The translations under genes were made by a program, and so were the position numbers. Shown here one piece after another: positions 1 through 64,000 of a stretch of 64,000 bases of DNA. Positions within the stretch are counted from its first letter, which is position 1, and every line of letters starts with the position of its first letter. This stretch comes from Frigoriglobus tundricola. Lineage in GTDB: Bacteria; Planctomycetota; Planctomycetia; Gemmatales; Gemmataceae. The stretch lies in contig NZ_CP053452.2 of NCBI RefSeq assembly GCF_013128195.2, positions 2,914,001-2,978,000 of the forward strand. The letters run 5' to 3'. The notes under the pieces were generated by a model. The model was not told where the DNA came from and searched no databases. It saw only the letters and a program-made list of their open reading frames with translations.

Positions 1-922
1 GGACGGCCTACACGGCGGGTGGGCTGCAGGCCCTGCCCCAGGAGCGCACCGGGCGACCGGTGGGAACCGGGCGCACCCTCTCCGACGAGCAAGGGGCCCA
101 CCTGCAACTACTGCTCGACACCAAGAGCCCGTCGGATCTGGGGATCGCCGCGCCCGTGTGGAACCGTCGCGCGGTTCGCGACCTGATCCTCAACGAGTAC
201 GGGCTCCGGGTGCCGATTCGCACCGTGGGGGAATACTTGCGGCGCTGGGGCTATACGGCCAAGAAGCCGTCCCGCCACGCCCGCAAGCAAGATCCCGACG
301 AGGTGCGTGAGTGGCTCGAGCAGACGTATCCGGCCATTGAAAAGCTGGCTCGGGCGGAACGGGCCACCATGTTCTGGTGCGATGAGACCGGGACGGCCGC
401 CGACGCGTATCCCGGTTACGGGTACGCCCGCGAGGGCCAACGGGCGACGATCGAGGTTCCCGATCCGCACATCCGGATGAACATGGTCTCCGGGATCAGT
501 AACACGGGCGATGTGCGGTTCCTGACGTATTCCGGCACGATGACGGCCGAGCGGTTCATCACGTTCCTGAAGCAGTTGCTGACGACCGTGCCGGGTACGA
601 TCTTCGTGATCGTGGACAACTTGCCCGCCCACGCCAAGGATGCGGTCGTCGCTTGGGTCCAACAGCATGAGGATCGGCTCGCCGTGTTTTATCTGCCCCG
701 GTACAGTCCCGAATTGAACCCCGACGAGTATCTCAACAACGACCTGAAGGGGCAGGTGCATGACGCCGGCTTGCCCGACACGAGCAAAACCCTGCGCTCG
801 CGAATCCAACGCTTCATGCACAAGCTCCTGATGCTACCCAAACATGTGATGAGCTACTTCCTCCATCCAAAAGTAAACTATTGCGCATCAGGTTAATGAT
901 AAAATTATTTGCCGGGGTAATA
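1..922 (+). mobile_element. IS630-family insertion sequence, copy 1 (left part outside window)
   Basis: The 3' part of an IS630-type element. Homology to the second copy (5070-6228) continues about 25 bases past the transposase stop and ends at about 920, where TTGCCGGGGTAA is followed by TA, the expected IS630 target dinucleotide. The second copy ends in TTGCCGAGGTAA before TA. The left end and left inverted repeat lie outside the window. The two copies lie tail to tail and their proteins look roughly 88-90% identical by eye, so they are diverged family members and not a fresh duplication. Confidence 0.85.
3..896 (+). CDS. IS630-family DDE transposase (5' end cut by window edge)
   Basis: The reading frame is open from the first bases, so this is the C-terminal ~297 residues of a ~348-residue transposase. 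The N-terminal helix-turn-helix seen in the second copy is outside the window. The DDE catalytic triad is visible: D in FWCDETG, D in IVDNLPAH, and E in YSPELNPDEY. The internal GTG at 60 is only the first start codon inside the window and not the true start. Transposase catalysing cut-and-paste into TA sites is known for the family. The frame is intact to its stop. Confidence 0.93.
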   Translation, partial: TAYTAGGLQALPQERTGRPVGTGRTLSDEQGAHLQLLLDTKSPSDLGIAAPVWNRRAVRDLILNEYGLRVPIRTVGEYLRRWGYTAKKPSRHARKQDPDEVREWLEQTYPAIEKLARAERATMFWCDETGTAADAYPGYGYAREGQRATIEVPDPHIRMNMVSGISNTGDVRFLTYSGTMTAERFITFLKQLLTTVPGTIFVIVDNLPAHAKDAVVAWVQQHEDRLAVFYLPRYSPELNPDEYLNNDLKGQVHDAGLPDTSKTLRSRIQRFMHKLLMLPKHVMSYFLHPKVNYCASG

Positions 923-952
923 AGACAAACAACCGACGTCTCGCAATCCCGG

Positions 953-1186
953 TTATTCCGCCGAAGGTGCCCATACCGGGGCTACACCGTTCGGACCTTT
1001 CGTTGCCTCGTCAAGCTTTGGATAGCTGGACATCAAGCCGGTGTTCTGGTTGAACTTGAACGCCTCCACCTTTGAAAGCTGGGACGTTGCCGTACCCTTA
1101 ATGTCCAGCCTTGTAGTTCCGACTGCCGTAACCTTGAAGCCCAGCGCAAGCCGGCCCGGTTCATACGCGCCGCGGACTTGTGCGGA
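953..1186 (-). pseudogene. C-terminal fragment of a third secreted-protein paralogue
   Basis: On the minus strand an open frame without any start codon runs to a TAA at 953-955. It reads sensibly as protein, for example GFKVTAVGTTRLDIKGTA followed by LSKVEAF and ending PVWAPSAE. The pattern 'RL-I-GTA---L--V' matches the C-terminal module of the gene at 4063-6299 (NRLIVEGTAKAALKTV) and resembles the end of the gene at 1257-4066. The frame loses coding character at the perfect palindrome at 1189-1228, so the gene appears truncated there. It has no usable start, so it is a remnant. The function of the family is unknown. Confidence 0.6.
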
Positions 1187-1188
1187 AC

Positions 1189-1228
1189 CGCGAGTGGCCC
1201 CGGTGGACGTCCACCGGGGCCACTCGCG
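1189..1228. terminator. 40-nt perfect palindrome, probable terminator
   Basis: A fully self-complementary 40-nt stretch centred on GGACGTCC (arms CGCGAGTGGCCCCGGTGG). It lies 28 nt past the stop of the minus-strand gene ending at 1257, which fits a transcription terminator, but there is no U-run. It also marks the point where the fragment at 953-1186 loses its upstream part, so it could be a rearrangement scar or a palindromic repeat element. Confidence 0.6.
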
Positions 1229-1645
1229 TCTGGCGATTCGTATCGCCAGATCGGTGCTACTTCTTCTTTTCGGGCTTCAGTGGTACCCAGCGCACGGTAA
1301 CCGGGATCGCCTTATCGGATTTGATCACGACCGTCTTGACGGGCGATTTGCTTTTAATTGCGTTAGTCACGACGAGACTGTTCCCGTCGCCCGCACGGCT
1401 CGCCCAGTCGTGCTTTTTGAGGAAATGCATCATCAGATCCCGATTACCCTCCGGATCGGACCCCTCATTGAATTGAGGGTTCAACTTTTCGAGCCGCGTG
1501 CCATCGCGTGCTTCGCAGGTCACAAACATCTCATAGGTGAACGGGACGGGAGCCGGGCCAAAGTCAATCGTACACGACCGGCGAACGGCGTCATTGACAG
1601 GTAAGGTAAGTTCGATGGCATCCGTTTTCCCTGGAGGATGCCGCT

Positions 1646-1993
1646 GTGCCTGCTGTCCCTGCTGCCTCTCGCCGTGACCCGGCCGCCACCCGTCGCCGGT
1701 GGGCCGAACGACTCGAACGGTTCCGCCGGTCGGGGCAGACGATCGCTCAGTTCTGTGCCGCCGAGGGCGTCTCACCGCCGTCCTTTTATGTGTGGCGGCG
1801 AACCCTCGCGGACCACGCCCCATCACCCGTACCGGTCACTCCGACGCTCGTCCCCATCCGCCTGACCCCGTCGCCCGCCGGACCGCCGATCGAGGTGGTG
1901 TTCCCGTCGGGAACCGTCCTGCGGTTCCCGGTCGATGCCCGACCGGAGGTCATCGCCGCCCTCGTGCATGCGGTGGAGGGGCGCCCGTGCTGA
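1646..1993 (+). CDS. tnpA: IS66 accessory protein TnpA
   Basis: 115 residues starting at GTG 1646 behind a CTGGAGG ribosome site. It has the IS66 OrfA pattern: a helix-turn-helix-like region (ERFRRSGQTIAQFCAAEGVS) followed by SFYVWRR, then a Pro-rich linker and a short C-terminal domain (IEVVFPSGTVLRFP). In IS66 elements this small protein is needed together with TnpB for transposition, and is probably DNA binding. It overlaps the start of tnpB by seven bases (GTGCTGA), which suggests coupled translation. Confidence 0.88.
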   Translation: MPAVPAASRRDPAATRRRWAERLERFRRSGQTIAQFCAAEGVSPPSFYVWRRTLADHAPSPVPVTPTLVPIRLTPSPAGPPIEVVFPSGTVLRFPVDARPEVIAALVHAVEGRPC

Positions 1994-2364
1994 GCATTCC
2001 ACCCACCACCCAGCTCTGGTACGGCGGGGCCGTCGATCTGCGCCTCGGGTTCGACGGCCTGTACCGCCACGTCCAATCCACGCTTCAGGCCGATCCCTTG
2101 AGCGGGCATCTGTTCATTTTCACCAATCGCTCGGCCAACCGGCTCAAGGCCCTGTACTGGACCCGCCACGGGCTCTGCTTGTGGTGCCAGCGACTCGAGC
2201 GCGGGCGGTACCACTTCCCCACCCCGACCGACCGCAAACTCGAACTCACCGCCACCGAGTTCGCCATGATCCTCGACGGCATCGACTACTCGTCGGCCAA
2301 ACGTTTCACCCGTTATTGTCGCCCGAAAGCGTCCGAATCCGACTTGCGCACCCGCACGTCCTGA
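1987..2364 (+). CDS. tnpB: IS66 accessory protein TnpB (Orf2)
   Basis: 125 residues from GTG 1987, overlapping the tnpA stop. The sequence has the hallmark IS66 Orf2 signature: YGGAVDLRLGFDGLY near the N-terminus, FIFTNRSANRLKALYWTRHG in the centre and LCLWCQRLERGRY. The longer upstream open frame was rejected because it runs through tnpA and lacks family similarity. Its exact biochemical role is unknown, but it is required for IS66 movement. Confidence 0.93.
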   Translation: MLSIPPTTQLWYGGAVDLRLGFDGLYRHVQSTLQADPLSGHLFIFTNRSANRLKALYWTRHGLCLWCQRLERGRYHFPTPTDRKLELTATEFAMILDGIDYSSAKRFTRYCRPKASESDLRTRTS

Positions 2365-2377
2365 CCCATCTTTCGGC

Positions 2378-3934
2378 ATGGACTCCGACGCCCCGCTGCC
2401 GACCGACGTGCTGACCCTCCAAGGGATGGTGCGTGCCCTCCAGGCCGAAAACGCCGACCTCCGCACGCAGCTCCAACGCCAGGCCGAGCAGTTCCAACGG
2501 ACCATCGACGACCTGCGTGCCGAGGTCGCGGCCTTGAAGGCGAAGTTGGACCGGGCCACGACGCACCGGTTCGGCCGGCGGTCCGAACGCACACCGAAGC
2601 CACCGAAGGTCCCCGGCGACGGACCCGCGAAGCGGCGCCACGACCACGGCCGTTCGCCACTCCCGGCGCACCTCGAACGCCGCGACACGGTCCTCGATCT
2701 GACCCCCGACGAGCGCCGCTGCTCGGGCTGTGGTGGCGACCGCGTGTGCATCGGCCAGACCCAGACCGAGCAACTCGATTGCGACCCGACCCCGTACTTC
2801 GTGCGGCGCACGATCCGCAAGACGTACGCGTGCCAACAGTGCCCCCCGACGGTCCGGGCCGAGGACCGGATCCGGACCGCCACGCCGAGTACCGTCGGAC
2901 CGATCGACAAGGGACTGTGTGGTCCGGGCTTGTTGGCCGAGGTTCTCGTCGGGAAGTTCCTCGACCACCTGCCGCTGCACCGCCAAGTCGCCCGGATCGG
3001 GCGCGCGGGGGTGACGGTGTCCGAGAGTACCTTGGGCGATTGGGTGAAACAGTCCGCGGTGTTACTGACGTCGCTGTACCAGTTGATGCTCGAGCGGGTG
3101 CGCACGTGTCCGGTCCTCTGGTCCGATGACACCCGCTCGCGGTTCGCCCAGCCCGGTGAGCGAACGATGCCGCACGGCCACTTCTGGGTGGGGATCGGAG
3201 ATCCGACGGCCCCGTACACGGCGTTCCACTTCACGACCGGTTACGACGCCGCGAGCGGACCGGACCAGTTCTTAGGCGGCTTCCGGGGCCACGTGCATGC
3301 CGATTGCCTCGCACAGTACAACGGCCTGTTCGCCGCCGGAGCCAAGCACGTCGCCTGTTGGTCCCACGCGCGCCGCAAGTTCCTCGGCGCCGGGGACCCC
3401 GGGGCCAAGGCGGTCGAACGCATCAACCGGTTGTACCACATCGAGCACACGCTTCCGGCGCCGGACTCACCGGAGCACATCGTCGCCCGTCGCGCGACGC
3501 GGCAAGCAAGGGCGCTCCCGATCCTGAACGACCTGAAGGCGTGGCTCGACGCGGCACTCGGGACGGCGTTGCCCAAGTCGGCCCTGGGGGCCGCGATCCG
3601 GTACGTGGCGAATCACTGGGCCGCGTTCGTCCGGTACACCGAGGACGGGCGACTCTCGATCGATAATAACCTGAGCGAGCGAACGCTCCGGCTGATCGCC
3701 GTGGGTCGGAGCAATTGGAAGTTCGTGGGCAGTGCGAAGGCCGGTGCGCACGCCGCGGTTCACTTCTCGGTGGTGGGCACGTGTCGGCACTTGGGTCTCG
3801 ATGCGACGGCATACCTGCGTGAGGTTCTTCCGGCCCTTCATGCGTTGGGCGAGAAGCCGACGGCGGACCAACTCGCACCTCTTCTGCCCGACGTGTGGGC
3901 GAAGCGTCAACAATCCCGACTCCTCGTCGCGTAA
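2378..3934 (+). CDS. tnpC: IS66 transposase TnpC
   Basis: 518 residues, full length for the family. An N-terminal coiled-coil segment (about residues 12-60, rich in Glu/Gln/Leu heptads) and a Lys/Arg-rich stretch precede a zinc-finger-like segment (RRCSGCGGDRVCIG, later YACQQCP). The central IS66 catalytic domain carries LWSDDT (first Asp), HVACWSHARRKF and the Glu in SIDNNLSERTLR. An insert-type tail follows. No frameshift is seen, so the element could be active. Confidence 0.94.
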   Translation: MDSDAPLPTDVLTLQGMVRALQAENADLRTQLQRQAEQFQRTIDDLRAEVAALKAKLDRATTHRFGRRSERTPKPPKVPGDGPAKRRHDHGRSPLPAHLERRDTVLDLTPDERRCSGCGGDRVCIGQTQTEQLDCDPTPYFVRRTIRKTYACQQCPPTVRAEDRIRTATPSTVGPIDKGLCGPGLLAEVLVGKFLDHLPLHRQVARIGRAGVTVSESTLGDWVKQSAVLLTSLYQLMLERVRTCPVLWSDDTRSRFAQPGERTMPHGHFWVGIGDPTAPYTAFHFTTGYDAASGPDQFLGGFRGHVHADCLAQYNGLFAAGAKHVACWSHARRKFLGAGDPGAKAVERINRLYHIEHTLPAPDSPEHIVARRATRQARALPILNDLKAWLDAALGTALPKSALGAAIRYVANHWAAFVRYTEDGRLSIDNNLSERTLRLIAVGRSNWKFVGSAKAGAHAAVHFSVVGTCRHLGLDATAYLREVLPALHALGEKPTADQLAPLLPDVWAKRQQSRLLVA

Positions 3935-5069
3935 GCCCATCCCACACCGAACCCCGCCGATCCCGGCTGTCGCTCACCGACCGTCTTTGGCCGGGTGTGT
4001 ACAGTCAATCACGTACTCGCAAGGAATTGCGTGAAACGCGACTGCGAGAATAATAGTCGTGTTCATGGCTGGTAAGGTTTCACAATCAGATTGGGAGTGA
4101 CGGTTGGGGTGTTGAGCTGACCGTTAACCTTGAGATCGACCACGCTTGGATTCAAGCCCGATTTCGGTTGCTTAGCAGCCTGAATCCACACGGTTTTCAG
4201 TGCGGCTTTGGCAGTCCCTTCTACAATGAGGCGGTTGTTGCCAGAAAGGACCGGCGTTTCTGGAAGCCCTGCGCCCTTGAGAGCAGAGTACACCATGTCA
4301 CGCAGACCGGAGTTCGTGGTTCCCGCCGGGACAGAGAAATCGACGGTCTTACTCGTCCCGTCGGTGTAGGTGACGTTGATCGACATGTCGTATGTGAAGC
4401 TCGCGGTCTGAACAGCACTAAAATCGAGCCCCAGCATGGTCGTGGTCGGCGGGGCCGCGACGAGGAACTGCTGGCCGGTGGCCGCGGTGATTGTGGCGTT
4501 CAGTCCGTTCAACGCGACGGTAGTGTAAGCGAAGCCGGGAACGGCCGCAGTGTTAAGCGAGAAATTCACGCCTTGGAACGTGCCGTTCGAGAACAATAGC
4601 GTCGGTGCGATCGTGTAGTTGGCCGACCCGTAAGCGAAGTTCTGGCCGGCGATGTTCAGGTTCAAGGCGGTCGGGGTGAGCGACTGACTGGCTTGCGTCG
4701 AATCGACCTGATCCCAGGGGATCGTCATCGAGATCGCGCCCACCGTGCCATCCGGCAGTGTGAACGATTGGACCGTATCGGCCGCGTCGTAGGCGATGGG
4801 GGCCACGGAGCCACCGACGTTCACGGTGCCCTGATTCACGGTGATCAGCGTGGGACCGGTAGCCGTCGCGTTCACCCCCACCAGTACGCCGTTGTGATAT
4901 GTCGCGGTCGCGCCGGACTGGATATGGAACGGCATACCCCCCATCTTGCTGCCGGAGATCGTCAGATCGGGGATGGCGAGGGTCTGAGAGAGGCTTGGTT
5001 CGGGTCCACGGCAGTCGGGGTGCTGAACTCACCGGCGACGCTCGATCCGCCGCCCAAGTTGGCTAAATA

Positions 5070-6228
5070 TTACCTCGGCAAACAAGATTGTCATTAATCT
5101 GATGAGCAATAGCTGATCTTGGGGTGGAGGAAGTAGCTCATCACGTGTTTGGGGAGCATGAGGAGCTTGTGCATGAAGCGTTGGACGCGCGATCGCAAGG
5201 TCTTGCTGGTGTCGGGCAAGCCGGCGTCATGCACGTTCCCCTTCAGGTCGTTGTTGAGATATTCGTCGGGGTTCAATTCGGGGCTGTACCGGGGCAGATA
5301 AAACACGGCCACGCGTTCCTCATGCTCTTGTACCCACGTGGCGACCGTCTCCGTGGTGTGGGCCGACAAGCTATCCACGATCACAAAGATCGCGCCCGGC
5401 ACGGTCGCCAGCAGCTGCTTCAGGAACGCGATGAACCGTTCGGCGGTCATCGTCCCCGCGTACGTCATGAACCGCACCTCGCCCGTGTTGCTGATCCCGG
5501 ACACCATGTTGATCCGGATGTGCGGATCGGGAACCTGGATCGTCGCCCGTTCGCCCGCGCGGGCGTACCCGTAACCGGGATACGCGTCGGCGGCGACCCC
5601 CGTTTCATCGCACCAGAAGATGGTGGCCCGTTCCACCCGGGCCAGCTTCTCAATGGCCGGGTACGTCTGCTCGAGCCACTCCCGCACTTCGTCGGGGTCT
5701 TGTTTGCGGGCGTGGCGGGACGGCTTCTTGGCCGTGTAGCCCCAGCGCCGCAGGTATTCCCCCACGGTGCGGATCGGCATCCGGAGCCCGTACTCCTTGA
5801 GGATCAGATCGCGAACCGCGCGACGGTTCCACACCGGCGCGGCGATCCCCAGATCCGCCGGGCTCTTTGTGTCCAGGAGCTGTTGCAGATGAGCACACTG
5901 TGTGTCGGAAAGGGTGCGCCCGGTTCCGACCGGGCGCCCGGTGCGATCCTGGGGCAGGGCGTCCAACCCGCCGGTCGTGTACGCCGTCCACCAACGCGAC
6001 ACCGTTTCACCCGCCACACCCAGCACGCGGGCCACATCGGCTTGCGAGAACCCGGACTCGATCGCGTGCAACGCGCGCACGCGCAACGCCTGCATGACGT
6101 CGTCGGACAGCCCACGAGAATCCGGCAAGGTGATCGCCATGACACAGCAACCTATCGGACGATGGCAAGACCCATCAGGGCCTCAATGTGGACTCGTCTA
6201 GTTTTGAGCAACTTCCTTGCCGAAGTAA
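5070..6228 (-). mobile_element. Complete IS630-family insertion sequence, copy 2
   Basis: About 1,159 bp with terminal inverted repeats of 17 bp, TTACCTCGGCAAACAAG at one end and TTACTTCGGCAAGGAAG read inward from the other (14 of 17 match). It is flanked by TA at 5068-5069 and 6229-6230, the IS630 target duplication. It carries one intact transposase gene and sits inside the secreted-protein gene that starts at 6299. Confidence 0.92.
5094..6140 (-). CDS. IS630-family DDE transposase, intact
   Basis: 348 residues from ATG 6140. The N-terminal helix-turn-helix (about residues 30-60) includes SQADVARVLGVAGETVSRWW, followed by a second DNA-binding segment and a DDE domain with FWCDETG, FVIVDSLSAH and SPELNPDEYLNNDLK providing D, D and E. 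It is full length for IS630. Compared with copy 1 the catalytic core is nearly identical, with scattered substitutions. Confidence 0.95.
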   Translation of the reverse strand: MAITLPDSRGLSDDVMQALRVRALHAIESGFSQADVARVLGVAGETVSRWWTAYTTGGLDALPQDRTGRPVGTGRTLSDTQCAHLQQLLDTKSPADLGIAAPVWNRRAVRDLILKEYGLRMPIRTVGEYLRRWGYTAKKPSRHARKQDPDEVREWLEQTYPAIEKLARVERATIFWCDETGVAADAYPGYGYARAGERATIQVPDPHIRINMVSGISNTGEVRFMTYAGTMTAERFIAFLKQLLATVPGAIFVIVDSLSAHTTETVATWVQEHEERVAVFYLPRYSPELNPDEYLNNDLKGNVHDAGLPDTSKTLRSRVQRFMHKLLMLPKHVMSYFLHPKISYCSSD

Positions 6229-6299
6229 TAGGCCGAGAACGCGGCCGGGACTTCGCGGGCTTCGAGGGCTTCCATCTGGAGACGAACGGGAGAGGACAT

Positions 6300-6620
6300 G
6301 CGGCACTCCTGTACGGGCGACTTGGCCACCGGTCATCGGTGGTCGTGCTATCTTCATCACGAGAGACGAAGCTGTCAACCCCTGAGAGTTATTTTCGCGA
6401 TCAATTTGGTCTTACGATTACTATTGCGACATCTGATGTTGACCGAGGGCGTAAAATGCCCTCAATCTGAAAGGGTTCGCCCGGTGAACGGGGCGCAGGC
6501 GGGCGCGAGCCCTGGTATTGGGGGGACCGTTCGCCGCTGTCATGGGGCCGGGCCGAGAACTCGCCGAAGCGAGGCGGACGGGTTCCGGCCGGTGTACCGG
6601 AGCGCCGCGCCCGAGCCGCC
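6300..6620. other. Intergenic region between modC end and disrupted secreted-protein gene
   Basis: No convincing gene. It holds a TTGACA box (minus strand, 6378-6373) that could be the -35 element for the disrupted gene starting at 6299, though no good -10 is seen. It also holds a small GAGGGC/GCCCTC hairpin at 6445-6463 that could end the mod operon. Confidence 0.4.
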
Positions 6621-7265
6621 CTACTCTCCACATTCGGTCACCCGTCCGCTCTGCAAACGCAGAAGCCGCGTGCCCAGAAGCTCCGCTTCCGCCCGGCTGT
6701 GCGTAACGTGGAGGACGGTCGTTTCACTGCCGCTTCGCACGTCGTTCAGCAGCGCCACCATGCGGTCCCGGGTGAGTTCGTCCACGGCGTTGAGGGGCTC
6801 GTCGAGGAGCAGCACCGGCGGGCGAAACGCGAGCGCGCGGCCGAGCGCGACCCGCTGCGATTCGCCGCCGCTCAGCCCGACCGCGTACCGTCCGAGCAGC
6901 GCCGTGAGCCCGAGGCGGTCCGCCAACTCGTTCACGCGCGCGTCGATCTCCTTTGGTGGTGTCGATCGCACCGTGAGCGCGAAGGCGAGGTTCGCCCACA
7001 CGGTCATGGTCTTGAACAGCGCGGCGTCCTGGGGCACGTAGCCGACGTTCCGCGCCGCCGGCGGGAGTGCGGTCACGTCGCGGCCCGCGAGGCGGATGCG
7101 TCCGGCGGTCGGAGCGCGGAGCCCCGCGATCGCTTCGAGAATGGTCGTTTTGCCGGTCCCCGTCGGACCCATCAGCGCGGCGTACGCGCCGGTCGGGACG
7201 GTGAACGTCACGTCTTCGAGAGCGAACGCTGCTTGCCGGATGCATAACCCTTCGACCGCGATCAC
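6621..7265 (-). CDS. modC: Molybdate-type ABC transporter ATP-binding protein
   Basis: 214 residues, ATP-hydrolysing subunit energising anion import. Walker A GPTGTGKTT (about residues 33-41), Q-loop in YVPQDAALF, ABC signature LSGGESQRVALGRAL, Walker B VLLLDEPLNAVD and H-loop LHVTHS are all present. It lacks the C-terminal molybdate-sensing (TOBE/Mop) domain of classical ModC, so it is a short form. It follows the permease with a 16-nt gap on the same strand. Substrate choice (molybdate, tungstate or sulfate) is inferred from the neighbouring binding protein. Confidence 0.85.
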   Translation of the reverse strand: MIAVEGLCIRQAAFALEDVTFTVPTGAYAALMGPTGTGKTTILEAIAGLRAPTAGRIRLAGRDVTALPPAARNVGYVPQDAALFKTMTVWANLAFALTVRSTPPKEIDARVNELADRLGLTALLGRYAVGLSGGESQRVALGRALAFRPPVLLLDEPLNAVDELTRDRMVALLNDVRSGSETTVLHVTHSRAEAELLGTRLLRLQSGRVTECGE

Positions 7266-7281
7266 AGATGACTCACCCTCT

Positions 7282-8079
7282 TCAGATTAAACCGGTCCCG
7301 CGGAGGCCGAACGCGCGGGTCACGACCAGCACGGCCACGGCCACCGCGATCATCAGGAGCGAGACCGCCAGGGCGGCCTCCAGGTTCCCGACGCTCAGTT
7401 CCAGGAACACGCTGGTGGAGAGCACCTCGGTCCGCATCCGCGTCGCGCCGCAGAACACCAGGATCGGGCCGAACTCGCCCAGCGCGCGCGCCCAGGCGAG
7501 GGTGAACGCGGTCAGCACCCCGCGCCGCGCCTCCGGCAGCGTCACCCGCCAGAACGCACGGGCGCGCGAACAGCCGAGCGTGCGCGCGATGTCTTCGGTG
7601 CGCGGGTCGATCTGATCGAAGGTCACGCGCATCGTCCGCACCGCGAACGCGGCCGACACCGCGAACTGCGCCAGCACCACCCCGGCGACCGCATACGTGA
7701 CGGGGAACGCGGTGCGCTGGAACCACACGCCCGGCCCGGTTTGGAACAAGATGAGCAGGCTCAGCCCGACGACCACCGGCGGGAGCAGGATGGGCACGTC
7801 GAGCAGCACGTCGATCACCTCCCGGCCGTAGAACCGCGTGCGGGACAGCAGGTACCCGAGCGGCACGGCCACCCACACCGAGAGCACGGCCGCGGTCGAG
7901 CAGCTCAGCAGGCTCAGCACGATCGCCGAGCGAATCGGCGGCGAGGCGTACACCCGCGCCAGTTCGCCGACCGATGTGTGCGCGACGTCGGCCAGGATGA
8001 GCGCGGCGATGAGCAGGACGTACGAGCCGCCGAGGAGCCCCAGACAGAGGTAGAACGGGCGGTCGGAACGGGCGGTCAC
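7282..8079 (-). CDS. modB: Molybdate-type ABC transporter permease
   Basis: 265 residues from GTG 8079, which overlaps the TGA of the binding-protein gene (GTGA), so translation is coupled. The longer upstream frame was rejected because it runs antiphase through modA. There are about six hydrophobic helices. The EAA-type cytoplasmic loop contacting the ATPase is seen as ARTLGCSRARAFWRVTLPEA, then RALGEFGPILVF. The size and motif are typical of ModB/CysT-like inner-membrane subunits. Confidence 0.88.
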   Translation of the reverse strand: MTARSDRPFYLCLGLLGGSYVLLIAALILADVAHTSVGELARVYASPPIRSAIVLSLLSCSTAAVLSVWVAVPLGYLLSRTRFYGREVIDVLLDVPILLPPVVVGLSLLILFQTGPGVWFQRTAFPVTYAVAGVVLAQFAVSAAFAVRTMRVTFDQIDPRTEDIARTLGCSRARAFWRVTLPEARRGVLTAFTLAWARALGEFGPILVFCGATRMRTEVLSTSVFLELSVGNLEAALAVSLLMIAVAVAVLVVTRAFGLRGTGLI

Positions 8080-8930
8080 GGGGTCACTCCTTCGCGCAGC
8101 GCGGCCGCGATCCCGCCGGCCCTCTCTTCCACCTCGAACCCGTACTCGCGGAACCGGGCGAGCCCACCGGACGTGGCCGAAACGTACTGAACGAACCGGA
8201 GCGCGGCGGCCGGGTCTCGGGACTGCGTCAGCACGGCCAGTTCCACACGGCCGGTGACGCCGTCCAACTCGTGTAGCCGGAGAACGGTCTGGCCGCGGTA
8301 GGCCGGTCCGTTCGCGACCGCGTCCCACACGACCGCGGCGTCGGCACTGCCGGCCTTGGTCGCGTTCGCCGCTTCGGTGACGGTTCCGGTGTCCACGGCC
8401 CGCGGCTCCAGGGCGGCCCAGCGCCCGGTGCGCGTGAGGTGGTCGCGGGCCAACTTGCCGACGGCCGCGCCGGGGTTCGGTACGGCGACGGTCACGCCGG
8501 GACGGAGCAGATCGGCCCAGGCCGCGATTCCCTTCGGGTTACCCCTCGCCAGCAGCAGCACGCCGCGCACGCGCGCAACGGGAACCGATTCCGCAACCAG
8601 CCCGAACTCGCGTGCCTGCCGCACGTAGCTGTCATCGGCCGGGATGAACAGATCGGCCGGCGCGCCGGGGACCGGGAAGCGGACCTTGGTGAGGACGTCT
8701 TCCGACGCGCCGAACCGGAGCTCGATCCGCCGGCCGGTTTCGCGCTCGTAGTCGGCCGCTACAGCTTCCAATGGCAACCGGCTCGTGGGCGCGGCGTACA
8801 CGACGAGGGGCGGATCGAGCGGCCCGGGCCGGTTCTGGTGTTCGCGCCACCACAGGCCCGCGACCAGTCCGGCCAGCACGAGCAGCGAGCCGGTCGCGAC
8901 GGGAGTGGGTGAAGCGCCGAAGCGGGGCAC
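8076..8930 (-). CDS. modA: Molybdate-type ABC transporter substrate-binding protein
   Basis: 284 residues from GTG 8930. An N-terminal hydrophobic helix (about residues 12-28) acts as signal or membrane anchor. The periplasmic-binding fold begins PLVVYAAPTSRLPLEAVAADY and continues with RFGASEDVLTKV and PADLFIPADDSYVRQA, the ModA/TupA pattern of Ser/Thr-rich ligand loops. AAVVWDAVANG matches the conserved second-lobe motif. First gene of the modABC operon, immediately downstream of the inverted repeat at 8987-9094. Confidence 0.85.
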   Translation of the reverse strand: MPRFGASPTPVATGSLLVLAGLVAGLWWREHQNRPGPLDPPLVVYAAPTSRLPLEAVAADYERETGRRIELRFGASEDVLTKVRFPVPGAPADLFIPADDSYVRQAREFGLVAESVPVARVRGVLLLARGNPKGIAAWADLLRPGVTVAVPNPGAAVGKLARDHLTRTGRWAALEPRAVDTGTVTEAANATKAGSADAAVVWDAVANGPAYRGQTVLRLHELDGVTGRVELAVLTQSRDPAAALRFVQYVSATSGGLARFREYGFEVEERAGGIAAALREGVTP

Positions 8931-8986
8931 GGTCGTTCCCGAATGGGGACAGGGGCGAAGGTCATCTTAAGAAACGTGCGCGCCCC

Positions 8987-9094
8987 GGGACCGCGGCCGT
9001 CTCGGCCGCCAACCGTTGCGAGTCGTGAGGCTCGACGAACGAACGTTGAGCGACACGTAGGGGAGCGAAGAGCGGCCGAGACGGCCGCGGTCCC
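8987..9094. repeat. Long inverted repeat, member of a dispersed family
   Basis: Two perfect 23-nt arms (8987-9009 and 9072-9094; GGGACCGCGGCCGTCTCGGC and its complement) separated by 62 nt. A second element with the same arm core (GGGACCGCGG) and similar spacing lies at 27575-27709. It is located directly upstream of modA. The element carries no gene and looks like a MITE- or REP-like palindromic unit. Confidence 0.8.
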
Positions 9095-9178
9095 TGGGAA
9101 GGCCAAACTCTACCGTCACGCGCGGGTCTCATCACCCGGAATGGCCCCTCGCGGCACCGGGCGACTTCCTTCACCGGT

Positions 9179-10078
9179 TCATTCCGCATCGACCACCGCG
9201 CGGACGGTCTCACGGAGCCAGCGGTGCGCCGGGTCGGCGTCGAACCGCGGGTGCCAGATCTGATACACGTCCACCGGGTCCGTCACCACCGGCAGTTTGA
9301 AGGTGCGCAGGTCCAGACGGCGCGCTCCTTCCTCCGCCAGCCGCCCCGGCACCGCCCCGACGAGCCGGGGCGATGCGGCCACGGTAATTATCGCGGAATA
9401 GTAGGACGGCACGACCAGTGTGACGGACCGCCGCACCCCCAGTCTCCCCAGGGCGGCGTCGATCGGCCCCACCACCTTCCCGCGGCGCGACGCCGAGACG
9501 TGCGGGAACCCGGCGAACCGCTCTGGCGTGACCAGCCCCGACGCCAGCGGGTGCCCGGCGCCGACGATGCCGACGAACGCGTCCACGAACAGGCGCTGCG
9601 TCCGCATTTCGGGTCCCATCGTCCCGAGCGCCCCGATGTCCAGGTCCACCGCCCCCGACCGCAGGCTCTCCGAGTCCTCCTCGCCCTCCGGCACGAACCG
9701 GAGCGTGACTCTCGGGGCCTCGGTTGAGACACGTTCGGTCAGGCGCGCGGCATAGGGACCGGCGAAGGCGTCGTTGCTCCGGATCGTGAAGGTGCGCTCC
9801 AGGCGCGCCGTTTCGGCCTCGCCTTCCTCACGGAACAGGTCTTCGGCTTGTTCCACCAGGCTCCGCACCCGGCCACGCAGCGCGAGGGCCTTCGGCGTCG
9901 CGACCAGCCGGCGGCCCGCCCTCACGAGCAGCGGATCTCCGAGGGCGGCGCGGAGCCGCGCGAGGGCGCGACTGGCGGACGGTTCGCTCAGGTTCAACCG
10001 GCGGGCCGCGCCCGCAACGCTCTCCTCCGCCAGCAATGCGTCAAGAGCGACCAGTAGTGACAGGTCGATGGTTTTCAT
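9179..10078 (-). CDS. LysR-family transcriptional regulator
   Basis: 299 residues from ATG 10078 (MKTIDLSLLVALDALL); the TTG nine bases upstream is less likely. The winged helix-turn-helix is clear at about residues 15-60: ESVAGAARRLNLSEPSASRA, then LARLRAALGDPLLVR. The effector-binding domain follows to the end with FTIRSNDAF, as in PcpR/NodD-like LysR proteins. It is divergently transcribed from the O-methyltransferase, the usual arrangement for a LysR protein controlling its neighbour. Confidence 0.92.
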   Translation of the reverse strand: MKTIDLSLLVALDALLAEESVAGAARRLNLSEPSASRALARLRAALGDPLLVRAGRRLVATPKALALRGRVRSLVEQAEDLFREEGEAETARLERTFTIRSNDAFAGPYAARLTERVSTEAPRVTLRFVPEGEEDSESLRSGAVDLDIGALGTMGPEMRTQRLFVDAFVGIVGAGHPLASGLVTPERFAGFPHVSASRRGKVVGPIDAALGRLGVRRSVTLVVPSYYSAIITVAASPRLVGAVPGRLAEEGARRLDLRTFKLPVVTDPVDVYQIWHPRFDADPAHRWLRETVRAVVDAE

Positions 10079-10083
10079 TTTTC

Positions 10084-10098
10084 GCAAGTATTACTTGC
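10084..10098. promoter_or_regulatory. Perfect 15-bp palindrome, candidate LysR operator
   Basis: GCAAGTATTACTTGC is a perfect palindrome about its central T. It lies six bases upstream of the LysR start and about 84 bases before the methyltransferase start. The size and place fit a LysR site controlling both divergent genes, with autoregulation. No experimental link can be read from sequence. Confidence 0.55.
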
Positions 10099-10181
10099 CG
10101 GGCCTTCGGTTTTTGAAAGGAAGTTCCCAGCGTATTTTGCTTGAGGGCACGGCCCTTCTCAATGGTTTCAAGGGACATCTC

Positions 10182-10841
10182 ATGAACACGCTCCACGCGG
10201 CACCCGTCTCCGGACTGCTGGACCGACTCTTCGCTGACAGTGTGGTGAACGACGCGCCGATCATGGAACGACTCCGGCACGTCCGGGGCAGCGGCCCGCT
10301 CGACGATCGGTTGCTCGCCGGCCACTTCTCCTCGGCTTACATCCCCGTCGATCGCCACACCGGGCGCCTGCTCTACGTGCTGGCGAAGGCGAACCGGAGC
10401 CGGTTCGTCGTCGAGTTCGGCACGTCCTTCGGCATTTCGACCATCCACCTGGCGGCGGCGGTTCGGGACAACGGGGGCGGGCGGGTCACCACTTCGGAAC
10501 TGGTTCCGGAGAAGGTGCGGCGGGCGAAGGCGCATCTCACCGAGGCCGGCCTGGTCGACCTGGTCGAGTTCCGCGAAGGTGACGCCCTGCAAACGCTCGC
10601 CGATATTGGCGAGCCGATCGACATGCTCTTCCTCGACGGCTGGAAGGCCCTCTACCTGCCGGTTTTGAAGCTCCTGGAGGGCACACTGAGGCCCGGAGCG
10701 ATCATCGTCGCGGACGACCTGAACATCATGCCGGAGATGATCCGGCCGTACCTCGATTACGTGCGCGACCCGGCGCACGGGTACGACTCGGTTGAGCTTC
10801 CGGTCGGCGACGGCCTTGAGCTTTCGGTTCGTTCCTTCTGA
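10182..10841 (+). CDS. SAM-dependent O-methyltransferase
   Basis: 219 residues from ATG 10182 with AAGGGA as ribosome site; the ATG at 10162 runs into a stop. Rossmann-type class I methyltransferase: motif I VVEFGTSFGISTIHLA (about residues 74-89), an acidic residue after strand 2 (VTTSELVPEK), and MLFLDGW with the metal- or substrate-side Asp, resembling caffeoyl-CoA/catechol O-methyltransferase-like proteins. Substrate unknown. Probably regulated by the divergent LysR gene. Confidence 0.82.
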   Translation: MNTLHAAPVSGLLDRLFADSVVNDAPIMERLRHVRGSGPLDDRLLAGHFSSAYIPVDRHTGRLLYVLAKANRSRFVVEFGTSFGISTIHLAAAVRDNGGGRVTTSELVPEKVRRAKAHLTEAGLVDLVEFREGDALQTLADIGEPIDMLFLDGWKALYLPVLKLLEGTLRPGAIIVADDLNIMPEMIRPYLDYVRDPAHGYDSVELPVGDGLELSVRSF

Positions 10842-11104
10842 TACGCGGTCCGGTCGGCGCCGGCACCCGCCGGGGATGTGCCCGCGGCCGCACGACCGGA
10901 GTCCGCAGAAGTGCCAGCCGAACGCCCGGCGCCGTCGGGCCCATTGGGCGAAGGTCCGCCGGCACCGTGGCAACGGCTCCTGATCGAGCCGGGTGCGGAT
11001 GCTCTCGGCGACCCACAACTACCGCTGGGCCGCTACTAATCGATTGCCAGATTGATTAAGAAATATAATCATTTGTTGCAATTAATATAATATCGATAAT
11101 TTAC
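10842..11104. other. Intergenic stretch with AT-rich island
   Basis: No supported gene. The first ~190 bases are GC-rich with an Arg-rich minus-strand frame that resembles decayed coding DNA but cannot be assigned. The last ~70 bases (11036-11104) are about 80% A+T, striking in this genome, and border the GNAT gene. Confidence 0.5.
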
Positions 11105-12160
11105 TTACTCAAAATGGATGGCGCCCTCGACATCGAGCCGCGAGAGCCCGAAATGCGCGTCCCGTGGCAGCAATCGCTGTTTGTCGCGGACGTAGACGTT
11201 GACTTCGTCCAATCTGGTGAACCCGTTCAAGAGCAGCGCCGCGTGCAGGCTCGGCGTGATCGCATACGCTCTGACGTAGTACGTAGAAAGGGCGCGGAGC
11301 CGATCGTTGAGCGCCGCGACCGCGGCCTGCCAAAAGGACGGGTCCGCGGTGTTGAGCCAACAATCCACTATGATTCCGATCCGGGTCCGTCCGTGTGCGG
11401 TGACCTTCAGGACGGCGAAGCCGATCATTCTCTGAGATGCGTGGATCGTCCAGCCAGAAAAGCCGGACACCGGACACCGGAGCAAAGAGTTGAGCAGCAC
11501 GTGGTCGCGCCGGCACGTCACAACGTGCTGCGAGTGCGGCCGTTGTAAGCAGTCAATTTCTTCGGTGAAGGTCGGCACCGAGCGCAGTTCGACGGCCTGC
11601 GACACCGGCGGCGTGCGCGCGAGCCAGGCGAACGCCACGTCCTTGGCGGTTCCGACCCATTTGCGGACCACGCCCTCGCCCGGTGCGCGCAAGCGGTGGG
11701 ACGGCTTGAGCCGTTTGACAAATGAGGCGACGCCGGGCTTCTGCTCGAAGCCCAGGCTCGGAAAGATGGCTCGCGCCTCGGGGGTCCCGCCAACGGCAAA
11801 CTGTGTCGGGCTCGTCGCACAGGCCCGCAGCATCAATAAGACGCCCGAGCCGGGGTGTGTCGGCGAACTCAGCCAGTCCATGGCGTGCATCGTCGGTACG
11901 GCCGCCGCCCCGTCTCCCGGTACGATCAACTGGCGGAAACACATTCCGATGTGCCCGATGATCCGCCCCCCCGAGCGCGCGACCAGGCTGGAGCCCGAGT
12001 CCCCCGCGGGGCCGCCCGGCCCGTCAAAATACTTCCACGACAGGACCTCGGGAGAGAACAGGGGAGAGGTCGCGGATACGCTGATGCCCTTGGTGAGGAA
12101 CTGGCTCAATTCGGGCACATCCGCGCGCCGCAGGGGCGTGATTTGCATTCCGGCCTTCAT
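11105..12160 (-). CDS. GNAT-like N-acyltransferase
   Basis: 351 residues from ATG 12160 (ATG 12148 is an alternative). The N-terminal half has a GNAT pattern: ITPLRRADVPELSQFL, then SLVARSGGRIIGHIGMCFRQ, LLMLRACA and SLGFEQK in the acetyl-CoA region. The C-terminal half repeats a weaker GNAT-like fold (IGFAVLKVTAHGRTRIGIIV), so it may be a double-GNAT. It lies 43 nt downstream of metA on the same strand. Both flanks are AT-rich and share the 9-mer ATAATATCG (11087-11095, 12209-12217), suggesting it may have been acquired as a unit. Confidence 0.65.
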   Translation of the reverse strand: MKAGMQITPLRRADVPELSQFLTKGISVSATSPLFSPEVLSWKYFDGPGGPAGDSGSSLVARSGGRIIGHIGMCFRQLIVPGDGAAAVPTMHAMDWLSSPTHPGSGVLLMLRACATSPTQFAVGGTPEARAIFPSLGFEQKPGVASFVKRLKPSHRLRAPGEGVVRKWVGTAKDVAFAWLARTPPVSQAVELRSVPTFTEEIDCLQRPHSQHVVTCRRDHVLLNSLLRCPVSGFSGWTIHASQRMIGFAVLKVTAHGRTRIGIIVDCWLNTADPSFWQAAVAALNDRLRALSTYYVRAYAITPSLHAALLLNGFTRLDEVNVYVRDKQRLLPRDAHFGLSRLDVEGAIHFE

Positions 12161-12203
12161 GCGGTTGTTTATGGTTAATTATATTTTGATATTTATAATT
12201 TAT

Positions 12204-13244
12204 TCATGATAATATCGCCGACGTGCCGCCGTGGCACTTCTGCGCGCAGAGGTGTTCGAGCCAGTTGCGGTAGACGAGGGCGGCCGTGCCGCGCCAGGTG
12301 TTCAGCACCCGGGCGCCGCCGAGCACGGCCGAGAGTTCGCCGAGGAACCGGTCCTGGCGCGACGCCCGCGCCCGGGCCTCGATGTCCCGCAGGGCCTGCT
12401 CGACCTCGGCCTCGAAGTAGTTCAGCGGCAGCTGCGGGTACGTGTCCGCTTCCCCCTTGAGGTACCGCCCGACGTCCCGCCGGTACTCGCCCATGAGCGT
12501 CTCGGGCTCGTACTCCGGGTGGCCCTGGAAGAACACGAACAGCCCCGCGTCCTCCTTGACGAACGTGTCGACGCCGCCGTCACTCGTGCGCGTGAGCACC
12601 CGGTACCCGTTCGCGATGAGTTGCCCCGCGGGGACGCCGTTCCAGCGCGAGTGCGGGACGTGCAGCCGCGCGGGCGCGGCGGCGAGCAGGGCGTGCGGCG
12701 CGGCCCGCTCGCAGGCGAAGATCCCGAACTGCTTGTGCGGGCTCCGCACGCGCTCGATGCCGTCGAGCGCCAGTACCGCCGCGTGCGCCGCCAGGCACGA
12801 CCACACGGCCGAACACGCGTGCTCCTGCGCCCAGTCCAGCAGGCGCGTAAAACTGGGCCAGTAGGCCTCCTGGCGCAGGTCGGGGGTCCGGGGCTCGCGG
12901 CCGGTGACGATCAGCCCGTCCGGGCAGTGCCCGGGCGGCAGCGCCCAGAGCTGTTCGATACCGAAGTAGAAGCTGCCCACGCGCCGCTGGCCCGGGGGCT
13001 TCCGCTCGACCCCGGGCAGCGCGTAGAGCGTGACGTGGACCGACACGTCCCCCGCGGCCGCATCGAGCAGCGTGAGGAACTGGTATTCGGTCGCACTCAT
13101 GGCCGCATCGGCCATGTTGTTGACCAGGCCGATGTGCAGCACCCGGTCGTGCGGCGGTTCGAGCGCGCCGGGCCGCGCGCGGGGCCAGTTGAGGCCCGAG
13201 CGCCGCTCGGGGCCGGGGTACTTCGGGTTCAAGAAGACGGGCAT
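12204..13244 (-). CDS. metA: MetA-type homoserine O-acyltransferase
   Basis: 346 residues. Homoserine transsuccinylase family (glutamine-amidotransferase-like fold): LHIGLVNNMADAAMSATEYQ near the N-terminus, nucleophile Cys150 in WSCLAAHA, and the His/Glu pair in FFQGHPEYEPETL. The family acylates homoserine before sulfur transfer; acetyl or succinyl specificity cannot be read here. It follows metY by 33 nt, so the pair could make homocysteine. Given its place behind a biosynthetic block it could also supply a modified amino acid. The last few codons lie in AT-rich DNA. Confidence 0.85.
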   Translation of the reverse strand: MPVFLNPKYPGPERRSGLNWPRARPGALEPPHDRVLHIGLVNNMADAAMSATEYQFLTLLDAAAGDVSVHVTLYALPGVERKPPGQRRVGSFYFGIEQLWALPPGHCPDGLIVTGREPRTPDLRQEAYWPSFTRLLDWAQEHACSAVWSCLAAHAAVLALDGIERVRSPHKQFGIFACERAAPHALLAAAPARLHVPHSRWNGVPAGQLIANGYRVLTRTSDGGVDTFVKEDAGLFVFFQGHPEYEPETLMGEYRRDVGRYLKGEADTYPQLPLNYFEAEVEQALRDIEARARASRQDRFLGELSAVLGGARVLNTWRGTAALVYRNWLEHLCAQKCHGGTSAILS

Positions 13245-13277
13245 GGCACACTCTTCGTTGGGCGTTCGCGGTGGCGC

Positions 13278-14552
13278 TCACGTGGCCACGGTCAGGGCAC
13301 GATCGAGGTCGGCCAGGATGTCGTCAATGTGTTCGATTCCGATGCTCAGGCGGATCATCTCCGGCAGCACGCCGGCGCTGCGCTGTTGCTCGGGCGACAT
13401 CTGCCGGTGGGTGGTCGAAGCCGGGTGGCAGGCCAGCGACTTGGCGTCGCCCAGGTTCACCAGGCGGCTGACGAGCTCCAGCGCGTCGTAGAAGCGGATG
13501 GCGGCCTCGTAGCCGCCCGTGACGCCCACCGTGATCAGCGAGCAGCCCTGCCCGTTGAGGTACTTCTGCGCCAGGGCGTGGTACGGGCTGTCGGGGAAGC
13601 CGGCGTAATTGACCCAGGCCACGCGCGGGTCGCCGCGCAGGTACTCGGCCACCTTGCGGCCGTTCTCCACGTGGCGCTCGACGCGCAGCGCCGCGGTCTC
13701 GACCCCCTGGAGCAGCAGGAACGCGCTGAGCGGCGCGAGCACGGCCCCGGTGGCGCGCAGGTACCGGCTGCGGCAGCGGGCGATGTAGGCCGCCGGCCCG
13801 AAGCGCTCGGTGTACACCAGCCCGTGGTACGACCGGTCGGGCTCGCTGAACATGGGGAACCGCGCGGCGTGCTCCGCCCACGGGAAGTGACCGCTATCGA
13901 CGATGACGCCGCCGAGCGTCGTCCCGTGCCCGCCCATGAACTTGGTGAGCGAGTGGATCACGACGTCGGCGCCGTACTCGATCGGGCGCAGCAGCATCGG
14001 CGTGGCCACGGTGTTGTCCACCACGAGCGGCACGCCGTGCCGGTGCGCCACCCGCGCGAGCGCCTCGATGTCGCAGATGTTGCCGGCCGGGTTGCCCACG
14101 CTCTCGCAATAAACGGCCCGCGTCCCGCCGTCGATGAGCCGCTCGATCGCCTCGGGCCGGTCGGACTCGGCGAAGCGCGCCGACACGCCCTGGTCCGGCA
14201 GAACGTGCGCGAGCAGCGTGTGCGTCGTGCCGTACAGCTGGGGCGGCGCGACGATATTGCTGCCCATCCCGGCGAGGTTGAGCAGCGCGTAGTTCGTGGC
14301 GGCCTGGCCGGTGGCCACGCACATCGCTTCCACTCCGCCCTCGAGCGCGGCCATGCGCCGCTCCAGCACGGCCGTGGTGGGGTTGTTGATCCGCGTGTAG
14401 CGGTACCCCTCGGCCTCCAGGTTGAAGAGCGCCGCGGCGTGCTCGGCGCTGTCGAAGGCGTAGGCCACGGTCTGGTAGATCGGGACCGCAACCGAGCGCA
14501 CGGCGGCGTCGGGCTCGTACCCGGCGTGAATGGCGATCGTTTCGCGTTTCAT
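13278..14552 (-). CDS. metY: O-acylhomoserine sulfhydrylase / Cys-Met metabolism PLP enzyme
   Basis: 424 residues from ATG 14552 (MKRETIAIHAGYEPD); the upstream extension lacks similarity. Fold-type I PLP enzyme of the Cys/Met family: TRINNPTTAVLERRMAALEG, cofactor Asp in PLVVDNTVATP, Schiff-base Lys204 in HSLTKFMGGHGTT. Full length for MetY. It would exchange the acyl group of O-acylhomoserine for sulfide or another nucleophile. The same family also does gamma-replacements in natural-product pathways. Lies between the decarboxylase and metA on one strand. Confidence 0.9.
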   Translation of the reverse strand: MKRETIAIHAGYEPDAAVRSVAVPIYQTVAYAFDSAEHAAALFNLEAEGYRYTRINNPTTAVLERRMAALEGGVEAMCVATGQAATNYALLNLAGMGSNIVAPPQLYGTTHTLLAHVLPDQGVSARFAESDRPEAIERLIDGGTRAVYCESVGNPAGNICDIEALARVAHRHGVPLVVDNTVATPMLLRPIEYGADVVIHSLTKFMGGHGTTLGGVIVDSGHFPWAEHAARFPMFSEPDRSYHGLVYTERFGPAAYIARCRSRYLRATGAVLAPLSAFLLLQGVETAALRVERHVENGRKVAEYLRGDPRVAWVNYAGFPDSPYHALAQKYLNGQGCSLITVGVTGGYEAAIRFYDALELVSRLVNLGDAKSLACHPASTTHRQMSPEQQRSAGVLPEMIRLSIGIEHIDDILADLDRALTVAT

Positions 14553-14637
14553 CGAGACTCCAGCGTTAGCGCGTGCCCCTGTGCGGCACGCGTCCGGTCT
14601 GCGGGCGCGTTCGGGCTCACCTCGACAGCGGGCCGGC

Positions 14638-16014
14638 TCAAGCGCACCCCGCACCTTCCTGCCACAGTTGATTCATCCCTTCCACGATCTCGTGGATGTC
14701 GGTTTCCGTGGTGCGGAAATTGGTGACGCAGGCGCGCACCACCGGCACCCCGTTGACCCGGGCCTCGGACATCCAGGCGATCTGTCGCCGGTGCAGGGCG
14801 ACGAGAAAAGCGGCCGGGTCGAGGCGCTCGCGTGTAAAGCAGACCAGCGGCAGCGGCGTCTCGTTCGTGATCTGCCAGCCGGACGCCGCCAGCGCCCGCC
14901 GCAGGGCGTCGCCCAGGCGCGTCTGGTGCTCGATCATCGCGGCGTAGCCCGATTCGCCCAGGTTGGCCAGGGCCAGGAACAGCCGGAGCCCGATGAACCG
15001 CCGCGACCACTGCGCCGAGTGGGTCAGCGGGTTGAACACCGGTCCGGATTGCGCGCCGGACACGTAGGTCACGTCGGCGTGGAACGCCCGTGCCACGCTC
15101 TCCCGGTGCCGGCAGAAGAACATGCCGCAGCCCATTGGCACGGAAAACCACTTGTGCGCGTCGCAGGTGATCGAGTCGGCGTGCTCGACGCCCGCAAGAT
15201 GGCCCTTGAGCGCGGGCGACAGGACCGCCGCGCCGCCCCACGCCGCATCGGCGTGGAACCACAACCCCTCTTCGCGGCAGAACTGGGCGATGTCCGGCAG
15301 CGGGTCGATCACCCCGGTCGCCGTGGTGCCCGCCGAGCCGACGACCAGAAACGGCGCCCAGCCGTCGGCGCGGTCCCGGCGCACCCGGCGGCGCAGGCTG
15401 TCCACGTCGAGCTTCAGCCGGCGGTCGGTCTCGACTGTACGCACGGCGCGGCGCCCGAGCCCGGTCGTGTGCGCGATCTTGTTGAAGCCGTGGTGCGCCT
15501 CGTCCGTCAGATAGAGGCACGGGGCCGCCGGCAAGCCGCGCAGGCCGCGTTCGCCGTACTCCGGAAACACGTGACTGAGCGCCACCTGCACGGCCGAGAG
15601 GTTGGCTTCCGAGCCCCCGCTGGTAAACGTCGCAATGCTCTCGGCGGGCAGGCCGAACCGGGCCGCCAGCCAGCCCAGCGTGTGCCGCTCGATCTCGTTA
15701 CCGGCGGGCGAGGTGCGCCAGTTGGCGAGCTGGGAGTTGTACATCGCGACGAGCGTCTCGGCGATCACCGAGGGCAGCGTCACGGCCGGGTTGAACAGCC
15801 CCAGGTAGCGCGGGTGCGTCACCTGAACCTGCCAGGTCCGAAGCATCCGCTCGGCGTCCTGCACGACTTCGTCGAGGGGAAGCTCCTTTTGGAACTGGTA
15901 CCGGTCCGTGAGGTAGCCGCGAATCTCCTCCACCGTCACCGAAGGAAGGATCGGGCCGGCCGCGAGATCGGTCTGCACCCGCTCGAATTCGTGCTGGAAC
16001 GGCTCGATCTGCAT
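14638..16014 (-). CDS. PLP-dependent amino-acid decarboxylase (group II)
   Basis: 458 residues. Aromatic-amino-acid/glutamate decarboxylase family: THPRYLGLFNP near residue 66, SGGSEANLSA, the PLP-stacking His in TDEAHHGF (about 174), Asp255 in FHADAAWGGA, and Schiff-base Lys288 in CDAHKWFSVPMGCG. It converts an L-amino acid to an amine; the substrate cannot be told. It lies 85 nt upstream of metY on the same strand, so they may be co-transcribed. Confidence 0.9.
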   Translation of the reverse strand: MQIEPFQHEFERVQTDLAAGPILPSVTVEEIRGYLTDRYQFQKELPLDEVVQDAERMLRTWQVQVTHPRYLGLFNPAVTLPSVIAETLVAMYNSQLANWRTSPAGNEIERHTLGWLAARFGLPAESIATFTSGGSEANLSAVQVALSHVFPEYGERGLRGLPAAPCLYLTDEAHHGFNKIAHTTGLGRRAVRTVETDRRLKLDVDSLRRRVRRDRADGWAPFLVVGSAGTTATGVIDPLPDIAQFCREEGLWFHADAAWGGAAVLSPALKGHLAGVEHADSITCDAHKWFSVPMGCGMFFCRHRESVARAFHADVTYVSGAQSGPVFNPLTHSAQWSRRFIGLRLFLALANLGESGYAAMIEHQTRLGDALRRALAASGWQITNETPLPLVCFTRERLDPAAFLVALHRRQIAWMSEARVNGVPVVRACVTNFRTTETDIHEIVEGMNQLWQEGAGCA

Positions 16015-16325
16015 GGGCTCTCACCCGAGGCGGACACGGGGCAGCGGTTGGTGCGCGGTTCGAGTGCCGCCGGTCCGGCTCTCGCTTCCGAAGCCCGAAG
16101 AAACACCGGATTCACCACAAAGGCACAAAGAACACGCAGATAAGAACGTGACCGAGAGTGGCGCTGAAGGAGAACGCTTGTTCTCTTGGCCTTTAACCTC
16201 TCTCGGTGCCCTCTCCCCCCGCTGCGCGGGGACGCTCTCTGTGGTGAATACTCTTTCTCTCTTTTGCAAATACGAGCCCGACCGGTTGCACCCGAGTCAC
16301 TTGTCGGGAACCGTTCGGCCCCAAC
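16015..16325. other. Non-coding gap with dispersed-repeat-like sequence
   Basis: No gene. It contains ATTCACCACAAAGGCACAAAG at about 16110 and, inverted, CTCTCTGTGGTGAAT at about 16230, so a ~130-bp segment is bounded by inverted TTCACCACA ends. It separates the FATP-led operon from the decarboxylase-metY-metA group, so these may be two transcripts. Confidence 0.5.
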
Positions 16326-18131
16326 TCATAAGCGGATGCTCCCCGCGCAGATGCCGTCGTACATCGGCGCGTCGAGCGCGGTGTAAGCGCGCCGTTCGGG
16401 GTGATAGAAGTACAGTGGGTCGGCGCATTGGGCCGGGTCGAACCCCTGCCGGACCAGATCGGTCTTCGCGTATTTGAACGTGCCGGTCAGCGTCGCCTGC
16501 GGACAGAGCCGGAGAAACAGCGGCCGCGCGTAGGCGGGCAGCCGCTCGGCCAGGTGCCCGTGGAGGGCGGCAAGATCGATCGCGCCCTCACAGACGAGGG
16601 CCGCCATCCCGGCGCGGCCCTCGGCGCCCGGAACCGCCACCCCGTAGACGCTCGCGTGCAGCACGCCGTCGAACGCGCCGAGTTCTTGCGCCACCTCGGA
16701 GGTGGCCACGTTCTCGCCCTTCCAGCGGAAGGTGTCCCCGACGCGATCGACGAAGTAGAAGAACCCCTTCTCGTCCCGGCGCATCAGGTCGCCGGTCCGG
16801 ACCCAGGCGTCGCCCGGCGCGAACACGTTGCGCAGGACCTTCTTTTCGGTCTCGGCCGCGCTGGTGTAGCCCTCGAACCGGCCGCCGGCGCCCGCCGGAT
16901 CGTGCCGCACCTTGCCGAGCGCCTCGCCGGGCTCGTTGACGCCGCAGCGGATACAGAAACCGTTCTCATCGCGAACGGGCGCGCCCGTGTCGGAGTCGAA
17001 GCGGACCAGCGCCGGCGCGTACCGGTGCTCGAGGTACGGGGGGATGTGGCCAATCGCTCCGGGCCGGCCCTGTACGTTGAACAGCGAGAGCCCCCCCTCC
17101 GTGGCGGCATAGAACTCGAGGACCTGCGGGATGCGGAAGCGCTGCTGGAACGCCTCCCACACGCCGGCGGCGAGGCCGTTGCCCACCGCCAACCGGAGGC
17201 GGTGCCCGGTCTCGTTCTCCGCACGGGGCAGGTGCAGCAGGTAGCGGCAGAGTTCGCCGATGTACTGGAACGCGGTACACTCCCAGCGGTTGATGTCGCT
17301 CCAGAACTGGCTCGCCGAGAACCGCTCGCGCACCACCATCGAGCCGCCCGCGGCCAGCACCGCGCCCGGGGCCAGCACCCCCCCGACGCTGTGGTACATG
17401 GGCAGGCAGTTGTACAGGCGGTCGCCCGGCTGCGCGTCCATCATGCCCGCGAACCACAGGCCCCATTGCATCACGCGCGCGTGGCTCACGTTGACGGCCT
17501 TGGGCATTCCCGTGCTGCCCGACGTGAAGATGTAAAGCGCGCGGTCGTCAATCGTGACGTCGCGCGCCTCTTCGGCCCCGAGCGGCGCGTCGGTCAGGGC
17601 CTCGATCGTCGCCCCGAGGCCCCGCGCCCCGCCGTGAGCCCACACCTGCGGCGGCGCGGCGAGGTGCGGGAGGGCCGTCTCGAGCGCGTCGGCGAGTTCC
17701 GCGGCGACGATGACGTGTGTGGCCGAAGCGGCCTGAACGCAGTGCGCGAGAGACGGCCCGGTGAGGTTGGTGTTCAGCAGCGCGACGACGCCGCCGACGC
17801 GGGTGACGCCCAGCCAGACGGCCAGGTACTCGGGGCGGTTGGGCATCAGCAGGCCCACCACGTCGCCCTTCGCCACGCCCCGTGCGAGCGCCCAGCGGGC
17901 GTACCGCCGCGCCCGCCCGGCGAGGTCCCGGTAGGAGAAGCACTCGCGCTCGGACAGCAGCGCGGGCTTGTCCCCGAGCCGGTGGCCCAACTCGTCGACG
18001 ACCGCGGGCAGCACGCGGCCGCGCTGGCGGGGGATCGGCGCCGTCAGCTCGAGGGCGCGGAGCCAGGCCCGCGACACGGACCCGCCCGGCCGCGCAGCCG
18101 TTTGAACGATCTCGGTGCGCGCCGCACTCAT
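16326..18131 (-). CDS. Long-chain acyl-CoA/ACP synthetase, FATP-like
   Basis: 601 residues of the ANL superfamily. The AMP-binding P-loop is IFTSGSTGMPKA (about residue 200). Other motifs are FYAATEGG, WVRTGDLMRRDE, the hinge DRVGDTFRWKGENVATSEV (very FATP/very-long-chain synthetase-like) and the C-terminal catalytic region GTFKYAK with its Lys. It activates a carboxylic acid as acyl-AMP and passes it to CoA or ACP. It overlaps the SDR gene by four bases (ATGA). Last gene of the tight five-gene set. Confidence 0.9.
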   Translation of the reverse strand: MSAARTEIVQTAARPGGSVSRAWLRALELTAPIPRQRGRVLPAVVDELGHRLGDKPALLSERECFSYRDLAGRARRYARWALARGVAKGDVVGLLMPNRPEYLAVWLGVTRVGGVVALLNTNLTGPSLAHCVQAASATHVIVAAELADALETALPHLAAPPQVWAHGGARGLGATIEALTDAPLGAEEARDVTIDDRALYIFTSGSTGMPKAVNVSHARVMQWGLWFAGMMDAQPGDRLYNCLPMYHSVGGVLAPGAVLAAGGSMVVRERFSASQFWSDINRWECTAFQYIGELCRYLLHLPRAENETGHRLRLAVGNGLAAGVWEAFQQRFRIPQVLEFYAATEGGLSLFNVQGRPGAIGHIPPYLEHRYAPALVRFDSDTGAPVRDENGFCIRCGVNEPGEALGKVRHDPAGAGGRFEGYTSAAETEKKVLRNVFAPGDAWVRTGDLMRRDEKGFFYFVDRVGDTFRWKGENVATSEVAQELGAFDGVLHASVYGVAVPGAEGRAGMAALVCEGAIDLAALHGHLAERLPAYARPLFLRLCPQATLTGTFKYAKTDLVRQGFDPAQCADPLYFYHPERRAYTALDAPMYDGICAGSIRL

Positions 18132-18865
18132 GCCGTGTTCCCCGCGTCAACAGTGAGAACGGTTCCGGTGACGTTCTTGGCGCCGGGGCTGAGCAAATAC
18201 GCCACAGCGGCGGCGACGTCGTCCACCTCGACCAGGCGGCGCAAGGCGCTGCGCCGGACAATCTGCTCGCGGTGCTCGTCGGTCAGCCCTTTGGTCATTT
18301 CGGTATCGACGAACCCCGGCGCGACCGCGTTCACGGTGATGCCGGTCCGGCCCACCTCGCGCGCCAGCGAGCGGGTGAAGCCGATCATGGACGCTTTGGT
18401 AGCGCCGTAAACGGAGAGCCCGCTGTACCCGGTGGAGGCCACGATCGAGGCCATGTTGACAATGCGCCCGCCGGCGCCGTCGGCCATCATCGACCGCAAG
18501 ACGCACTTGCTGAGCAGGATGGGTGAAACCACGTTGAGCCGGACCACTTGCTCGATTTGCGGCGCGCTCGCAAGCGCCAGCGTCCCATCGATGCTCATGC
18601 CCGCGTTGTTCACCAGGGCATAGATGGGGCCGAGGCCCGTGCGGAGCTGCTTGACCAGCGCGGCCATCCCGTCGGTTTCGGCCAGATCGTATGCCGTGAA
18701 GCCGATGGGGCCGGTGCCGCTCCGCGCGGCCTCGTCGATGGCCGCGCGCAATTCGGGGCTCTCGTTGCGCGCGAGGGCCGTTACCCGGTAACCGGCTTTC
18801 GCTAAACAGCGAACGATGCCCAATCCGATACCGCGGCTCCCGCCGGTCACGATGACGTTACTCAT
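18128..18865 (-). CDS. Short-chain dehydrogenase/reductase, FabG-like
   Basis: 245 residues from ATG 18865 (MSNVIVTGGSRGIGLGIV); the upstream extension overlaps the ligase gene and was dropped. NAD(P)-binding TGGSRGIG, NNAG in ALVNNAGMSIDG, catalytic Ser, Tyr and Lys in STGYSGLSVYGATKASM, and a VAPGFVDTEMT motif. This is typical of 3-oxoacyl-ACP reductases. It overlaps both neighbours, so it is translationally coupled and probably reduces a keto group on the ACP- or CoA-bound product. Confidence 0.92.
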   Translation of the reverse strand: MSNVIVTGGSRGIGLGIVRCLAKAGYRVTALARNESPELRAAIDEAARSGTGPIGFTAYDLAETDGMAALVKQLRTGLGPIYALVNNAGMSIDGTLALASAPQIEQVVRLNVVSPILLSKCVLRSMMADGAGGRIVNMASIVASTGYSGLSVYGATKASMIGFTRSLAREVGRTGITVNAVAPGFVDTEMTKGLTDEHREQIVRRSALRRLVEVDDVAAAVAYLLSPGAKNVTGTVLTVDAGNTA

Positions 18866-20255
18866 GACGGCGTACCAGCTTCCCGGTCTCCGAGATGGCC
18901 AACATGGGCACAAAGCGGATCGCCGCCGGAACCTTGTGCGGCGCCAGCGACTCGCGGCAGAACTGCTTGATCGTCCGTTCCAGTTCGCGCGCCGGTTCGT
19001 CCCCGGTGGCCGGCGGCTCCTTAAGAACCACGTCGGCGACCACGAGCGCGCCGGTAATCGGGCTCTTCTTCGTCTTGACCAGGGACAGCCGCACCCGGGG
19101 GTGGCGGTTCAGCACGGCTTCGACTTCTTCGGGATAGACCTTGAGCCCGCCGACGTTGATCACGCCGTCGCGCCGGCCCTGGAAGTGGTACCGGCCGTCG
19201 CGCAGGTCCAGCACGTCGCCCGTGTCGACGAAGCCCTCCGCATCCTTCAGCGCGGGCGGGTTCTCGCCGAGGTAGCGTTCGGCGGTGCGGCCGGAGCGGA
19301 CGCGCAGCGTCGCGTCCACCACCTTCAGCTCGACGCCCGCCGTGCCCGTGAGCACACCGGCCGGGACCCCCGCCAGCCCGTCGCGGACGTCGAAGGCCAC
19401 GCCGGCCTCGGTGGTGGCGAAGGCGTGGCTGATCTCGGCGCCGGGATAGAAGGCGCGCAGGCTGTTGAGGACGGACTGGTCGGCGATCTCGCCCGAGAGC
19501 CGGATGTACCGGGGCGCGATGCGCGCGGCTTCGGGGCTCATCAGCGCCCGCCGCCAGTGCGACGGCGTACCGGAGATGTGCGTGACGCCGGCCGCTCCCG
19601 CGCGCCGCAGGAAGTCCCCCGCGCCCTCCTGCGGCCCGGGGATGACCAGCGAGGCGCCCGCGAGGACGGCGCGGAGGTAGATCTGCAAGCCGCCGTAGCG
19701 GCGAATGTCGTAAAACGTGCCCCAGATCACTTCGGTGCGCGACGCACTCGCACCGATGGCCCCCGTCAAACTCGCCAGCGTGTGCAGCACCATTTTGGGC
19801 CGGCCGGTTGTTCCCGAGGTGAGCAGAACCCACTCGGTCGCCCGCCGGTCGTGGGCGGCACGAACGCGCGGGACCAGCGCCGGCGCGCAGACGACGTGAC
19901 GCACGCCGCCGATCGGGGCGCCGCCGAGCGCGCGGCCGTCGGAGACCAGCGCGTCCACCTCGGCGGACCGGATGACGTAGGGCAGGTGCTCGAGAGCCAG
20001 GTCCGGCGGGTAAAGGGTCACGCGCCGCGCCAGGCCATCGAGCTCGATTAGCGCGAGCGCGGCGACAAACGGGTCCGTGGCGGCGATCAGGACCGATCCG
20101 CCGTGCAGCTCCTCGACACCGGACGCGATCGCCGTCCCCCCGAGCAGGGCGCCGAGCGCGGTGCGGTGTTCGGCGCCGATCAGGTCGCCGGGCGGCACCC
20201 CGGAACCGACGATCGCGTCCCGCAAGCTCGGATGGCTGTTACACGGCGTTTTCAT
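18858..20255 (-). CDS. AMP-dependent ligase (ANL superfamily), ACP-linked
   Basis: 465 residues from ATG 20255, overlapping the end of the ACP gene by 17 bases; a TTG four codons earlier is unlikely. Shorter than common acyl-CoA synthetases. Motifs: LLTSGTTGRPKMVLHT, ISGTPSHWRRALM, FATTEAGVAF, DTGDVLDLRDGRY, GRRDGVINVGGLKVYPEEVE and the catalytic Lys in SETGKLVRR. The arrangement suggests it adenylates an acid and loads the adjacent ACP. The acid is unknown and the substrate pocket cannot be decoded here. Confidence 0.85.
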   Translation of the reverse strand: MKTPCNSHPSLRDAIVGSGVPPGDLIGAEHRTALGALLGGTAIASGVEELHGGSVLIAATDPFVAALALIELDGLARRVTLYPPDLALEHLPYVIRSAEVDALVSDGRALGGAPIGGVRHVVCAPALVPRVRAAHDRRATEWVLLTSGTTGRPKMVLHTLASLTGAIGASASRTEVIWGTFYDIRRYGGLQIYLRAVLAGASLVIPGPQEGAGDFLRRAGAAGVTHISGTPSHWRRALMSPEAARIAPRYIRLSGEIADQSVLNSLRAFYPGAEISHAFATTEAGVAFDVRDGLAGVPAGVLTGTAGVELKVVDATLRVRSGRTAERYLGENPPALKDAEGFVDTGDVLDLRDGRYHFQGRRDGVINVGGLKVYPEEVEAVLNRHPRVRLSLVKTKKSPITGALVVADVVLKEPPATGDEPARELERTIKQFCRESLAPHKVPAAIRFVPMLAISETGKLVRRHE

Positions 20256-20481
20256 AGAAGCGTACAAACTCTCCCACGCTCACGGGGAAAGGGGCGCCTT
20301 CATTTGTGCCGAACGGGTCCTTGCCCAGAACGGTCTCCAGGCGGCTGACGATGATGGCGAAGCACAGCGAGTCCAGGCCCAGCTCCTGCAGCGGCGTTTC
20401 ATCGGACAGCGGCCCGAGCCGCTTGTCCTGCTCCTGTGCGACCTGCCGAAACTGGTCCAAAATATCCGATCGAACGCTCAT
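20239..20481 (-). CDS. Acyl/peptidyl carrier protein
   Basis: 80 residues from ATG 20481 with a GGAG ribosome site; the upstream in-frame extension is non-coding. Four-helix ACP pattern with the phosphopantetheine Ser38 in ELGLDSLCFA. It is free-standing, not the fatty-acid AcpP (no fab genes adjacent). Placed between the iron enzyme and the AMP ligase, it probably carries the substrate of the oxidase. Confidence 0.88.
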   Translation of the reverse strand: MSVRSDILDQFRQVAQEQDKRLGPLSDETPLQELGLDSLCFAIIVSRLETVLGKDPFGTNEGAPFPVSVGEFVRFYENAV

Positions 20482-20535
20482 ACACAAGTTCTCCGGTCCC
20501 GACGAGCGGGCACGCGCGTTTTTCGGACCCACGGT

Positions 20536-21201
20536 TCAGGCGGCCCGCGGCCCGGATTGGGGCCGGATGATCCGCTCGATCAGCGTGCGGAGCAGGTTGA
20601 CGCCCTCGAAGAGGTCGGCGTCCGGCTCGGGCGGCGCCAGTGCGAGTTCGGCGGCCAGGACCTTGAAGAGCCCTTCGGTGTGCTCGATGTCGCAGACGCC
20701 GTGGACCTCGGTGTACTCCTGCTCCGTCGAACCCTGTTTCGTGGCCAGGTACGCCAGGTAGGGCATGAACTTTTGAATGAAGCCCTCGAAGAAGCCCATC
20801 ATCAGGACCGACTTGACCGCTTCGAGCCGGCCCAGGAACAGGCGGACCTTGGTCAGGTCATCGTTCACGGCCAACGCGTCTTGATCCGTGGGAAAGGCGT
20901 CGGCCGCGATCGCGAACTTGCGCAGCATCAGCGGGTGGCAGTCGCGCACTTCCTCGTTCAGATTTCCCAGCAGGATGGGCCGCGAGTGCTCCGCTTTGGC
21001 GGCGAGGGCCGTGGCGGTCATCCAGTAGATGAAATTGCCTTCGAGCACCGAAGTGTACCGCGCGATGATCCCCCGGCGCTCTTCGCCGGTGAGCTGTTTC
21101 GGGTCGGGCAGTGAATCGATGAGCTCGTCGATGATTGCGAACGTCTTGTCTTCAAGTGGCGCAACAGGATTTGCGAGCAAGCATTCGGGCGATGATGACA
21201 C
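20536..21201 (-). CDS. Heme-oxygenase-like iron-containing redox enzyme (HDO/CADD/UndA type)
   Basis: 221 residues from GTG 21201, which has GAGGA six bases upstream; a TTG at 21258 would add 19 residues without clear similarity. All-helical. The pattern matches the TenA/PqqC-like iron redox family: Glu in VLEGNFIYW (~54), NEEVRDCH with Glu and His (~83-89), Glu139 in FFEGFIQKFMPY, and H167-xxx-D171-xx-H174 in EVHGVCDIEHTEG. Members include UndA (terminal alkene formation), BesC and SznF (C-C or N-oxygenation). The reaction here is unknown. Head gene of the ACP-ligase operon. Confidence 0.72.
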   Translation of the reverse strand: MSSSPECLLANPVAPLEDKTFAIIDELIDSLPDPKQLTGEERRGIIARYTSVLEGNFIYWMTATALAAKAEHSRPILLGNLNEEVRDCHPLMLRKFAIAADAFPTDQDALAVNDDLTKVRLFLGRLEAVKSVLMMGFFEGFIQKFMPYLAYLATKQGSTEQEYTEVHGVCDIEHTEGLFKVLAAELALAPPEPDADLFEGVNLLRTLIERIIRPQSGPRAA

Positions 21202-21331
21202 AGCAAGTCCTCGGTAAGGGGAGGGATTCTGATACAAAAGGGAGTTAAGTAGCGACAATACGGATTGGTCGCTTTGAGATAACCTTGGGCGTTAGGTTAG
21301 AGGGGAAAAATTGGCTGTTAGTAGAATTCTT

Positions 21332-21360
21332 ACAATATACGTAGTCCTCACTGCTGTCAA
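21332..21360 (-). promoter_or_regulatory. Sigma-70-type promoter for the HDO-ACP operon
   Basis: On the minus strand a perfect TTGACA (21360-21355), a 17-base spacer and TATTGT (21337-21332), in a locally AT-rich stretch. The predicted start is near 21325, leaving a leader of roughly 120 bases before GTG 21201. This is the best consensus promoter noticed in the window. Confidence 0.6.
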
Positions 21361-21444
21361 ACGGTTTCACACGATTTTCAAGAGCCGTGAGGCCGCGCCG
21401 CGGTTCGTCGGGCGTCGGGCGGCCCTTCGGGAGCGGGAGAGGAG

Positions 21445-21615
21445 ATGTCCACCCGCCGCGGTGCAACTCTCTGGCAGGACGAGCCCGGGCCGCCCCGGTT
21501 CACACTCAAGGAACTCCGGGAGATCCACGACCGCGCCGCTCGATGGGCTCAGCTGGTGTCCGATGAGCGTTCGGTGACAACGGGCCGGCTCCGGCGTGAA
21601 CTTCCGAGCCTTTGA
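21445..21615 (+). CDS. Small protein, unknown function
   Basis: 56 residues, ATG 21445 preceded by GAGAGGAG, a strong ribosome site. The sequence includes EPGPPRFTLKELREIHDRAA and then RWAQLVSDERSVTTGRLRR, which is charged and helical like a genuine small protein. No domain is recognised. It is divergent from the HDO operon and lies in otherwise gene-poor DNA, so it could also be a gene remnant. Confidence 0.45.
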   Translation: MSTRRGATLWQDEPGPPRFTLKELREIHDRAARWAQLVSDERSVTTGRLRRELPSL

Positions 21616-21933
21616 GCCGGTCGCCACCGCCGCCGCTCGGGGGCTGGCCGAAGGGACGCTTCACCGGCTCCTCCACAAGCCGACAAGATCCCCGCCGAGA
21701 CGGTTGAATAGGAAGTGCCTTCTACACCGGCATGAACTCCAGTTGAGAAGGCGAGCGACCCGCGGACGTGACAACTTACGAGTGGATTTGGGGGCTTGAA
21801 ACCCTCAAGCCGTCGTCCCGCGGTTGGCCGATGCGCGGCAACGGGTTCCGGGTCCCGCGCCCGCGCCCACTGTTCGGACGGGTTGTGGCTCACGGGCACG
21901 CGGGCCGCGGCGAGGACGGGCCGGGCGCACGCA
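21616..21933. other. Gap without recognisable gene
   Basis: No supported coding sequence or structure. Base composition is slightly less GC-rich than flanking genes. Confidence 0.4.
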
Positions 21934-22432
21934 TCACCTTCGCAAACGCACCTTCTGCGCCTCATTGCGCCGGTCGGCGAGGCGCCCGCGGGCCGCCGAC
22001 ACAGCGATCACGGCCGCCACTCCCAGCGCAACGACTCCGGCAATCTTGATCAGCAGCACCCACTTGGCGCGGCTCTTGTGGGCCCGCCGCGGACGGCGCG
22101 CGGCGGGCGCGCCGGCGGCTCTCGTTGTCGGGCTCGGCGCGGTCATCGGCTTCGTCGGGCTCGGCGCGGTCATCGGCTTCGTCGGGCTCCGCACCGCCCC
22201 CGTGTTCTTCGGGACAGTACGTCACAACGCGCGGCGGCGCTTGCGGGACGGCCGGGGGCGAGAGCGGCACAACGTGCGGCGGCGCTTGCGGGACGACCGG
22301 GGGCGAGAGCAGCGCGTCCGCCGATAGGGGGGCGACGAAGGCCGCGCCGCAGCAGCGACAGACGATCGAGCGACCGGCGGCGGGCGCCGGCGCGTCGTGA
22401 GGTTCGAAGCAGAGTGGGCACTCGAACGGCAT
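21934..22432 (-). pseudogene. Zinc-ribbon plus single-TM protein, apparently frameshifted
   Basis: The N-terminal frame (start 22432) encodes a zinc ribbon: FECPLCFEPH ... IVCRCCGAAF, then a Pro-rich linker and a 9-residue tandem repeat (EPDEADDRA twice). The basic patch and TM helix (AKWVLLIKIAGVVALGVAAV) lie in a different frame ending at 21934. Zinc ribbon, acidic/basic linker and one TM helix together are a common planctomycete architecture, so a one-base indel near 22090-22130 in the GC-rich RRRARR stretch probably splits one gene. If the first frame is real it ends at 21962 without a TM segment. Confidence 0.5.
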
Positions 22433-22932
22433 CGGGCGAGCCTCCGTAACGGTTGTCCACCTAATGCAGTCTCAAGCCGTAAAGTCGCAAGTCGTAAAGC
22501 CAACGGCCGGAGCGGGTCCGGGTTCTCGACTTATGACTTGTGACTTTTTGACTGCAGGCTCCACTAAAAGCATCGGGCATCGGGGGAACGAGTGCAACCC
22601 CCGTTCCCCCGCGGGACCGGCTCGCGACTCGCACGAACCGCGTCGGGGTGTACAGCACGCGCACGTTCAGCCCGGCGCGGGCCTCGCGTGTCCGAGTGCC
22701 GCCCTTGGACCGATCCGGGCCAGCCGAAAAGCAGCGGCGGGGCCATCGCCGGGGCACCGGACGGGTGGCATGTCCTGACACGAACTCTGCGACATTTCCT
22801 GTCCCCCGATCGACCGATCTACTGACCCCCCGCCCGGCGGCACAACCGGATACTGCACGGCCGGAGTACACGACCGGGGTCGACCCGCGTGAGTCGAAAC
22901 GGACCGCGCCGGCCGGTTACCGCTGGGCCCAC
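22433..22932. other. Gap with short dispersed motifs, no gene
   Basis: No supported gene. It contains AGTCGCAAGTCGTAAAG near 22486 and GACTTATGACTTGTGACTTT near 22528, related to the ACGACTTCCGACG repeats near 63357, so it holds degenerate interspersed sequence. Confidence 0.35.
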
Positions 22933-22983
22933 GCGGGGCGAGTCGCGGCCGGCGCACGTCGCGCCGGCCGCGACTCGCCCCGC
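22933..22983. promoter_or_regulatory. Perfect 23-bp hairpin in the leader of a small gene
   Basis: Arms 22933-22955 and 22961-22983 are fully complementary (GCGGGGCGAGTCGCGGCCGG at the arm start) with a five-base loop ACGTC. It ends 20 bases before ATG 23004, just ahead of the GAGGAG ribosome site. It lacks a U-tract and no plus-strand gene ends before it, so a leader structure or palindromic repeat is as likely as a terminator. Confidence 0.6.
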
Positions 22984-23003
22984 ACCCAACCGAGGAGACG
23001 GTT

Positions 23004-23264
23004 ATGACGAAGACCCCCGAGACGACGCACGAGGGCAAGGTGGTCAGCGTGGCGGGCGACAAACTCACCACGACGTGCAGCCAGGGCCAACAGCACTGCC
23101 ACACGGTGGCGAAAGACGCCAAGGTGACCTGCGACGGGAAGGCCAGCAAGGCGGCCGACCTGAAGACCGGCACCGAGGTCCGGGTGACCTGCCACAAGGA
23201 CGACAAGTCGGTCGCGACGGCCGTCGCGTCCGGCAAGCCCGCCACCACGGGACACAAGGCGTAG
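23004..23264 (+). CDS. Small soluble protein, OB-like, unknown function
   Basis: 86 residues, GAGGAG ribosome site seven bases upstream. The sequence is beta-rich with alternating short strands (EGKVVSVAGDKLTTTC, DAKVTCDGKAS, TEVRVTCHKDD), resembling small OB-fold/DUF5666-like proteins. Four Cys and a His in C-x-(5)-CH and TC-x patterns could bind metal. No signal peptide. It is followed by a hairpin. Function unknown. Confidence 0.8.
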   Translation: MTKTPETTHEGKVVSVAGDKLTTTCSQGQQHCHTVAKDAKVTCDGKASKAADLKTGTEVRVTCHKDDKSVATAVASGKPATTGHKA

Positions 23265-23300
23265 CGAACCCGCCGGCCCCGCGGCCCGGCCGCGGGTTCG
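23265..23300 (+). terminator. Hairpin after the small gene
   Basis: CGAACCCGC (23265-23273) pairs with GCGGGTTCG (23292-23300), with further GC pairing inside. It starts directly after the stop codon of the gene ending at 23264. No T-run. Confidence 0.5.
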
Positions 23301-23448
23301 GCCCGTCCCCGACCCGTTGGTGCCCCCCGCGAGGAATCCAATCAAGCGGCCCCGTAATTGCATAATTCGACGATGATCGAGCAGAGATCCGGCGCGATCA
23401 CGGCCCCACCCGGGACGGGCCGGCCACATTTTTCGAGAGAGACACACG

Positions 23449-24150
23449 ATGACCGCTCACCCCGTCCCCACGCCGCCCCACTTGAACGGGCGGCACCGGC
23501 ACACCTACGACGCCATCTTCCGCCACCCCGCGGCCCACAACCTCGAATGGCACGACGTGCGGTCGCTCCTCGACGCCATCGCGAATGTGACAGAGGAGCA
23601 CAACGGCGCGCTCCGGGTGACGCGGAACGAGCACGCGATCACGCTGCACGCGCCGCGGCACAAGGACGTCGCCACGACCGACGACCTGATGACGATCCGC
23701 AAGTTCCTGGAACAGTCGGCCGAAGTTCCGACGGCCCCGGCCGTCGCGCCGGGCACGCACCTGCTCGTCGTCATCGACCACCACGAGGCGAAGGTCTACC
23801 GGACCGAGTCGTCCGGGGCCGTTCCGGAGCAACTGGTGCCGTACGACCCGTACGGCTTCGGCCGCCACCTGCACTCCCACGCCGAAGAGACCGACGGCAA
23901 GCGGCGCCCGGAGCGCAAGAGCTTCTACGAGAACATCGCCGCGACGCTCCGCGGCGCCGACCAGGTCCTCGTCTTCGGCAGCGGAACGGGCGAGAGCAGC
24001 GCGATGGACCTGCTGGTCGCCGACTTGAAGCACAACCACCCCGATGTGGCCGCACGCGTCATCGGTTCGGTCGTGATCGACGCGCACCACACGACCGAAA
24101 GCCAGCTGCTGGCCCGGGCGCGGGAATTTTTCGCCTCCAAGGGCCCGTAG
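23449..24150 (+). CDS. Conserved hypothetical protein with RNase-fold-like C-terminus
   Basis: 233 residues. The N-terminal part is His-rich and helical (GRHRHTYDAIFRHPAAHNLE). The C-terminal part has LLVVIDHHEAKVYRTE and LVFGSGTGESSAMDLLVADL, then VIGSVVIDAHHTTESQLLA. This spacing of a central strand followed by an acidic region recalls bacterial eRF1-domain-like/host-attachment proteins, but the assignment is uncertain. No signal or membrane segment. Probably a stress-related cytosolic protein of unknown role. Confidence 0.7.
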   Translation: MTAHPVPTPPHLNGRHRHTYDAIFRHPAAHNLEWHDVRSLLDAIANVTEEHNGALRVTRNEHAITLHAPRHKDVATTDDLMTIRKFLEQSAEVPTAPAVAPGTHLLVVIDHHEAKVYRTESSGAVPEQLVPYDPYGFGRHLHSHAEETDGKRRPERKSFYENIAATLRGADQVLVFGSGTGESSAMDLLVADLKHNHPDVAARVIGSVVIDAHHTTESQLLARAREFFASKGP

Positions 24151-24397
24151 CCCGACGCCCCCGCCGGCCGCGTTCCGCCCCGGCCTCTGGCGCCGCGGGC
24201 GCCGCCCCCGCCTGTCGGGGGATCCGCCCGCAGCCCGCTCGTTCCCCGACACCGGGTCGTCAGCTTCTCCTGACACGAGCCCGTCCCATCCCCTGTCGGT
24301 CGCCGGGGCCGTTTGTGCGACACTGCACGACGGCAGAACGCGTCCGCGCGGCCGCAAGCGGTACTCACTCACAAAAGGGCGCCCCGCGTTCCTCCCG

Positions 24398-24556
24398 GTG
24401 CTCGGGGCGGGGATCGCGTTTCTCGCCGCCGCCCTGCTCGGCTTCGGAACCGTGTCCGACGAGAGCGTTCTCGCGGACCAGGTGTCCGGCGCGTTCGCCC
24501 TCTGCGCGGCCGCGGTCCGGTGGGCCCGGCTGGCCCGCGTGCGGCCGGGCGCCTGA
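24398..24556 (+). CDS. Possible small membrane protein (DUF1328-like)
   Basis: 52 residues if started at GTG 24398: VLGAGIAFLAAALLGFG, then a second hydrophobic stretch SGAFALCAAAVRW and a basic end. The two-helix pattern with LLGFG resembles short DUF1328/YtjA envelope peptides. No clear ribosome site, so support is weak. It stands just ahead of another small membrane protein gene. Confidence 0.35.
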   Translation: MLGAGIAFLAAALLGFGTVSDESVLADQVSGAFALCAAAVRWARLARVRPGA

Positions 24557-24593
24557 TTCGCTCGTCTCGAATTCCCCAGTGGAGGTCCGAACC

Positions 24594-24758
24594 GTGCCCC
24601 GTTACACGCTCGAAACGATCATCGTGGTGCTGCTCCTGCTGTGGCTCCTGGGGGCGTTTTTCGTCCCGGTCGGCGGCGACCTGATCCACCTGCTCCTGCT
24701 GGTCATTCTGGTCGTCGTGGTCCTGCGCCTCCTCCAGGGGCGGAGCACGTTGAGTTGA
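24594..24758 (+). CDS. Lmo0937-family small membrane protein
   Basis: 54 residues from GTG 24594 with a GGAGG site eight bases upstream. Two hydrophobic helices: TIIVVLLLLWLLGAFFV and LIHLLLLVILVVVVLRLLQG, separated by a Gly turn. The WLLG...GGxLIHLLL pattern is the Lmo0937 (DUF5670) signature. A small inner-membrane protein often linked to stress. Function unknown. Confidence 0.75.
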   Translation: MPRYTLETIIVVLLLLWLLGAFFVPVGGDLIHLLLLVILVVVVLRLLQGRSTLS

Positions 24759-24903
24759 TCAAAAAGATGTTTTTTTAGACGTCCGATTCAGTTAGGTGCG
24801 CGGCACAGCGTACGGTACTGTACAATGTCGGCACTGGCCGCGCCGACCCGGCGTCGCAGACTCGAACTCGGACCGACGCTGCGGCGCCGACGAACAGGTA
24901 CTC

Positions 24904-26874
24904 ATGACCACGGTGGCGGAATCGCGCGATCGGTCGGCGGAGTGGGTCGAAACCGCTCTGGCCGGCATCGGCGTCGCGGTCATCGTGACCGACGACCGCG
25001 GGACCGTCCTGCGCATGTCGCCGGTGGCCGAATCACTGACCGGGTGGCCCCACGGCGAGGCCGCGGGGCACCCGGTCGCGGTCGTCTTCCGCATCGTGAG
25101 CGAGGCGACCCGCCTCTCCGTCGCGGACCCGGTGTCCGTGGTGCTCGCCACCGCCGCCCCGGTCGGTCTGGCGGACCACACCATCCTGATCTCGCGTGCC
25201 GGGCACGAGTTGCGGATCGATCAGGGGGCCGCCCCGGTCCGCGACGCCGCGGAGGCCGTCGCCGGGGTCGTGCTGATCTTCTGCGACGTCAGCGAGCGCC
25301 AGCGGATCGTGCAGGGCGTCGAGGACGCGCGGGCGTTCGCCGAGGAGATCGTCGCGACGGTCCACGAGCCGCTCGTGGTCCTCGATGCGGACCTGCGGGT
25401 GCGGACCGCGAACCCGACGTTCTACCGGACGTTCGCGGTGGACCGCGCGGGGACCGAGGGGCGGTCGCTGTTCGACCTCGGCGGGCGCCAGTGGGACATC
25501 CCCCGGCTGCGCGAGTTCCTCGAGCAGATGCTCCCGCGGGACGGGCGCCTCAACGACTTCGAGGTGGACCACGAGTTCGAGGGCATCGGCCGCCGGTCGA
25601 TGGTGCTGAACGCCCGGTGCATCCCCCCGGCCGCCCGCCGCCCCCACATGATCCTGCTCGCGATCGAGGACGCTACCGGGCGGCGGGAGGCGGCCGAGGC
25701 CCTGGCGGACTCCGAGGCCCGGTACCGGCGGCTGTTCGAGACCGCCCAGGACGGCATCCTGCTGGTCGATCCCGGGTCCCGCCGCGTGTTCGACGCGAAC
25801 CCGTTCCTGTCCGAGCTGCTCGGCTACAGCCACGCCGAACTGGTGGGGAAGGAGCTGTGGGAGATCGGCCTGTTCCGGGACATCGAGGCCAACAAGGCGG
25901 CGTTCCGGGCGCTCCAGCAGAGGGGCTACATCCGGTACGAGGACCTGCCGCTGCGGACGCACGACGGTCGGGCCATCGAGGTGGAGTTCGTCAGCAACGT
26001 GTACACCGTGGGCGCGAGCCGCGTCATCCAGTGCAACATCCGCGACGTCACCGACCGCAAGCGGGCCGAGCACGCCCTGCGCGCCGCGCACGACGACCTC
26101 GAGGAGCGGGTGAACACCCGCACGTCCGAGCTGGCCCGGACGAACGCGGCGCTGACGGCCGAGATCGGCCGCCGGGAGCGCGCGGAGGCGGAGCGGCGCG
26201 ACCTCCAGGGGCGGCTCACGACCGCGCAGGAGGACGAGCGCCGGCGCATCGCCCGCGAGCTGCACGACCAGATGGGGCAGCACCTGACGGCCCTGGCCCT
26301 GGGGCTGAAGGTGGTGAAGGACGCCAACCCCGACCCGTCCCCCGGGCGCGACCAGTTGCGGGAGCTCCAGACCCTGACGGACCTGATCGGCCGGGAGATC
26401 CACGTGCTCGCCCTGGAGCTCCGGCCGACGGTGCTGGACGACCTGGGGCTCAAGACCGCGCTCGCGAACTACTCCGACGCGTGGGCCGAACGGTGCGGGA
26501 TCGCGATCGACTTCCAGAGCACCGGGATGGACGGCGGCCGGCTCCCCGCGACGGTGGAAACGGCCTTTTACCGGGTGGTCCAGGAGGCGCTGACGAACGT
26601 CCTGAAGCACGGCCGGGCCAAGCGGGTGAGCGTGGTGCTCCAGCGCGCGCCGGGGCACGTCGTCGCGGTGGTCGAGGACGACGGCCGCGGGTTCGACGCG
26701 GACCGGGACGCGGACCCGACCGGGGCCGTGCACCCGCTCGGGATCCTCGGCATGCGCGAGCGGATGGAACTGGTCGGCGGCACGCTGACCATCGACTCCG
26801 CCCCCGGCCGGGGGACCACGGTCATCGCCCGGGTTCCGCTCCCCGTTCCCGAGGGTGAGGTGCGCGATGGTTGA
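24904..26874 (+). CDS. Multi-PAS sensor histidine kinase, NarL/DegS class
   Basis: 656 residues from ATG 24904; an upstream frame to 24796 lacks domain content. Three PAS domains in tandem (about residues 15-130, 140-260 and 265-385; for example IVTDDRGTVLRMSPVAESLTG and ILLVDPGSRRVFDANPFLSE), a Glu/Arg coiled coil, HisKA_3 with phospho-His in RRRIARELHDQMGQHLTAL, and HATPase with ALTNVLKHGRAKR, VEDDGRGFD and LGILGMRERMELVGG. No TM helix, so it is a soluble sensor. It overlaps the response regulator by eight bases, forming a coupled two-component pair. Confidence 0.93.
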   Translation: MTTVAESRDRSAEWVETALAGIGVAVIVTDDRGTVLRMSPVAESLTGWPHGEAAGHPVAVVFRIVSEATRLSVADPVSVVLATAAPVGLADHTILISRAGHELRIDQGAAPVRDAAEAVAGVVLIFCDVSERQRIVQGVEDARAFAEEIVATVHEPLVVLDADLRVRTANPTFYRTFAVDRAGTEGRSLFDLGGRQWDIPRLREFLEQMLPRDGRLNDFEVDHEFEGIGRRSMVLNARCIPPAARRPHMILLAIEDATGRREAAEALADSEARYRRLFETAQDGILLVDPGSRRVFDANPFLSELLGYSHAELVGKELWEIGLFRDIEANKAAFRALQQRGYIRYEDLPLRTHDGRAIEVEFVSNVYTVGASRVIQCNIRDVTDRKRAEHALRAAHDDLEERVNTRTSELARTNAALTAEIGRRERAEAERRDLQGRLTTAQEDERRRIARELHDQMGQHLTALALGLKVVKDANPDPSPGRDQLRELQTLTDLIGREIHVLALELRPTVLDDLGLKTALANYSDAWAERCGIAIDFQSTGMDGGRLPATVETAFYRVVQEALTNVLKHGRAKRVSVVLQRAPGHVVAVVEDDGRGFDADRDADPTGAVHPLGILGMRERMELVGGTLTIDSAPGRGTTVIARVPLPVPEGEVRDG

Positions 26875-27520
26875 CTTGCGCGTCTTCGTTGCCGACGACC
26901 ACGCGGTCGTGCGCCGCGGGCTGAAGGCCCTGATCGACACCGAACCGGGCATGACGGTCGTCGGCGAGGCCGCCGACGGCCAGGAGGCCGTGACCCAGGT
27001 GCGCGCCCTGCTCCCGGACGTGGTCGTCATGGACGTGTCCATGCCCGATCTGACCGGGTCCCAGGCGACCGAACAGATCCGGCGCGAGTGCCCGCACGTG
27101 AAAGTGCTGGCCCTGACCGTCCACGAGGACAAGGGCTACATCCGCCAGCTCCTGACCGCCGGGGCGTCGGGGTACGTGCTCAAGAGGGGCGCCCCCGAGG
27201 GGCTCATCGAGGCGATCCGGGTCGTCGCCGCGGGCGGCGTGTACCTGGACCCGAACATCGCCGCGAAGGTGGTCGGCGGCTTCATCCAGAAGTCCCCCAA
27301 GGACGTCGCTTCAAAAAACGGGGAGCTGAGCGACCGCGAGACGGAGGTCGCCCGGCTGACCGCCGCCGGCCACGGCAACAAGGAGATCGCCACGCGCCTC
27401 GACCTGAGCGTCAAGACGGTGGAGACGTACCGCACCCGGTCGATGGACAAACTCGGCCTCAGGAGCCGGGCCGAACTGGTGCGCTATGCGGTCCAAAAGG
27501 GCTGGTTACAGGAGGGCTGA
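26867..27520 (+). CDS. LuxR/NarL-family response regulator
   Basis: 217 residues from ATG 26867. The receiver domain has acidic DD in VADDHAVVR, the phospho-acceptor Asp in VVVMDVSMPDLTG and Lys in YVLKRGAP. The C-terminal LuxR helix-turn-helix is LSDRETEVARLTAAGHGNKE and then IATRLDLSVKTVETYRTR. Cognate partner of the overlapping kinase. Target genes unknown. Confidence 0.96.
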   Translation: MVDLRVFVADDHAVVRRGLKALIDTEPGMTVVGEAADGQEAVTQVRALLPDVVVMDVSMPDLTGSQATEQIRRECPHVKVLALTVHEDKGYIRQLLTAGASGYVLKRGAPEGLIEAIRVVAAGGVYLDPNIAAKVVGGFIQKSPKDVASKNGELSDRETEVARLTAAGHGNKEIATRLDLSVKTVETYRTRSMDKLGLRSRAELVRYAVQKGWLQEG

Positions 27521-27574
27521 CCCGGATCGGCCCGGCCCATCAGCCGGGGCGGACGCATCTCATACGGGATCGCA

Positions 27575-27709
27575 TTGATCGGTACCCCTGGGACCGCGGG
27601 CGGCCCGCCCGCTTGCTACGCCCACGAAATCGCGCCGGCGTGCCTCGTATCTCGAATTGATCCGCAACGCAGCGGGCGGGACGCCCGCGGTCCCAGGGTT
27701 ACCGATCAA
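27575..27709. repeat. Long inverted repeat, second member of dispersed family
   Basis: Left arm 27575-27613 (TTGATCGGTAC, then CCCTGGGACCGCGGGCG...) and right arm 27671-27709 pair over about 39 bases with two or three mismatches, separated by 57 bases. The arm core GGGACCGCGG is shared with 8987-9094. No gene inside. It lies downstream of the two-component pair, so it may also stop transcription. Confidence 0.8.
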
Positions 27710-28060
27710 CACGACTTGGTATCACCCCGTTCGCGGTGCCGATTTTCCGGCCGAGGCAGTCTGCGCGTGCCCGGCCCCGGGCACCGTCCGGGAGTTATGG
27801 GTCGAACCCGATTTTGCGAACCAACTACGCACAGAACGTGCCATCGAACACAACCGGATGCCTTGTCAGGGGTTTCCCCGACCAGAGAGGGATTTACCGG
27901 ACCGCGAAATTGTGATCCTTTCTGGCTCAATCCTTCATAATCTCCCGGCCGGGCGCTGTTTCACATCTGAGACAATTAGACTTATAGCGGGAACCCGTGC
28001 CTCGACGTCGGGGCTGAGTGCGGAACCGGCTCTCCGGTCGAGAACCGGGGGAAGGCGCGT
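27710..28060. other. Intergenic region upstream of receiver gene
   Basis: No supported gene. The last ~150 bases become less GC-rich (CATAATC at 27936 and ACTTATAG near 27981) and may contain the promoter of the gene at 28061, but no confident -35/-10 pair was found. Confidence 0.35.
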
Positions 28061-28567
28061 ATGGCCGTGGAGCGACTTCACATCCTCGTGGTGGACGACA
28101 TCGACGACGTGGCCGACAGCACGGCCGAACTGCTGGTCCTTTGGGGTTACGACGCGACCGCCTGTTACAGCGGCGCCGCGGGACTGGGCCGCGTGCGGGT
28201 CCGGCGCCCCGCCGCGGTGGTCCTGGACCTGGCGATGCCGCGGATGGACGGGGTGGTGTTCGCCCGGGCGCTCCACCGGGTGCCGGGGTGCGCGGCGGTT
28301 CCACTCATCGCCCTGAGCGGGTACGCGACACCGGAGTACGCGCTCCGTGCGCGACGGGCCGGGATCGGTCACTACCTCCTGAAGGCCGCCGCTCCCGAGC
28401 AGTTGAAGGCATTGCTCGCGCGGGTCACGCGCGCGCGCGCGCCCGTCGCGCGCCGGCCCGCGGACCGGCGGGGCGGGTGCGGGGACCGGTCGCGCCGATC
28501 GGTCATCCTGTGCGGCCCGGTCGTTGCCCCTCGGTTCAAACGGCCGTCGGCCGTGCCACTCGATTGA
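28061..28567 (+). CDS. Single-domain response regulator (receiver only)
   Basis: 168 residues. The receiver spans about residues 5-122: ILVVDDIDDVADSTAELLVL, phospho-Asp in AVVLDLAMPRMDG, Ser/Thr in LIALSGYATPEY, Lys in HYLLKAAAPEQL. The remaining ~45 residues are basic and low-complexity with no output domain. Probably a phosphate shuttle or partner of a kinase elsewhere. Most likely a paralogue of the receiver proteins at 28983 and 30534. Confidence 0.9.
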   Translation: MAVERLHILVVDDIDDVADSTAELLVLWGYDATACYSGAAGLGRVRVRRPAAVVLDLAMPRMDGVVFARALHRVPGCAAVPLIALSGYATPEYALRARRAGIGHYLLKAAAPEQLKALLARVTRARAPVARRPADRRGGCGDRSRRSVILCGPVVAPRFKRPSAVPLD

Positions 28568-28608
28568 CGCGAGTGCGGCGCACGCACCGGAACAGCAAAG
28601 GGGAAGAC

Positions 28609-28791
28609 ATGACCCGTTGGGGACTTTGCTGGGGCGTCTTATTCGGGGCGATCGCCTGCGCCGCCGCCTGCGCCGCGATGGGCTGGCTGGAAGGCGCGGC
28701 CGTTTGGCTGAGCTGGGGCGCGTTCGTTCTGTTTGCCTGGGGAGCCGTAATGGCGGTTTACGCGTTCGACCGACCGGCCCCGCGGGTTTGA
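28609..28791 (+). CDS. Small two-helix membrane protein
   Basis: 60 residues, start ATG 28609 with AAGGGGAAG upstream. Two hydrophobic helices: WGVLFGAIACAAACAAMGWL and LSWGAFVLFAWGAVMAVYAF. Cys- and Ala-rich. No family recognised. It lies 41 bases after the receiver gene and could share its transcript. Confidence 0.7.
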   Translation: MTRWGLCWGVLFGAIACAAACAAMGWLEGAAVWLSWGAFVLFAWGAVMAVYAFDRPAPRV

Positions 28792-28982
28792 TCGCCCCGC
28801 GCGTTGGGGTGCCGGGTTCCGTTCCGAACAGCCGCAGCTGGCAGACACATGGAGAACGGATCGGAACGGATCGCTGACCGGACGCCCGGCGCGTTCTTGC
28901 GGTCGCCCGCGGTCGCCCGCGGCCGCCCGACTTGACGAGAAATAGCCGGCCGACCCCCTTTGGTCCTGTTTGAGAGCCTCCG

Positions 28983-29504
28983 GTGATTCAAACCACAGAC
29001 CGAAACGCGACGATCGGTCGCCCAACCGCTCCGCTCGCGTCCGGCAATCCGGTGCCCCGCCCACGGGGCGTTCTCGTCATCGACGACAACGACGACATCC
29101 GAAGCCTCCTGGGTGCGATCGTGCGGACCCAGGGTTTTTTGGTGTGGCTCGCCTCCGGGGGGTTCGAGGGCGAGACGCTCTACCGGAACTACGGCCCCGA
29201 AATCGATTTGGTCCTCCTCGACGTCCAGATGCCCGACCGCGACGGCCCCGCGACGCTCGCCGCGATCCGCGCGCTGGCACCGGCCGTCCCGTGCTGCTTC
29301 ATCAGCGGGCACACGGGGGAGTACACCGAGGATCAACTTCTGGGGTTCGGCGCCGCGGCCGTGCTACGGAAGCCGTTCCGGTTGTCCGAACTGATCGACC
29401 ACCTCCGGCAGTTGACCGGACCGGCGGGCGCGTGCGGGCACACGAACGAGTGCCGCTCGGCGCGGGCCGCGGGCAGCGTGTCCGAATACACGGAGGAGCA
29501 ATGA
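28983..29504 (+). CDS. Single-domain response regulator (receiver only)
   Basis: 173 residues from GTG 28983. A ~28-residue leader precedes the receiver: GVLVIDDNDDIRSLLGAIV, phospho-Asp in LVLLDVQMPDRDG, Thr/Ser in CCFISGHTGEY, Lys-Pro in VLRKPFRLSE. No output domain. Its stop overlaps the STAS gene start (ATGA), so a phospho-receiver and a STAS protein are made together, as in partner-switching systems. Confidence 0.9.
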   Translation: MIQTTDRNATIGRPTAPLASGNPVPRPRGVLVIDDNDDIRSLLGAIVRTQGFLVWLASGGFEGETLYRNYGPEIDLVLLDVQMPDRDGPATLAAIRALAPAVPCCFISGHTGEYTEDQLLGFGAAAVLRKPFRLSELIDHLRQLTGPAGACGHTNECRSARAAGSVSEYTEEQ

Positions 29505-29869
29505 GTGGCCGGATCGTGTGCGTCGCGCCCAAAGTGGAGCGGAACGGCGACGTCGTCATTCTCACCTTCGCCCCGCACCGCGATGCGGGCGGCTCCCTCG
29601 CCCGCGATCTGGCGGGGCTGCCGGCCCGAGCGGGCGGGTGCCACTTGCTGTTGGATTTCACGGCCGTGGAGTACCTGAACAGCACGGACCTCGGCACGCT
29701 GATCGCATTACACAGGCGCGCGGAGGGCGCGGGCGAGCGACTGACCCTGTTCAACCTGAGCGCCTCGGTGTTCAAGCTCTTCACGATCACCCGACTGGAC
29801 ACGCTCCTGGAGATCTGCCGGCCGGACGCGGCCCCCGTTGCCGCTTGGGCCGCCGGGGACCGGCTGTAA
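29501..29869 (+). CDS. STAS-domain protein, anti-sigma-factor-antagonist-like
   Basis: 122 residues from ATG 29501 with GGAGGA as ribosome site. STAS core: DVVILTFAPHRD, LLLDFTAVEYLNSTDLGTLI with the phosphorylatable Ser in NSTDLG, LTLFNLSASVFKLFTITRLD. Typical of SpoIIAA/RsbV-like antagonists. The coupled upstream receiver suggests control of an anti-sigma kinase or similar switch. No RsbW-like kinase gene is nearby. Confidence 0.85.
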   Translation: MSGRIVCVAPKVERNGDVVILTFAPHRDAGGSLARDLAGLPARAGGCHLLLDFTAVEYLNSTDLGTLIALHRRAEGAGERLTLFNLSASVFKLFTITRLDTLLEICRPDAAPVAAWAAGDRL

Positions 29870-30018
29870 CCGGTCCGCCGCTCCGGCGGGTCGAACGGGT
29901 CCGCGTCGCCACGGGCCGGGTCGTTGCAAATCGGCCGATGGCGTGCCGTGTTCCCATCGCCCTCGGAGCGGGAACGCGTGTGGGCCGCGGCGTTCCTTCC
30001 CGGTCGGCCGCGCGCTTA

Positions 30019-30248
30019 TCACCGGTCGCCCTTCCGGCTCAGTTGCGCTTCGATCCACGCCTTGAGCGCCCGCAACCCGTCGGGGCTCAGCCGGCCCGCC
30101 GCCACTTCGCCGCGTTCAGGTCGGCGCCAGTGGCGGGGGCGACCCCGAGTCGAAAGGGGTTCTCCTGGGGCACCGGCCGTTTGAGATTTCCGCTCGGGAA
30201 CATGAGCGTGGCCGGTTCGGGGTCGTCGTCGTGTTCGTCCGTGGGCAT
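30019..30248 (-). CDS. Small hypothetical protein, possibly frameshifted
   Basis: From ATG 30248 (GGGAGG site) a frame of 53 residues (MPTDEHDDDPEPATLMFPSG...) ends at 30087. A second frame, shifted by one base and continuing to 30019, reads AAGRLSPDGLRALKAWIEAQ, which looks like a genuine protein end. The simplest reading is one ~76-residue gene broken by an indel near 30095-30115; alternatively two tiny overlapping genes. No function can be given. Confidence 0.4.
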
Positions 30249-30533
30249 CGAGCCTCCCGGTCGCGCGGGGTCGAAAGTGCGCGGACATCATAGGACGGGG
30301 AACGTCGGGGGAAAGCCGGGCGGCGCGTAAGGAAATCCGGAACCGGCGCCGGGCGACACCGTCCGGAATTTCCCCGACGGGATTTTTGCTCGATCCCCTG
30401 ATCGACAGAGCGAGTCCGGTCGGGATACACTTCTCTCCAACGACCGTTATTAACCCGTCCCAACGCAAGCCCGCACCGGCTCCCGCCCCAGAGCGGGAAC
30501 CGTCGGCCTCCGCTCCGTTCAGGAAGGGCCGAC

Positions 30534-31046
30534 ATGCGCGCCGCCCCCCCGCCGCTCCGTATTCTCGTCGTGGACGACTGTCCCGATACCGCGTACTCCT
30601 TCGCCGAGTTGCTCCGCCTCCACGGGTTCGACACCCGGTCCGCCGGGAGCGGCGGTGTCGCGCTGGCCCTGTGCGCCGCGTGGCGCCCGGACGTCGTCCT
30701 GCTCGACCTGTGGATGCCCGGCGTGAACGGGTTCGAGGTCGCCCGGCAACTGCGGGAGCGAGAGGGGGCGATGCGACTCGTGGCCGTGACCGGGCTGGCG
30801 ACGCACGAGTACCGGGAGCGGGCGGCGGCGGCGGGGTTCCAGCACTTCCTGGTGAAACCCGTGGAACCGGCCGTTCTGGTGGACCTGTTGCGGGAGTGGG
30901 CCGCGACACCGGCCCGGCGCCTGCCGCGGCACACGGGCGCCGCGGTTCGCATTTCGCCGGTCGCCCCGGCCGCGGCGCGCACCGGGGGCACTCGGACCCG
31001 TGAGATGCGGGGGGCCCCGACCGCGTTACTACAGACCGAGAGATGA
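30534..31046 (+). CDS. Single-domain response regulator (receiver only)
   Basis: 170 residues. Receiver at about residues 8-122: ILVVDDCPDTAYSFAELLRL, phospho-Asp in VVLLDLWMPGVNGFE, Thr in VAVTGLATHEY, Lys-Pro in HFLVKPVEPAVL. The Arg/Ala-rich tail has no output domain. Strong similarity to the receiver at 28061 (DD-D-A-S-AELL-L-G-D pattern), so the island probably grew by duplication. Confidence 0.9.
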   Translation: MRAAPPPLRILVVDDCPDTAYSFAELLRLHGFDTRSAGSGGVALALCAAWRPDVVLLDLWMPGVNGFEVARQLREREGAMRLVAVTGLATHEYRERAAAAGFQHFLVKPVEPAVLVDLLREWAATPARRLPRHTGAAVRISPVAPAAARTGGTRTREMRGAPTALLQTER

Positions 31047-31364
31047 ACTGACGGGAGCTGGCCCGCCCGCCCCGAGGTCCCCGACGAATGTCTCTTTCAC
31101 CGCACCCGCACGATCCGCGCGACGGCGATGCGGTCACACGAGGGGCGTTCGTGTGGCACGGCGAAAAGTGTCGGCGGCGGGGCGTTGTTGAGACGCGGCG
31201 GCCGAAGGAGCAAGAAAAAACGCGCGCCGATCGCGAGGGCGAGTGGGACGCAGGGCGCGCTCGGCCCCGGCCGTGGGTTCTTCCGTGCGGGCACGGGCGG
31301 GAGCCGGCCGGTCCGCCGCCGGCCACAAAGCTCAGCCGTCGTTCAAGCTTCCTCCCATACCGTC
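31047..31364. other. Gap between convergent genes
   Basis: No gene supported. GC-rich, with a short A-run at 31215. No strong hairpin was recognised between the convergent receiver and oleate hydratase genes. Confidence 0.35.
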
Positions 31365-32930
31365 TCACTCGAACGCCTTGATCAGGGCCTCGAGCATCGT
31401 GACGAGAGATCGGGCGTGAGGCGTCACGGGCGGGACCACGCGGTCGATGCCGAGGAGCTGGTAGACGGCCGTTTGGGCGGCCCGGACCGAGTACTCGACC
31501 GTGAAGACGACGTCGTCCGGGATCTCGACGAACTGGCTCACGAACGCGAAGTTGCGCGACCCGGGGGGCACCGGGACCGGCCGGTCCCCAAGGCCCCGGG
31601 GCATGAACATACTGGTCAGGAACGGCATCCGGCACGGGATGCAGTTGGCGGCCGCCAGGGCCTCCGGGTCGAACCGCAGGTGGCCGCAGAGCTCCTGAAG
31701 GATCTCCGCGCCGGTGCAGTCGGCCATCGGCTTCGGCACGAAATCGCCGACGCGGTCCGGAAAGAGGGCGTACCCCCAGAACACGAACACGTCCTCGGGC
31801 TGGTTCGGGAAGTGGGGCTGGGCCGCCAGGACGATCGACATCAGCCAGTTCGAATCCTTGAAACTCACGAGCCCGCCCGTGCCCGCGCGGTTCCCGCTGA
31901 GCCGGAACATTTCGTCGAAGAACGTGGACGTGTTCAGGGTGACGGTGAACGACTCCCAGTACGACTGGGCGATGCAACTGTTGAAGGCCGCGGGCCGCCC
32001 GAAGTTGGGGCGGCCCGCGGCGAGTTTCTCCCAGACGGCCCAACTGCTGTCCGCCTTGGTCCGTTTGGCGGGCGCGGTCGTCGTCGAACCGAGGCTGGAG
32101 GCGTCGGTCATCGAGCCGTTTTGCAGAAACACCAGATCCCCGTCGCTCACGGGGATCACTTCGGCGCGCGCCGCCCGCACGCACCGGATGCCGGTCACGA
32201 CGAGCCGGCCGTCCTCGGTCTTGTGGTCGAGCTCGGTCGCGCGACAGTCGGTGACCATCCGGACCCCCCGGGCGGCGAGCCACGTCTGGAGCGGGACGAC
32301 CAGGGAGTCGTACTGGTTGTAGACGGTCCGCTTGACGCCCGCGAGCGTTTCGATGCGGGTGAACTCGAGCAGGAACCGGAGCAGGTACCGCTTGAACTCC
32401 ACGGCGCTGTGCCACGGCTGGAACGCGAACGTCGTGGACCACAGGTACCAGAAATTGGTGCCGAAGAACTCGGGGGCGAGGCAGTCGGTGATCCGACGGT
32501 CCGCCAAGGCCCCCTCGTCGGTCCGGGCGAGCCCCAGCAGTTCCAACCGGTCCCGCACGGAGAACCCCATCGAACGCACCGGGACGATCGCCCGGCGGCG
32601 GTCGACGAGGCGGGCCCGCGAATGGGCCTCGTGCCGCTCGTTGAACGCCACGGTCTCGTCGAACACCGATTGGCCCGCGTGGCGGAGCGACGGGATCGAT
32701 TTGTACAGGTCCCAGGTGCACTCGTAGTTGTCGGTCGTCAACATGCGCCCGCCGCGCATGGAGTACCCGCCCGCGGGGGCCCCCGCCCCGTCCAGGCTGC
32801 CGCCCAGGACCGGGAGCGCTTCGAGGATCGAAATGTTACTCCCGGGCAGGTGGCCGTCGCGGACCAGGAAGGCGGCGGCCGCCAGGGACCCGATCCCGCC
32901 GATGAGATAGACTTTTGAGTCGGTGCGCAC
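31365..32930 (-). CDS. ohyA: Oleate hydratase
   Basis: 521 residues, FAD-dependent water addition to the cis-9 double bond of oleate and similar fatty acids. N-terminal dinucleotide motif in VYLIGGIGSLAAAAFLVRDG and SILEALPVLGGSLDGAG, the RGGRMLTTDNYECTWDL loop with the catalytic Glu, GTNFWYLWSTTFAFQPWHSA, and C-terminal CRMPFLTSMFMPR. Slightly short relative to 560-650-residue relatives. It lies 64 bases downstream of the alcohol dehydrogenase, so the pair may detoxify or modify fatty acids. Confidence 0.93.
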   Translation of the reverse strand: MRTDSKVYLIGGIGSLAAAAFLVRDGHLPGSNISILEALPVLGGSLDGAGAPAGGYSMRGGRMLTTDNYECTWDLYKSIPSLRHAGQSVFDETVAFNERHEAHSRARLVDRRRAIVPVRSMGFSVRDRLELLGLARTDEGALADRRITDCLAPEFFGTNFWYLWSTTFAFQPWHSAVEFKRYLLRFLLEFTRIETLAGVKRTVYNQYDSLVVPLQTWLAARGVRMVTDCRATELDHKTEDGRLVVTGIRCVRAARAEVIPVSDGDLVFLQNGSMTDASSLGSTTTAPAKRTKADSSWAVWEKLAAGRPNFGRPAAFNSCIAQSYWESFTVTLNTSTFFDEMFRLSGNRAGTGGLVSFKDSNWLMSIVLAAQPHFPNQPEDVFVFWGYALFPDRVGDFVPKPMADCTGAEILQELCGHLRFDPEALAAANCIPCRMPFLTSMFMPRGLGDRPVPVPPGSRNFAFVSQFVEIPDDVVFTVEYSVRAAQTAVYQLLGIDRVVPPVTPHARSLVTMLEALIKAFE

Positions 32931-32994
32931 GGTGTCTCGGCCCTCGAAAGCGGACGGGGACGGCGGATCGGTCCGCGCGGGGACCGGTGCGGGT

Positions 32995-34181
32995 TCACGT
33001 TTTTAGCGACGACACGTCGATGACGAACCGGTACCGCACGTCCTTTTTCACCACCCGGTCGTACGCCTCGTTGACCTTCTGGGCCGCGATCACCTCGGTG
33101 TCCGCGGTGATCCCGTGTTTCGCGCAGAAGTCCACCACCTCCTGGGTTTCGGCCATGCCGCCGATGAGGGACCCGGCGACCGATTTCCGCTGGTGGATCA
33201 ACTGCGCGGCGACGAGGTCCGAGGTCTTCTTCTCGAGCGCGCCGACCACCACCAGCGTGCGGTCCCGCTTCAGCAGGGCGACGTACGGGTTCAGGTCGTG
33301 GGCCTGGGGAATCGTGCTGATGATGAAATCGAAGCTGTTCGCGTGCGCCCTCATCGCCCTCGCGTCGGACGAGAGGACGGCCCCTCGGCCCCGAGGCGTT
33401 GGGCGTCCTTGACCTTGCCCGGGGAGGAGGTGACGGCGAACGGCCGGGCGCCGAGGGCCTTGGCGATCTTGACGGCCACGTGGCCCAGCCCGCCGATGCC
33501 GACGACGGCGACCTTTTGCCCCGCCTGCACCTTCCAGTGCCGCATCGGGGAGTAGGTGGTGACCCCGGCGCACAACAGGGGCGCGGCCCCGGCGGGGTCC
33601 AGCTTGGCGGGGACCTTGACGACGAACTTCTCGGTCACCACCACCGCGGTCGAGTACCCACCATAGGTGATCGCCCCCGGTTCCTTGTCGGGGCTGTTGT
33701 AGGTGAAGGTCGCCCCGGTCTCGCAGTACTGTTCGAGGCCCGCCGCGCAACTGCGGCAGTGCTGGCACGAGTCCACGAGGCAGCCGACCGCGGCGGTGTC
33801 CCCGACCTTCAACCGGGAAACCTTGTCGCCGACCGCGGTCACCCGGCCGACGATCTCGTGGCCGGGGAGGCAGGGGTAGACCGTGCCGCCCCACTCGTTC
33901 CGCGCGGTGTGGATATCGGAGTGGCAAACGCCGCAGAACAGGACGTCGAGGCGCACATCGGTCGGACCGACCGCGCGGCGGAGGAACTCGAACGGGGCCA
34001 GTGCCGCGGTGGCGCCTTTCGCCGCGTAGCCGGACGCCGGTGTACCCTTCGGTGCCACCGGTCGGGCGCAGACCATGCCGCCCGTCGCGAGCGGGTCGAG
34101 CACGGCCGCGCCGACGGTGGCCGCGAGCGCCGTGCCGAGGGCGGCGCGGCGCCCGACCGCATTTTCGGGAGCATTCGTCAT
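32995..34181 (-). pseudogene. Zinc-dependent NAD(P) alcohol dehydrogenase, frameshifted, Tat-like signal
   Basis: The N-terminal frame starts at ATG 34181 and the C-terminal frame ends at 32995. They join if one G is added to a four-G run at 33381-33384, giving RLGAEGAVLSSDARAM. Medium-chain dehydrogenase of the YahK/cinnamyl type: catalytic-zinc ligands in LFCGVCHSD and PGHE, structural-zinc cysteines in DSCQHCRSC...YC, and nucleotide motif VVGIGGLGHVAVK. The N-terminus has GRRAALGTALAATVGAAV, a Tat-type signal that would place the enzyme outside the cytoplasm, unusual for a nicotinamide enzyme. The intact-looking rest favours a very recent mutation or a sequencing error. Confidence 0.85.
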
Positions 34182-34363
34182 TTCTGTCTCCTCAATCCGG
34201 AATGGGGAACCGGCGCCGTCGCGGACCCGACATGCGGCGGGCGAACCGGATCGTGAGCCAAGGGGTTCGATCGCCGGGGCGGCGGGCGTGTTCCTCCGCC
34301 CGAGCCGGCACTCGTGCCGGGAAGTGTCGTCAACGCCCTCCGAGGAGGGCGTCATTCGGGCCG

Positions 34364-36325
34364 TCACCCCTTCACCTCATATTCGGCGTCGATCACGTCC
34401 CCGTGGTCGGCGCCCGGGGCCGCCGAACGCGGCCGGGGCTCGTGGCCCGCATTGGCCTTCGGCCCGCCGGCCGTGGCGGACACGTGCTGGGCCATTGCCG
34501 CGGACGCCTGCTCCAGTTCGGCGGTCGCACTCTTGAGGGCCGCCAGATCGGTCCCCTTCAGCGCCTCGCGGACCTTCGACGTGGCCCGGTCGATCGGCGC
34601 CTTGGCGGCCGCCGCCACCGCCGGCCCGGCCGCCGACAGGGCCTTCTCGATCGCGTCGAGGCGCGACTCGGCCGCGTTCCGGGCCTCGGCGAACTCGCGC
34701 CTCTGGTTGTCCTCGCCCGCGTGCAGTTCGGCGTCCCGGGTCATCTTCAGGACCTCGTCTTTGGTCAGCCCCGACGACCCCTCGATCCGGATCTGCTGCT
34801 GCTTCCCGGTGCCCAGATCCTTTGCCGACACGCTCAGTACGCCGTTCGCGTCCAGCTCGAACGCCACCTCGATTTGAGGGGTGCCCCGCGGGGCCGGCGG
34901 GATGCCGTCCAGGTGGATCTGGCCGATCTTCTTGTTGTCGTAGGCCATGGGCCGCTCGCCCTGGAACACCTGCACTTCCACCGACGGCTGGCCGTCGGCC
35001 GCGGTGGTAAAGGTCTCGCCCTTCTGGGTCGGGATCGTCGTGTTCTTCGGGATCAGCACGGTCATCACCCCGCCGAGGGTCTCCAGGCCGAGCGACAGCG
35101 GCGTCACGTCGAGCAACTGGATGTCGGCCGCGGCCCCGAGGAGCAGCTGCGCGCCCTGGATGGCGGCGCCGATGGCCACCACCTCGTCCGGGTTCACCCC
35201 GCGGTGCCCCTCCTTGCCGAAGATCTCCTTCACCAGGGCCTGCACCCGCGGCATCCGGGTCATGCCGCCCACCATCACCACCTCGTCGATCTGCTGCGGG
35301 GTCAGCTTCGCGTCCTTGAGGGCCGCGAGCACCGGCGTCTTGCACCGCTCGATCAGGTGCCCCACCAGCCGCTCGAACTGGTTGCGGGTGATGGTCATCA
35401 CGAGGTGCAGCGGGTTGCGGCTCGCGTCCGCCGTGATGAACGGCAGGTTGATGTCCACGCTGACTTGCAGACTCAGGTCCTTCTTGGCCTGCTCCGCCGC
35501 CACCTTGAGCCGTTGGAGCGCCATCGGGTCCTTCCGCAGGTCGATGCCGTTCTGCTTCTTGAAGTCGTCGGCGATGTGGTCGATCAGCACCTGGTCGAAG
35601 TCGTCGCCGCCCAGGTGCGTGTCCCCGTTGGTGCTCTTCACCTGGAACACGCCGTCCTCGCCCACGTCCAGGATCGAGATGTCGAACGTGCCCCCGCCCA
35701 GGTCGAACACGGCGATCTTCTCGTCCTTCTTCTTGTCCAGGGCGTACGCCAGGGCCCCGGCCGTGGGCTCGTTGATGATCCGCATCCGCTGCTTAACGAC
35801 CTTGCCGTCCTTGCCCCGGATCTCGTACTCGGTGTCGAACCCGGCGATGGCGGCCGCGTCGATGGTGGCCTGGCGCTGGGCGTCGTTGAAGTACGCCGGG
35901 ACCGTGATGACCGCCTTGCGGACCGTGTGGCCCAGGTACGCCTCCGCCGCCTCCTTGAGCTTCCGCAGGATCATCGCCGAGATCTCCGGCGGCGAGAACT
36001 GCTTGCCGTCGATGTCCACCTTCACCAGGTCGTTCGGCCCGCCCACCAGCTTGTACGGGACCAGCTTCTCCTCGCTCTCCACCTCGTTGTGCCGCCGGCC
36101 CATGAACCGCTTGATCGAGTAGATCGTGCGCTTCGGGTTGGTGACCGCCTGCCGCTTGGCCTGGTCCCCGACCAGCCGGTCCCCCTTGTCCGTGAACGCG
36201 ACCACCGACGGCGTGATGCGGTTCCCCTCCTGGTTGGGAACGACCTTCACCTCGTTCCCCTCCATCACGGCGACGACCGAGTTAGTGGTCCCGAGGTCGA
36301 TGCCGATGATCTTTTCTTCTGCCAT
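34364..36325 (-). CDS. dnaK: Chaperone DnaK (Hsp70)
   Basis: 653 residues from ATG 36325; the upstream in-frame extension is non-coding. ATPase domain: [73 protein letters not shown]. Linker and peptide-binding domain: [16 protein letters not shown]. It ends in DAEYEVKG, a variant of the EEVD-like tail. Full length. No grpE or dnaJ alongside, so it is a solitary copy, plausibly one of several in the genome. No CIRCE element seen upstream. Confidence 0.97.
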
Positions 36326-36458
36326 GATCAAACCGCCTGAGTGTCGTGGGTGACTCGGAACCGGTGGCGCCGCCGTGCCGATGGCCGCGAGCGCCGCGGC
36401 ACCCGGGGCGCGGAGAGCGCGTCGTGAGTTCTGGTGCGGAGCGGGCGGCCGCGCCGGC

Positions 36459-36674
36459 TCACGCCGCCACCCGCTGCGCCCGGCCGTACCGCTCGATCCG
36501 GTCGGACAGAATGAAAAATGTGGGCGCCCACAGGCCGACGAAGATTCCGAACCGCTCCCCGTGAGCGTCGTCCGGCGCCTTCGACAGGAACCAGACGAGG
36601 ATTGACGCAACGATCGATACGAACCCGGCAACAAAACAGACGTTACTGAGAATTCGGAGCGCTGAGGTCGACAT
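36459..36674 (-). CDS. Small two-TM membrane protein
   Basis: 71 residues from ATG 36674. Two hydrophobic segments: [20 protein letters not shown] and [17 protein letters not shown], with a charged loop ([10 protein letters not shown]) and a basic C-terminus. An upstream AAAGGAGAA fits a ribosome site. It lies between dnaK and the BON gene on the same strand. Function unknown. Confidence 0.75.
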
Positions 36675-36832
36675 GGTTCTCCTTTGTTGTACCCGTGCCC
36701 GCGGTGCGGCCGGTTCTACTGATTCCGCTCCCCCGTTCTCCGCACGGCGGCGAACGGGGGGCCGTTCACCCAACTCGTGTGACACCGAGGGCGACGACGC
36801 CCTGTTGAGCCGCGGCGATCGGATCTGGGCCG

Positions 36833-37486
36833 TTACGGGCACGTGACGGCGATGTCGTTCCGCACCGTGTTGACGCCCGGGGCGTTCCAGGCCGCGGTCC
36901 CGGCCTCGGCCTTTTCGCCCCACGACTGGACGCTGCCGGTCAGCGTGACCGCCCCGCCGTCGGCCGTCACGCTCACGTTCAGCGAGTCGATCTCGGCGTT
37001 CCGCACCAGCGCCTTCTCGATCGCGGCCTTGATGGCCGACGGCTGTACCGTCGGCTTGATGGTGATGTCGTTCGATACGCCCTTCACCCCGGGCATGAAG
37101 CACACCGCGTCCTTCGCGGCGGTCCGCTGGTACTCCCAGTTCACCTCGCCCTTCAGGGTGACCCAGCCCTGGGCCACCACCGCCTGGATTCCGCTCGGCA
37201 CCCAGACGTGCCACTTCAGGGCGGTCACCGCGGCGTCCGCGATCTCCGTGTCGGTCTTGACGTGGGCGCCGTACGGCTTGATCGTGATCTCCTCGGCGAC
37301 GCCCCTGACGCCCTCGACCCGCTGGGCGGCCCGCTCGACGGCCCACTTCTCGGCGTAGGTCGCGACGACGCCCGTCAGCGTCACCACCCCGTTGGCGGCC
37401 GCGACCCCGATCGGGGCCGCGGTGGTGCTCGGCTCCCACTTGATCTCGTCCATGACGTCCTTCTGCAGTTGTGCGTCCGTCTTCAT
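36833..37486 (-). CDS. Triple-BON-domain protein
   Basis: 217 residues from ATG 37486 behind CAGGAGAATTCAGG. Three BON domains in tandem (about residues 5-72, 78-147 and 153-217), each with the 'G-V-TL-G-V...' core: [33 protein letters not shown] proteins bind phospholipids or interact with envelope components and are often osmotic-shock induced (OsmY-like). No signal peptide is visible, so the location is unclear. Its neighbourhood with DnaK fits a stress role. Confidence 0.92.
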
Positions 37487-38211
37487 CCTGAATTCTCCTG
37501 GTTGTGGCTCGGCCAATCGTTACGTGGAACACGTCCGATCGTGCCCGCCGACTCGGGGTAGTATCACCGGGCCCGGCGCAGGAGCGGTCGGGGGATCGAG
37601 CACGGCTAGGTGGGGAAATGGCGTAAAGTCGGCGTCGGAAGAACGTCCGGTTCTCCAGCCGCGCGCGAGCCAAGGAAACCGCGACGGGACAGGGGCTTTC
37701 CGGACACGCAGCGGGCGGTCTTCCTGACACCACTTTGCCCGCTTACCCGACCGCCGCGGGGCCGGGAACTGAGGACAATGGCGATTTGCCACGCGTCCTT
37801 CTGATAGCGCCGCGCGGATTCGACATCCTCCCAATTGTATTCTTATTATTTCAAATAGTTAGAGTATAATATTTCTTTATATGTGAAAAACGTATGCGAA
37901 TTGGGCGGACACGTCCGGCCGCGGCCGCCCGGACCCGTTAGGGCCGATCGAGGAGTGGACCGATGGTGGTCCACGAGATGAACAGGGAAGAAGGCCTCTT
38001 GGTGCTGGCGCGGGCCGTCCGGCGTGCGCGCGCGAGAACCGGTCCTGAGGCGTCGGTTCGGCGCGGGTCGCAGATGCGTCCGGTGTTGTGCCGGGGGCCG
38101 TCACCACCCGGGCCAATTGCCGGCCCGGACTGGGATCCGTGTCGGAAGCCGGCTCGTGCCGGATCAGCGTTCGAAGGCCGACCCCCGATTTTCCCTTTCA
38201 GGAGGACGACG
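37487..38211. other. Divergent intergenic region with AT-rich promoter-like segment
   Basis: Between the BON gene and the membrane-protein gene at 38212. The segment 37830-37890 is strongly AT-rich and contains TATAAT at 37865-37870 on the plus strand; the -35 match is poor. The remainder holds no supported gene; open frames upstream of 38212 lack ribosome sites and coding character. Confidence 0.45.
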
Positions 38212-38970
38212 ATGACACCCGCGCCCGACGCGACCTCACCACCCCTGGCGGTCCCACCCGGGACCGTCACAGTGAACAACATCCTTCGCCCCGCGAAGCA
38301 GGAACAGAACGATCAGATTGTGATTTACGGGCACTCGAGCCTCCTGTACTGGTGGCCGGTCTGGCTGGTCTGCTTCATACTGGCAGGTGCAACTTACGCC
38401 GAAGGGGACCAAGCCGGTGGGGTGACGGTGAGCCGCACGAACGTTCCGGGTGTGGTCTTCGTGATCACCCTGCTCGCGGTCGCCGTCTCCAGCACCGTCC
38501 TTTTGCGGGGGATGGTGTCGGTCGTCGCGGCGGTGTCGGTCGTCACGGTGGCCGTGGCCCTGGGCTGGTTCGGGTGGTGGGGCGACATCCTCGGGTTCCT
38601 CGGCGGTCTGGAGATCCGGATCAACGCCGCCGGGTACCTGTGCATCGGCATCCCGCTCTTCTTGGTCTGGGCGTTGGTGATCGGCGTGTACGACCAGATG
38701 CACCACGTCACCTTCGGTCGGGGCCAGATCCGGTACGTCCTGGAGGTCGGGGACGGCGAGGTCGTGATGCCGTCGGAGGGGGCCGTCGTGGAGAAGAAGC
38801 GGAGCGACGCGTTCCGGCACTGGGTGCTCGGGCTGGGGGCGGGCGATCTGATGATCCGCTCGGGCGGCCCGAACAGTCCGGCGATCGAGTTGAAGAACGT
38901 CGTCCGCATCCGGCGAAAACTCGCCGTCATCGACCGGATGCTTCGCGAGAAGGCCGTCACAGTGGCCTGA
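38212..38970 (+). CDS. Membrane protein with cytosolic C-terminal domain
   Basis: 252 residues from ATG 38212, six bases after AGGAGG; a longer frame from 37963 was rejected. An N-terminal soluble ~45 residues, then four hydrophobic helices (WWPVWLVCFILAGATYA, GVVFVITLLAVAV, MVSVVAAVSVVTVAVALGW, CIGIPLFLVWALVIGVY), followed by a ~90-residue domain (HHVTFGRGQIRYVLEVGDGE, ELKNVVRIRRKLAVIDRML). The last part resembles PH-like membrane-protein domains. No named family can be assigned. Confidence 0.8.
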   Translation: MTPAPDATSPPLAVPPGTVTVNNILRPAKQEQNDQIVIYGHSSLLYWWPVWLVCFILAGATYAEGDQAGGVTVSRTNVPGVVFVITLLAVAVSSTVLLRGMVSVVAAVSVVTVAVALGWFGWWGDILGFLGGLEIRINAAGYLCIGIPLFLVWALVIGVYDQMHHVTFGRGQIRYVLEVGDGEVVMPSEGAVVEKKRSDAFRHWVLGLGAGDLMIRSGGPNSPAIELKNVVRIRRKLAVIDRMLREKAVTVA

Positions 38971-39015
38971 GCCCCCGCCCCCACTCGCGGCGTCGCGTCA
39001 CGCGGCCCTTGTGAC

Positions 39016-42000
39016 CTATTCGGTTCCCGCCCCCCGCGCGTCGTGGGTGCGGCGCTTCTCCAGGTACGCGAACAGCGCGAGGACCACCACGCCCAGCACG
39101 ATGCCGGACACGTACCACACCCACGTCTGTTGCAGATCGACGGCCGCGTACCAGATCATCGAGAACAGGTCGAGCAGCAGGAACCCGACGCCCAGGTGGA
39201 CGAACGCGCGCACGCGGAGCAAAATGCCGGCGAGGACGCCGCCCACGCACAGCACGGCGAGGACCACCGGCAGCCACATCGAGTTGCCCACGCCGGCCAG
39301 GAACATGTCAGCCGCCGAGGAAACGTAAATCATCGAAACGCCGGCGTACCGCATCGCGTTCGACGCCCCTTCCGACAGGCGGCGGCGGTTAATGTGTTCG
39401 GCCCCCAGCACGATGAGCGCCAGCGGAATCACCCACGCTTGCGGGTGGACCACGAACGGCACCTCGTGGTGCGTGAGCAGGGACCACATGGCCGCGTTGG
39501 TCGCCAGCGCGGCCAGCAGCGCCCAGCCGAACGAGTTCTTCGCCAGCGCGACCAGCCCGTACACGCCGCCGGCCAGGAACCAGAGCCAGGCGTAGGTGTC
39601 GAAATGCTGCGGGAGCTTCTCCAGGTAGCTGAGGAGCGGTCCCAGCCCCGGCGCCGTGGTCTGGGCGAACTCGCTCACGAACGCCGGGGGCTTCGCCCAG
39701 AACGCCAGGAGCGGCACGAGCGGCAGCAGCACCCCGGTCCGGCGCAACGGCAGTGCCAGAACGTCGATCTTCTTGCGCTCGAACAGTTCGGCCAGGCCGA
39801 TCCCGGTGTAGGCGAGTGCCATCACCGCGAACGTCCACATCTTCGCGAGTTCACCGCGGAACAGCTCCGGCACGTTGAACCGGATCTGCGCGAAGAACAG
39901 TACGATCAGCGCTTCTGCGAGGTACACGTAAACGGTGCGCCGGGCCGGCCGCAGCGCGAACGGGTCGCGGTCGGGCTTCAGCGCGAAGCGGAGCGCGAGG
40001 ACGAACAGGGCGGCGGTCGCGACGAGCATGGCGAGCGCCGCTTCTCGCGTCAGTGGCGTTCGGCGTACGTTCGGGTCGAACACCGGCACCTGTTGAATCA
40101 GGTGGACGCACAAGACCGCGAGTGCGGCGACGGCGGCCCAGCCCATGACGTCGCGCACCGCCCAGCGCCACCGCGCGCCGAGGTGCGGGGCCGTTTCGGT
40201 TCCCCCCACGGCGGCCACCGTTAGCAGGACGAACAGCCAGCCGTTGCGGTGCAGCCAGGCGTATCGGTCGACTGGCTCCGGAACCGCCCAGGCCACCGCC
40301 CCGAGCGCGAACACCGCGAGGCCAACCGAACATTTGCGGAGCCGATCGCGGATGGGTTTTGGCACGGCCCGCGCCAGGACCGCGAACGCTACAGCCAGGA
40401 GCAGCCCACCCGCCGGGCTGCCGAGCCGCTCCCATACAGTCGGTGCGATCAGTCCGGTACGCAGACCCACGAGCAAGCCGGCCCCGGCAACGAGAGCCTG
40501 AACGCCGGGGAGCCACGGCCACCCGTCACCACGTTCGGGGATACCCAGGAGCGGCTTCGTTCGTCGCGAGACCGCGAGTGCAAATCCCGCCGCCCCGAGG
40601 ACGAACACGGACAGTACGAGTGAGGCGGCCGGAACGTTCCAGACCGGGCGGTCGTCAGCGTCCACAGCACCGAGCAAAACCGCCAGCACGCCAGCTCCGT
40701 ACAGAGCCGGCCGCGCCAAACGCGCAGAACGGTCCCAGAGCGCAACAGCACACGCGAGCGCCACGGCACCGAGCGCGCCCCAGGTGAGCGCGCCCGGTGC
40801 CGGCTGGAGCGCCGCGAAGCTCGGGGCCAGCCCCAGCACGAGGCACGCGATTGCGGGCGTCATTCCGGCCGCCGCGCGTTCGAGCCAGTCGGCATCTTCC
40901 CGTCTGTCGGACGCCCGGATCTTCACCAGGGTCCAGCACAGGGTTGCGACCGCCAAGCCCGCGGCGTTGGCGAGGAGGAACCCGGAGACGGTGTCCGGGC
41001 CCCATGCGATCCAAACCAGCACGGCCGCCAGGTTCACCGACAGCCCCGATGCGACCGCGAAGCCAGGGAGCCGCGTGTGCCGGGCGATGCCGCCGAGGTA
41101 CACGGCCGCACTCAGTGCCAGGCCACCCGGGAGCCACGGGCGCCACGGATCGTCCCAACCGCCGCGCAGGGCACAGATCACCAGCAGCCCGGCGAAGATG
41201 ATGAGGACCACGGGGCCGAATCCCCCGCGCCTGAGTTGTGTACAGAACGCGAACCCGACCGCCGCCCACACGACGGCAAGCGCATGAAACGGGTGCCATT
41301 CGGCAGGCAACCCGAGCGCGGACAAGCCGGCCGCGATCAGAACCCCGGCGACGAGACCGGCGGAGCCGAACACCAGCGGGTGCGCCGCGGGCCACACCCG
41401 GCGCGTGTGCCACAGAACGGAGGCGACGACGAGAGCAAACGCCACCCACCCCGACTGACCGAGCGGCCAGAACGCGGCGGGAAGCGCCAGGTCGGGTCTC
41501 GCGAGCGCCCATCCCAGCGGCACGAGGCACGCGACCGCGAGCGCGCCGAGCCCGAGGCCCACTTGCACCGTGAGCGCCCGTTTCCCCGGAACGCGACGTT
41601 CGACCGTGAGCCACCCCAGCCCCCACGCCGCCGCCCCCCCCGCGATGATGAGGAGCAGCCGCGTCTGCTCGGTACCGTCGAGGGGCCGGCCCGCGGTGAC
41701 GACCCCGAGCGCGTGCCCGGCTGTGAGGGTGGCGACGAACACCAGCCCGCCCGCGAGGGCGTACCCCGACGAACGTTCGCGACCGGCGGTGGTTGTCAGT
41801 CCGCACACGACCAGTGCGAGCGGAACCAGGTTCGACACCATCGGGCCGAGATGGGCGAAGAGCGAGCCTTCCCGGGGGCCGCTTGGCTTCAACCGACTCA
41901 GGCCGATCTCCGCTACCCCCGCGGAGATCAGTACGACCACCCCCGCGGCCACGCCCAGGAGGGCGAGCAGCGACACCCGGAGCCAGGGCGAGGGGCGCAT

Positions 42001-45000
42001 CGGAAATCCCACGGCTTCCACGCCGCGGTTGATCGGCACGCGCAGTGCTACCGCGACCGATCCGGCCGCAAACGCGGCTCCCAGTCCCCAGCGCAACGCG
42101 CTGGCCGTGGCGACATCGGGCGTGTACGTCCCGGCCCACAAGACCGGTGCGGAGACGAGCAACAGCGCGAGGCCCAAGATGTGCGAATCGGTGTCGCGTT
42201 CGAGCTTCGATAAGCGCCACGAGAGCGACACCGCGACCGCGAGCAGCGCGAGCAGCCACCACGCGGTCGCGTCGAAGGCGTGTGCCAGTGCGGCGTGCGC
42301 GCGAACCGCGGGGACGCCCAGCGGCGTCAGTTCGGCGCGAGCCCCCGGCCCCACCGCGACGACCGCGAGCCCGAAGAAGCTCACCACGGCCGCGCCGAGT
42401 ACGAAGCGGTCGAGTGAGAGCGGGTCGTCACACCAGATGGCGCGGGCGCGCGGGATGTCACGCAATCCGCGACGGGCGAGTGCCCAAATTATCGCGAGTG
42501 CGCCGAGTGCCAGTCCGAAGGCGTGCAGCGCTCGCGCGTCGTTCAGGGCGAACACGTTCTCCCGCCACCAGGGCTGTTGCTCGATCCACGTGAACGCGGT
42601 CAACAGCGCGGCGAGGGTTATGGCGCCCTGGAAGAGCGCGAAGCCGCCGCGCTCGCGCCACAGTAGCACGAACGCGAGCCACACGGCACCGAGCCACACC
42701 GCGAGCAGCGCCGAGAGGTGCGCATGTTCCGGCGGCGGAACGAACAGTAGCGGTACGGCGAGCGCAGTCGCGATGCGCGCGGCCCACTGGAGCGGCGCTC
42801 CGAACACGCGGGCCTGCCGTCGGCACGCCACCGCCGCAACGGTCGCGAGCGTCGCCTGCGTCAGAACCGCGACCTCGAAGGCGAGCGATACGGGTTTTCC
42901 ATCGAGCGTGTACACGCCGAGGTGAACGAAGCCGGGGAGCGCCAGCGCCGATCCGGCCCAGGTGAGGAGCGGCTGGCCGGTGAGCCGGGCGAGCGCGAAA
43001 CCCGTGAATGTGAGGGCGAACAGCGTTCCCGTGTGCCACTCGCTGCGAACGGTGAGGGAGGTAGCGGCGAGGAAAATGGCCACCACACACGCGGCGGCGG
43101 ACACGTCCCGCGCTGCCCGGCGCAACAGGGCCGTTGCGGCACCGTGCGCGCCGCGGAGCGACACCGAGCCGACCGCAAGGGCAAGCGCTTCGAGAACGAC
43201 AACGAACCCCCACCGGGCCGGTTGGTTCGGCGCGAGCCACCAAAGTGCCCAGAGGGTCCCGGCGAGAGCGACCCACAACCCGCCCTGCGCGACTGCCCGA
43301 CGCTTCCAGCGCACGTTGCTCGCGAGCAACCCGACCGCGACCGCGGCGTGAGTGCTCGCGGCCGTAACCGGGTGTTCGATCCCGTTGGTGCTGACTACGA
43401 GCAGGCCCGTCGCGCCGACGGCGACGGCACCGAACCCGTAAGCAATTGCGTGCCGCGAGTTTTTCCGGGCGAAACCTTCGGCGACGAACCCGAGGAGCAG
43501 CGCGAACCCCGCCAGTCCCGCGCCACTTTCGGGGGAATGGAGGTTCGCGCGGAGCCAGTCGCTCGCGCCCCGACTATCCGGCACGGACCAGTTTCCGAGA
43601 ACTCCCTGGAGGCCGACGACCGCCGCGAGCGCGAGCAGCGGGATCGCGCCGCACTGCACCCAGGACTGCTGCTCACGAACCGCGATGCGGGTCAAAAACG
43701 CGCCCGTGGTGGCGGCGACGAGGAGAACAGCGGCCGGGTCCGGCCACGCGAGGGCGAGGCCCGTTGTCATGCCCACGAAGCCGACGAGCGCGACGGCCGT
43801 GCCCGTCGTGCGCAGCCCGACGGATGACCTCGTCCGGCGGACCACCAGCGCGCCGGCTTCCACCACGGGCACGGCGGCCAGCGCCAACGGGAGGGCGAGG
43901 GCGCGCAGCCGTGCGGCCACTTCGTCCGGTGTGCGGACGAGGAACAACCCCCAGGCCGCGAGGAGGGCGAACGCGGCGAGACCGATAAACAAGAGGAGCG
44001 CGGTTCCGCTCTTGTCCGCAATCGGTTCGTCGCGCCGACCGGGGTGGTACCACGAGAGCCCGCCGAGGGTCGCCGCGCACGCGACCACGAAGCAGACGAG
44101 TGGAACCCACGCGGACGATGCCGCCGCCGGTAACAGTTGTGTGCCCGCTGTGCCTACGACCGCGAGCGCGAGCAGCCAGCGGCGGTCGACGGGACCGGGC
44201 AGGTATGCGGTCCCAATCAGATCGCGCCCGCCGGTGCGCACCACGCCCACGAACGCCGTCACCGCTGCGAGTTTGACCGCGAGGTCGAGCCCACCCGTTG
44301 TGCCCTGGGTGAACGGGTCGGTGAGGAGCAGCAGTGTGAGCGGGGCGAGCAGGAGCGCGATGACGAGCATGCCGCGGCTGGTGCCGGTCAGCTTCCACCG
44401 GTGGAGCGTGTACTCGCCGGCGCCGAACAGGCCGAGCGTCACCCCTGCCGAGAGCAGGAACCGGAAGTACGGGATGGCTTCGAGCGCTTGCCGCAGGGTG
44501 ACGACCAGTGCGATCGAGCAGCCGACGATGAGCAGCCCGCCGACCAGTTCGCCCCAGAGGATGTTGTGTTCTTCGAGGAACCCGGACCGGCGTCGCGCGG
44601 GTGGCGGCTCCGCGGGGGGGCGGCGCCCGGGAGGGACCGTGTGCGGCTCGTCGTTCAGAACCGGGGTCACGTTCCGTTCGGCGCTCGCGCCGGCTCGCAC
44701 TTCAGAACGGGGAACCGACGCGGGGGCGCGCGGTTCCGTATCTTTGCGTGTCGGAGCAACGGGTTCCGGTCGGGTGGGGACCGCGCCTTCAGCGACCGGT
44801 TCGGGGCCGCTCTTGGCCGCCACGGCGGGCGCCGGTGTCTCGGGCAGCGGCGTGGGCACCGGTTTCGCGCGAGCGCGTGGGGTGGGTTTCGGCGGCGGAA
44901 GACCTTGCATGCGGCGCGCGCGGGCTTCGAGTTGGTCGAGGACGAGCTTGGCGGTATCGCGGTCGAGTTGCTGGCGTTCCACGAGCGCATCGATCTCGCG

Positions 45001-45282
45001 CTCGGCAACGCGAACCCGGTTGAGCGAGCGGGCCAAGGGTCCGTCGAGGTCCAGGCCGCACCGGGAGCACTCTTCATCGCGTTCCGGAGCGTCCGCCCCG
45101 CACGCCGGGCAGTGGCGAAACGGCCTGGGCCACTGGGGGCGTTGAGATGCTGTGTGCGGACTGCCAAAGATGGCATTCCACACGGCCGCCCCGGCTAGCC
45201 AGAAGAGGTGGCCGACCGCGGCGAACACGAACAGACCGATTGCGAGACCGAACAGCCAGTCGCAAGACATGGGGGCGCCCAT
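39016..45282 (-). CDS. Giant polytopic membrane protein (2,088 residues)
   Basis: A TM helix (about residues 8-35) is followed by a zinc ribbon (HCPACGADAPERDEECSRCG), a helical segment, a Pro/Ala/Glu-rich linker to ~residue 235, and then dozens of TM helices to the end, mostly Leu/Ala/Val/Trp with repeats of the type LALAAVP and GLVAGVLIA. The size and architecture resemble DUF2339/DUF2157-like giant membrane proteins of planctomycetes. No catalytic motif is recognised. ATG 45270 is an alternative start. The frame is uninterrupted over 6.2 kb, which argues strongly that it is real and expressed. Confidence 0.88.
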   Translation of the reverse strand: MGAPMSCDWLFGLAIGLFVFAAVGHLFWLAGAAVWNAIFGSPHTASQRPQWPRPFRHCPACGADAPERDEECSRCGLDLDGPLARSLNRVRVAEREIDALVERQQLDRDTAKLVLDQLEARARRMQGLPPPKPTPRARAKPVPTPLPETPAPAVAAKSGPEPVAEGAVPTRPEPVAPTRKDTEPRAPASVPRSEVRAGASAERNVTPVLNDEPHTVPPGRRPPAEPPPARRRSGFLEEHNILWGELVGGLLIVGCSIALVVTLRQALEAIPYFRFLLSAGVTLGLFGAGEYTLHRWKLTGTSRGMLVIALLLAPLTLLLLTDPFTQGTTGGLDLAVKLAAVTAFVGVVRTGGRDLIGTAYLPGPVDRRWLLALAVVGTAGTQLLPAAASSAWVPLVCFVVACAATLGGLSWYHPGRRDEPIADKSGTALLLFIGLAAFALLAAWGLFLVRTPDEVAARLRALALPLALAAVPVVEAGALVVRRTRSSVGLRTTGTAVALVGFVGMTTGLALAWPDPAAVLLVAATTGAFLTRIAVREQQSWVQCGAIPLLALAAVVGLQGVLGNWSVPDSRGASDWLRANLHSPESGAGLAGFALLLGFVAEGFARKNSRHAIAYGFGAVAVGATGLLVVSTNGIEHPVTAASTHAAVAVGLLASNVRWKRRAVAQGGLWVALAGTLWALWWLAPNQPARWGFVVVLEALALAVGSVSLRGAHGAATALLRRAARDVSAAACVVAIFLAATSLTVRSEWHTGTLFALTFTGFALARLTGQPLLTWAGSALALPGFVHLGVYTLDGKPVSLAFEVAVLTQATLATVAAVACRRQARVFGAPLQWAARIATALAVPLLFVPPPEHAHLSALLAVWLGAVWLAFVLLWRERGGFALFQGAITLAALLTAFTWIEQQPWWRENVFALNDARALHAFGLALGALAIIWALARRGLRDIPRARAIWCDDPLSLDRFVLGAAVVSFFGLAVVAVGPGARAELTPLGVPAVRAHAALAHAFDATAWWLLALLAVAVSLSWRLSKLERDTDSHILGLALLLVSAPVLWAGTYTPDVATASALRWGLGAAFAAGSVAVALRVPINRGVEAVGFPMRPSPWLRVSLLALLGVAAGVVVLISAGVAEIGLSRLKPSGPREGSLFAHLGPMVSNLVPLALVVCGLTTTAGRERSSGYALAGGLVFVATLTAGHALGVVTAGRPLDGTEQTRLLLIIAGGAAAWGLGWLTVERRVPGKRALTVQVGLGLGALAVACLVPLGWALARPDLALPAAFWPLGQSGWVAFALVVASVLWHTRRVWPAAHPLVFGSAGLVAGVLIAAGLSALGLPAEWHPFHALAVVWAAVGFAFCTQLRRGGFGPVVLIIFAGLLVICALRGGWDDPWRPWLPGGLALSAAVYLGGIARHTRLPGFAVASGLSVNLAAVLVWIAWGPDTVSGFLLANAAGLAVATLCWTLVKIRASDRREDADWLERAAAGMTPAIACLVLGLAPSFAALQPAPGALTWGALGAVALACAVALWDRSARLARPALYGAGVLAVLLGAVDADDRPVWNVPAASLVLSVFVLGAAGFALAVSRRTKPLLGIPERGDGWPWLPGVQALVAGAGLLVGLRTGLIAPTVWERLGSPAGGLLLAVAFAVLARAVPKPIRDRLRKCSVGLAVFALGAVAWAVPEPVDRYAWLHRNGWLFVLLTVAAVGGTETAPHLGARWRWAVRDVMGWAAVAALAVLCVHLIQQVPVFDPNVRRTPLTREAALAMLVATAALFVLALRFALKPDRDPFALRPARRTVYVYLAEALIVLFFAQIRFNVPELFRGELAKMWTFAVMALAYTGIGLAELFERKKIDVLALPLRRTGVLLPLVPLLAFWAKPPAFVSEFAQTTAPGLGPLLSYLEKLPQHFDTYAWLWFLAGGVYGLVALAKNSFGWALLAALATNAAMWSLLTHHEVPFVVHPQAWVIPLALIVLGAEHINRRRLSEGASNAMRYAGVSMIYVSSAADMFLAGVGNSMWLPVVLAVLCVGGVLAGILLRVRAFVHLGVGFLLLDLFSMIWYAAVDLQQTWVWYVSGIVLGVVVLALFAYLEKRRTHDARGAGTE

Positions 45283-45591
45283 CAGAACCCGGTGCCGGGT
45301 TCGGGCTCATTCCGGGCTGTGCCCGGTGCGGGCTCACACCGGAAGTCAATTTGAGGATACCGGGAGGGGTGCGTTATTCCCACCAACGGCACAACGGCGA
45401 GCGAATTTCAAAACCACCGCTCTGATGCGCGTCGCCCGTTAACGCTCGCTCGTCGGGCATTTCATGCGGTCGGTGCCTGCCGAATCGAACCTCTTTTGTG
45501 AAAAAAGCCGGCGTCGTGCGTTCGAGCGGGGAAAAGTCGAACAGACTGCCCTTGTCGGGCGGAACATGGTGCCTTAAGAAAGTTGTGATGA
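45283..45591. other. Gap between giant gene and tRNA
   Basis: No gene. It holds a short hairpin AACCCGGTGCCGGGTT at 45286-45301 directly upstream of the giant gene start, and moderately AT-richer DNA towards 45500-45590. Confidence 0.4.
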
Positions 45592-45663
45592 TCCCCGATA
45601 GCTCAATGGTAGAGCGAGCGGCTGTTAACCGCTAGGTTCCTGGTTCGAGTCCAGGTCGGGGAG
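45592..45663 (+). tRNA. tRNA-Asn (anticodon GUU)
   Basis: Cloverleaf folds cleanly: acceptor TCCCCGA/TCGGGGA, D stem GCTC/GAGC, anticodon stem AGCGG/CCGCT with loop CTGTTAA (anticodon GTT at 45624-45626), T stem CCTGG/CCAGG with loop TTCGAGT, discriminator G. The CCA end is not encoded. Start may be off by one base. Confidence 0.96.
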
Positions 45664-46150
45664 CTGACTGTCCGCCTACCGACTTTCCGCACCTAGCGGT
45701 TAACACGCTACGTCGGGAGAGCACATCCCGGCTCGCGTCGTTTCTGCCCGCCTTTCCAAGCATTTTACCTGTCGTCTGATGCTCGTCAAATACTCGGTTT
45801 CGAAAGAGACAAGTCGGGGCCCGAGGCGAACCCCATGGGTTACGCTCGGACCCCGAACGCCTCGCTACGAAACTCTCGCGCTCTCGCCGAGAGACGCCCC
45901 CAGCGGTTAACAGAACTGTTACGCTCGCACCCCGAGTGAGACACGAAAACTCAAAGACGTGGTTCGTGGACGGCACAAGGCCGTCACGCCCGCATCAAAT
46001 GCCAATGCGAGCGTGAAGGCGCCCGATTCGGACTCGTTTCGAGCCGATTTGAAGACATCGATCGAAGTGACCGAAGTAGGCAAGACTTCAGGCTCGCCCG
46101 AGCCCATAACGCGGCAGACGGGTAAGCGTCTCTTACTTGGGCGACTTTTT
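45664..46150. other. Gap with inverted copies of the tRNA anticodon arm
   Basis: No gene. ACCTAGCGGTTAAC at about 45692 is the exact reverse complement of the tRNA anticodon-arm/variable-loop segment, and AGCGGTTAACAG recurs near 45903. These could be remnants of integration at the tRNA or decayed tRNA pieces. A minus-strand frame over the tRNA was not accepted as a gene. Confidence 0.5.
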
Positions 46151-47573
46151 TCACGCCGCCCGTCGGTGGGGTTGACTCCAGAAGCCATCCCACATCTTCG
46201 GCCCGCTGACGTACAAAGCCAGCATTGCTCCCACGGTCGCGGCTCCGGCATGCACCCAGCGCATGCCCGAGCCCTTCAACCGCTCCCCATGATCTTACAT
46301 CCCGCCTCGGTCGGGCCGCTCCCGATGTCCCACCCCTTCGCTCGGTACGACGGATAATCCGTGCGATGACGGTTGTTCTCGAAGTAGCCGATCAACTTCC
46401 GCAATTCCTCCCGCACATCTCCACTCGCCCCGGGCAACTCCACGCCCCGCAAATGGCTCAACTACGCGTCACCGCCCTGCTCGTAGAGAATCCCCTTCGC
46501 CTGCTCGGCCCGGGCCCGACGCGCCTCCTCGTCCGAACCGCATCGGGCGGCCGCGAAGTCGCTCAGGTGCTCGGCCGCGTGATACCAGTCCAGTACCGTG
46601 GACAGGTTCTCGGCCAGGTGCCGGGTCAACGCCTCTTCCAGTCCCTTGCCCCCCGTCGGTGATCGCCACCAACTGACCGACGTCCGTCAACCCGCAGGTC
46701 CGGGTTTGGGCCCGCAGTTGCTCGGCCAGGACGTCCAACTCGAAATCGACCAGGTACCGGTGGTGCTTCTTGTCCGGGGTGTAGACCACCGCGGTATAGA
46801 GCACCCGGTGGTCCGCGGACCCGCCCCCGGCCCCCTGCATGGACACGCTGAACGCATCGAGCCCCACGTACGCCGCGGGCACGGCACCCTCACGCGGGGC
46901 CGTCCAACCCGGCCCCTGCGCGGTCGGCTCGACCATGCGGCCGTCCCGCAGTTGGGCCCGCAACCGCTCCCCCTCGGCCTCGGTGCACCGGAGCACCGTC
47001 GAGGCCGAGAGCCGCACCCCGGTGTAGCGGCGCACGATGTCCTCGGCCGCGTCGGCGAACGGGGCCAGGGTTCCGGCCAGGCACACCAGGGACCGGAACC
47101 CCGGGCTGATCTCGTCCCGCAGCCCCAACGCCTCGTCGTACGGGATGACCCCCTGATAACACCGGACGCAGTAGTAGGCCCGCGACACCCGCGCCGCCCC
47201 GTGCGCGGTCACCACCCGCCGGGCCTGGTAGGAATGGAACTTGGCAGCCCGATCACAATCCGGACAGGTCAGGCTGCACCCGACGTACCCTTTTTTCCCG
47301 GCTCGCCAAGCCGACTTGCCGGAGTTCGTTGGCGATGCCCAGGCCGGCATCGCGGAAATCGAGGTCGATGGCTCCGAACTCCTCAGTCTCCGGAACGTCG
47401 AGTGCCCGTTCGACCATCTGCCGGACAGCCTGCTCGACCTTGGGCCGGAGTTGGGCCATGATGGCTTCGATCCGTTCTTCACGGGCGGGAACGGGGACGG
47501 GCGTTGGAGTTGTCGGGGACATGGGAGGCTCCGGGGGGCAGATCGCGGTACGGACTTGCTCAAACATCGCCAA
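46151..47573 (-). pseudogene. ISKra4-type transposase, decayed
   Basis: Pieces of one ~470-residue transposase lie in successive frames: N-terminal MAMFEQVRTAICPPEPP...NELRQVGLAS; middle YVGCSLTCPDCDRAAKFHSY, YVGLDAFSVSMQG and AITDGG; then a shifted LDWYHAAEHLSDF; and C-terminal DIGSGPTEAGCK and LKGSGMRWVHAGAATVGAML. Breaks: an A-run at 47291-47296, a G-run at 46649-46654, an in-frame TAG at 46462-46464 and a G-run at 46285-46288. The family is recognised from the Cys-pair finger and the GSGPTEAGCK...SGMRW end. It is no longer functional as written. Element ends were not found. Confidence 0.85.
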
Positions 47574-47717
47574 GATAGTCCCCCCTCCACAATTTCCTAC
47601 CCAAGTACAAGCCGCACACCCGATTGCGTATGAGACGCCGGGAGGTCGTTGCGGTTAAGGGCGGATTTCGTTACGCTCTCAATACCCGCCCCACACACCG
47701 CTATAGGATCTCAATCC

Positions 47718-48977
47718 GTGAAGCGACTGCTGCTCACCGCTTTCTGCGTCGCCGCGCTCGCGGCGCCCGCCTCCGCCGACAACTGGCCGCAGTGGCGCGG
47801 CCCCAAGAACGACGGCCACTCCGCCGAAAAGGGCCTCCCGACCGAGTGGGGCGCCGACAAGAACGTCGCCTGGAAGCTCGCGATGCCGGGCATCGGCGGC
47901 GGCTCGCCGGTGGTTTGGGGCGACAAGATCTTCTTGACGTCCGTGGACGGCACGAACGTGGTCGTCCTGTGCGTCGGCACCGACGGCAAGGAGAAGTGGA
48001 AGGAGAAGCTCTCGGACACCGGGACGAAACGGTACCGGAACCCGTCCGGGGCCGACGTGTCGGACGCGTCGGCGTCCTGCACCACCGACGGCAAGCACGT
48101 GTGGGCGTTCTCCAGTAACGGCACCCTGGCCTGCTTCACCGTGGACGGCAAGCCGGTGTGGACGGCCGACCTCCAGAAGTACGGCGCGTTCCAGATCCAG
48201 TTCGGCTGCCACTGGACCCCGGTCGTGTACAAGGGCACCGTCTACGCGCAGGTGATGCACCGCAAGGCCCAGGCGCTCGTCGCGTTCGACGCGCTCACCG
48301 GCGCGGAACTGTGGAAGAAGGACCGGCCGGGCTACAGCAAGGGCGAGAGCCCGGACGTGTACGCGTCCGCGTTCATCTGGGAGGGCGCGGGCGGCCCGCT
48401 GCTCGTCGCCCACGGCAACGACTACTGCACCGGCCACAAGCTCGCGGACGGCACGGAAGTGTGGCGGGTGCAGGGGCTGAACCCGAACGGCAACGGGGCA
48501 TGGCGGTTCGTGTCCAACCCGCTCGTCACCCCGGACCTGATCGTCGTGCCGTCCTGCAAGAACGGGCCGACGGTCGCGCTCGACCCGGCCGGCGCGAAGG
48601 GGAACATCGACCCCGATAACAAGGCCGAACTGTGGCGGATCAAGACCACGCCGGACGTGGTCGCACCGATCCGCGTCGGCGACGTGGTGTACCTGTGCGG
48701 CCACGGGCCGTTCACCGCGGTGGAGGCCAAAACCGGCAAGCAGCTGTACAAGGCCGACATCACCAAGGGGTACCACTGGGCCAACATGGTCGCCGGCGAC
48801 GGCAAGATCTACGCGACGTCGGAAGCGGGCGTGACGGACGTGGTCCAGGCCGGCACGGAGTTCAAGAAGCTGGCGACCAACACGCTGCCGGACAAGATCT
48901 TCGGCTCGCCGGCCATCGCCGACGGCCGCCTCTACTTCCGCGGCTACGGCTACCTGTGGGCGATCGGGAGCAAGTAG
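47718..48977 (+). CDS. Secreted PQQ-like beta-propeller protein
   Basis: 419 residues from GTG 47718 (VKRLLLTAFCVAALAAPASA signal peptide, cleavage near residue 21). Mature start DNWPQWRGPKNDGHSAEKGL is the common planctomycete PQQ-repeat opening. About seven propeller blades follow with WK-x-P...GGGSPVVWGDKIFLT, GTVYAQVMHR, ALDPAG and GSPAIADGRLYFRGYGYLW, related to BamB/quinoprotein dehydrogenase repeats. No quinone-ligand catalytic residues are identified. Probable periplasmic binding or scaffold role. Confidence 0.88.
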   Translation: MKRLLLTAFCVAALAAPASADNWPQWRGPKNDGHSAEKGLPTEWGADKNVAWKLAMPGIGGGSPVVWGDKIFLTSVDGTNVVVLCVGTDGKEKWKEKLSDTGTKRYRNPSGADVSDASASCTTDGKHVWAFSSNGTLACFTVDGKPVWTADLQKYGAFQIQFGCHWTPVVYKGTVYAQVMHRKAQALVAFDALTGAELWKKDRPGYSKGESPDVYASAFIWEGAGGPLLVAHGNDYCTGHKLADGTEVWRVQGLNPNGNGAWRFVSNPLVTPDLIVVPSCKNGPTVALDPAGAKGNIDPDNKAELWRIKTTPDVVAPIRVGDVVYLCGHGPFTAVEAKTGKQLYKADITKGYHWANMVAGDGKIYATSEAGVTDVVQAGTEFKKLATNTLPDKIFGSPAIADGRLYFRGYGYLWAIGSK

Positions 48978-48986
48978 CGTGAGTGA

Positions 48987-49017
48987 GAGGGCAGAAGGCC
49001 GCGGGCCTTCTGCCCTC
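48987..49017. terminator. Bidirectional terminator between convergent genes
   Basis: Perfect 14-bp stem GAGGGCAGAAGGCC/GGCCTTCTGCCCTC with a GCG loop. It lies nine bases after the PQQ-protein stop and overlaps the stop codon of the convergent minus-strand gene ending at 49016. Confidence 0.8.
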
Positions 49018-49717
49018 AACGCGGACCGGCGGACGGCCCCAGCGACTTCACCGCGAGCCACACCGTTTCGAGTACGACGACGTAGGCGTTTCCCCAGCTC
49101 TCTTCGCGGAAGAACGTGACCCGCGCGTGCGGCTGGCCCACGAACGGACGCAGCACCCACCCCATCTGAATCCCGACGAACGCGTACGCGCCCAACCAGA
49201 CCCACAGCATCACGCGGTGGCGCCGGTTCCGTGCGACCAGCCGCGCGTACCGGCGGCGGAGCACCCACTGCGCCGCCGCACTCGCCACCGCGAACATCGC
49301 GGCGTTGAACACGAGCGCCTCGTGGTAATCGGTCGTCGAGGCGTACCACAGCGCGGTGTACGGCGCGAGGGCGGCCAGCACCACCGCGACCGCCACCTGT
49401 GTGACCGCGACCGACCGGGCCGCTTCCGGGAAGTCGTCGCGCAGCCCGAGGAGCGTGTTGAGCACGAAGAAGCTCGGCAGCGCCAGTGCGGTGGTCACCA
49501 CGAGCAGCAGCGGCACCTTCACCGCGGAGAACACGGTCTGGAGCAACCGATCGGCCCCGAACCCGCCGAACGCGCCCATCACGCCGCCGTACACGACCCC
49601 GCCGGCGGCGACCACGGCCAGCCCCGACCACAGACCGACGGGGCGCGGCTCGTGCGCGGCCCCCCGAAGGGCCGCGCCGCGCAACACCCCGTCCACGAAT
49701 TCGAACGCGCGAAGCAT
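49016..49717 (-). CDS. Multi-pass membrane protein, tandem paralogue A
   Basis: 233 residues with five or six TM helices. A conserved core GVVYGGVMGAFGGFG, KVPLLLVVTTALALPSFFVL and the end QMGWVLRPFVG is shared with the gene upstream (YGVCMGAFGVFG, KVPLLFLLTIAVTAPSLYVF, QMSWVLRPFIG). The two are separated by two bases and clearly arose by tandem duplication. Similar to uncharacterised actin-bundling/YIP1-like integral proteins in shape only. Function unknown. Confidence 0.8.
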   Translation of the reverse strand: MLRAFEFVDGVLRGAALRGAAHEPRPVGLWSGLAVVAAGGVVYGGVMGAFGGFGADRLLQTVFSAVKVPLLLVVTTALALPSFFVLNTLLGLRDDFPEAARSVAVTQVAVAVVLAALAPYTALWYASTTDYHEALVFNAAMFAVASAAAQWVLRRRYARLVARNRRHRVMLWVWLGAYAFVGIQMGWVLRPFVGQPHARVTFFREESWGNAYVVVLETVWLAVKSLGPSAGPR

Positions 49718-49719
49718 GT

Positions 49720-50492
49720 TCAGCCCCCGAGGAGCTGGCGCAGGGCGGTCGCCACGCCCTCGAAGAACGACCCCTCACGCGGCCGGAACCACGCGAACTC
49801 GGCGCGCGGGCTCCCGATGAACGGGCGCAGCACCCAGCTCATCTGCGCGCCGACCAGCGCGAACACCGCGAGCCAGCCCCAGTACACCGCCCGCACCTTG
49901 GGATCCGGCCCCGACGCAACCGGCACCGCGCGGGGGCGCCGGGGCCGGTCGTCGCCCCCGGGGCCGCGTCGGGGCCGCCCTCCGGCGGCGCCTCGGGTGG
50001 CGTGGGAGGGTTCGCGGTGCGCAACAGGACCCCGACCGCGAACACGGCGGCCAGTGCGAACACGGCCACGTTCAAGAGCATGATGAACGGGTAGCTGGTG
50101 GTCGTGACGGAAAAGAACGCCACGATCGGCCCGAACGCGGCCAGCACCGCGACCAACACGCCCAGCGCGGCGGCGAACGACCGGGCGAGATCCGGAACGG
50201 TCAGCCGCGACCCGACCAGGGCGCCGAACACGTACAGCGACGGCGCCGTGACCGCGATCGTGAGGAGGAACAGCAGCGGCACCTTGAGCGCGTCGGCCAG
50301 GAGGAACCGGGCGTCCGCTTCCCCGCGCCCGAACACACCGAAGGCGCCCATACACACACCGTAAAACGCCGCGAGAATCACATCGACGACGAGCAGCGGC
50401 CCGATCGGCACTCCCGGCCCGGCCGGAGCGCCCCCGGGCACGGGAACGGCCGTGCCGCGCAGAATCCGGTCCAATTCGCGAAACCCGCGCAT
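49720..50492 (-). pseudogene. Multi-pass membrane protein, tandem paralogue B, frameshifted
   Basis: Start ATG 50492 (MRGFRELDRILRG). The frame is good through five helices to a Pro-rich linker, then must shift at a run of five G (plus strand 49932-49936) to continue RAVPVASGPDPKVRAVYWGW and the conserved end QMSWVLRPFIGSPRAEF to the stop at 49720. One extra base in that homopolymer restores a ~257-residue protein matching paralogue A. Either a recent loss or a base-calling error. Probably co-transcribed with paralogue A. Confidence 0.75.
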
Positions 50493-50672
50493 CGTCACCT
50501 CCCCAAAACGTCGAGCCACTCCATTCACCAAGGCCAATAACTTTACAATACAAAGATATTGGCGAATTTTCCACCTCAGCTGGATTTGGGCGGGTGAGGA
50601 ATCACGGGAGGATCGTGCCGGATCGCCACGATCCGGGTGTTTCAGAGGTGGAGGGCCGTACGGGACCGGCGA

Positions 50673-50741
50673 AATGGCACGTGGTTTCGGTCCGCCGCCG
50701 GTCTCACAGGGACCGGCGGCGGACCGAAACCACGTGCCATT
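50673..50741. repeat. 31-bp perfect inverted repeat (terminator or palindromic element)
   Basis: Arms 50673-50703 and 50711-50741 (AATGGCACGTGGTTTCGGTC and onward) are exactly complementary over 31 bases, with a seven-base loop TCACAGG. It lies in a 400-base gene-free gap between the DUF4340 gene end (50900) and the start of paralogue B (50492), both on the minus strand. Exceptionally long for a terminator. Confidence 0.8.
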
Positions 50742-50834
50742 GGGCGTCTCGCCCGCTCTCGGCGAAGAAGCGGGCGCGGCGCCCGCCGTCCCGGGTACAG
50801 CCACCTGCACAACCGGGGAATCCGTCACGGCGCA

Positions 50835-50897
50835 CGGCCGGTGACTGCCGGTCCGGGAGCCCTCATCTGCGGCCCCCGGACCGGCAGTCACCGGCCG
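50835..50897 (-). terminator. 23-bp inverted repeat after the DUF4340 gene
   Basis: Arms 50835-50857 and 50875-50897 (CGGCCGGTGACTGCCGGTCC and onward) pair perfectly over 23 bases with a 17-base loop. It abuts the stop codon at 50900, so it is the likely terminator of the Gld-like operon. No U-tract. Confidence 0.7.
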
Positions 50898-50899
50898 CT

Positions 50900-53800
50900 C
50901 TACTTCTTCTGCACGTAGGTGGCGCGATCGCGCGTGAACCGGTCGGTGTCCGCGGCCGACAGCACGAACACGTCCGTTCGGGCCGGGTCCACGACGCGGG
51001 CGTACCGCTGCTTGTCGTTCGTGCCGCCCACCACGCCGCCGACCGCCAGCACCCGCTTGGTGCCGTCCTTGAGGGTGACCGTGACCGTCACCTCCGGCTT
51101 CTCCAGACCGAACAGCTTCGCTTCGCCGTTCGCGTCCACCGCGTAGTGGTCCACCTGGAGGGCGGTCAGGGCACCGAGCAGCTCGGTCACGGCCCGCGGG
51201 TCGATGGGGGCGACCGGCGCGGACGGATCGACCCAGCCCGGGCCGTTCTTGATGAGCGCGAACGTCTTGTCGCCGCGGGCGATCTCCACCGCTTCGGCCT
51301 GGAACGCGTCGAGCGCCCACGGCTTCCGCACGCGGTACTCGCCCAGCACCTTGGCCGCCTGGGGCGGCCCCAGCACGGCGACCATCCCGGAGGCACCGGC
51401 GGTCGCGTACACGCGGCCGTCCTTGCCCGCCTGACCGACGCGCAGCACGAGCACGTCCCGGTCGCCGTTGCTCACGGTCCAGGTCAGCTCCGGCTTTTCC
51501 AGGCCGAACGCCTTCAGTTCGGCCGGGGTCGGCTTCTCCGCGACCCAGTCGCTCGCGCGCAGCTTCGCGAGTTCGGCCACGAGGTCGTCGAGCGCCCCCT
51601 GCTCCGCATCGGCCGCGAGCGGCGCGGTCACCTTCCAGGTGCCGTTGACCTTGGCGAAGGTGACCTTGCGCGCCCCGCGCTCCAGGACGAGCTTGTCCGC
51701 GTCCACGAACCGGGCGACGGTCCGGTCCCGGAACGAGACCGGCGGGGCGAGCAACTTGTTCGCCAGCGCCCCCGGCAGAACGCCCACGGTCGCGTCCGCG
51801 CCGGCGGCCTCGACGGTCGCGTACCGGTCGCCGTCCGGCCTGGCGGCATCGACCGGGCGGCCGAGGCGCAGTGCCTTCCGGTCCGCCTTCTCGCCGATCG
51901 TGAGCGTGACCGTCGCTTCCGGTGGCTCCAGCCCGTACGGCTTGAGGACCTCGTCCTTCTTGCCGAACGCCGCCACCTTCTCGGCGCGCAAGTGGCTCAG
52001 CGCGTCCGCGAGGTCCTCCACCAGCAGCTTGTCGGCCTTCTGCTTCGCCGGCTTTTCGACGGTCCAGCCGTCGCCCGCGCCCGGGGCGAGTTCGAGTTCC
52101 TCCTTCCCCCTGGTCCGCGCCAGCCCGACCAGATCCTCCGATTTAAAGACGAGGAGCGTGCGGTCGGCGAAGTCGAGCTTCGTACGGGAGAGGACCCGCA
52201 CCGCCGGCGCGGCGAGGACGCCGACCGCCTTCCCGCCGTCCACCCGCACGAACCGGGCGCCGAGGGGGGCCGACTTTCCGAGCTGCACCGTGTGCGTCAC
52301 GGGCGGGTCGGTGCCGAGCACGACCGTGATCGTGTGTTCGGGCTTCTCCAGACCGTAATCGGCCCACTTCACCGCGTCGCCATAGGCGACGAGCCGCTCC
52401 ACGGGCAGCGGCGCGAACGTGGACACCGCTTGCTCGGCGACGACCGCGTCCACCGCGAAGGCCGCGCCGTCGGCCCTCCACGCCCCCTTCTCGCCTTTCG
52501 TGAGCGTGACGGCGGCCTCCGGCTTGTCGCCGGCGAGCTGAACTTTCGCGATCTTCGTTGGGTCGAGGGACAGCAAATTTCGGTCGAGGAGGGTCAGGGG
52601 GGCGGTCCGAACCGCGTTCAAGTACCCGGCGGCCACCACGAACACCGGCGCGGTCGGGTCGTCGAGCTTCGCGTAATGGTCCTGACCGTTGGGCGCGGCG
52701 CCGCCGACCAGCACGGTCTTGGCGGCCGGGCGCGCGGTGGCGCCGGTCTTTTCCGTGTACGCGAGCTTCACCCGGGCGAGCGGCTTGTCGAAGCCGTACT
52801 TCGCGGGGTCGTCGGGCGCGGAAAGCGCTTCGTACTTTGTAGCGGGCAGGCTGGCCAGCGCGGCGACGGCGGGCTGGGCGTCGAGGAACGCGACCGGGGC
52901 CGTGAACGGGCCGGTCAGCTTCCAGTTGGTGCCGTCCTGCGCGAGCGCGAACGACTCATCGGGCGCGTCGAACCGGGTGACCTCCACGCCGGTCAGTTTA
53001 TCGAGCGATATGTTCCAGACCTGGAGCGGCAGGAGCTTGAGCGCCCCGGCCGCGAGAGCGTCGGTCGTCGCGACGGGCAGGGCGAACACCGCGCCGCCGT
53101 CGAGCCGGGCGAACACCTCCGGTTTACCGGGCCGCGGGCCGCCGACGTCGAGTTTGTAGGTGCGGCCGTCGCTGAACGCGAGTGCCGCGGTGAACTGCGG
53201 CTTGTGCAGCCCGTATTCGGCCGGGTCCGCGCCGGCGGCAACGAACTCCGTGGCTTCCAGGCCGCTCGCCTGCGCGACCAGCGCCGCCGCGTTCCGCGGG
53301 TCGGCGTCGGACGCGAGCGGGGCCACGAGCTTCCACACCTCGCGGCCGTCCACCGGCTCCTGCTTGAGGGCGAAGCCGCGCGGCCCGTCCACGGTCACCG
53401 CGGTCAGTTTCGCGTCGGCGGTGTCGAACAGCTTGCGGCTGCGGTACGCGACCGGGTCGCGGCGGAAGACCGGTTCGAGGCGCTCCGGGAACAGTTTCGC
53501 GGTCAGCCAGCCCGCCGCGGGCGCGCCGCCGAGGCGGTCGCTGATGAGCGTGATGCGCGGCCAGCCCGCGAGCTGCACCGGCAGCTTACCGGCGGCGAAA
53601 TCCGGGGTCCCGATCAGGAGCTTGTACGCGCGCGCCGGCGCCTCGGGGTCGCCGTCGGGCCGCTTCTCGCGGGCGACCACGGTGACCGTGACACACGCGG
53701 CCGGGTCCAGCCCCCGGGCCATCGGGTCGGCGCGGTAAAGGTCACTGTCGGCGCTCCCCTGGAAGCCCGCCAACCGGCCGACGAACTCGTCCACGCGGTC

Positions 53801-55321
53801 ACCGTCCGCGAGCAGCGGGTTCGGCGCCTGCTCGATGAACCAGCGGTCCTGTTTCTCCTCCGGCTTGGTCGCCTTCGGGTTGCCCTTCTTGCGGGCGAGG
53901 ACCAGCGGCGGTTTGCCCGGTTGCGCCACGGCGACGGTTTGCACCTCGTCCGTCCCGAACCGCGCCACGCGGGTGTCGATCAGGTCGCCGGCCTTCGCGA
54001 ACAGGTCCCCGAGCTTCTCGTCGGCCACCGTGAACAGCTGCGGGTTGCCCTCGATCTGCGCGTAGCGGTAGAGGGCCTGCACCTTTCGGGTGGCGGGCCG
54101 CGGCGGCACCCCCGGCGGGCTCGGCCGGGTGTCCGGCTCCTCGCGCGTGGACACCTTCGCCACGCCGCCGAATTTCACGGTGACCGGCCCGTCTTTCGTC
54201 GTGACGCTCACGGCCCGCTTCGGCTTCTTCAGCTCCTCGCGCGGGTCGGGCACCGTTTCGGGGTGCAGCCGGGCGAGGGTGGCCGCGAGCGGATCGAGCG
54301 GAACGGGGAGCAACCGGGCGATGGCGAACGGGTGCTCGGCGTGCGTGCCCTGCGCGGCCGGGATGAAGTCTTCCACCCACAGTTCGGGCACCGCGGCGAG
54401 CACCTGCTGGAGCCGGTTCGGGTCCGGGCGGTCGCGCCGGGGGGCGTCCACCGCCCAGGCGTCGGCGAGGCGGTCGAGCGAAACGCTCGCCTCCGCGTTC
54501 TTCTCGGTCACCGACGGGGCCGGGGTCGGGCCGGTCCGTGTGAGGGTGAAACTGCCGCTCGCCGGCCACGGCGTGAAGCCGAACACCGCCGGCCCCTTCG
54601 CGGTCACTCGGATCTGTTCCACGGCCGGGCCGGGGAGCGACACGGTGGCCGGGATCGTGATTTCGGCGGGCGCGCCGGGCGCGGTGGCCGGCGCCGGGGC
54701 GCCGGCGATCTTCACCCGCTCCACGTCCGCAAAGAGTTGCCGGCGGCGGTACGCTTCGGCCGGGCGGCTCAGCACCGGCATCACGTCCGGACCGAGCTTC
54801 AGCACCTCGGGCGCGTCCCCGACGCGCACGAAGGCGGGCCGCGTGAACGGCGACTCGCCGGGTTTCAGCGCCGGTTCACCGATCGCGAGCGCGTACCCCG
54901 TCCCGCCCGCGGTCACCCGCACCGCGAGCGGCTTCTGCGCCGCCGTGAGGCCGAACCGTTCGAGCGCTTGTTCAAGTTCGGCGGGGCCCGCGGCCGGCAG
55001 CGGCACCGGCCGGAACCGGGTGCGGAGCGTACCCAGCGCCTCGACCAGTTCGTTCACCTCGATGGTGCGGAGCGGCCAGGCGCCCGGCTGCGTCCACCCT
55101 TTTTCGGTGCGCTCGAAGACGAACGGGTCGCCGCCGGCCGGTGCGACCTCGATGCGGGTGATGGCGGCCGGCGTGAAGTCGGCTTCGAGGGCCGCGAGCG
55201 CGGCCGGATCGGCCGGCGCGGTCTTCGGGGCCAGCGCCGGCACCCATGTGTCGCCCCTCCACAGCCACGCGCCGGCGGCGGCCGCGAGGATCACCAGCAG
55301 CAGGGTGCTCTTCCAATTCAT
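50900..55321 (-). CDS. Large DUF4340 repeat protein
   Basis: 1,473 residues. N-terminal TM anchor TLLLVILAAAAGAWLW, remainder periplasmic or extracytoplasmic. At least eight DUF4340-type units recur with 'L..FGLEKPE.TVTV..G' (FGLEKPEVTVTVTL, YGLEKPEHTITVVLG, YGLEPPEATVTLTIG, FGLEKPELTWTVSN), each ~130-150 residues and beta-rich. DUF4340 proteins are typically next to GldG-like and ABC-2 genes, as here. Much larger than the common single-unit ~300-residue forms. Its role in the transporter is unknown. Confidence 0.9.
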   Translation of the reverse strand: MNWKSTLLLVILAAAAGAWLWRGDTWVPALAPKTAPADPAALAALEADFTPAAITRIEVAPAGGDPFVFERTEKGWTQPGAWPLRTIEVNELVEALGTLRTRFRPVPLPAAGPAELEQALERFGLTAAQKPLAVRVTAGGTGYALAIGEPALKPGESPFTRPAFVRVGDAPEVLKLGPDVMPVLSRPAEAYRRRQLFADVERVKIAGAPAPATAPGAPAEITIPATVSLPGPAVEQIRVTAKGPAVFGFTPWPASGSFTLTRTGPTPAPSVTEKNAEASVSLDRLADAWAVDAPRRDRPDPNRLQQVLAAVPELWVEDFIPAAQGTHAEHPFAIARLLPVPLDPLAATLARLHPETVPDPREELKKPKRAVSVTTKDGPVTVKFGGVAKVSTREEPDTRPSPPGVPPRPATRKVQALYRYAQIEGNPQLFTVADEKLGDLFAKAGDLIDTRVARFGTDEVQTVAVAQPGKPPLVLARKKGNPKATKPEEKQDRWFIEQAPNPLLADGDRVDEFVGRLAGFQGSADSDLYRADPMARGLDPAACVTVTVVAREKRPDGDPEAPARAYKLLIGTPDFAAGKLPVQLAGWPRITLISDRLGGAPAAGWLTAKLFPERLEPVFRRDPVAYRSRKLFDTADAKLTAVTVDGPRGFALKQEPVDGREVWKLVAPLASDADPRNAAALVAQASGLEATEFVAAGADPAEYGLHKPQFTAALAFSDGRTYKLDVGGPRPGKPEVFARLDGGAVFALPVATTDALAAGALKLLPLQVWNISLDKLTGVEVTRFDAPDESFALAQDGTNWKLTGPFTAPVAFLDAQPAVAALASLPATKYEALSAPDDPAKYGFDKPLARVKLAYTEKTGATARPAAKTVLVGGAAPNGQDHYAKLDDPTAPVFVVAAGYLNAVRTAPLTLLDRNLLSLDPTKIAKVQLAGDKPEAAVTLTKGEKGAWRADGAAFAVDAVVAEQAVSTFAPLPVERLVAYGDAVKWADYGLEKPEHTITVVLGTDPPVTHTVQLGKSAPLGARFVRVDGGKAVGVLAAPAVRVLSRTKLDFADRTLLVFKSEDLVGLARTRGKEELELAPGAGDGWTVEKPAKQKADKLLVEDLADALSHLRAEKVAAFGKKDEVLKPYGLEPPEATVTLTIGEKADRKALRLGRPVDAARPDGDRYATVEAAGADATVGVLPGALANKLLAPPVSFRDRTVARFVDADKLVLERGARKVTFAKVNGTWKVTAPLAADAEQGALDDLVAELAKLRASDWVAEKPTPAELKAFGLEKPELTWTVSNGDRDVLVLRVGQAGKDGRVYATAGASGMVAVLGPPQAAKVLGEYRVRKPWALDAFQAEAVEIARGDKTFALIKNGPGWVDPSAPVAPIDPRAVTELLGALTALQVDHYAVDANGEAKLFGLEKPEVTVTVTLKDGTKRVLAVGGVVGGTNDKQRYARVVDPARTDVFVLSAADTDRFTRDRATYVQKK

Positions 55322-55418
55322 CGTGGGTCACCAACGAGTGAATCGTAACGCAAATTCCGGGTTCGACTTCCGCCCCTCCGGGGCGAAACGGCCGCGCGGC
55401 GGCTCCCGTCACGTTCGC

Positions 55419-58052
55419 CTACCGCATCCGGCGGCGCATCATCGCGAGCAGGCCGCCGTACGCCGCGACCATCGGCAGGCCGACCGCGGTCCCGAACCGC
55501 CAGAGGAGCCGGTCGCGCTCGGTCATCGCGACCCGCGGGTAGTGCCACTCGGGCTCCCCGGCGGTCGCGGCCTTCGGCAGCCGGTCCTCGCGGTTCGTGA
55601 GCCAGTTCACGGTGTGGAGCAGCAGCTTCTCCTCCGGGGGCGTGAGCTTCGTCGCGTTGAACATCGTGCCGCTGCCGAACACGACGGTGCGCTGCGTGGG
55701 GCGGTCCAGCCGGTTCGCGGCGACGGTCAGGCCGGTCGCGAACGTGCCGTCGAGCGGCGCGAGGAGCGCGGCGGCCGCCTGTTCCGGCTCGTACTCCTCG
55801 GTCACCCAGGCGGCCGGGACCCGGTTCTCGAGCGCGACCGCGATCGGGAACGGCCCCTTGCGCTCTTCGTCGCGGGTGCCCTTCTTCGGATCGTCCAGTC
55901 CGGTCGGGTTGTACTTGGGGACGCGGGCCGGGCGCCCGGTCCGGTCGAGCACGGGGTACGGTTGCAGGGTGTTCCAGCTCCCGGCGGCCGTGAGGGCGAT
56001 TTCGGCGGCGAACGGCTGCTTCGCCTGCCAGGCCGGCGCGAGCGCGACCGGGCGCAGGGCTCGCAACTTGATCTCGAACCTCTGCTCGTCCGGGCGGTCG
56101 GTCGCCCGGGCGTCGGCGTCCGGTTCCGGCGCGGCCGTGCGGCCGGTGAGCCGGAACGCGGCGGCGATCGGGTTCGCCCCGAGCCCGGAGTCCGCGGCCG
56201 GCGGCTCGGCCACCGTGACGGCCGGCACCTCGGACGGGCTGGTGCCGATCTGGCCGCCGCGGGTCAGGGCCTTCGTCTCGCCCTCGAAGAGGATCACGGT
56301 GCGGCCCAGTTCGACGCCGCGCTCGGCCAGCATCTTCTCGAACTCGTCCGCGCCGGTGAACTCGCCCGCGAGGCGCTTGTCGAACTCGTCCGCCGACTCG
56401 CCCGGTTGGGGGTTCACCTGCGGGGTGATCGGCCCCAGGCAGGCCAGGACCGGCTTGCCGCGCTTCATGAAGTCTTTGGCGACCTTCGCCTGCTCCTTGC
56501 TGAGCGCGTGCAGCCCGGCGTCGATGCCCGGCCCTTGCATCGCGTCCTCCGTGGTGTACCGCGGGACGATGAGCAGGTCGACGTCGGCCAGTTGCCGGGT
56601 CAGCTTGGCCGACACGTCGCTCATCCGCCGGTCCTGGAGCGGCCGCTCGTCCTTCAGAGCGTCGGTCAGTTTCTTGTCCGCTTCCTGCTTCTTCTTCGTC
56701 GCCTCCTCCAGCTCGTCCTGTGCCCGCTTCAGCCGGGCGGCGATCTGGGCGAGCAGGTTGGGCTCGCGTTCCTCGGTGGGGGTGCCCCGCGTGATCCGCT
56801 GGTAGAACGCCTTCCGCTCCTCCCACGGCCGGCCCTTGAGTTTGTTCGCCAGGTCGCGGATGGTCTCGACCTGTTTGATGTCCATGCGGGCCGACGCGAT
56901 CTCGATCTCCGCGTCCTCCAGTTCGCCCTCCAGGCGCTCGAGTTTGCTCTCCTCGCGCGTGTCGGCCGCGGGCTTCAGGTCGGACGGGGACCGCGCGCTG
57001 TTCCAGTTCTTCTTGAGGACGATGTCCACGACCTCGAACCCCTGCGCGGCGAGCGACTTCCGGAGCCCGGTGAGGGCGAACCGGTTCTTGGGGTTGTCGG
57101 CCACGGTCGTGAGCAGCTCGTGGACCACGCACACCGCGGCCTTCGGCCGGCGCTCCTGGACCGCGAGGACGCGCCGGGCGAACGTCTCGACGCCCTGGGG
57201 CAGGAGCACGAGGTTGGCGCGCCCGCCGTCGGCCTCGCGGCTGGCGGTCTTGTCCAGTTGCAAGAACTCGTTGAACGCCAGCCGCTGCACCCGCTTGTTG
57301 GCGTGGAAGAAGATGCTGTTCTCCGGCGCGCTCGTGATCGCCGCCTTCAGCTCCGGCGCGTCCGCCGTGAGCGCCTTCAGTTGGGCGCCGTAGCCGAACG
57401 CCTCCGAATCCAGCACGGTCACGTGGAACTGCGGGCCGAACTCGCGGAACTGGTCCACCAGGTCCTGAACCTTTTCCGCCACCTTCTCCTCGGCCGCTTT
57501 CGTGTACGAGTCGCGCTCGTCGGACAGCGTGCCGAACATGCGGTGCTTCTGGAGCACGACGATCGTGGTGGGCGAACTCGCGCGCAGCGTGCCCAGCTCG
57601 GCCACGAGTTCTGGCTTGAGCGTGAACCGCCGGTCGCGGGTGCAGTCGTACCGGCCGTAGTGGGTAAACGAGTACACGTTGACGACGCCGAGTAGCGCCA
57701 CGGCGGCGGCCACCGCCCCGGTGGCCGCCGTGCCGGCGGCCGTGCGCCGGCCGACGCCGAGCAGCAGCGCCCCGAGCAGCTCCACCACGAGCGCGACCGC
57801 CACCGCCCCCGCGCCGCAGGCGAGCGCCCACGCCCCGCCCTTGGCGAGCTCGCCGTGGTCGCCGTTGGCCGCGACGCGGAGCAGGTCGTGGAGGGTCTGG
57901 AGCGCGGGCCACGAGCCGAAATCCACGGCCGGCAGGGTCGCCGCGGCCAGCATCCCGCCGACCCCGACCGCGGCCACGCCGGTCAGCCCCACGGCACGGA
58001 CGAGGAACCGGAACCGGCTGCCCCAGGTCGTTCGCTGTCGTGTGTCGGCCAT
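55419..58052 (-). CDS. GldG-like ABC transport auxiliary protein
   Basis: 877 residues from ATG 58052. Three TM helices within the first ~130 residues, then a GldG/IFT52-like extracytoplasmic domain (RFTLKPELVAELGTL, TIVVLQKHRMFG, VQDLVDQFREFGPQFHVTVL), a charged coiled coil at about residues 370-480 (LEGELEDAEIEIAS; RAQDELEEATKKKQEADKKL), VDLLIVPRYTTEDAM, and a C-terminal TM helix. The partner of gliding-type ABC-2 exporters. The DUF4340 gene follows after 97 bases. Confidence 0.88.
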   Translation of the reverse strand: MADTRQRTTWGSRFRFLVRAVGLTGVAAVGVGGMLAAATLPAVDFGSWPALQTLHDLLRVAANGDHGELAKGGAWALACGAGAVAVALVVELLGALLLGVGRRTAAGTAATGAVAAAVALLGVVNVYSFTHYGRYDCTRDRRFTLKPELVAELGTLRASSPTTIVVLQKHRMFGTLSDERDSYTKAAEEKVAEKVQDLVDQFREFGPQFHVTVLDSEAFGYGAQLKALTADAPELKAAITSAPENSIFFHANKRVQRLAFNEFLQLDKTASREADGGRANLVLLPQGVETFARRVLAVQERRPKAAVCVVHELLTTVADNPKNRFALTGLRKSLAAQGFEVVDIVLKKNWNSARSPSDLKPAADTREESKLERLEGELEDAEIEIASARMDIKQVETIRDLANKLKGRPWEERKAFYQRITRGTPTEEREPNLLAQIAARLKRAQDELEEATKKKQEADKKLTDALKDERPLQDRRMSDVSAKLTRQLADVDLLIVPRYTTEDAMQGPGIDAGLHALSKEQAKVAKDFMKRGKPVLACLGPITPQVNPQPGESADEFDKRLAGEFTGADEFEKMLAERGVELGRTVILFEGETKALTRGGQIGTSPSEVPAVTVAEPPAADSGLGANPIAAAFRLTGRTAAPEPDADARATDRPDEQRFEIKLRALRPVALAPAWQAKQPFAAEIALTAAGSWNTLQPYPVLDRTGRPARVPKYNPTGLDDPKKGTRDEERKGPFPIAVALENRVPAAWVTEEYEPEQAAAALLAPLDGTFATGLTVAANRLDRPTQRTVVFGSGTMFNATKLTPPEEKLLLHTVNWLTNREDRLPKAATAGEPEWHYPRVAMTERDRLLWRFGTAVGLPMVAAYGGLLAMMRRRMR

Positions 58053-58137
58053 CGGGTCCTCTCAACCTCTCGGACGAGCGGCCGGCGCGGGCCGGCGGGT
58101 GAGACATTCGCGGCGCGGAACTGGTGCGGGGGGAAGC

Positions 58138-59121
58138 CTACCGCAGCCGCCGGGCTTCCAGGCTGCGCACGGTCAGGAACAGGCAGCAGAGCGTGACGGA
58201 GACGTACAGCACGAGCGGGCGCGTGTCGATCACGCCGCGGGTGAAGTCGCGGCGGAAGTGCTCCGGCACGCTCACGTAGTACACCACCGGGTACCACACC
58301 GAACCGGTATCGAACTGCCACCGCAGCAGGGCCGGCAGCACGAACGCCAGCCCGAGCAAGAGCGACAGCATCCACGCGACGAGCTGGCTCTTCACCCAGC
58401 TCGACACCAACAGCCCCAGCGCGAGGAACATGGCCCCGGCCAGCACCACGCCGAGGTACGACGTGACGACGGGCCGCGGGTCGATGTTCGCGGTGACGCG
58501 GACGAGGTGCTCCGCGTCCTTGGTGGCGTGCAGGTAGCCGCCGGTCACGGCCAGCGCGGTCCCGACCGCCCCCAGCAGCAGCACGAGCCAGCCGTTCAGC
58601 TCGAACCAGAAGCCGATCTTCGCGAGGACAACGAGCACCAGGCCGACCACGAGGACCGCGGCGTAGACGGTGACGTTGCCCTGCCACTCGGCGTGCAGGT
58701 CGGCCAGCACCGGGACGTAGACGAGCGTGGTCGCCCACAGGAGCAGGTAGAAGGCGAAGCACGCGACGAACTTCGCGCACACCACCTGCCAGTCGCGCAC
58801 CGGCGCCGTGAGGAGCGACTCGAGCGTACCGGTGCCGCGCTCCTCGGCGATCAGGCGCGACGTGATGATCCCCGTCACCGCGGGGAACAGCCCCCAGAAC
58901 AGGACGCCCGCGACGAGCGCCGCGTTGGGGCTCTCGGCGCCGCCGAGCAGCACCTGCATCGGGTACTCGACGCCCCGCGGCCCCTGCTCCGTGAGCAGCC
59001 CCAGCGCGAGGTTGAACAGCAGGCCGGTGAGGACGAGGAACCCGAACAGCGCGACGTACCCGACCGGTGACAGGAAGTACGCGGTGAACTCGCGGCGGAT
59101 CAGAGACTGTGTCGCGCGCAT
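58138..59121 (-). CDS. ABC-2-type permease, GldF-like
   Basis: 327 residues with about eight hydrophobic helices. ABC-2 features: LIRREFTAYFLSPVGYVALF at the start, TGIITSRLIAEERGTGTLES followed by LLTAPV (a classical ABC-2/NatB-GldF motif), and a TM-rich C-terminus. Forms the membrane channel with the ATPase encoded upstream (59362-60084). Confidence 0.92.
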   Translation of the reverse strand: MRATQSLIRREFTAYFLSPVGYVALFGFLVLTGLLFNLALGLLTEQGPRGVEYPMQVLLGGAESPNAALVAGVLFWGLFPAVTGIITSRLIAEERGTGTLESLLTAPVRDWQVVCAKFVACFAFYLLLWATTLVYVPVLADLHAEWQGNVTVYAAVLVVGLVLVVLAKIGFWFELNGWLVLLLGAVGTALAVTGGYLHATKDAEHLVRVTANIDPRPVVTSYLGVVLAGAMFLALGLLVSSWVKSQLVAWMLSLLLGLAFVLPALLRWQFDTGSVWYPVVYYVSVPEHFRRDFTRGVIDTRPLVLYVSVTLCCLFLTVRSLEARRLR

Positions 59122-59132
59122 CCGATGACCCC

Positions 59133-59362
59133 GGCGAGCGGGGGGCGTAAGCCCCCCGAGTGAACAATAAACGTCCGAACAATTTACGTGTGTACCGGCC
59201 GCTTCGCGTTACTCGGTATTTCTTGGCGTTAGCGTATCTCGGGGGGGCTCACGCCCTCCCGCTCGCCTGCGCGTCGCTCGGTGTTTCTCGGGGAGCCTTA
59301 CGCCAGCCGCTCGCCTGCGCGTCGCTCGGTGTGTCTCGGGGGGCTCACGCCCCCCGCTCGCC
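59133..59362. repeat. Array of four 28-30-bp palindromic repeats
   Basis: Copies at 59133-59160 (inverted), 59238-59267, 59287-59315 and 59335-59362. Consensus CTCGGGGGGCTCACGCCCCC then CGCTCGCC. The last three are spaced 48-49 bases with the linker TGCGCGTCGCTCGGTGT also repeated. Each forms a GC hairpin (GGGGGGC/GCCCCCC). The final copy touches the ATPase stop codon. The array lies inside the operon between ATPase and permease genes, so it may attenuate or process the transcript. Confidence 0.85.
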
Positions 59363-60084
59363 TAGATGCCTTCTTGCCCCGTCAGCTTCACAAAGATGTC
59401 TTCGAGCTGCCGGTTCCCGTTCCGCTGCCGCACCGCTGCGAGCGACCCGTCTTCCACCACCCGGCCCTGGTAGATGATGATGACCGAGTCGCAGGTCGCC
59501 TCCACCTCGCTCAGAATGTGCGTGGACAGCAGCATCGTATGCATCTGCCCGAGTTCGCGCATCAGCTTGCGGGTCTCGCGGATCTGCGTCGGGTCGAGGC
59601 CGGCGGTGGGCTCGTCGAGGATCAGCACCGGCGGGTCGGCGAGGAGGGCGTCGGCCAGCCCGACGCGCTGCCGGTAGCCCTTGGACAGTGTGCCGATGAG
59701 CTGGCGGCGCACGTCCGTGAGCCAGCAGCGCTCGGTGACGTAGCCGATCCGCTGCTTCCGCTCCCAGCGGCTCAGCCCCTTGAGGCCGCCGCGGAACCAC
59801 AGGTACTCGTCCACCCGCATCTCGCCGTAGAGCGGGCAACTTTCGGGCATGTAGCCGATGCGGCGGCGGGCCTCGATCGGGTCCCAGAACACGTCCTTGC
59901 CGCCAATGGTGGCTCTGCCGGAACTCGCGGTGAGGAACCCGGCGAGGATGCGCATGGTGGTCGATTTCCCGGCCCCGTTGGGGCCGAGGAAGCCGACCAC
60001 CTGCCCCTTCTCGACGGAGAACGACACGTCCCGCACGGCGTGGTATTCGCCGTAATACTTGGTGAGGTGTTCGACCTCGATCAT
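59362..60084 (-). CDS. ABC transporter ATP-binding protein, GldA-like
   Basis: 240 residues. Walker A GPNGAGKSTT, Q-loop IGYMPESCPLY, signature LSKGYRQRVGLADALL (the KGYRQR form typical of GldA/NatA-type ABC-2 ATPases), Walker B VLILDEPTAGLDP, H-loop LLSTHIL. Drives the ABC-2 exporter made by the following permease, GldG-like and DUF4340 genes. First gene of that minus-strand set. Confidence 0.94.
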   Translation of the reverse strand: MIEVEHLTKYYGEYHAVRDVSFSVEKGQVVGFLGPNGAGKSTTMRILAGFLTASSGRATIGGKDVFWDPIEARRRIGYMPESCPLYGEMRVDEYLWFRGGLKGLSRWERKQRIGYVTERCWLTDVRRQLIGTLSKGYRQRVGLADALLADPPVLILDEPTAGLDPTQIRETRKLMRELGQMHTMLLSTHILSEVEATCDSVIIIYQGRVVEDGSLAAVRQRNGNRQLEDIFVKLTGQEGI

Positions 60085-60203
60085 CGGTAGCGGCCCGTGG
60101 TGCGCGGGAAGTCGGTGGGGACACGTTTAAGGCACACCGCGGAGCGCGGCAAGGGCGCGGGGGCAGAGAGGTTACAGGAAGTGTGCGCGAGGATAATGAA
60201 TCG

Positions 60204-60237
60204 CGCCCGCGTGCGCTCACCCGAACGCACGCGGGCG
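60204..60237 (-). terminator. Hairpin after the small two-gene unit
   Basis: CGCCCGCGTGCG (60204-60215) pairs with CGCACGCGGGCG (60226-60237), ten-base loop. It lies 80 bases downstream of the minus-strand gene ending at 60317. Confidence 0.55.
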
Positions 60238-60316
60238 TGTCAGATTTCGATAACTAGTTGCGCGTCGGGCGGCTGCTCGCGGACCGCACCGCCTTGACGC
60301 CCCGACCTTGTGCCCC

Positions 60317-60517
60317 TCACTGGGCTGCCGGTGGCTGCTCGCTCTCCGGCTTGGACTCGTCGAGCGGCGGTAGGGACGGGCTCCGTGGCGGACGCCCCTT
60401 ACGCTCACGGGCTTCGTCGAGGGGCGCGCCCCTGTCGGTGAATTCGACAAACACGGTGTTGGAATTGTCAGTATACGGCGAGCGCTTCCGCCGCCCGTTC
60501 GAGGATTCCTCGCTCAT
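60317..60517 (-). CDS. Small hydrophilic protein
   Basis: 66 residues. Acidic/basic, Pro- and Ser-rich (MSEESSNGRRKRSPYTDNSN...), no hydrophobic core apart from TVFVEFTD, probably disordered. Its ATG overlaps the stop of the preceding gene (ATGA), which supports both as a real coupled pair. No family recognised. Confidence 0.6.
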   Translation of the reverse strand: MSEESSNGRRKRSPYTDNSNTVFVEFTDRGAPLDEARERKGRPPRSPSLPPLDESKPESEQPPAAQ

Positions 60518-60723
60518 GTCTCAATCTCCCGAAGCAAGAGCGCCGTATCGGCCACCCACACATTATCGCAGTACCACTCGACGAGATAAAACCCGGCCGA
60601 ATCAAAAACGCACCCTTCGATGTGTACCGCCACCTGAAGTAGAACTTCACGATCTCGGAAGGTCAGGGGCAAAATGTTCGTCGTGTAGACGAGTCGAGAA
60701 TCGTCCGCGCGCCGAACGTCCAC
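60514..60723 (-). CDS. Small conserved-looking protein, unknown
   Basis: 69 residues. A mixed alpha/beta pattern: SRLVYTTNILPLTFRDREVL, LQVAVHIEGCVFDSAGFYLV, WVADTALLLREI. It reads like a genuine compact domain. Coupled by ATGA overlap to the gene at 60317-60517. Function not known; could be an IS- or toxin-associated pair but no motif shows this. Confidence 0.6.
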   Translation of the reverse strand: MDVRRADDSRLVYTTNILPLTFRDREVLLQVAVHIEGCVFDSAGFYLVEWYCDNVWVADTALLLREIET

Positions 60724-60922
60724 GTGACACGGAACGCGCCCCAGCCCGCCGCGGAGTTGTGTGAAGCAAGTAAATGAAGGCTAAACGTGTGGGTATACAA
60801 GAGGCCGGAGCTATTCAATGAGCGCGTACAGGTTGGTGCTTCCGCCTTCTACATCCGTCTCTTCGCACAGATAGAGTGCTTTCGCCGTCGGAATCACCGC
60901 CATAAAATGCTCCTCCAGACGC

Positions 60923-60952
60923 GAGACCGGGGGGCCGAAGCCCCCCGGTCTC
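60923..60952 (-). terminator. Terminator hairpin downstream of pnp
   Basis: GAGACCGGGGGGC (60923-60935), loop CGAA, GCCCCCCGGTCTC (60940-60952): a perfect 13-bp stem with a four-base loop. It is 41 bases past the pnp stop on the minus strand. Sequence resembles the GGGGGGC/GCCCCCC core of the 59133-59362 repeats. Confidence 0.75.
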
Positions 60953-60993
60953 CTGCCGCATCGCGTCTCGCGCTGTTGCGGTCGTCACCTCAC

Positions 60994-63234
<2,241 letters not shown>

Positions 63235-63395
63235 GGAGGTGACCCTTTCCGTTTTGCCGGCAGGAGCGTTCGCGGGGGTCGCGGACTGTCGCGGGTCGGA
63301 AAGTCATACCGCCGCAGAGCCGAAGGCGAACCGGGCTACGCCGCATTTCGACTTTACGACTTCCGACGATACGACTTCCGACGGGACGCGGGGCG

Positions 63396-63665
63396 TCACT
63401 TGCGGAGGCCGAGCTTACCGATGACCGCCAGGTAGCTTTCGCGGTCGGTCTGGCGCAGGTACTTGAGCAGGTCGGCCCGTTGGCTGACCAGTTTCAGCAG
63501 CCCGCGGCGGCTGGAGAAGTCCTTCTTGTGCGCCCGCATGTGCTCGGTGAGGGAGTTGATCCGCTTCGTGAGCAGCGCGATTTGCACTTCGGGCGACCCA
63601 GTGTCCGCATCGTCCCGGCGGAACTGCGTGATGAGTTCGGACTTCTCTTCCTTCGTAATCGACAT
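63396..63665 (-). CDS. rpsO: 30S ribosomal protein S15
   Basis: 89 residues, standard length. [45 protein letters not shown] (conserved S15 16S-binding residues H, D, S and RGLL). Binds the central domain of 16S rRNA early in assembly. The pnp gene follows after 161 bases, probably from the same transcript and a processing site in between. Confidence 0.98.
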
Positions 63666-64000
63666 CGTCCGTCTCCGCTAACCCCGCCGCGTCGCACTCC
63701 TGCCATCAGTTACGAAACGACGTTTAAATACACACACTCTTCAGGATTTACGCAATGTACCGCCCGCCGACCAGATGGCAAGGGGCAAAAACGGGAGGAC
63801 CGACGCCCCGAAGCGCCAAACGTGCTGCTCCGTGTTGCGGTCACATCTCCACCTTTGCAGGTAACATCAAACCAATCAAAGCCCTCACGTTCCACCGAAA
63901 GCCACGACGATTCTGTTCGCGGGACGCATAGGACGGCGATGCGTGAACGAATTGGCGACGGTGGCACGTGTGTTGCAACCGTGTTGCACGACGAGGCCGC
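63666..64000. other. Region upstream of rpsO, no gene seen
   Basis: No supported coding sequence. A less GC-rich stretch (63705-63755, with TTTAAATAC) probably contains the rpsO promoter on the minus strand, but no confident -35/-10 pair could be fixed. Confidence 0.35.

Follow-up and report, generated by a model that had tools for sequence, protein, structure and literature searches.

Gene content and boundaries of the unit

The window, a 64,000-nucleotide stretch of the Frigoriglobus tundricola genome, carries a run of eight genes on its minus strand. The first (20536..21201) encodes an HDO-fold dimetal oxidase represented at 49 related loci; it reads from a GTG start with GAGGA upstream, and an alternative, longer frame opens with a TTG at 21258. 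After a spacing of 54 nt come genes for a free acyl carrier protein (ACP) of 80 amino acids with a GLDSL phosphopantetheine site (20239..20481), a compact ANL ligase that is probably an aminoacyl-ACP synthetase (18858..20255), a FabG-like SDR (18128..18865), and an FATP/long-chain acyl-CoA synthetase-type ligase (16326..18131). Adjacent genes overlap by 17 nt (ACP/ANL), 8 nt (ANL/SDR), and 4 nt (SDR/FATP). A preliminary description of this DNA had reported these five genes in this order, the last four overlapping, and our analysis confirmed it on both counts. The five-gene unit that it proposed was too small, since the relatives show eight genes. The other three, which lie outside the borders first drawn, encode a group II PLP-dependent amino acid decarboxylase (14638..16014), a MetY-like O-acylhomoserine sulfhydrylase homologue (13278..14552), and a MetA-like homoserine O-acyltransferase (HTS; 12204..13244). 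The likely start of MetY is the ATG at 14552, and a longer GTG frame reaches 14654. Related loci usually extend into these three genes, and the full unit thus comprises eight genes at 12204-21258.

A sigma-70-like promoter pattern, TTGACA-17-TATTGT, is present on the minus strand at 21332..21360. It had been described as a consensus promoter; the pattern is there, with 10 of 12 consensus matches. A pattern scan of 15900-21800 returned one promoter-like match, against a mean of 0.3 in shuffled sequence. The gap between the FATP and decarboxylase genes measures 311 nt in the window; its median across loci is 193 nt, and 6 of 24 have at most 50 nt there; gaps of this width leave room for two transcripts. 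The GC content of the unit (69.4%) is unremarkable beside that of its flanks (66.4% and 70.0%). Chance open reading frames were ruled out, as both catalytic residues and synteny are kept across phyla.

Predicted functions of the encoded enzymes

The HDO scored 22.1 bits against Pfam PF14518, under the gathering cut-off of 28.9, and had no match in NCBIfam. phmmer against the PDB matched no HDO at E values up to 10, and another PDB search gave a weak match (E of 0.03) to 4-aminobenzoate synthase. An AlphaFold2 model (pLDDT 90.0, pTM 0.84) has the haem-oxygenase-like helical fold. The closest solved fold among the matches listed was CADD (1rcw; Z 19.8, 2.5 A, 196 residues aligned), and HrmI (9n1a) aligned with Z 18.6 and 2.8 A over 202 residues; Foldseek returned nothing at E of 0.001 or below, its best match being HrmI at 2.3e-3 with probability 1.00. 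The unit HDO shares its modelled fold and 3H/3C-type residues with CADD, HrmI, UndA, SznF, and BesC, from which it differs widely in sequence (9-17% identity in structural alignments).

The preliminary description had named seven candidate metal ligands, which in our numbering (19 higher) are E73, E102, H108, E158, H186, D190, and H193. Six are identical in all 44 aligned HDO rows; E102 is conserved in at least 90%, and the adjoining E103 is identical in 44 of 44. The 3H/3C-type set predicted by sequence only (E103, H108, E158, H186, D190, and H193) is likewise kept in every row. This residue pattern and the predicted fold are the basis of the putative metal-site assignment, and both agree with the iron-oxidase type originally proposed. 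Over 10,000 sequences fall in the HDO class, for which around a dozen reactions are known; the characterised members are mostly tied to fatty- or amino-acid substrates (PMC13108848), and the review sections consulted mention no ACP partner for them.

The ACP passes the Pfam PP-binding cut-off, and its phosphopantetheine serine, Ser38, is identical in all 15 aligned rows. Both ligases match AMP-binding, and the SDR matches SDR families in Pfam and NCBIfam and keeps the S-Y-K catalytic set in alignment. In the compact ANL ligase, which adjoins the free ACP, the P-loop and C-terminal lysine are present (36-row alignment). A PDB search with its profile found nothing at E of 1e-20; the best solved-structure matches of its core were beta-aminoacyl-ACP synthetases, at a weak 34 bits. 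In aminoacyl-ACP synthetases of the VinN type, an acidic residue binds the amino group of the substrate. D182 of the ANL ligase, as numbered in the 36-row alignment, pairs with the FDF aspartate in the 5jjp alignment, and the alignments with 7dq5 and 6m01 do not show this pairing. The FATP-type ligase scores 741.2 bits against NF006134, a long-chain acyl-CoA synthetase family with a cut-off of 625.

The unit decarboxylase (assigned by Pfam, NCBIfam, PDB, and synteny) resembles DesA-type and DABA decarboxylases in NCBIfam and the PDB. MetY, assigned on the same four grounds, retains the PLP lysine (15-row alignment). It scores 598 bits against subfamily TIGR01326 (cut-off 495.1) and 644.7 bits against equivalog NF004757, under the cut-off of 790. 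Its PDB matches include ordinary O-acetylhomoserine (OAH) sulfhydrylases (481 and 476 bits) and FUB7 (446 bits). MetA passes PF04204 and, at 361.1 bits, the NF003776 cut-off of 358, and lies under that of TIGR01001 (123.8 against 495 bits). Its Cys and His/Glu motifs are conserved, the catalytic Cys having been checked in 14 rows.

Distribution, probable transfer, and genomic surroundings

Six peptide patterns, all from one protein, served to find the related loci, which makes 49 a minimum. They fall in Acidobacteria and Rokubacteria, with one in Pirellulales and one doubtful fragment. For counting, a set length of DNA was required after the HDO: 2.0 kb for the ACP, 3.5 for the ANL ligase, 4.5 for the SDR, 6.0 for the FATP ligase, and 7.5 for the rest. 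Among loci that qualified, the ANL ligase was present in 37 of 37, the ACP in 36 of 40, the SDR in 29 of 31, the FATP ligase in 25 of 28, the decarboxylase in 25 of 27, MetY in 24 of 27, and MetA in 16 of 27. Of the 11 loci scored as lacking MetA, most have sequence that stops within or shortly after MetY. L039 and L046 were scored as missing the FATP gene though it sits on the opposite strand. L038 lacks the ACP, decarboxylase, MetY, and MetA in the sequence examined; its FATP ligase as counted is a 25% identical relative, the true copy being on the other strand. L030 and L034 lack the ACP and SDR, and the 2.6 kb after the HDO in L025 holds no further unit gene. Neither of the two outcomes that the preliminary description named as counting against it turned up: synteny is strong, and the predicted metal ligands are conserved. 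The unit is rare, and it looks to have been acquired horizontally, judging from its tree position and distribution; its base composition does not stand out. A search for the HDO on plasmids gave no match.

MetA and MetY are dedicated copies inherited along with the unit. Of 19 same-genus genomes searched, only F. tundricola itself has an HTS. Among 15 unit-bearing genomes, 13 have an HTS, in 14 copies, 13 of which share a contig with a unit-type MetY; the genomes carrying L008 (Acidipila rosea) and L037 have neither HTS nor unit-type MetY. Identity to the MetY of the window is 72-89% for the MetY proteins of other units, whereas other paralogues in the same genomes reach at most 54%, and each unit-bearing genome searched keeps other Cys/Met PLP enzymes.

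At least 17 of the 49 loci lie beside exopolysaccharide-type genes, as judged by clustering and with many contigs short. Among the 82 upstream ORFs scanned, 10 matched GT4 glycosyltransferases, 4 matched NusG/UpxY antiterminators, and 3 matched Wzy_C; at E of 1e-15 or below, TIGR03088 and TIGR03097, both of which take their names from the XrtA system, had 8 and 3 matches. In L039, an exosortase gene is located 2.75 kb upstream of the HDO; also upstream, L018 and L033 have WecA-like transferases, and L024 has a protein similar to the XrtA chain-length determinant. About a dozen loci have an acyltransferase-like gene within or adjoining the unit. Six are of the hexapeptide type (L007 and L013, scanned; L009, L010, L014, and L021, by cluster). 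In six others (L008, L029, L036, L040, L044, and L047), GNAT-like tandem proteins adjoin the decarboxylase; a model of the GNAT-like protein reached a pLDDT of 54.6. The small stand-alone pathway envisaged previously is borne out in part: the HDO-fold enzyme, free ACP, two adenylating enzymes, and SDR are there, and neither the ORF list nor Pfam revealed a PKS or NRPS module among the unit genes of the window. It takes in eight genes, however, and in many related loci it has exopolysaccharide-type genes for neighbours and so is not on its own.

Candidate pathway and alternatives

We favor, at a probability of roughly 45%, an ACP-based pathway that uses a homoserine-derived amino acid to build an acyl or aminoacyl decoration for an exopolysaccharide. 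Its chemistry is read from the genes. Homoserine is a likely precursor because the unit includes PLP decarboxylase, MetY-like, and MetA-like enzymes: MetA would acylate homoserine, and MetY would swap the acyl group for a nucleophile, giving a gamma-substituted 2-aminobutyrate. The ANL ligase would load this amino acid onto the free ACP, the PLP enzyme would decarboxylate it, free or ACP-bound, and the HDO would carry out an iron-dependent oxidation of it. Reduction, which in the preliminary description follows oxidation on the ACP, would be another tailoring step of the loaded amino acid, and the FATP ligase may supply a second acyl group. In the donor lineages, a local acyltransferase would pass the finished group to an exosortase-type exopolysaccharide or linked glycoconjugate; in F. 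tundricola, the transferase step would use a gene elsewhere in the genome. A more specific version is unlikely: an undescribed pathway in which the HDO acts on the ACP-bound amino acid to yield a new exopolysaccharide substituent, MetA and MetY perform a gamma-substitution with a non-sulfide nucleophile, and the cassette has spread among Acidobacteria, Rokubacteria, and planctomycetes.

The product of the unit could instead be a small natural compound that diffuses freely, in which case the exopolysaccharide neighbourhood would be no more than a common landing place for gene cassettes. The substrate preferences of characterised HDOs and the P450 genes beside or inside three loci fit this idea, as do the two planctomycete copies (the window and L003), which have no exopolysaccharide gene or acyltransferase recognised among the flanking ORFs scanned. 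We nevertheless consider it rather unlikely, since association with glycosyltransferases, UpxY-type antiterminators, an exosortase, and acyltransferase-like genes recurs across lineages and the conserved set of eight includes no exporter gene.

N-acyl amino acid synthases are often exosortase-associated, and the product might be an N-acylated amine or aminolipid, with the FATP ligase activating a long-chain fatty acid and a hexapeptide or GNAT protein joining it to a MetA/MetY-derived amine from the decarboxylase. The NF006134 score and the GNAT-like genes adjoining the decarboxylase are in line with such a product, and planctomycetes make N-acyl tyrosines (PMC12479983; see also PMC7293339). 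It is improbable, as it leaves the free ACP, ANL ligase, and HDO without a role and none of the unit genes was recognised as encoding an N-acyl amino acid synthase. Very improbable is a chance association in which MetA and MetY merely supply homocysteine or methionine: for all their TIGR01326 and NF003776 scores and the sulfhydrylase relatives of MetY, the distribution of MetA, its co-location with MetY, and the other Cys/Met PLP enzymes kept by these genomes rule out housekeeping methionine synthesis as the main reading.

Several known systems resemble the unit in part. In the fungal pathways involving Fub7 (fusaric acid) and LolC (loline), O-acetylhomoserine is used as a C4 electrophile. The unit resembles them in pairing a homoserine acyltransferase with a MetY-like enzyme, and FUB7 ranks high among the PDB matches of MetY; OAH sulfhydrylases outscore it, however, and a carbon or nitrogen nucleophile finds no support here. 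In the vicenistatin-type cassette, a free ACP is charged with an amino acid by an adenylating enzyme that stands alone, and the ACP-bound amino acid is then the substrate of a PLP decarboxylase; another adenylating enzyme is also involved (PMC11284099). Like the VinN/VinL/VinO/VinM macrolactam beta-amino acid cassette, the unit has two adenylating enzymes, a free ACP, and a PLP decarboxylase; unlike it, the unit shows no PKS in the window, has HDO, SDR, MetY, and MetA in addition, and has a decarboxylase that resembles the DesA-type and DABA enzymes. The unit is a variant within known ACP-tethered biosynthesis. Among the open-licence papers listed, none showed its gene set by title or abstract start, a weak absence.

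Exosortase A (XrtA) loci, which we take to group a TIGR03098 ligase, a TIGR03099 decarboxylase, and TIGR03100/03101 hydrolases, offer similar surroundings and share with the unit an ACP, AMP-ligase, and PLP decarboxylase. In five unit loci there is also a pair of hydrolases similar to TIGR03100 and TIGR03101 (one of each type scanned, the others by cluster); the two that were scanned score under the cut-offs. Membership in TIGR03098 or TIGR03099 was ruled out: the two ligases score 56.8 and 117.4 bits, far under the TIGR03098 cut-off of 592.35, and the decarboxylase matches listed, 12 families in all, do not include TIGR03099. We know of no counterpart of HDO, MetY, or MetA in XrtA loci, nor of any explanation for the product of the ACP/ligase/decarboxylase modules in exosortase-type polysaccharide loci; if exopolysaccharide decoration is true, the unit would offer a lead on those modules. 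The HDO has seven near-fixed partner enzymes, homoserine as a clear precursor candidate, and carriers among strains on record (Terracidiphilus gabretensis S55, Acidipila rosea DSM 103428, and Granulicella sp. L46), all of which could help to find its reaction.

Composition of the gene unit

The preliminary description had placed a five-gene unit at 16326-21360, encoding a haem-oxygenase-fold dimetal oxidase (HDO), an ACP, an adenylating ANL ligase, an SDR and a second adenylating ligase (FATP). In the window, these genes lie on the minus strand in that order with overlapping ends, a promoter-like site is present as a pattern upstream, and Pfam and NCBIfam scans agree with the families assigned. 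The HDO itself missed the Pfam cut-off and had no match in NCBIfam. A model of it predicted from a 44-sequence alignment (pLDDT 90.0) matched CADD, HrmI, UndA and other HDOs in fold, and the residues named as its ligands, which are predicted from sequence, are conserved among relatives. Gene order and families stood, but the extent was too small, as the unit is larger in relatives.

A pattern scan for HDO relatives across 84,980 species (one genome each) revealed 49 loci. They come from Acidobacteria and Rokubacteria, apart from one in a Pirellulales MAG and one on an edge fragment labelled Formivibrio. When the window proteins were mapped onto these loci, HDO-ACP-ANL-SDR-FATP was recovered, and in many of them a PLP decarboxylase, MetY and MetA come next; several loci (e.g., L003, L017 and L028) retain the order of the window out to 12204. 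The unit is larger than five genes. Presence was counted only where enough DNA lay 3' of HDO, and a gene was scored at whatever position it occupied in the locus, provided that the strand was the same. On this basis, ANL was present in 37/37 loci (≥3.5 kb), ACP in 36/40 (≥2.0 kb), SDR in 29/31 (≥4.5 kb) and FATP in 25/28 (≥6.0 kb); with ≥7.5 kb, the decarboxylase was present in 25/27, MetY in 24/27 and MetA in 16/27. The FATP scored missing in L039 and L046 is present on the opposite strand, and that scored in L038 is a 25% identical relative, a closer copy being on the opposite strand. HDO follows FATP in L021 and L045, and L025 has no other unit gene within 2.6 kb. One Rokubacteria MAG (G486) carries two copies of the unit (L026 and L030), the second without ACP and SDR.

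MetA and MetY are part of the unit. Within the genus, a MetA-type homoserine acyltransferase (HTS) occurs in the window genome, and none was found in the 18 other genomes searched. Of 15 unit-bearing genomes searched, 13 have HTS (14 copies, two of them in G486, which has two units). Thirteen copies share a contig with a unit-type MetY; the remaining one, in G478, is on a different contig, beside an exosortase gene. Identity to the MetY of the window is 72-89% for unit MetY proteins and at most 54% for other paralogues in the same genomes. Neither HTS nor unit-type MetY was found in G476 and G491; as their loci (L008 and L037) run to contig edges, an assembly gap is possible.

With gene starts set by rule, an overlap or a gap of ≤50 nt was observed for ACP-ANL in 33/38 pairs, ANL-SDR in 36/37, SDR-FATP in 31/32, decarboxylase-MetY in 17/18 and MetY-MetA in 8/10, but for HDO-ACP in only 17/36 and FATP-decarboxylase in only 6/24. 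The unit therefore may be read as two transcripts. Its components are of known kinds. No paper showing the eight-gene set was found in the open-licence literature searched, and we know of no such combination.

Distribution and origin

Among 19 genomes of the genus, the HDO was detected in 1. A search of 99 relatives gave one other, weak match; 392 planctomycete genomes gave two, the window genome and a weak one that is perhaps another HDO; and 396 acidobacterial genomes gave three strong matches and one weak. The weak matches in other planctomycete and acidobacterial genomes (L002, L057 and L061; E values of 9.3e-4, 1e-4 and 4.7e-5) may be further uncharacterised HDOs. In a midpoint-rooted HDO tree of 47 rows, the HDO of the window pairs with that of the Pirellulales MAG (support 100/99), and both fall inside an 18-row group (100/98) whose other members are Acidobacteria, mostly labelled Acidobacteriaceae. 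Tree position and distribution fit a transfer from Acidobacteria. MAG labels cannot be relied on entirely: the HDOs of L030 (Rokubacteria MAG G486) and L034 (a MAG labelled Acidobacteria) are at zero tree distance under two phylum names, suggesting either misbinning or a contig common to both. Transposase genes of IS66 and DDE_3 type lie at 2378-3934 (plus strand) and 5094-6140 (minus strand), <10 kb from the MetA end, and are a possible mark of mobility.

Proposed chemistry

MetA and MetY together would yield a C4 amino acid newly substituted at the gamma position. The usual nucleophile of MetY-type enzymes is sulfide; carbon or nitrogen nucleophiles are used by fungal relatives. For the core of ANL (long-frame residues 130-330), the best solved relatives are beta-aminoacyl-ACP synthetases (34 bits, E of 1.9e-7); in a whole-length search other ANL enzymes rank higher (best, 3etc; 60.7 bits). 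Because of this core match and the adjoining free ACP, the most economical reading is that ANL would form an aminoacyl-ACP. In the vicenistatin pathway (PMC11284099), VinN loads VinL, the amino acid bound to the ACP is decarboxylated by VinO, and a second adenylating enzyme, VinM, takes part; this logic fits the ACP, ANL, decarboxylase and second ligase of the unit. Known HDO reactions include N-oxygenation, desaturation and C-C cleavage (PMC13108848).

The presence of acyltransferase-like proteins of unrelated folds in or beside the unit suggests an acyl group as end product, to be transferred onto an amine or hydroxyl. Hexapeptide proteins are encoded within the unit in L007, L009, L010, L013 and L014 and, in L021, at the head of the unit (by scan in L007 and L013, by cluster membership in the others). 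A second type, with no Pfam match, adjoins the decarboxylase in L008, L029, L036, L040, L044 and L047; of the fold matches listed for its predicted, low-confidence model (pLDDT 54.6), nearly all are GNAT-type acyltransferases (top Z, 11.8). Five loci encode a pair of hydrolases that resemble TIGR03100 and TIGR03101 but score under the cut-offs.

Genes surrounding the unit

The polysaccharide-type neighbourhood of the related loci suggests that a polysaccharide would be the acceptor. Many genes upstream of HDO are of this type: a Pfam scan of 82 upstream ORFs found 10 GT4 glycosyltransferases, 4 NusG, 3 Wzy_C and 2 Bac_transf, and an NCBIfam scan, judged by E value (1e-15 or better), gave 8 TIGR03088, 7 TIGR04063, 4 UpxY and 3 TIGR03097. 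Because these matches were judged by E value and not by curated cut-offs, and the same glycosyltransferases match other GT4 families, the XrtA label is only suggestive. L039 encodes an exosortase (TIGR02602; 116.1 bits versus a cut-off of 105.55); WecA-like transferases (L018 and L033) and an XrtA-type chain-length protein (L024) fell below cut-off. By clustering, polysaccharide-type genes occur at 17/49 loci, and polysaccharide-type, acyltransferase-like or hydrolase genes at 28/49, a count in which 3 of the 14 acyltransferase loci (L019, L038 and L046) were counted wholly or partly from minus-strand ORFs, possible artefacts, and which leaves out L036, GNAT-like by tblastn. No glycosyltransferase was found among 17 scanned ORFs outside the unit in the window, a subset of its genes. 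An exosortase match was found in 16 of 25 genomes searched; in the window genome, such matches are 0.88 Mb or more away from the unit.

A cytochrome P450 gene lies beside or inside the unit in L010 (by cluster), L013 and L026 (both scanned). In the window, ABC transporter ATPase and permease genes of the molybdate/tungstate/sulfate type, specific models being below cut-offs, lie beyond MetA at 6621-8328 (minus strand), and an MCRA family gene (PF06100, 649 bits) lies at 31365-32930 (minus strand).
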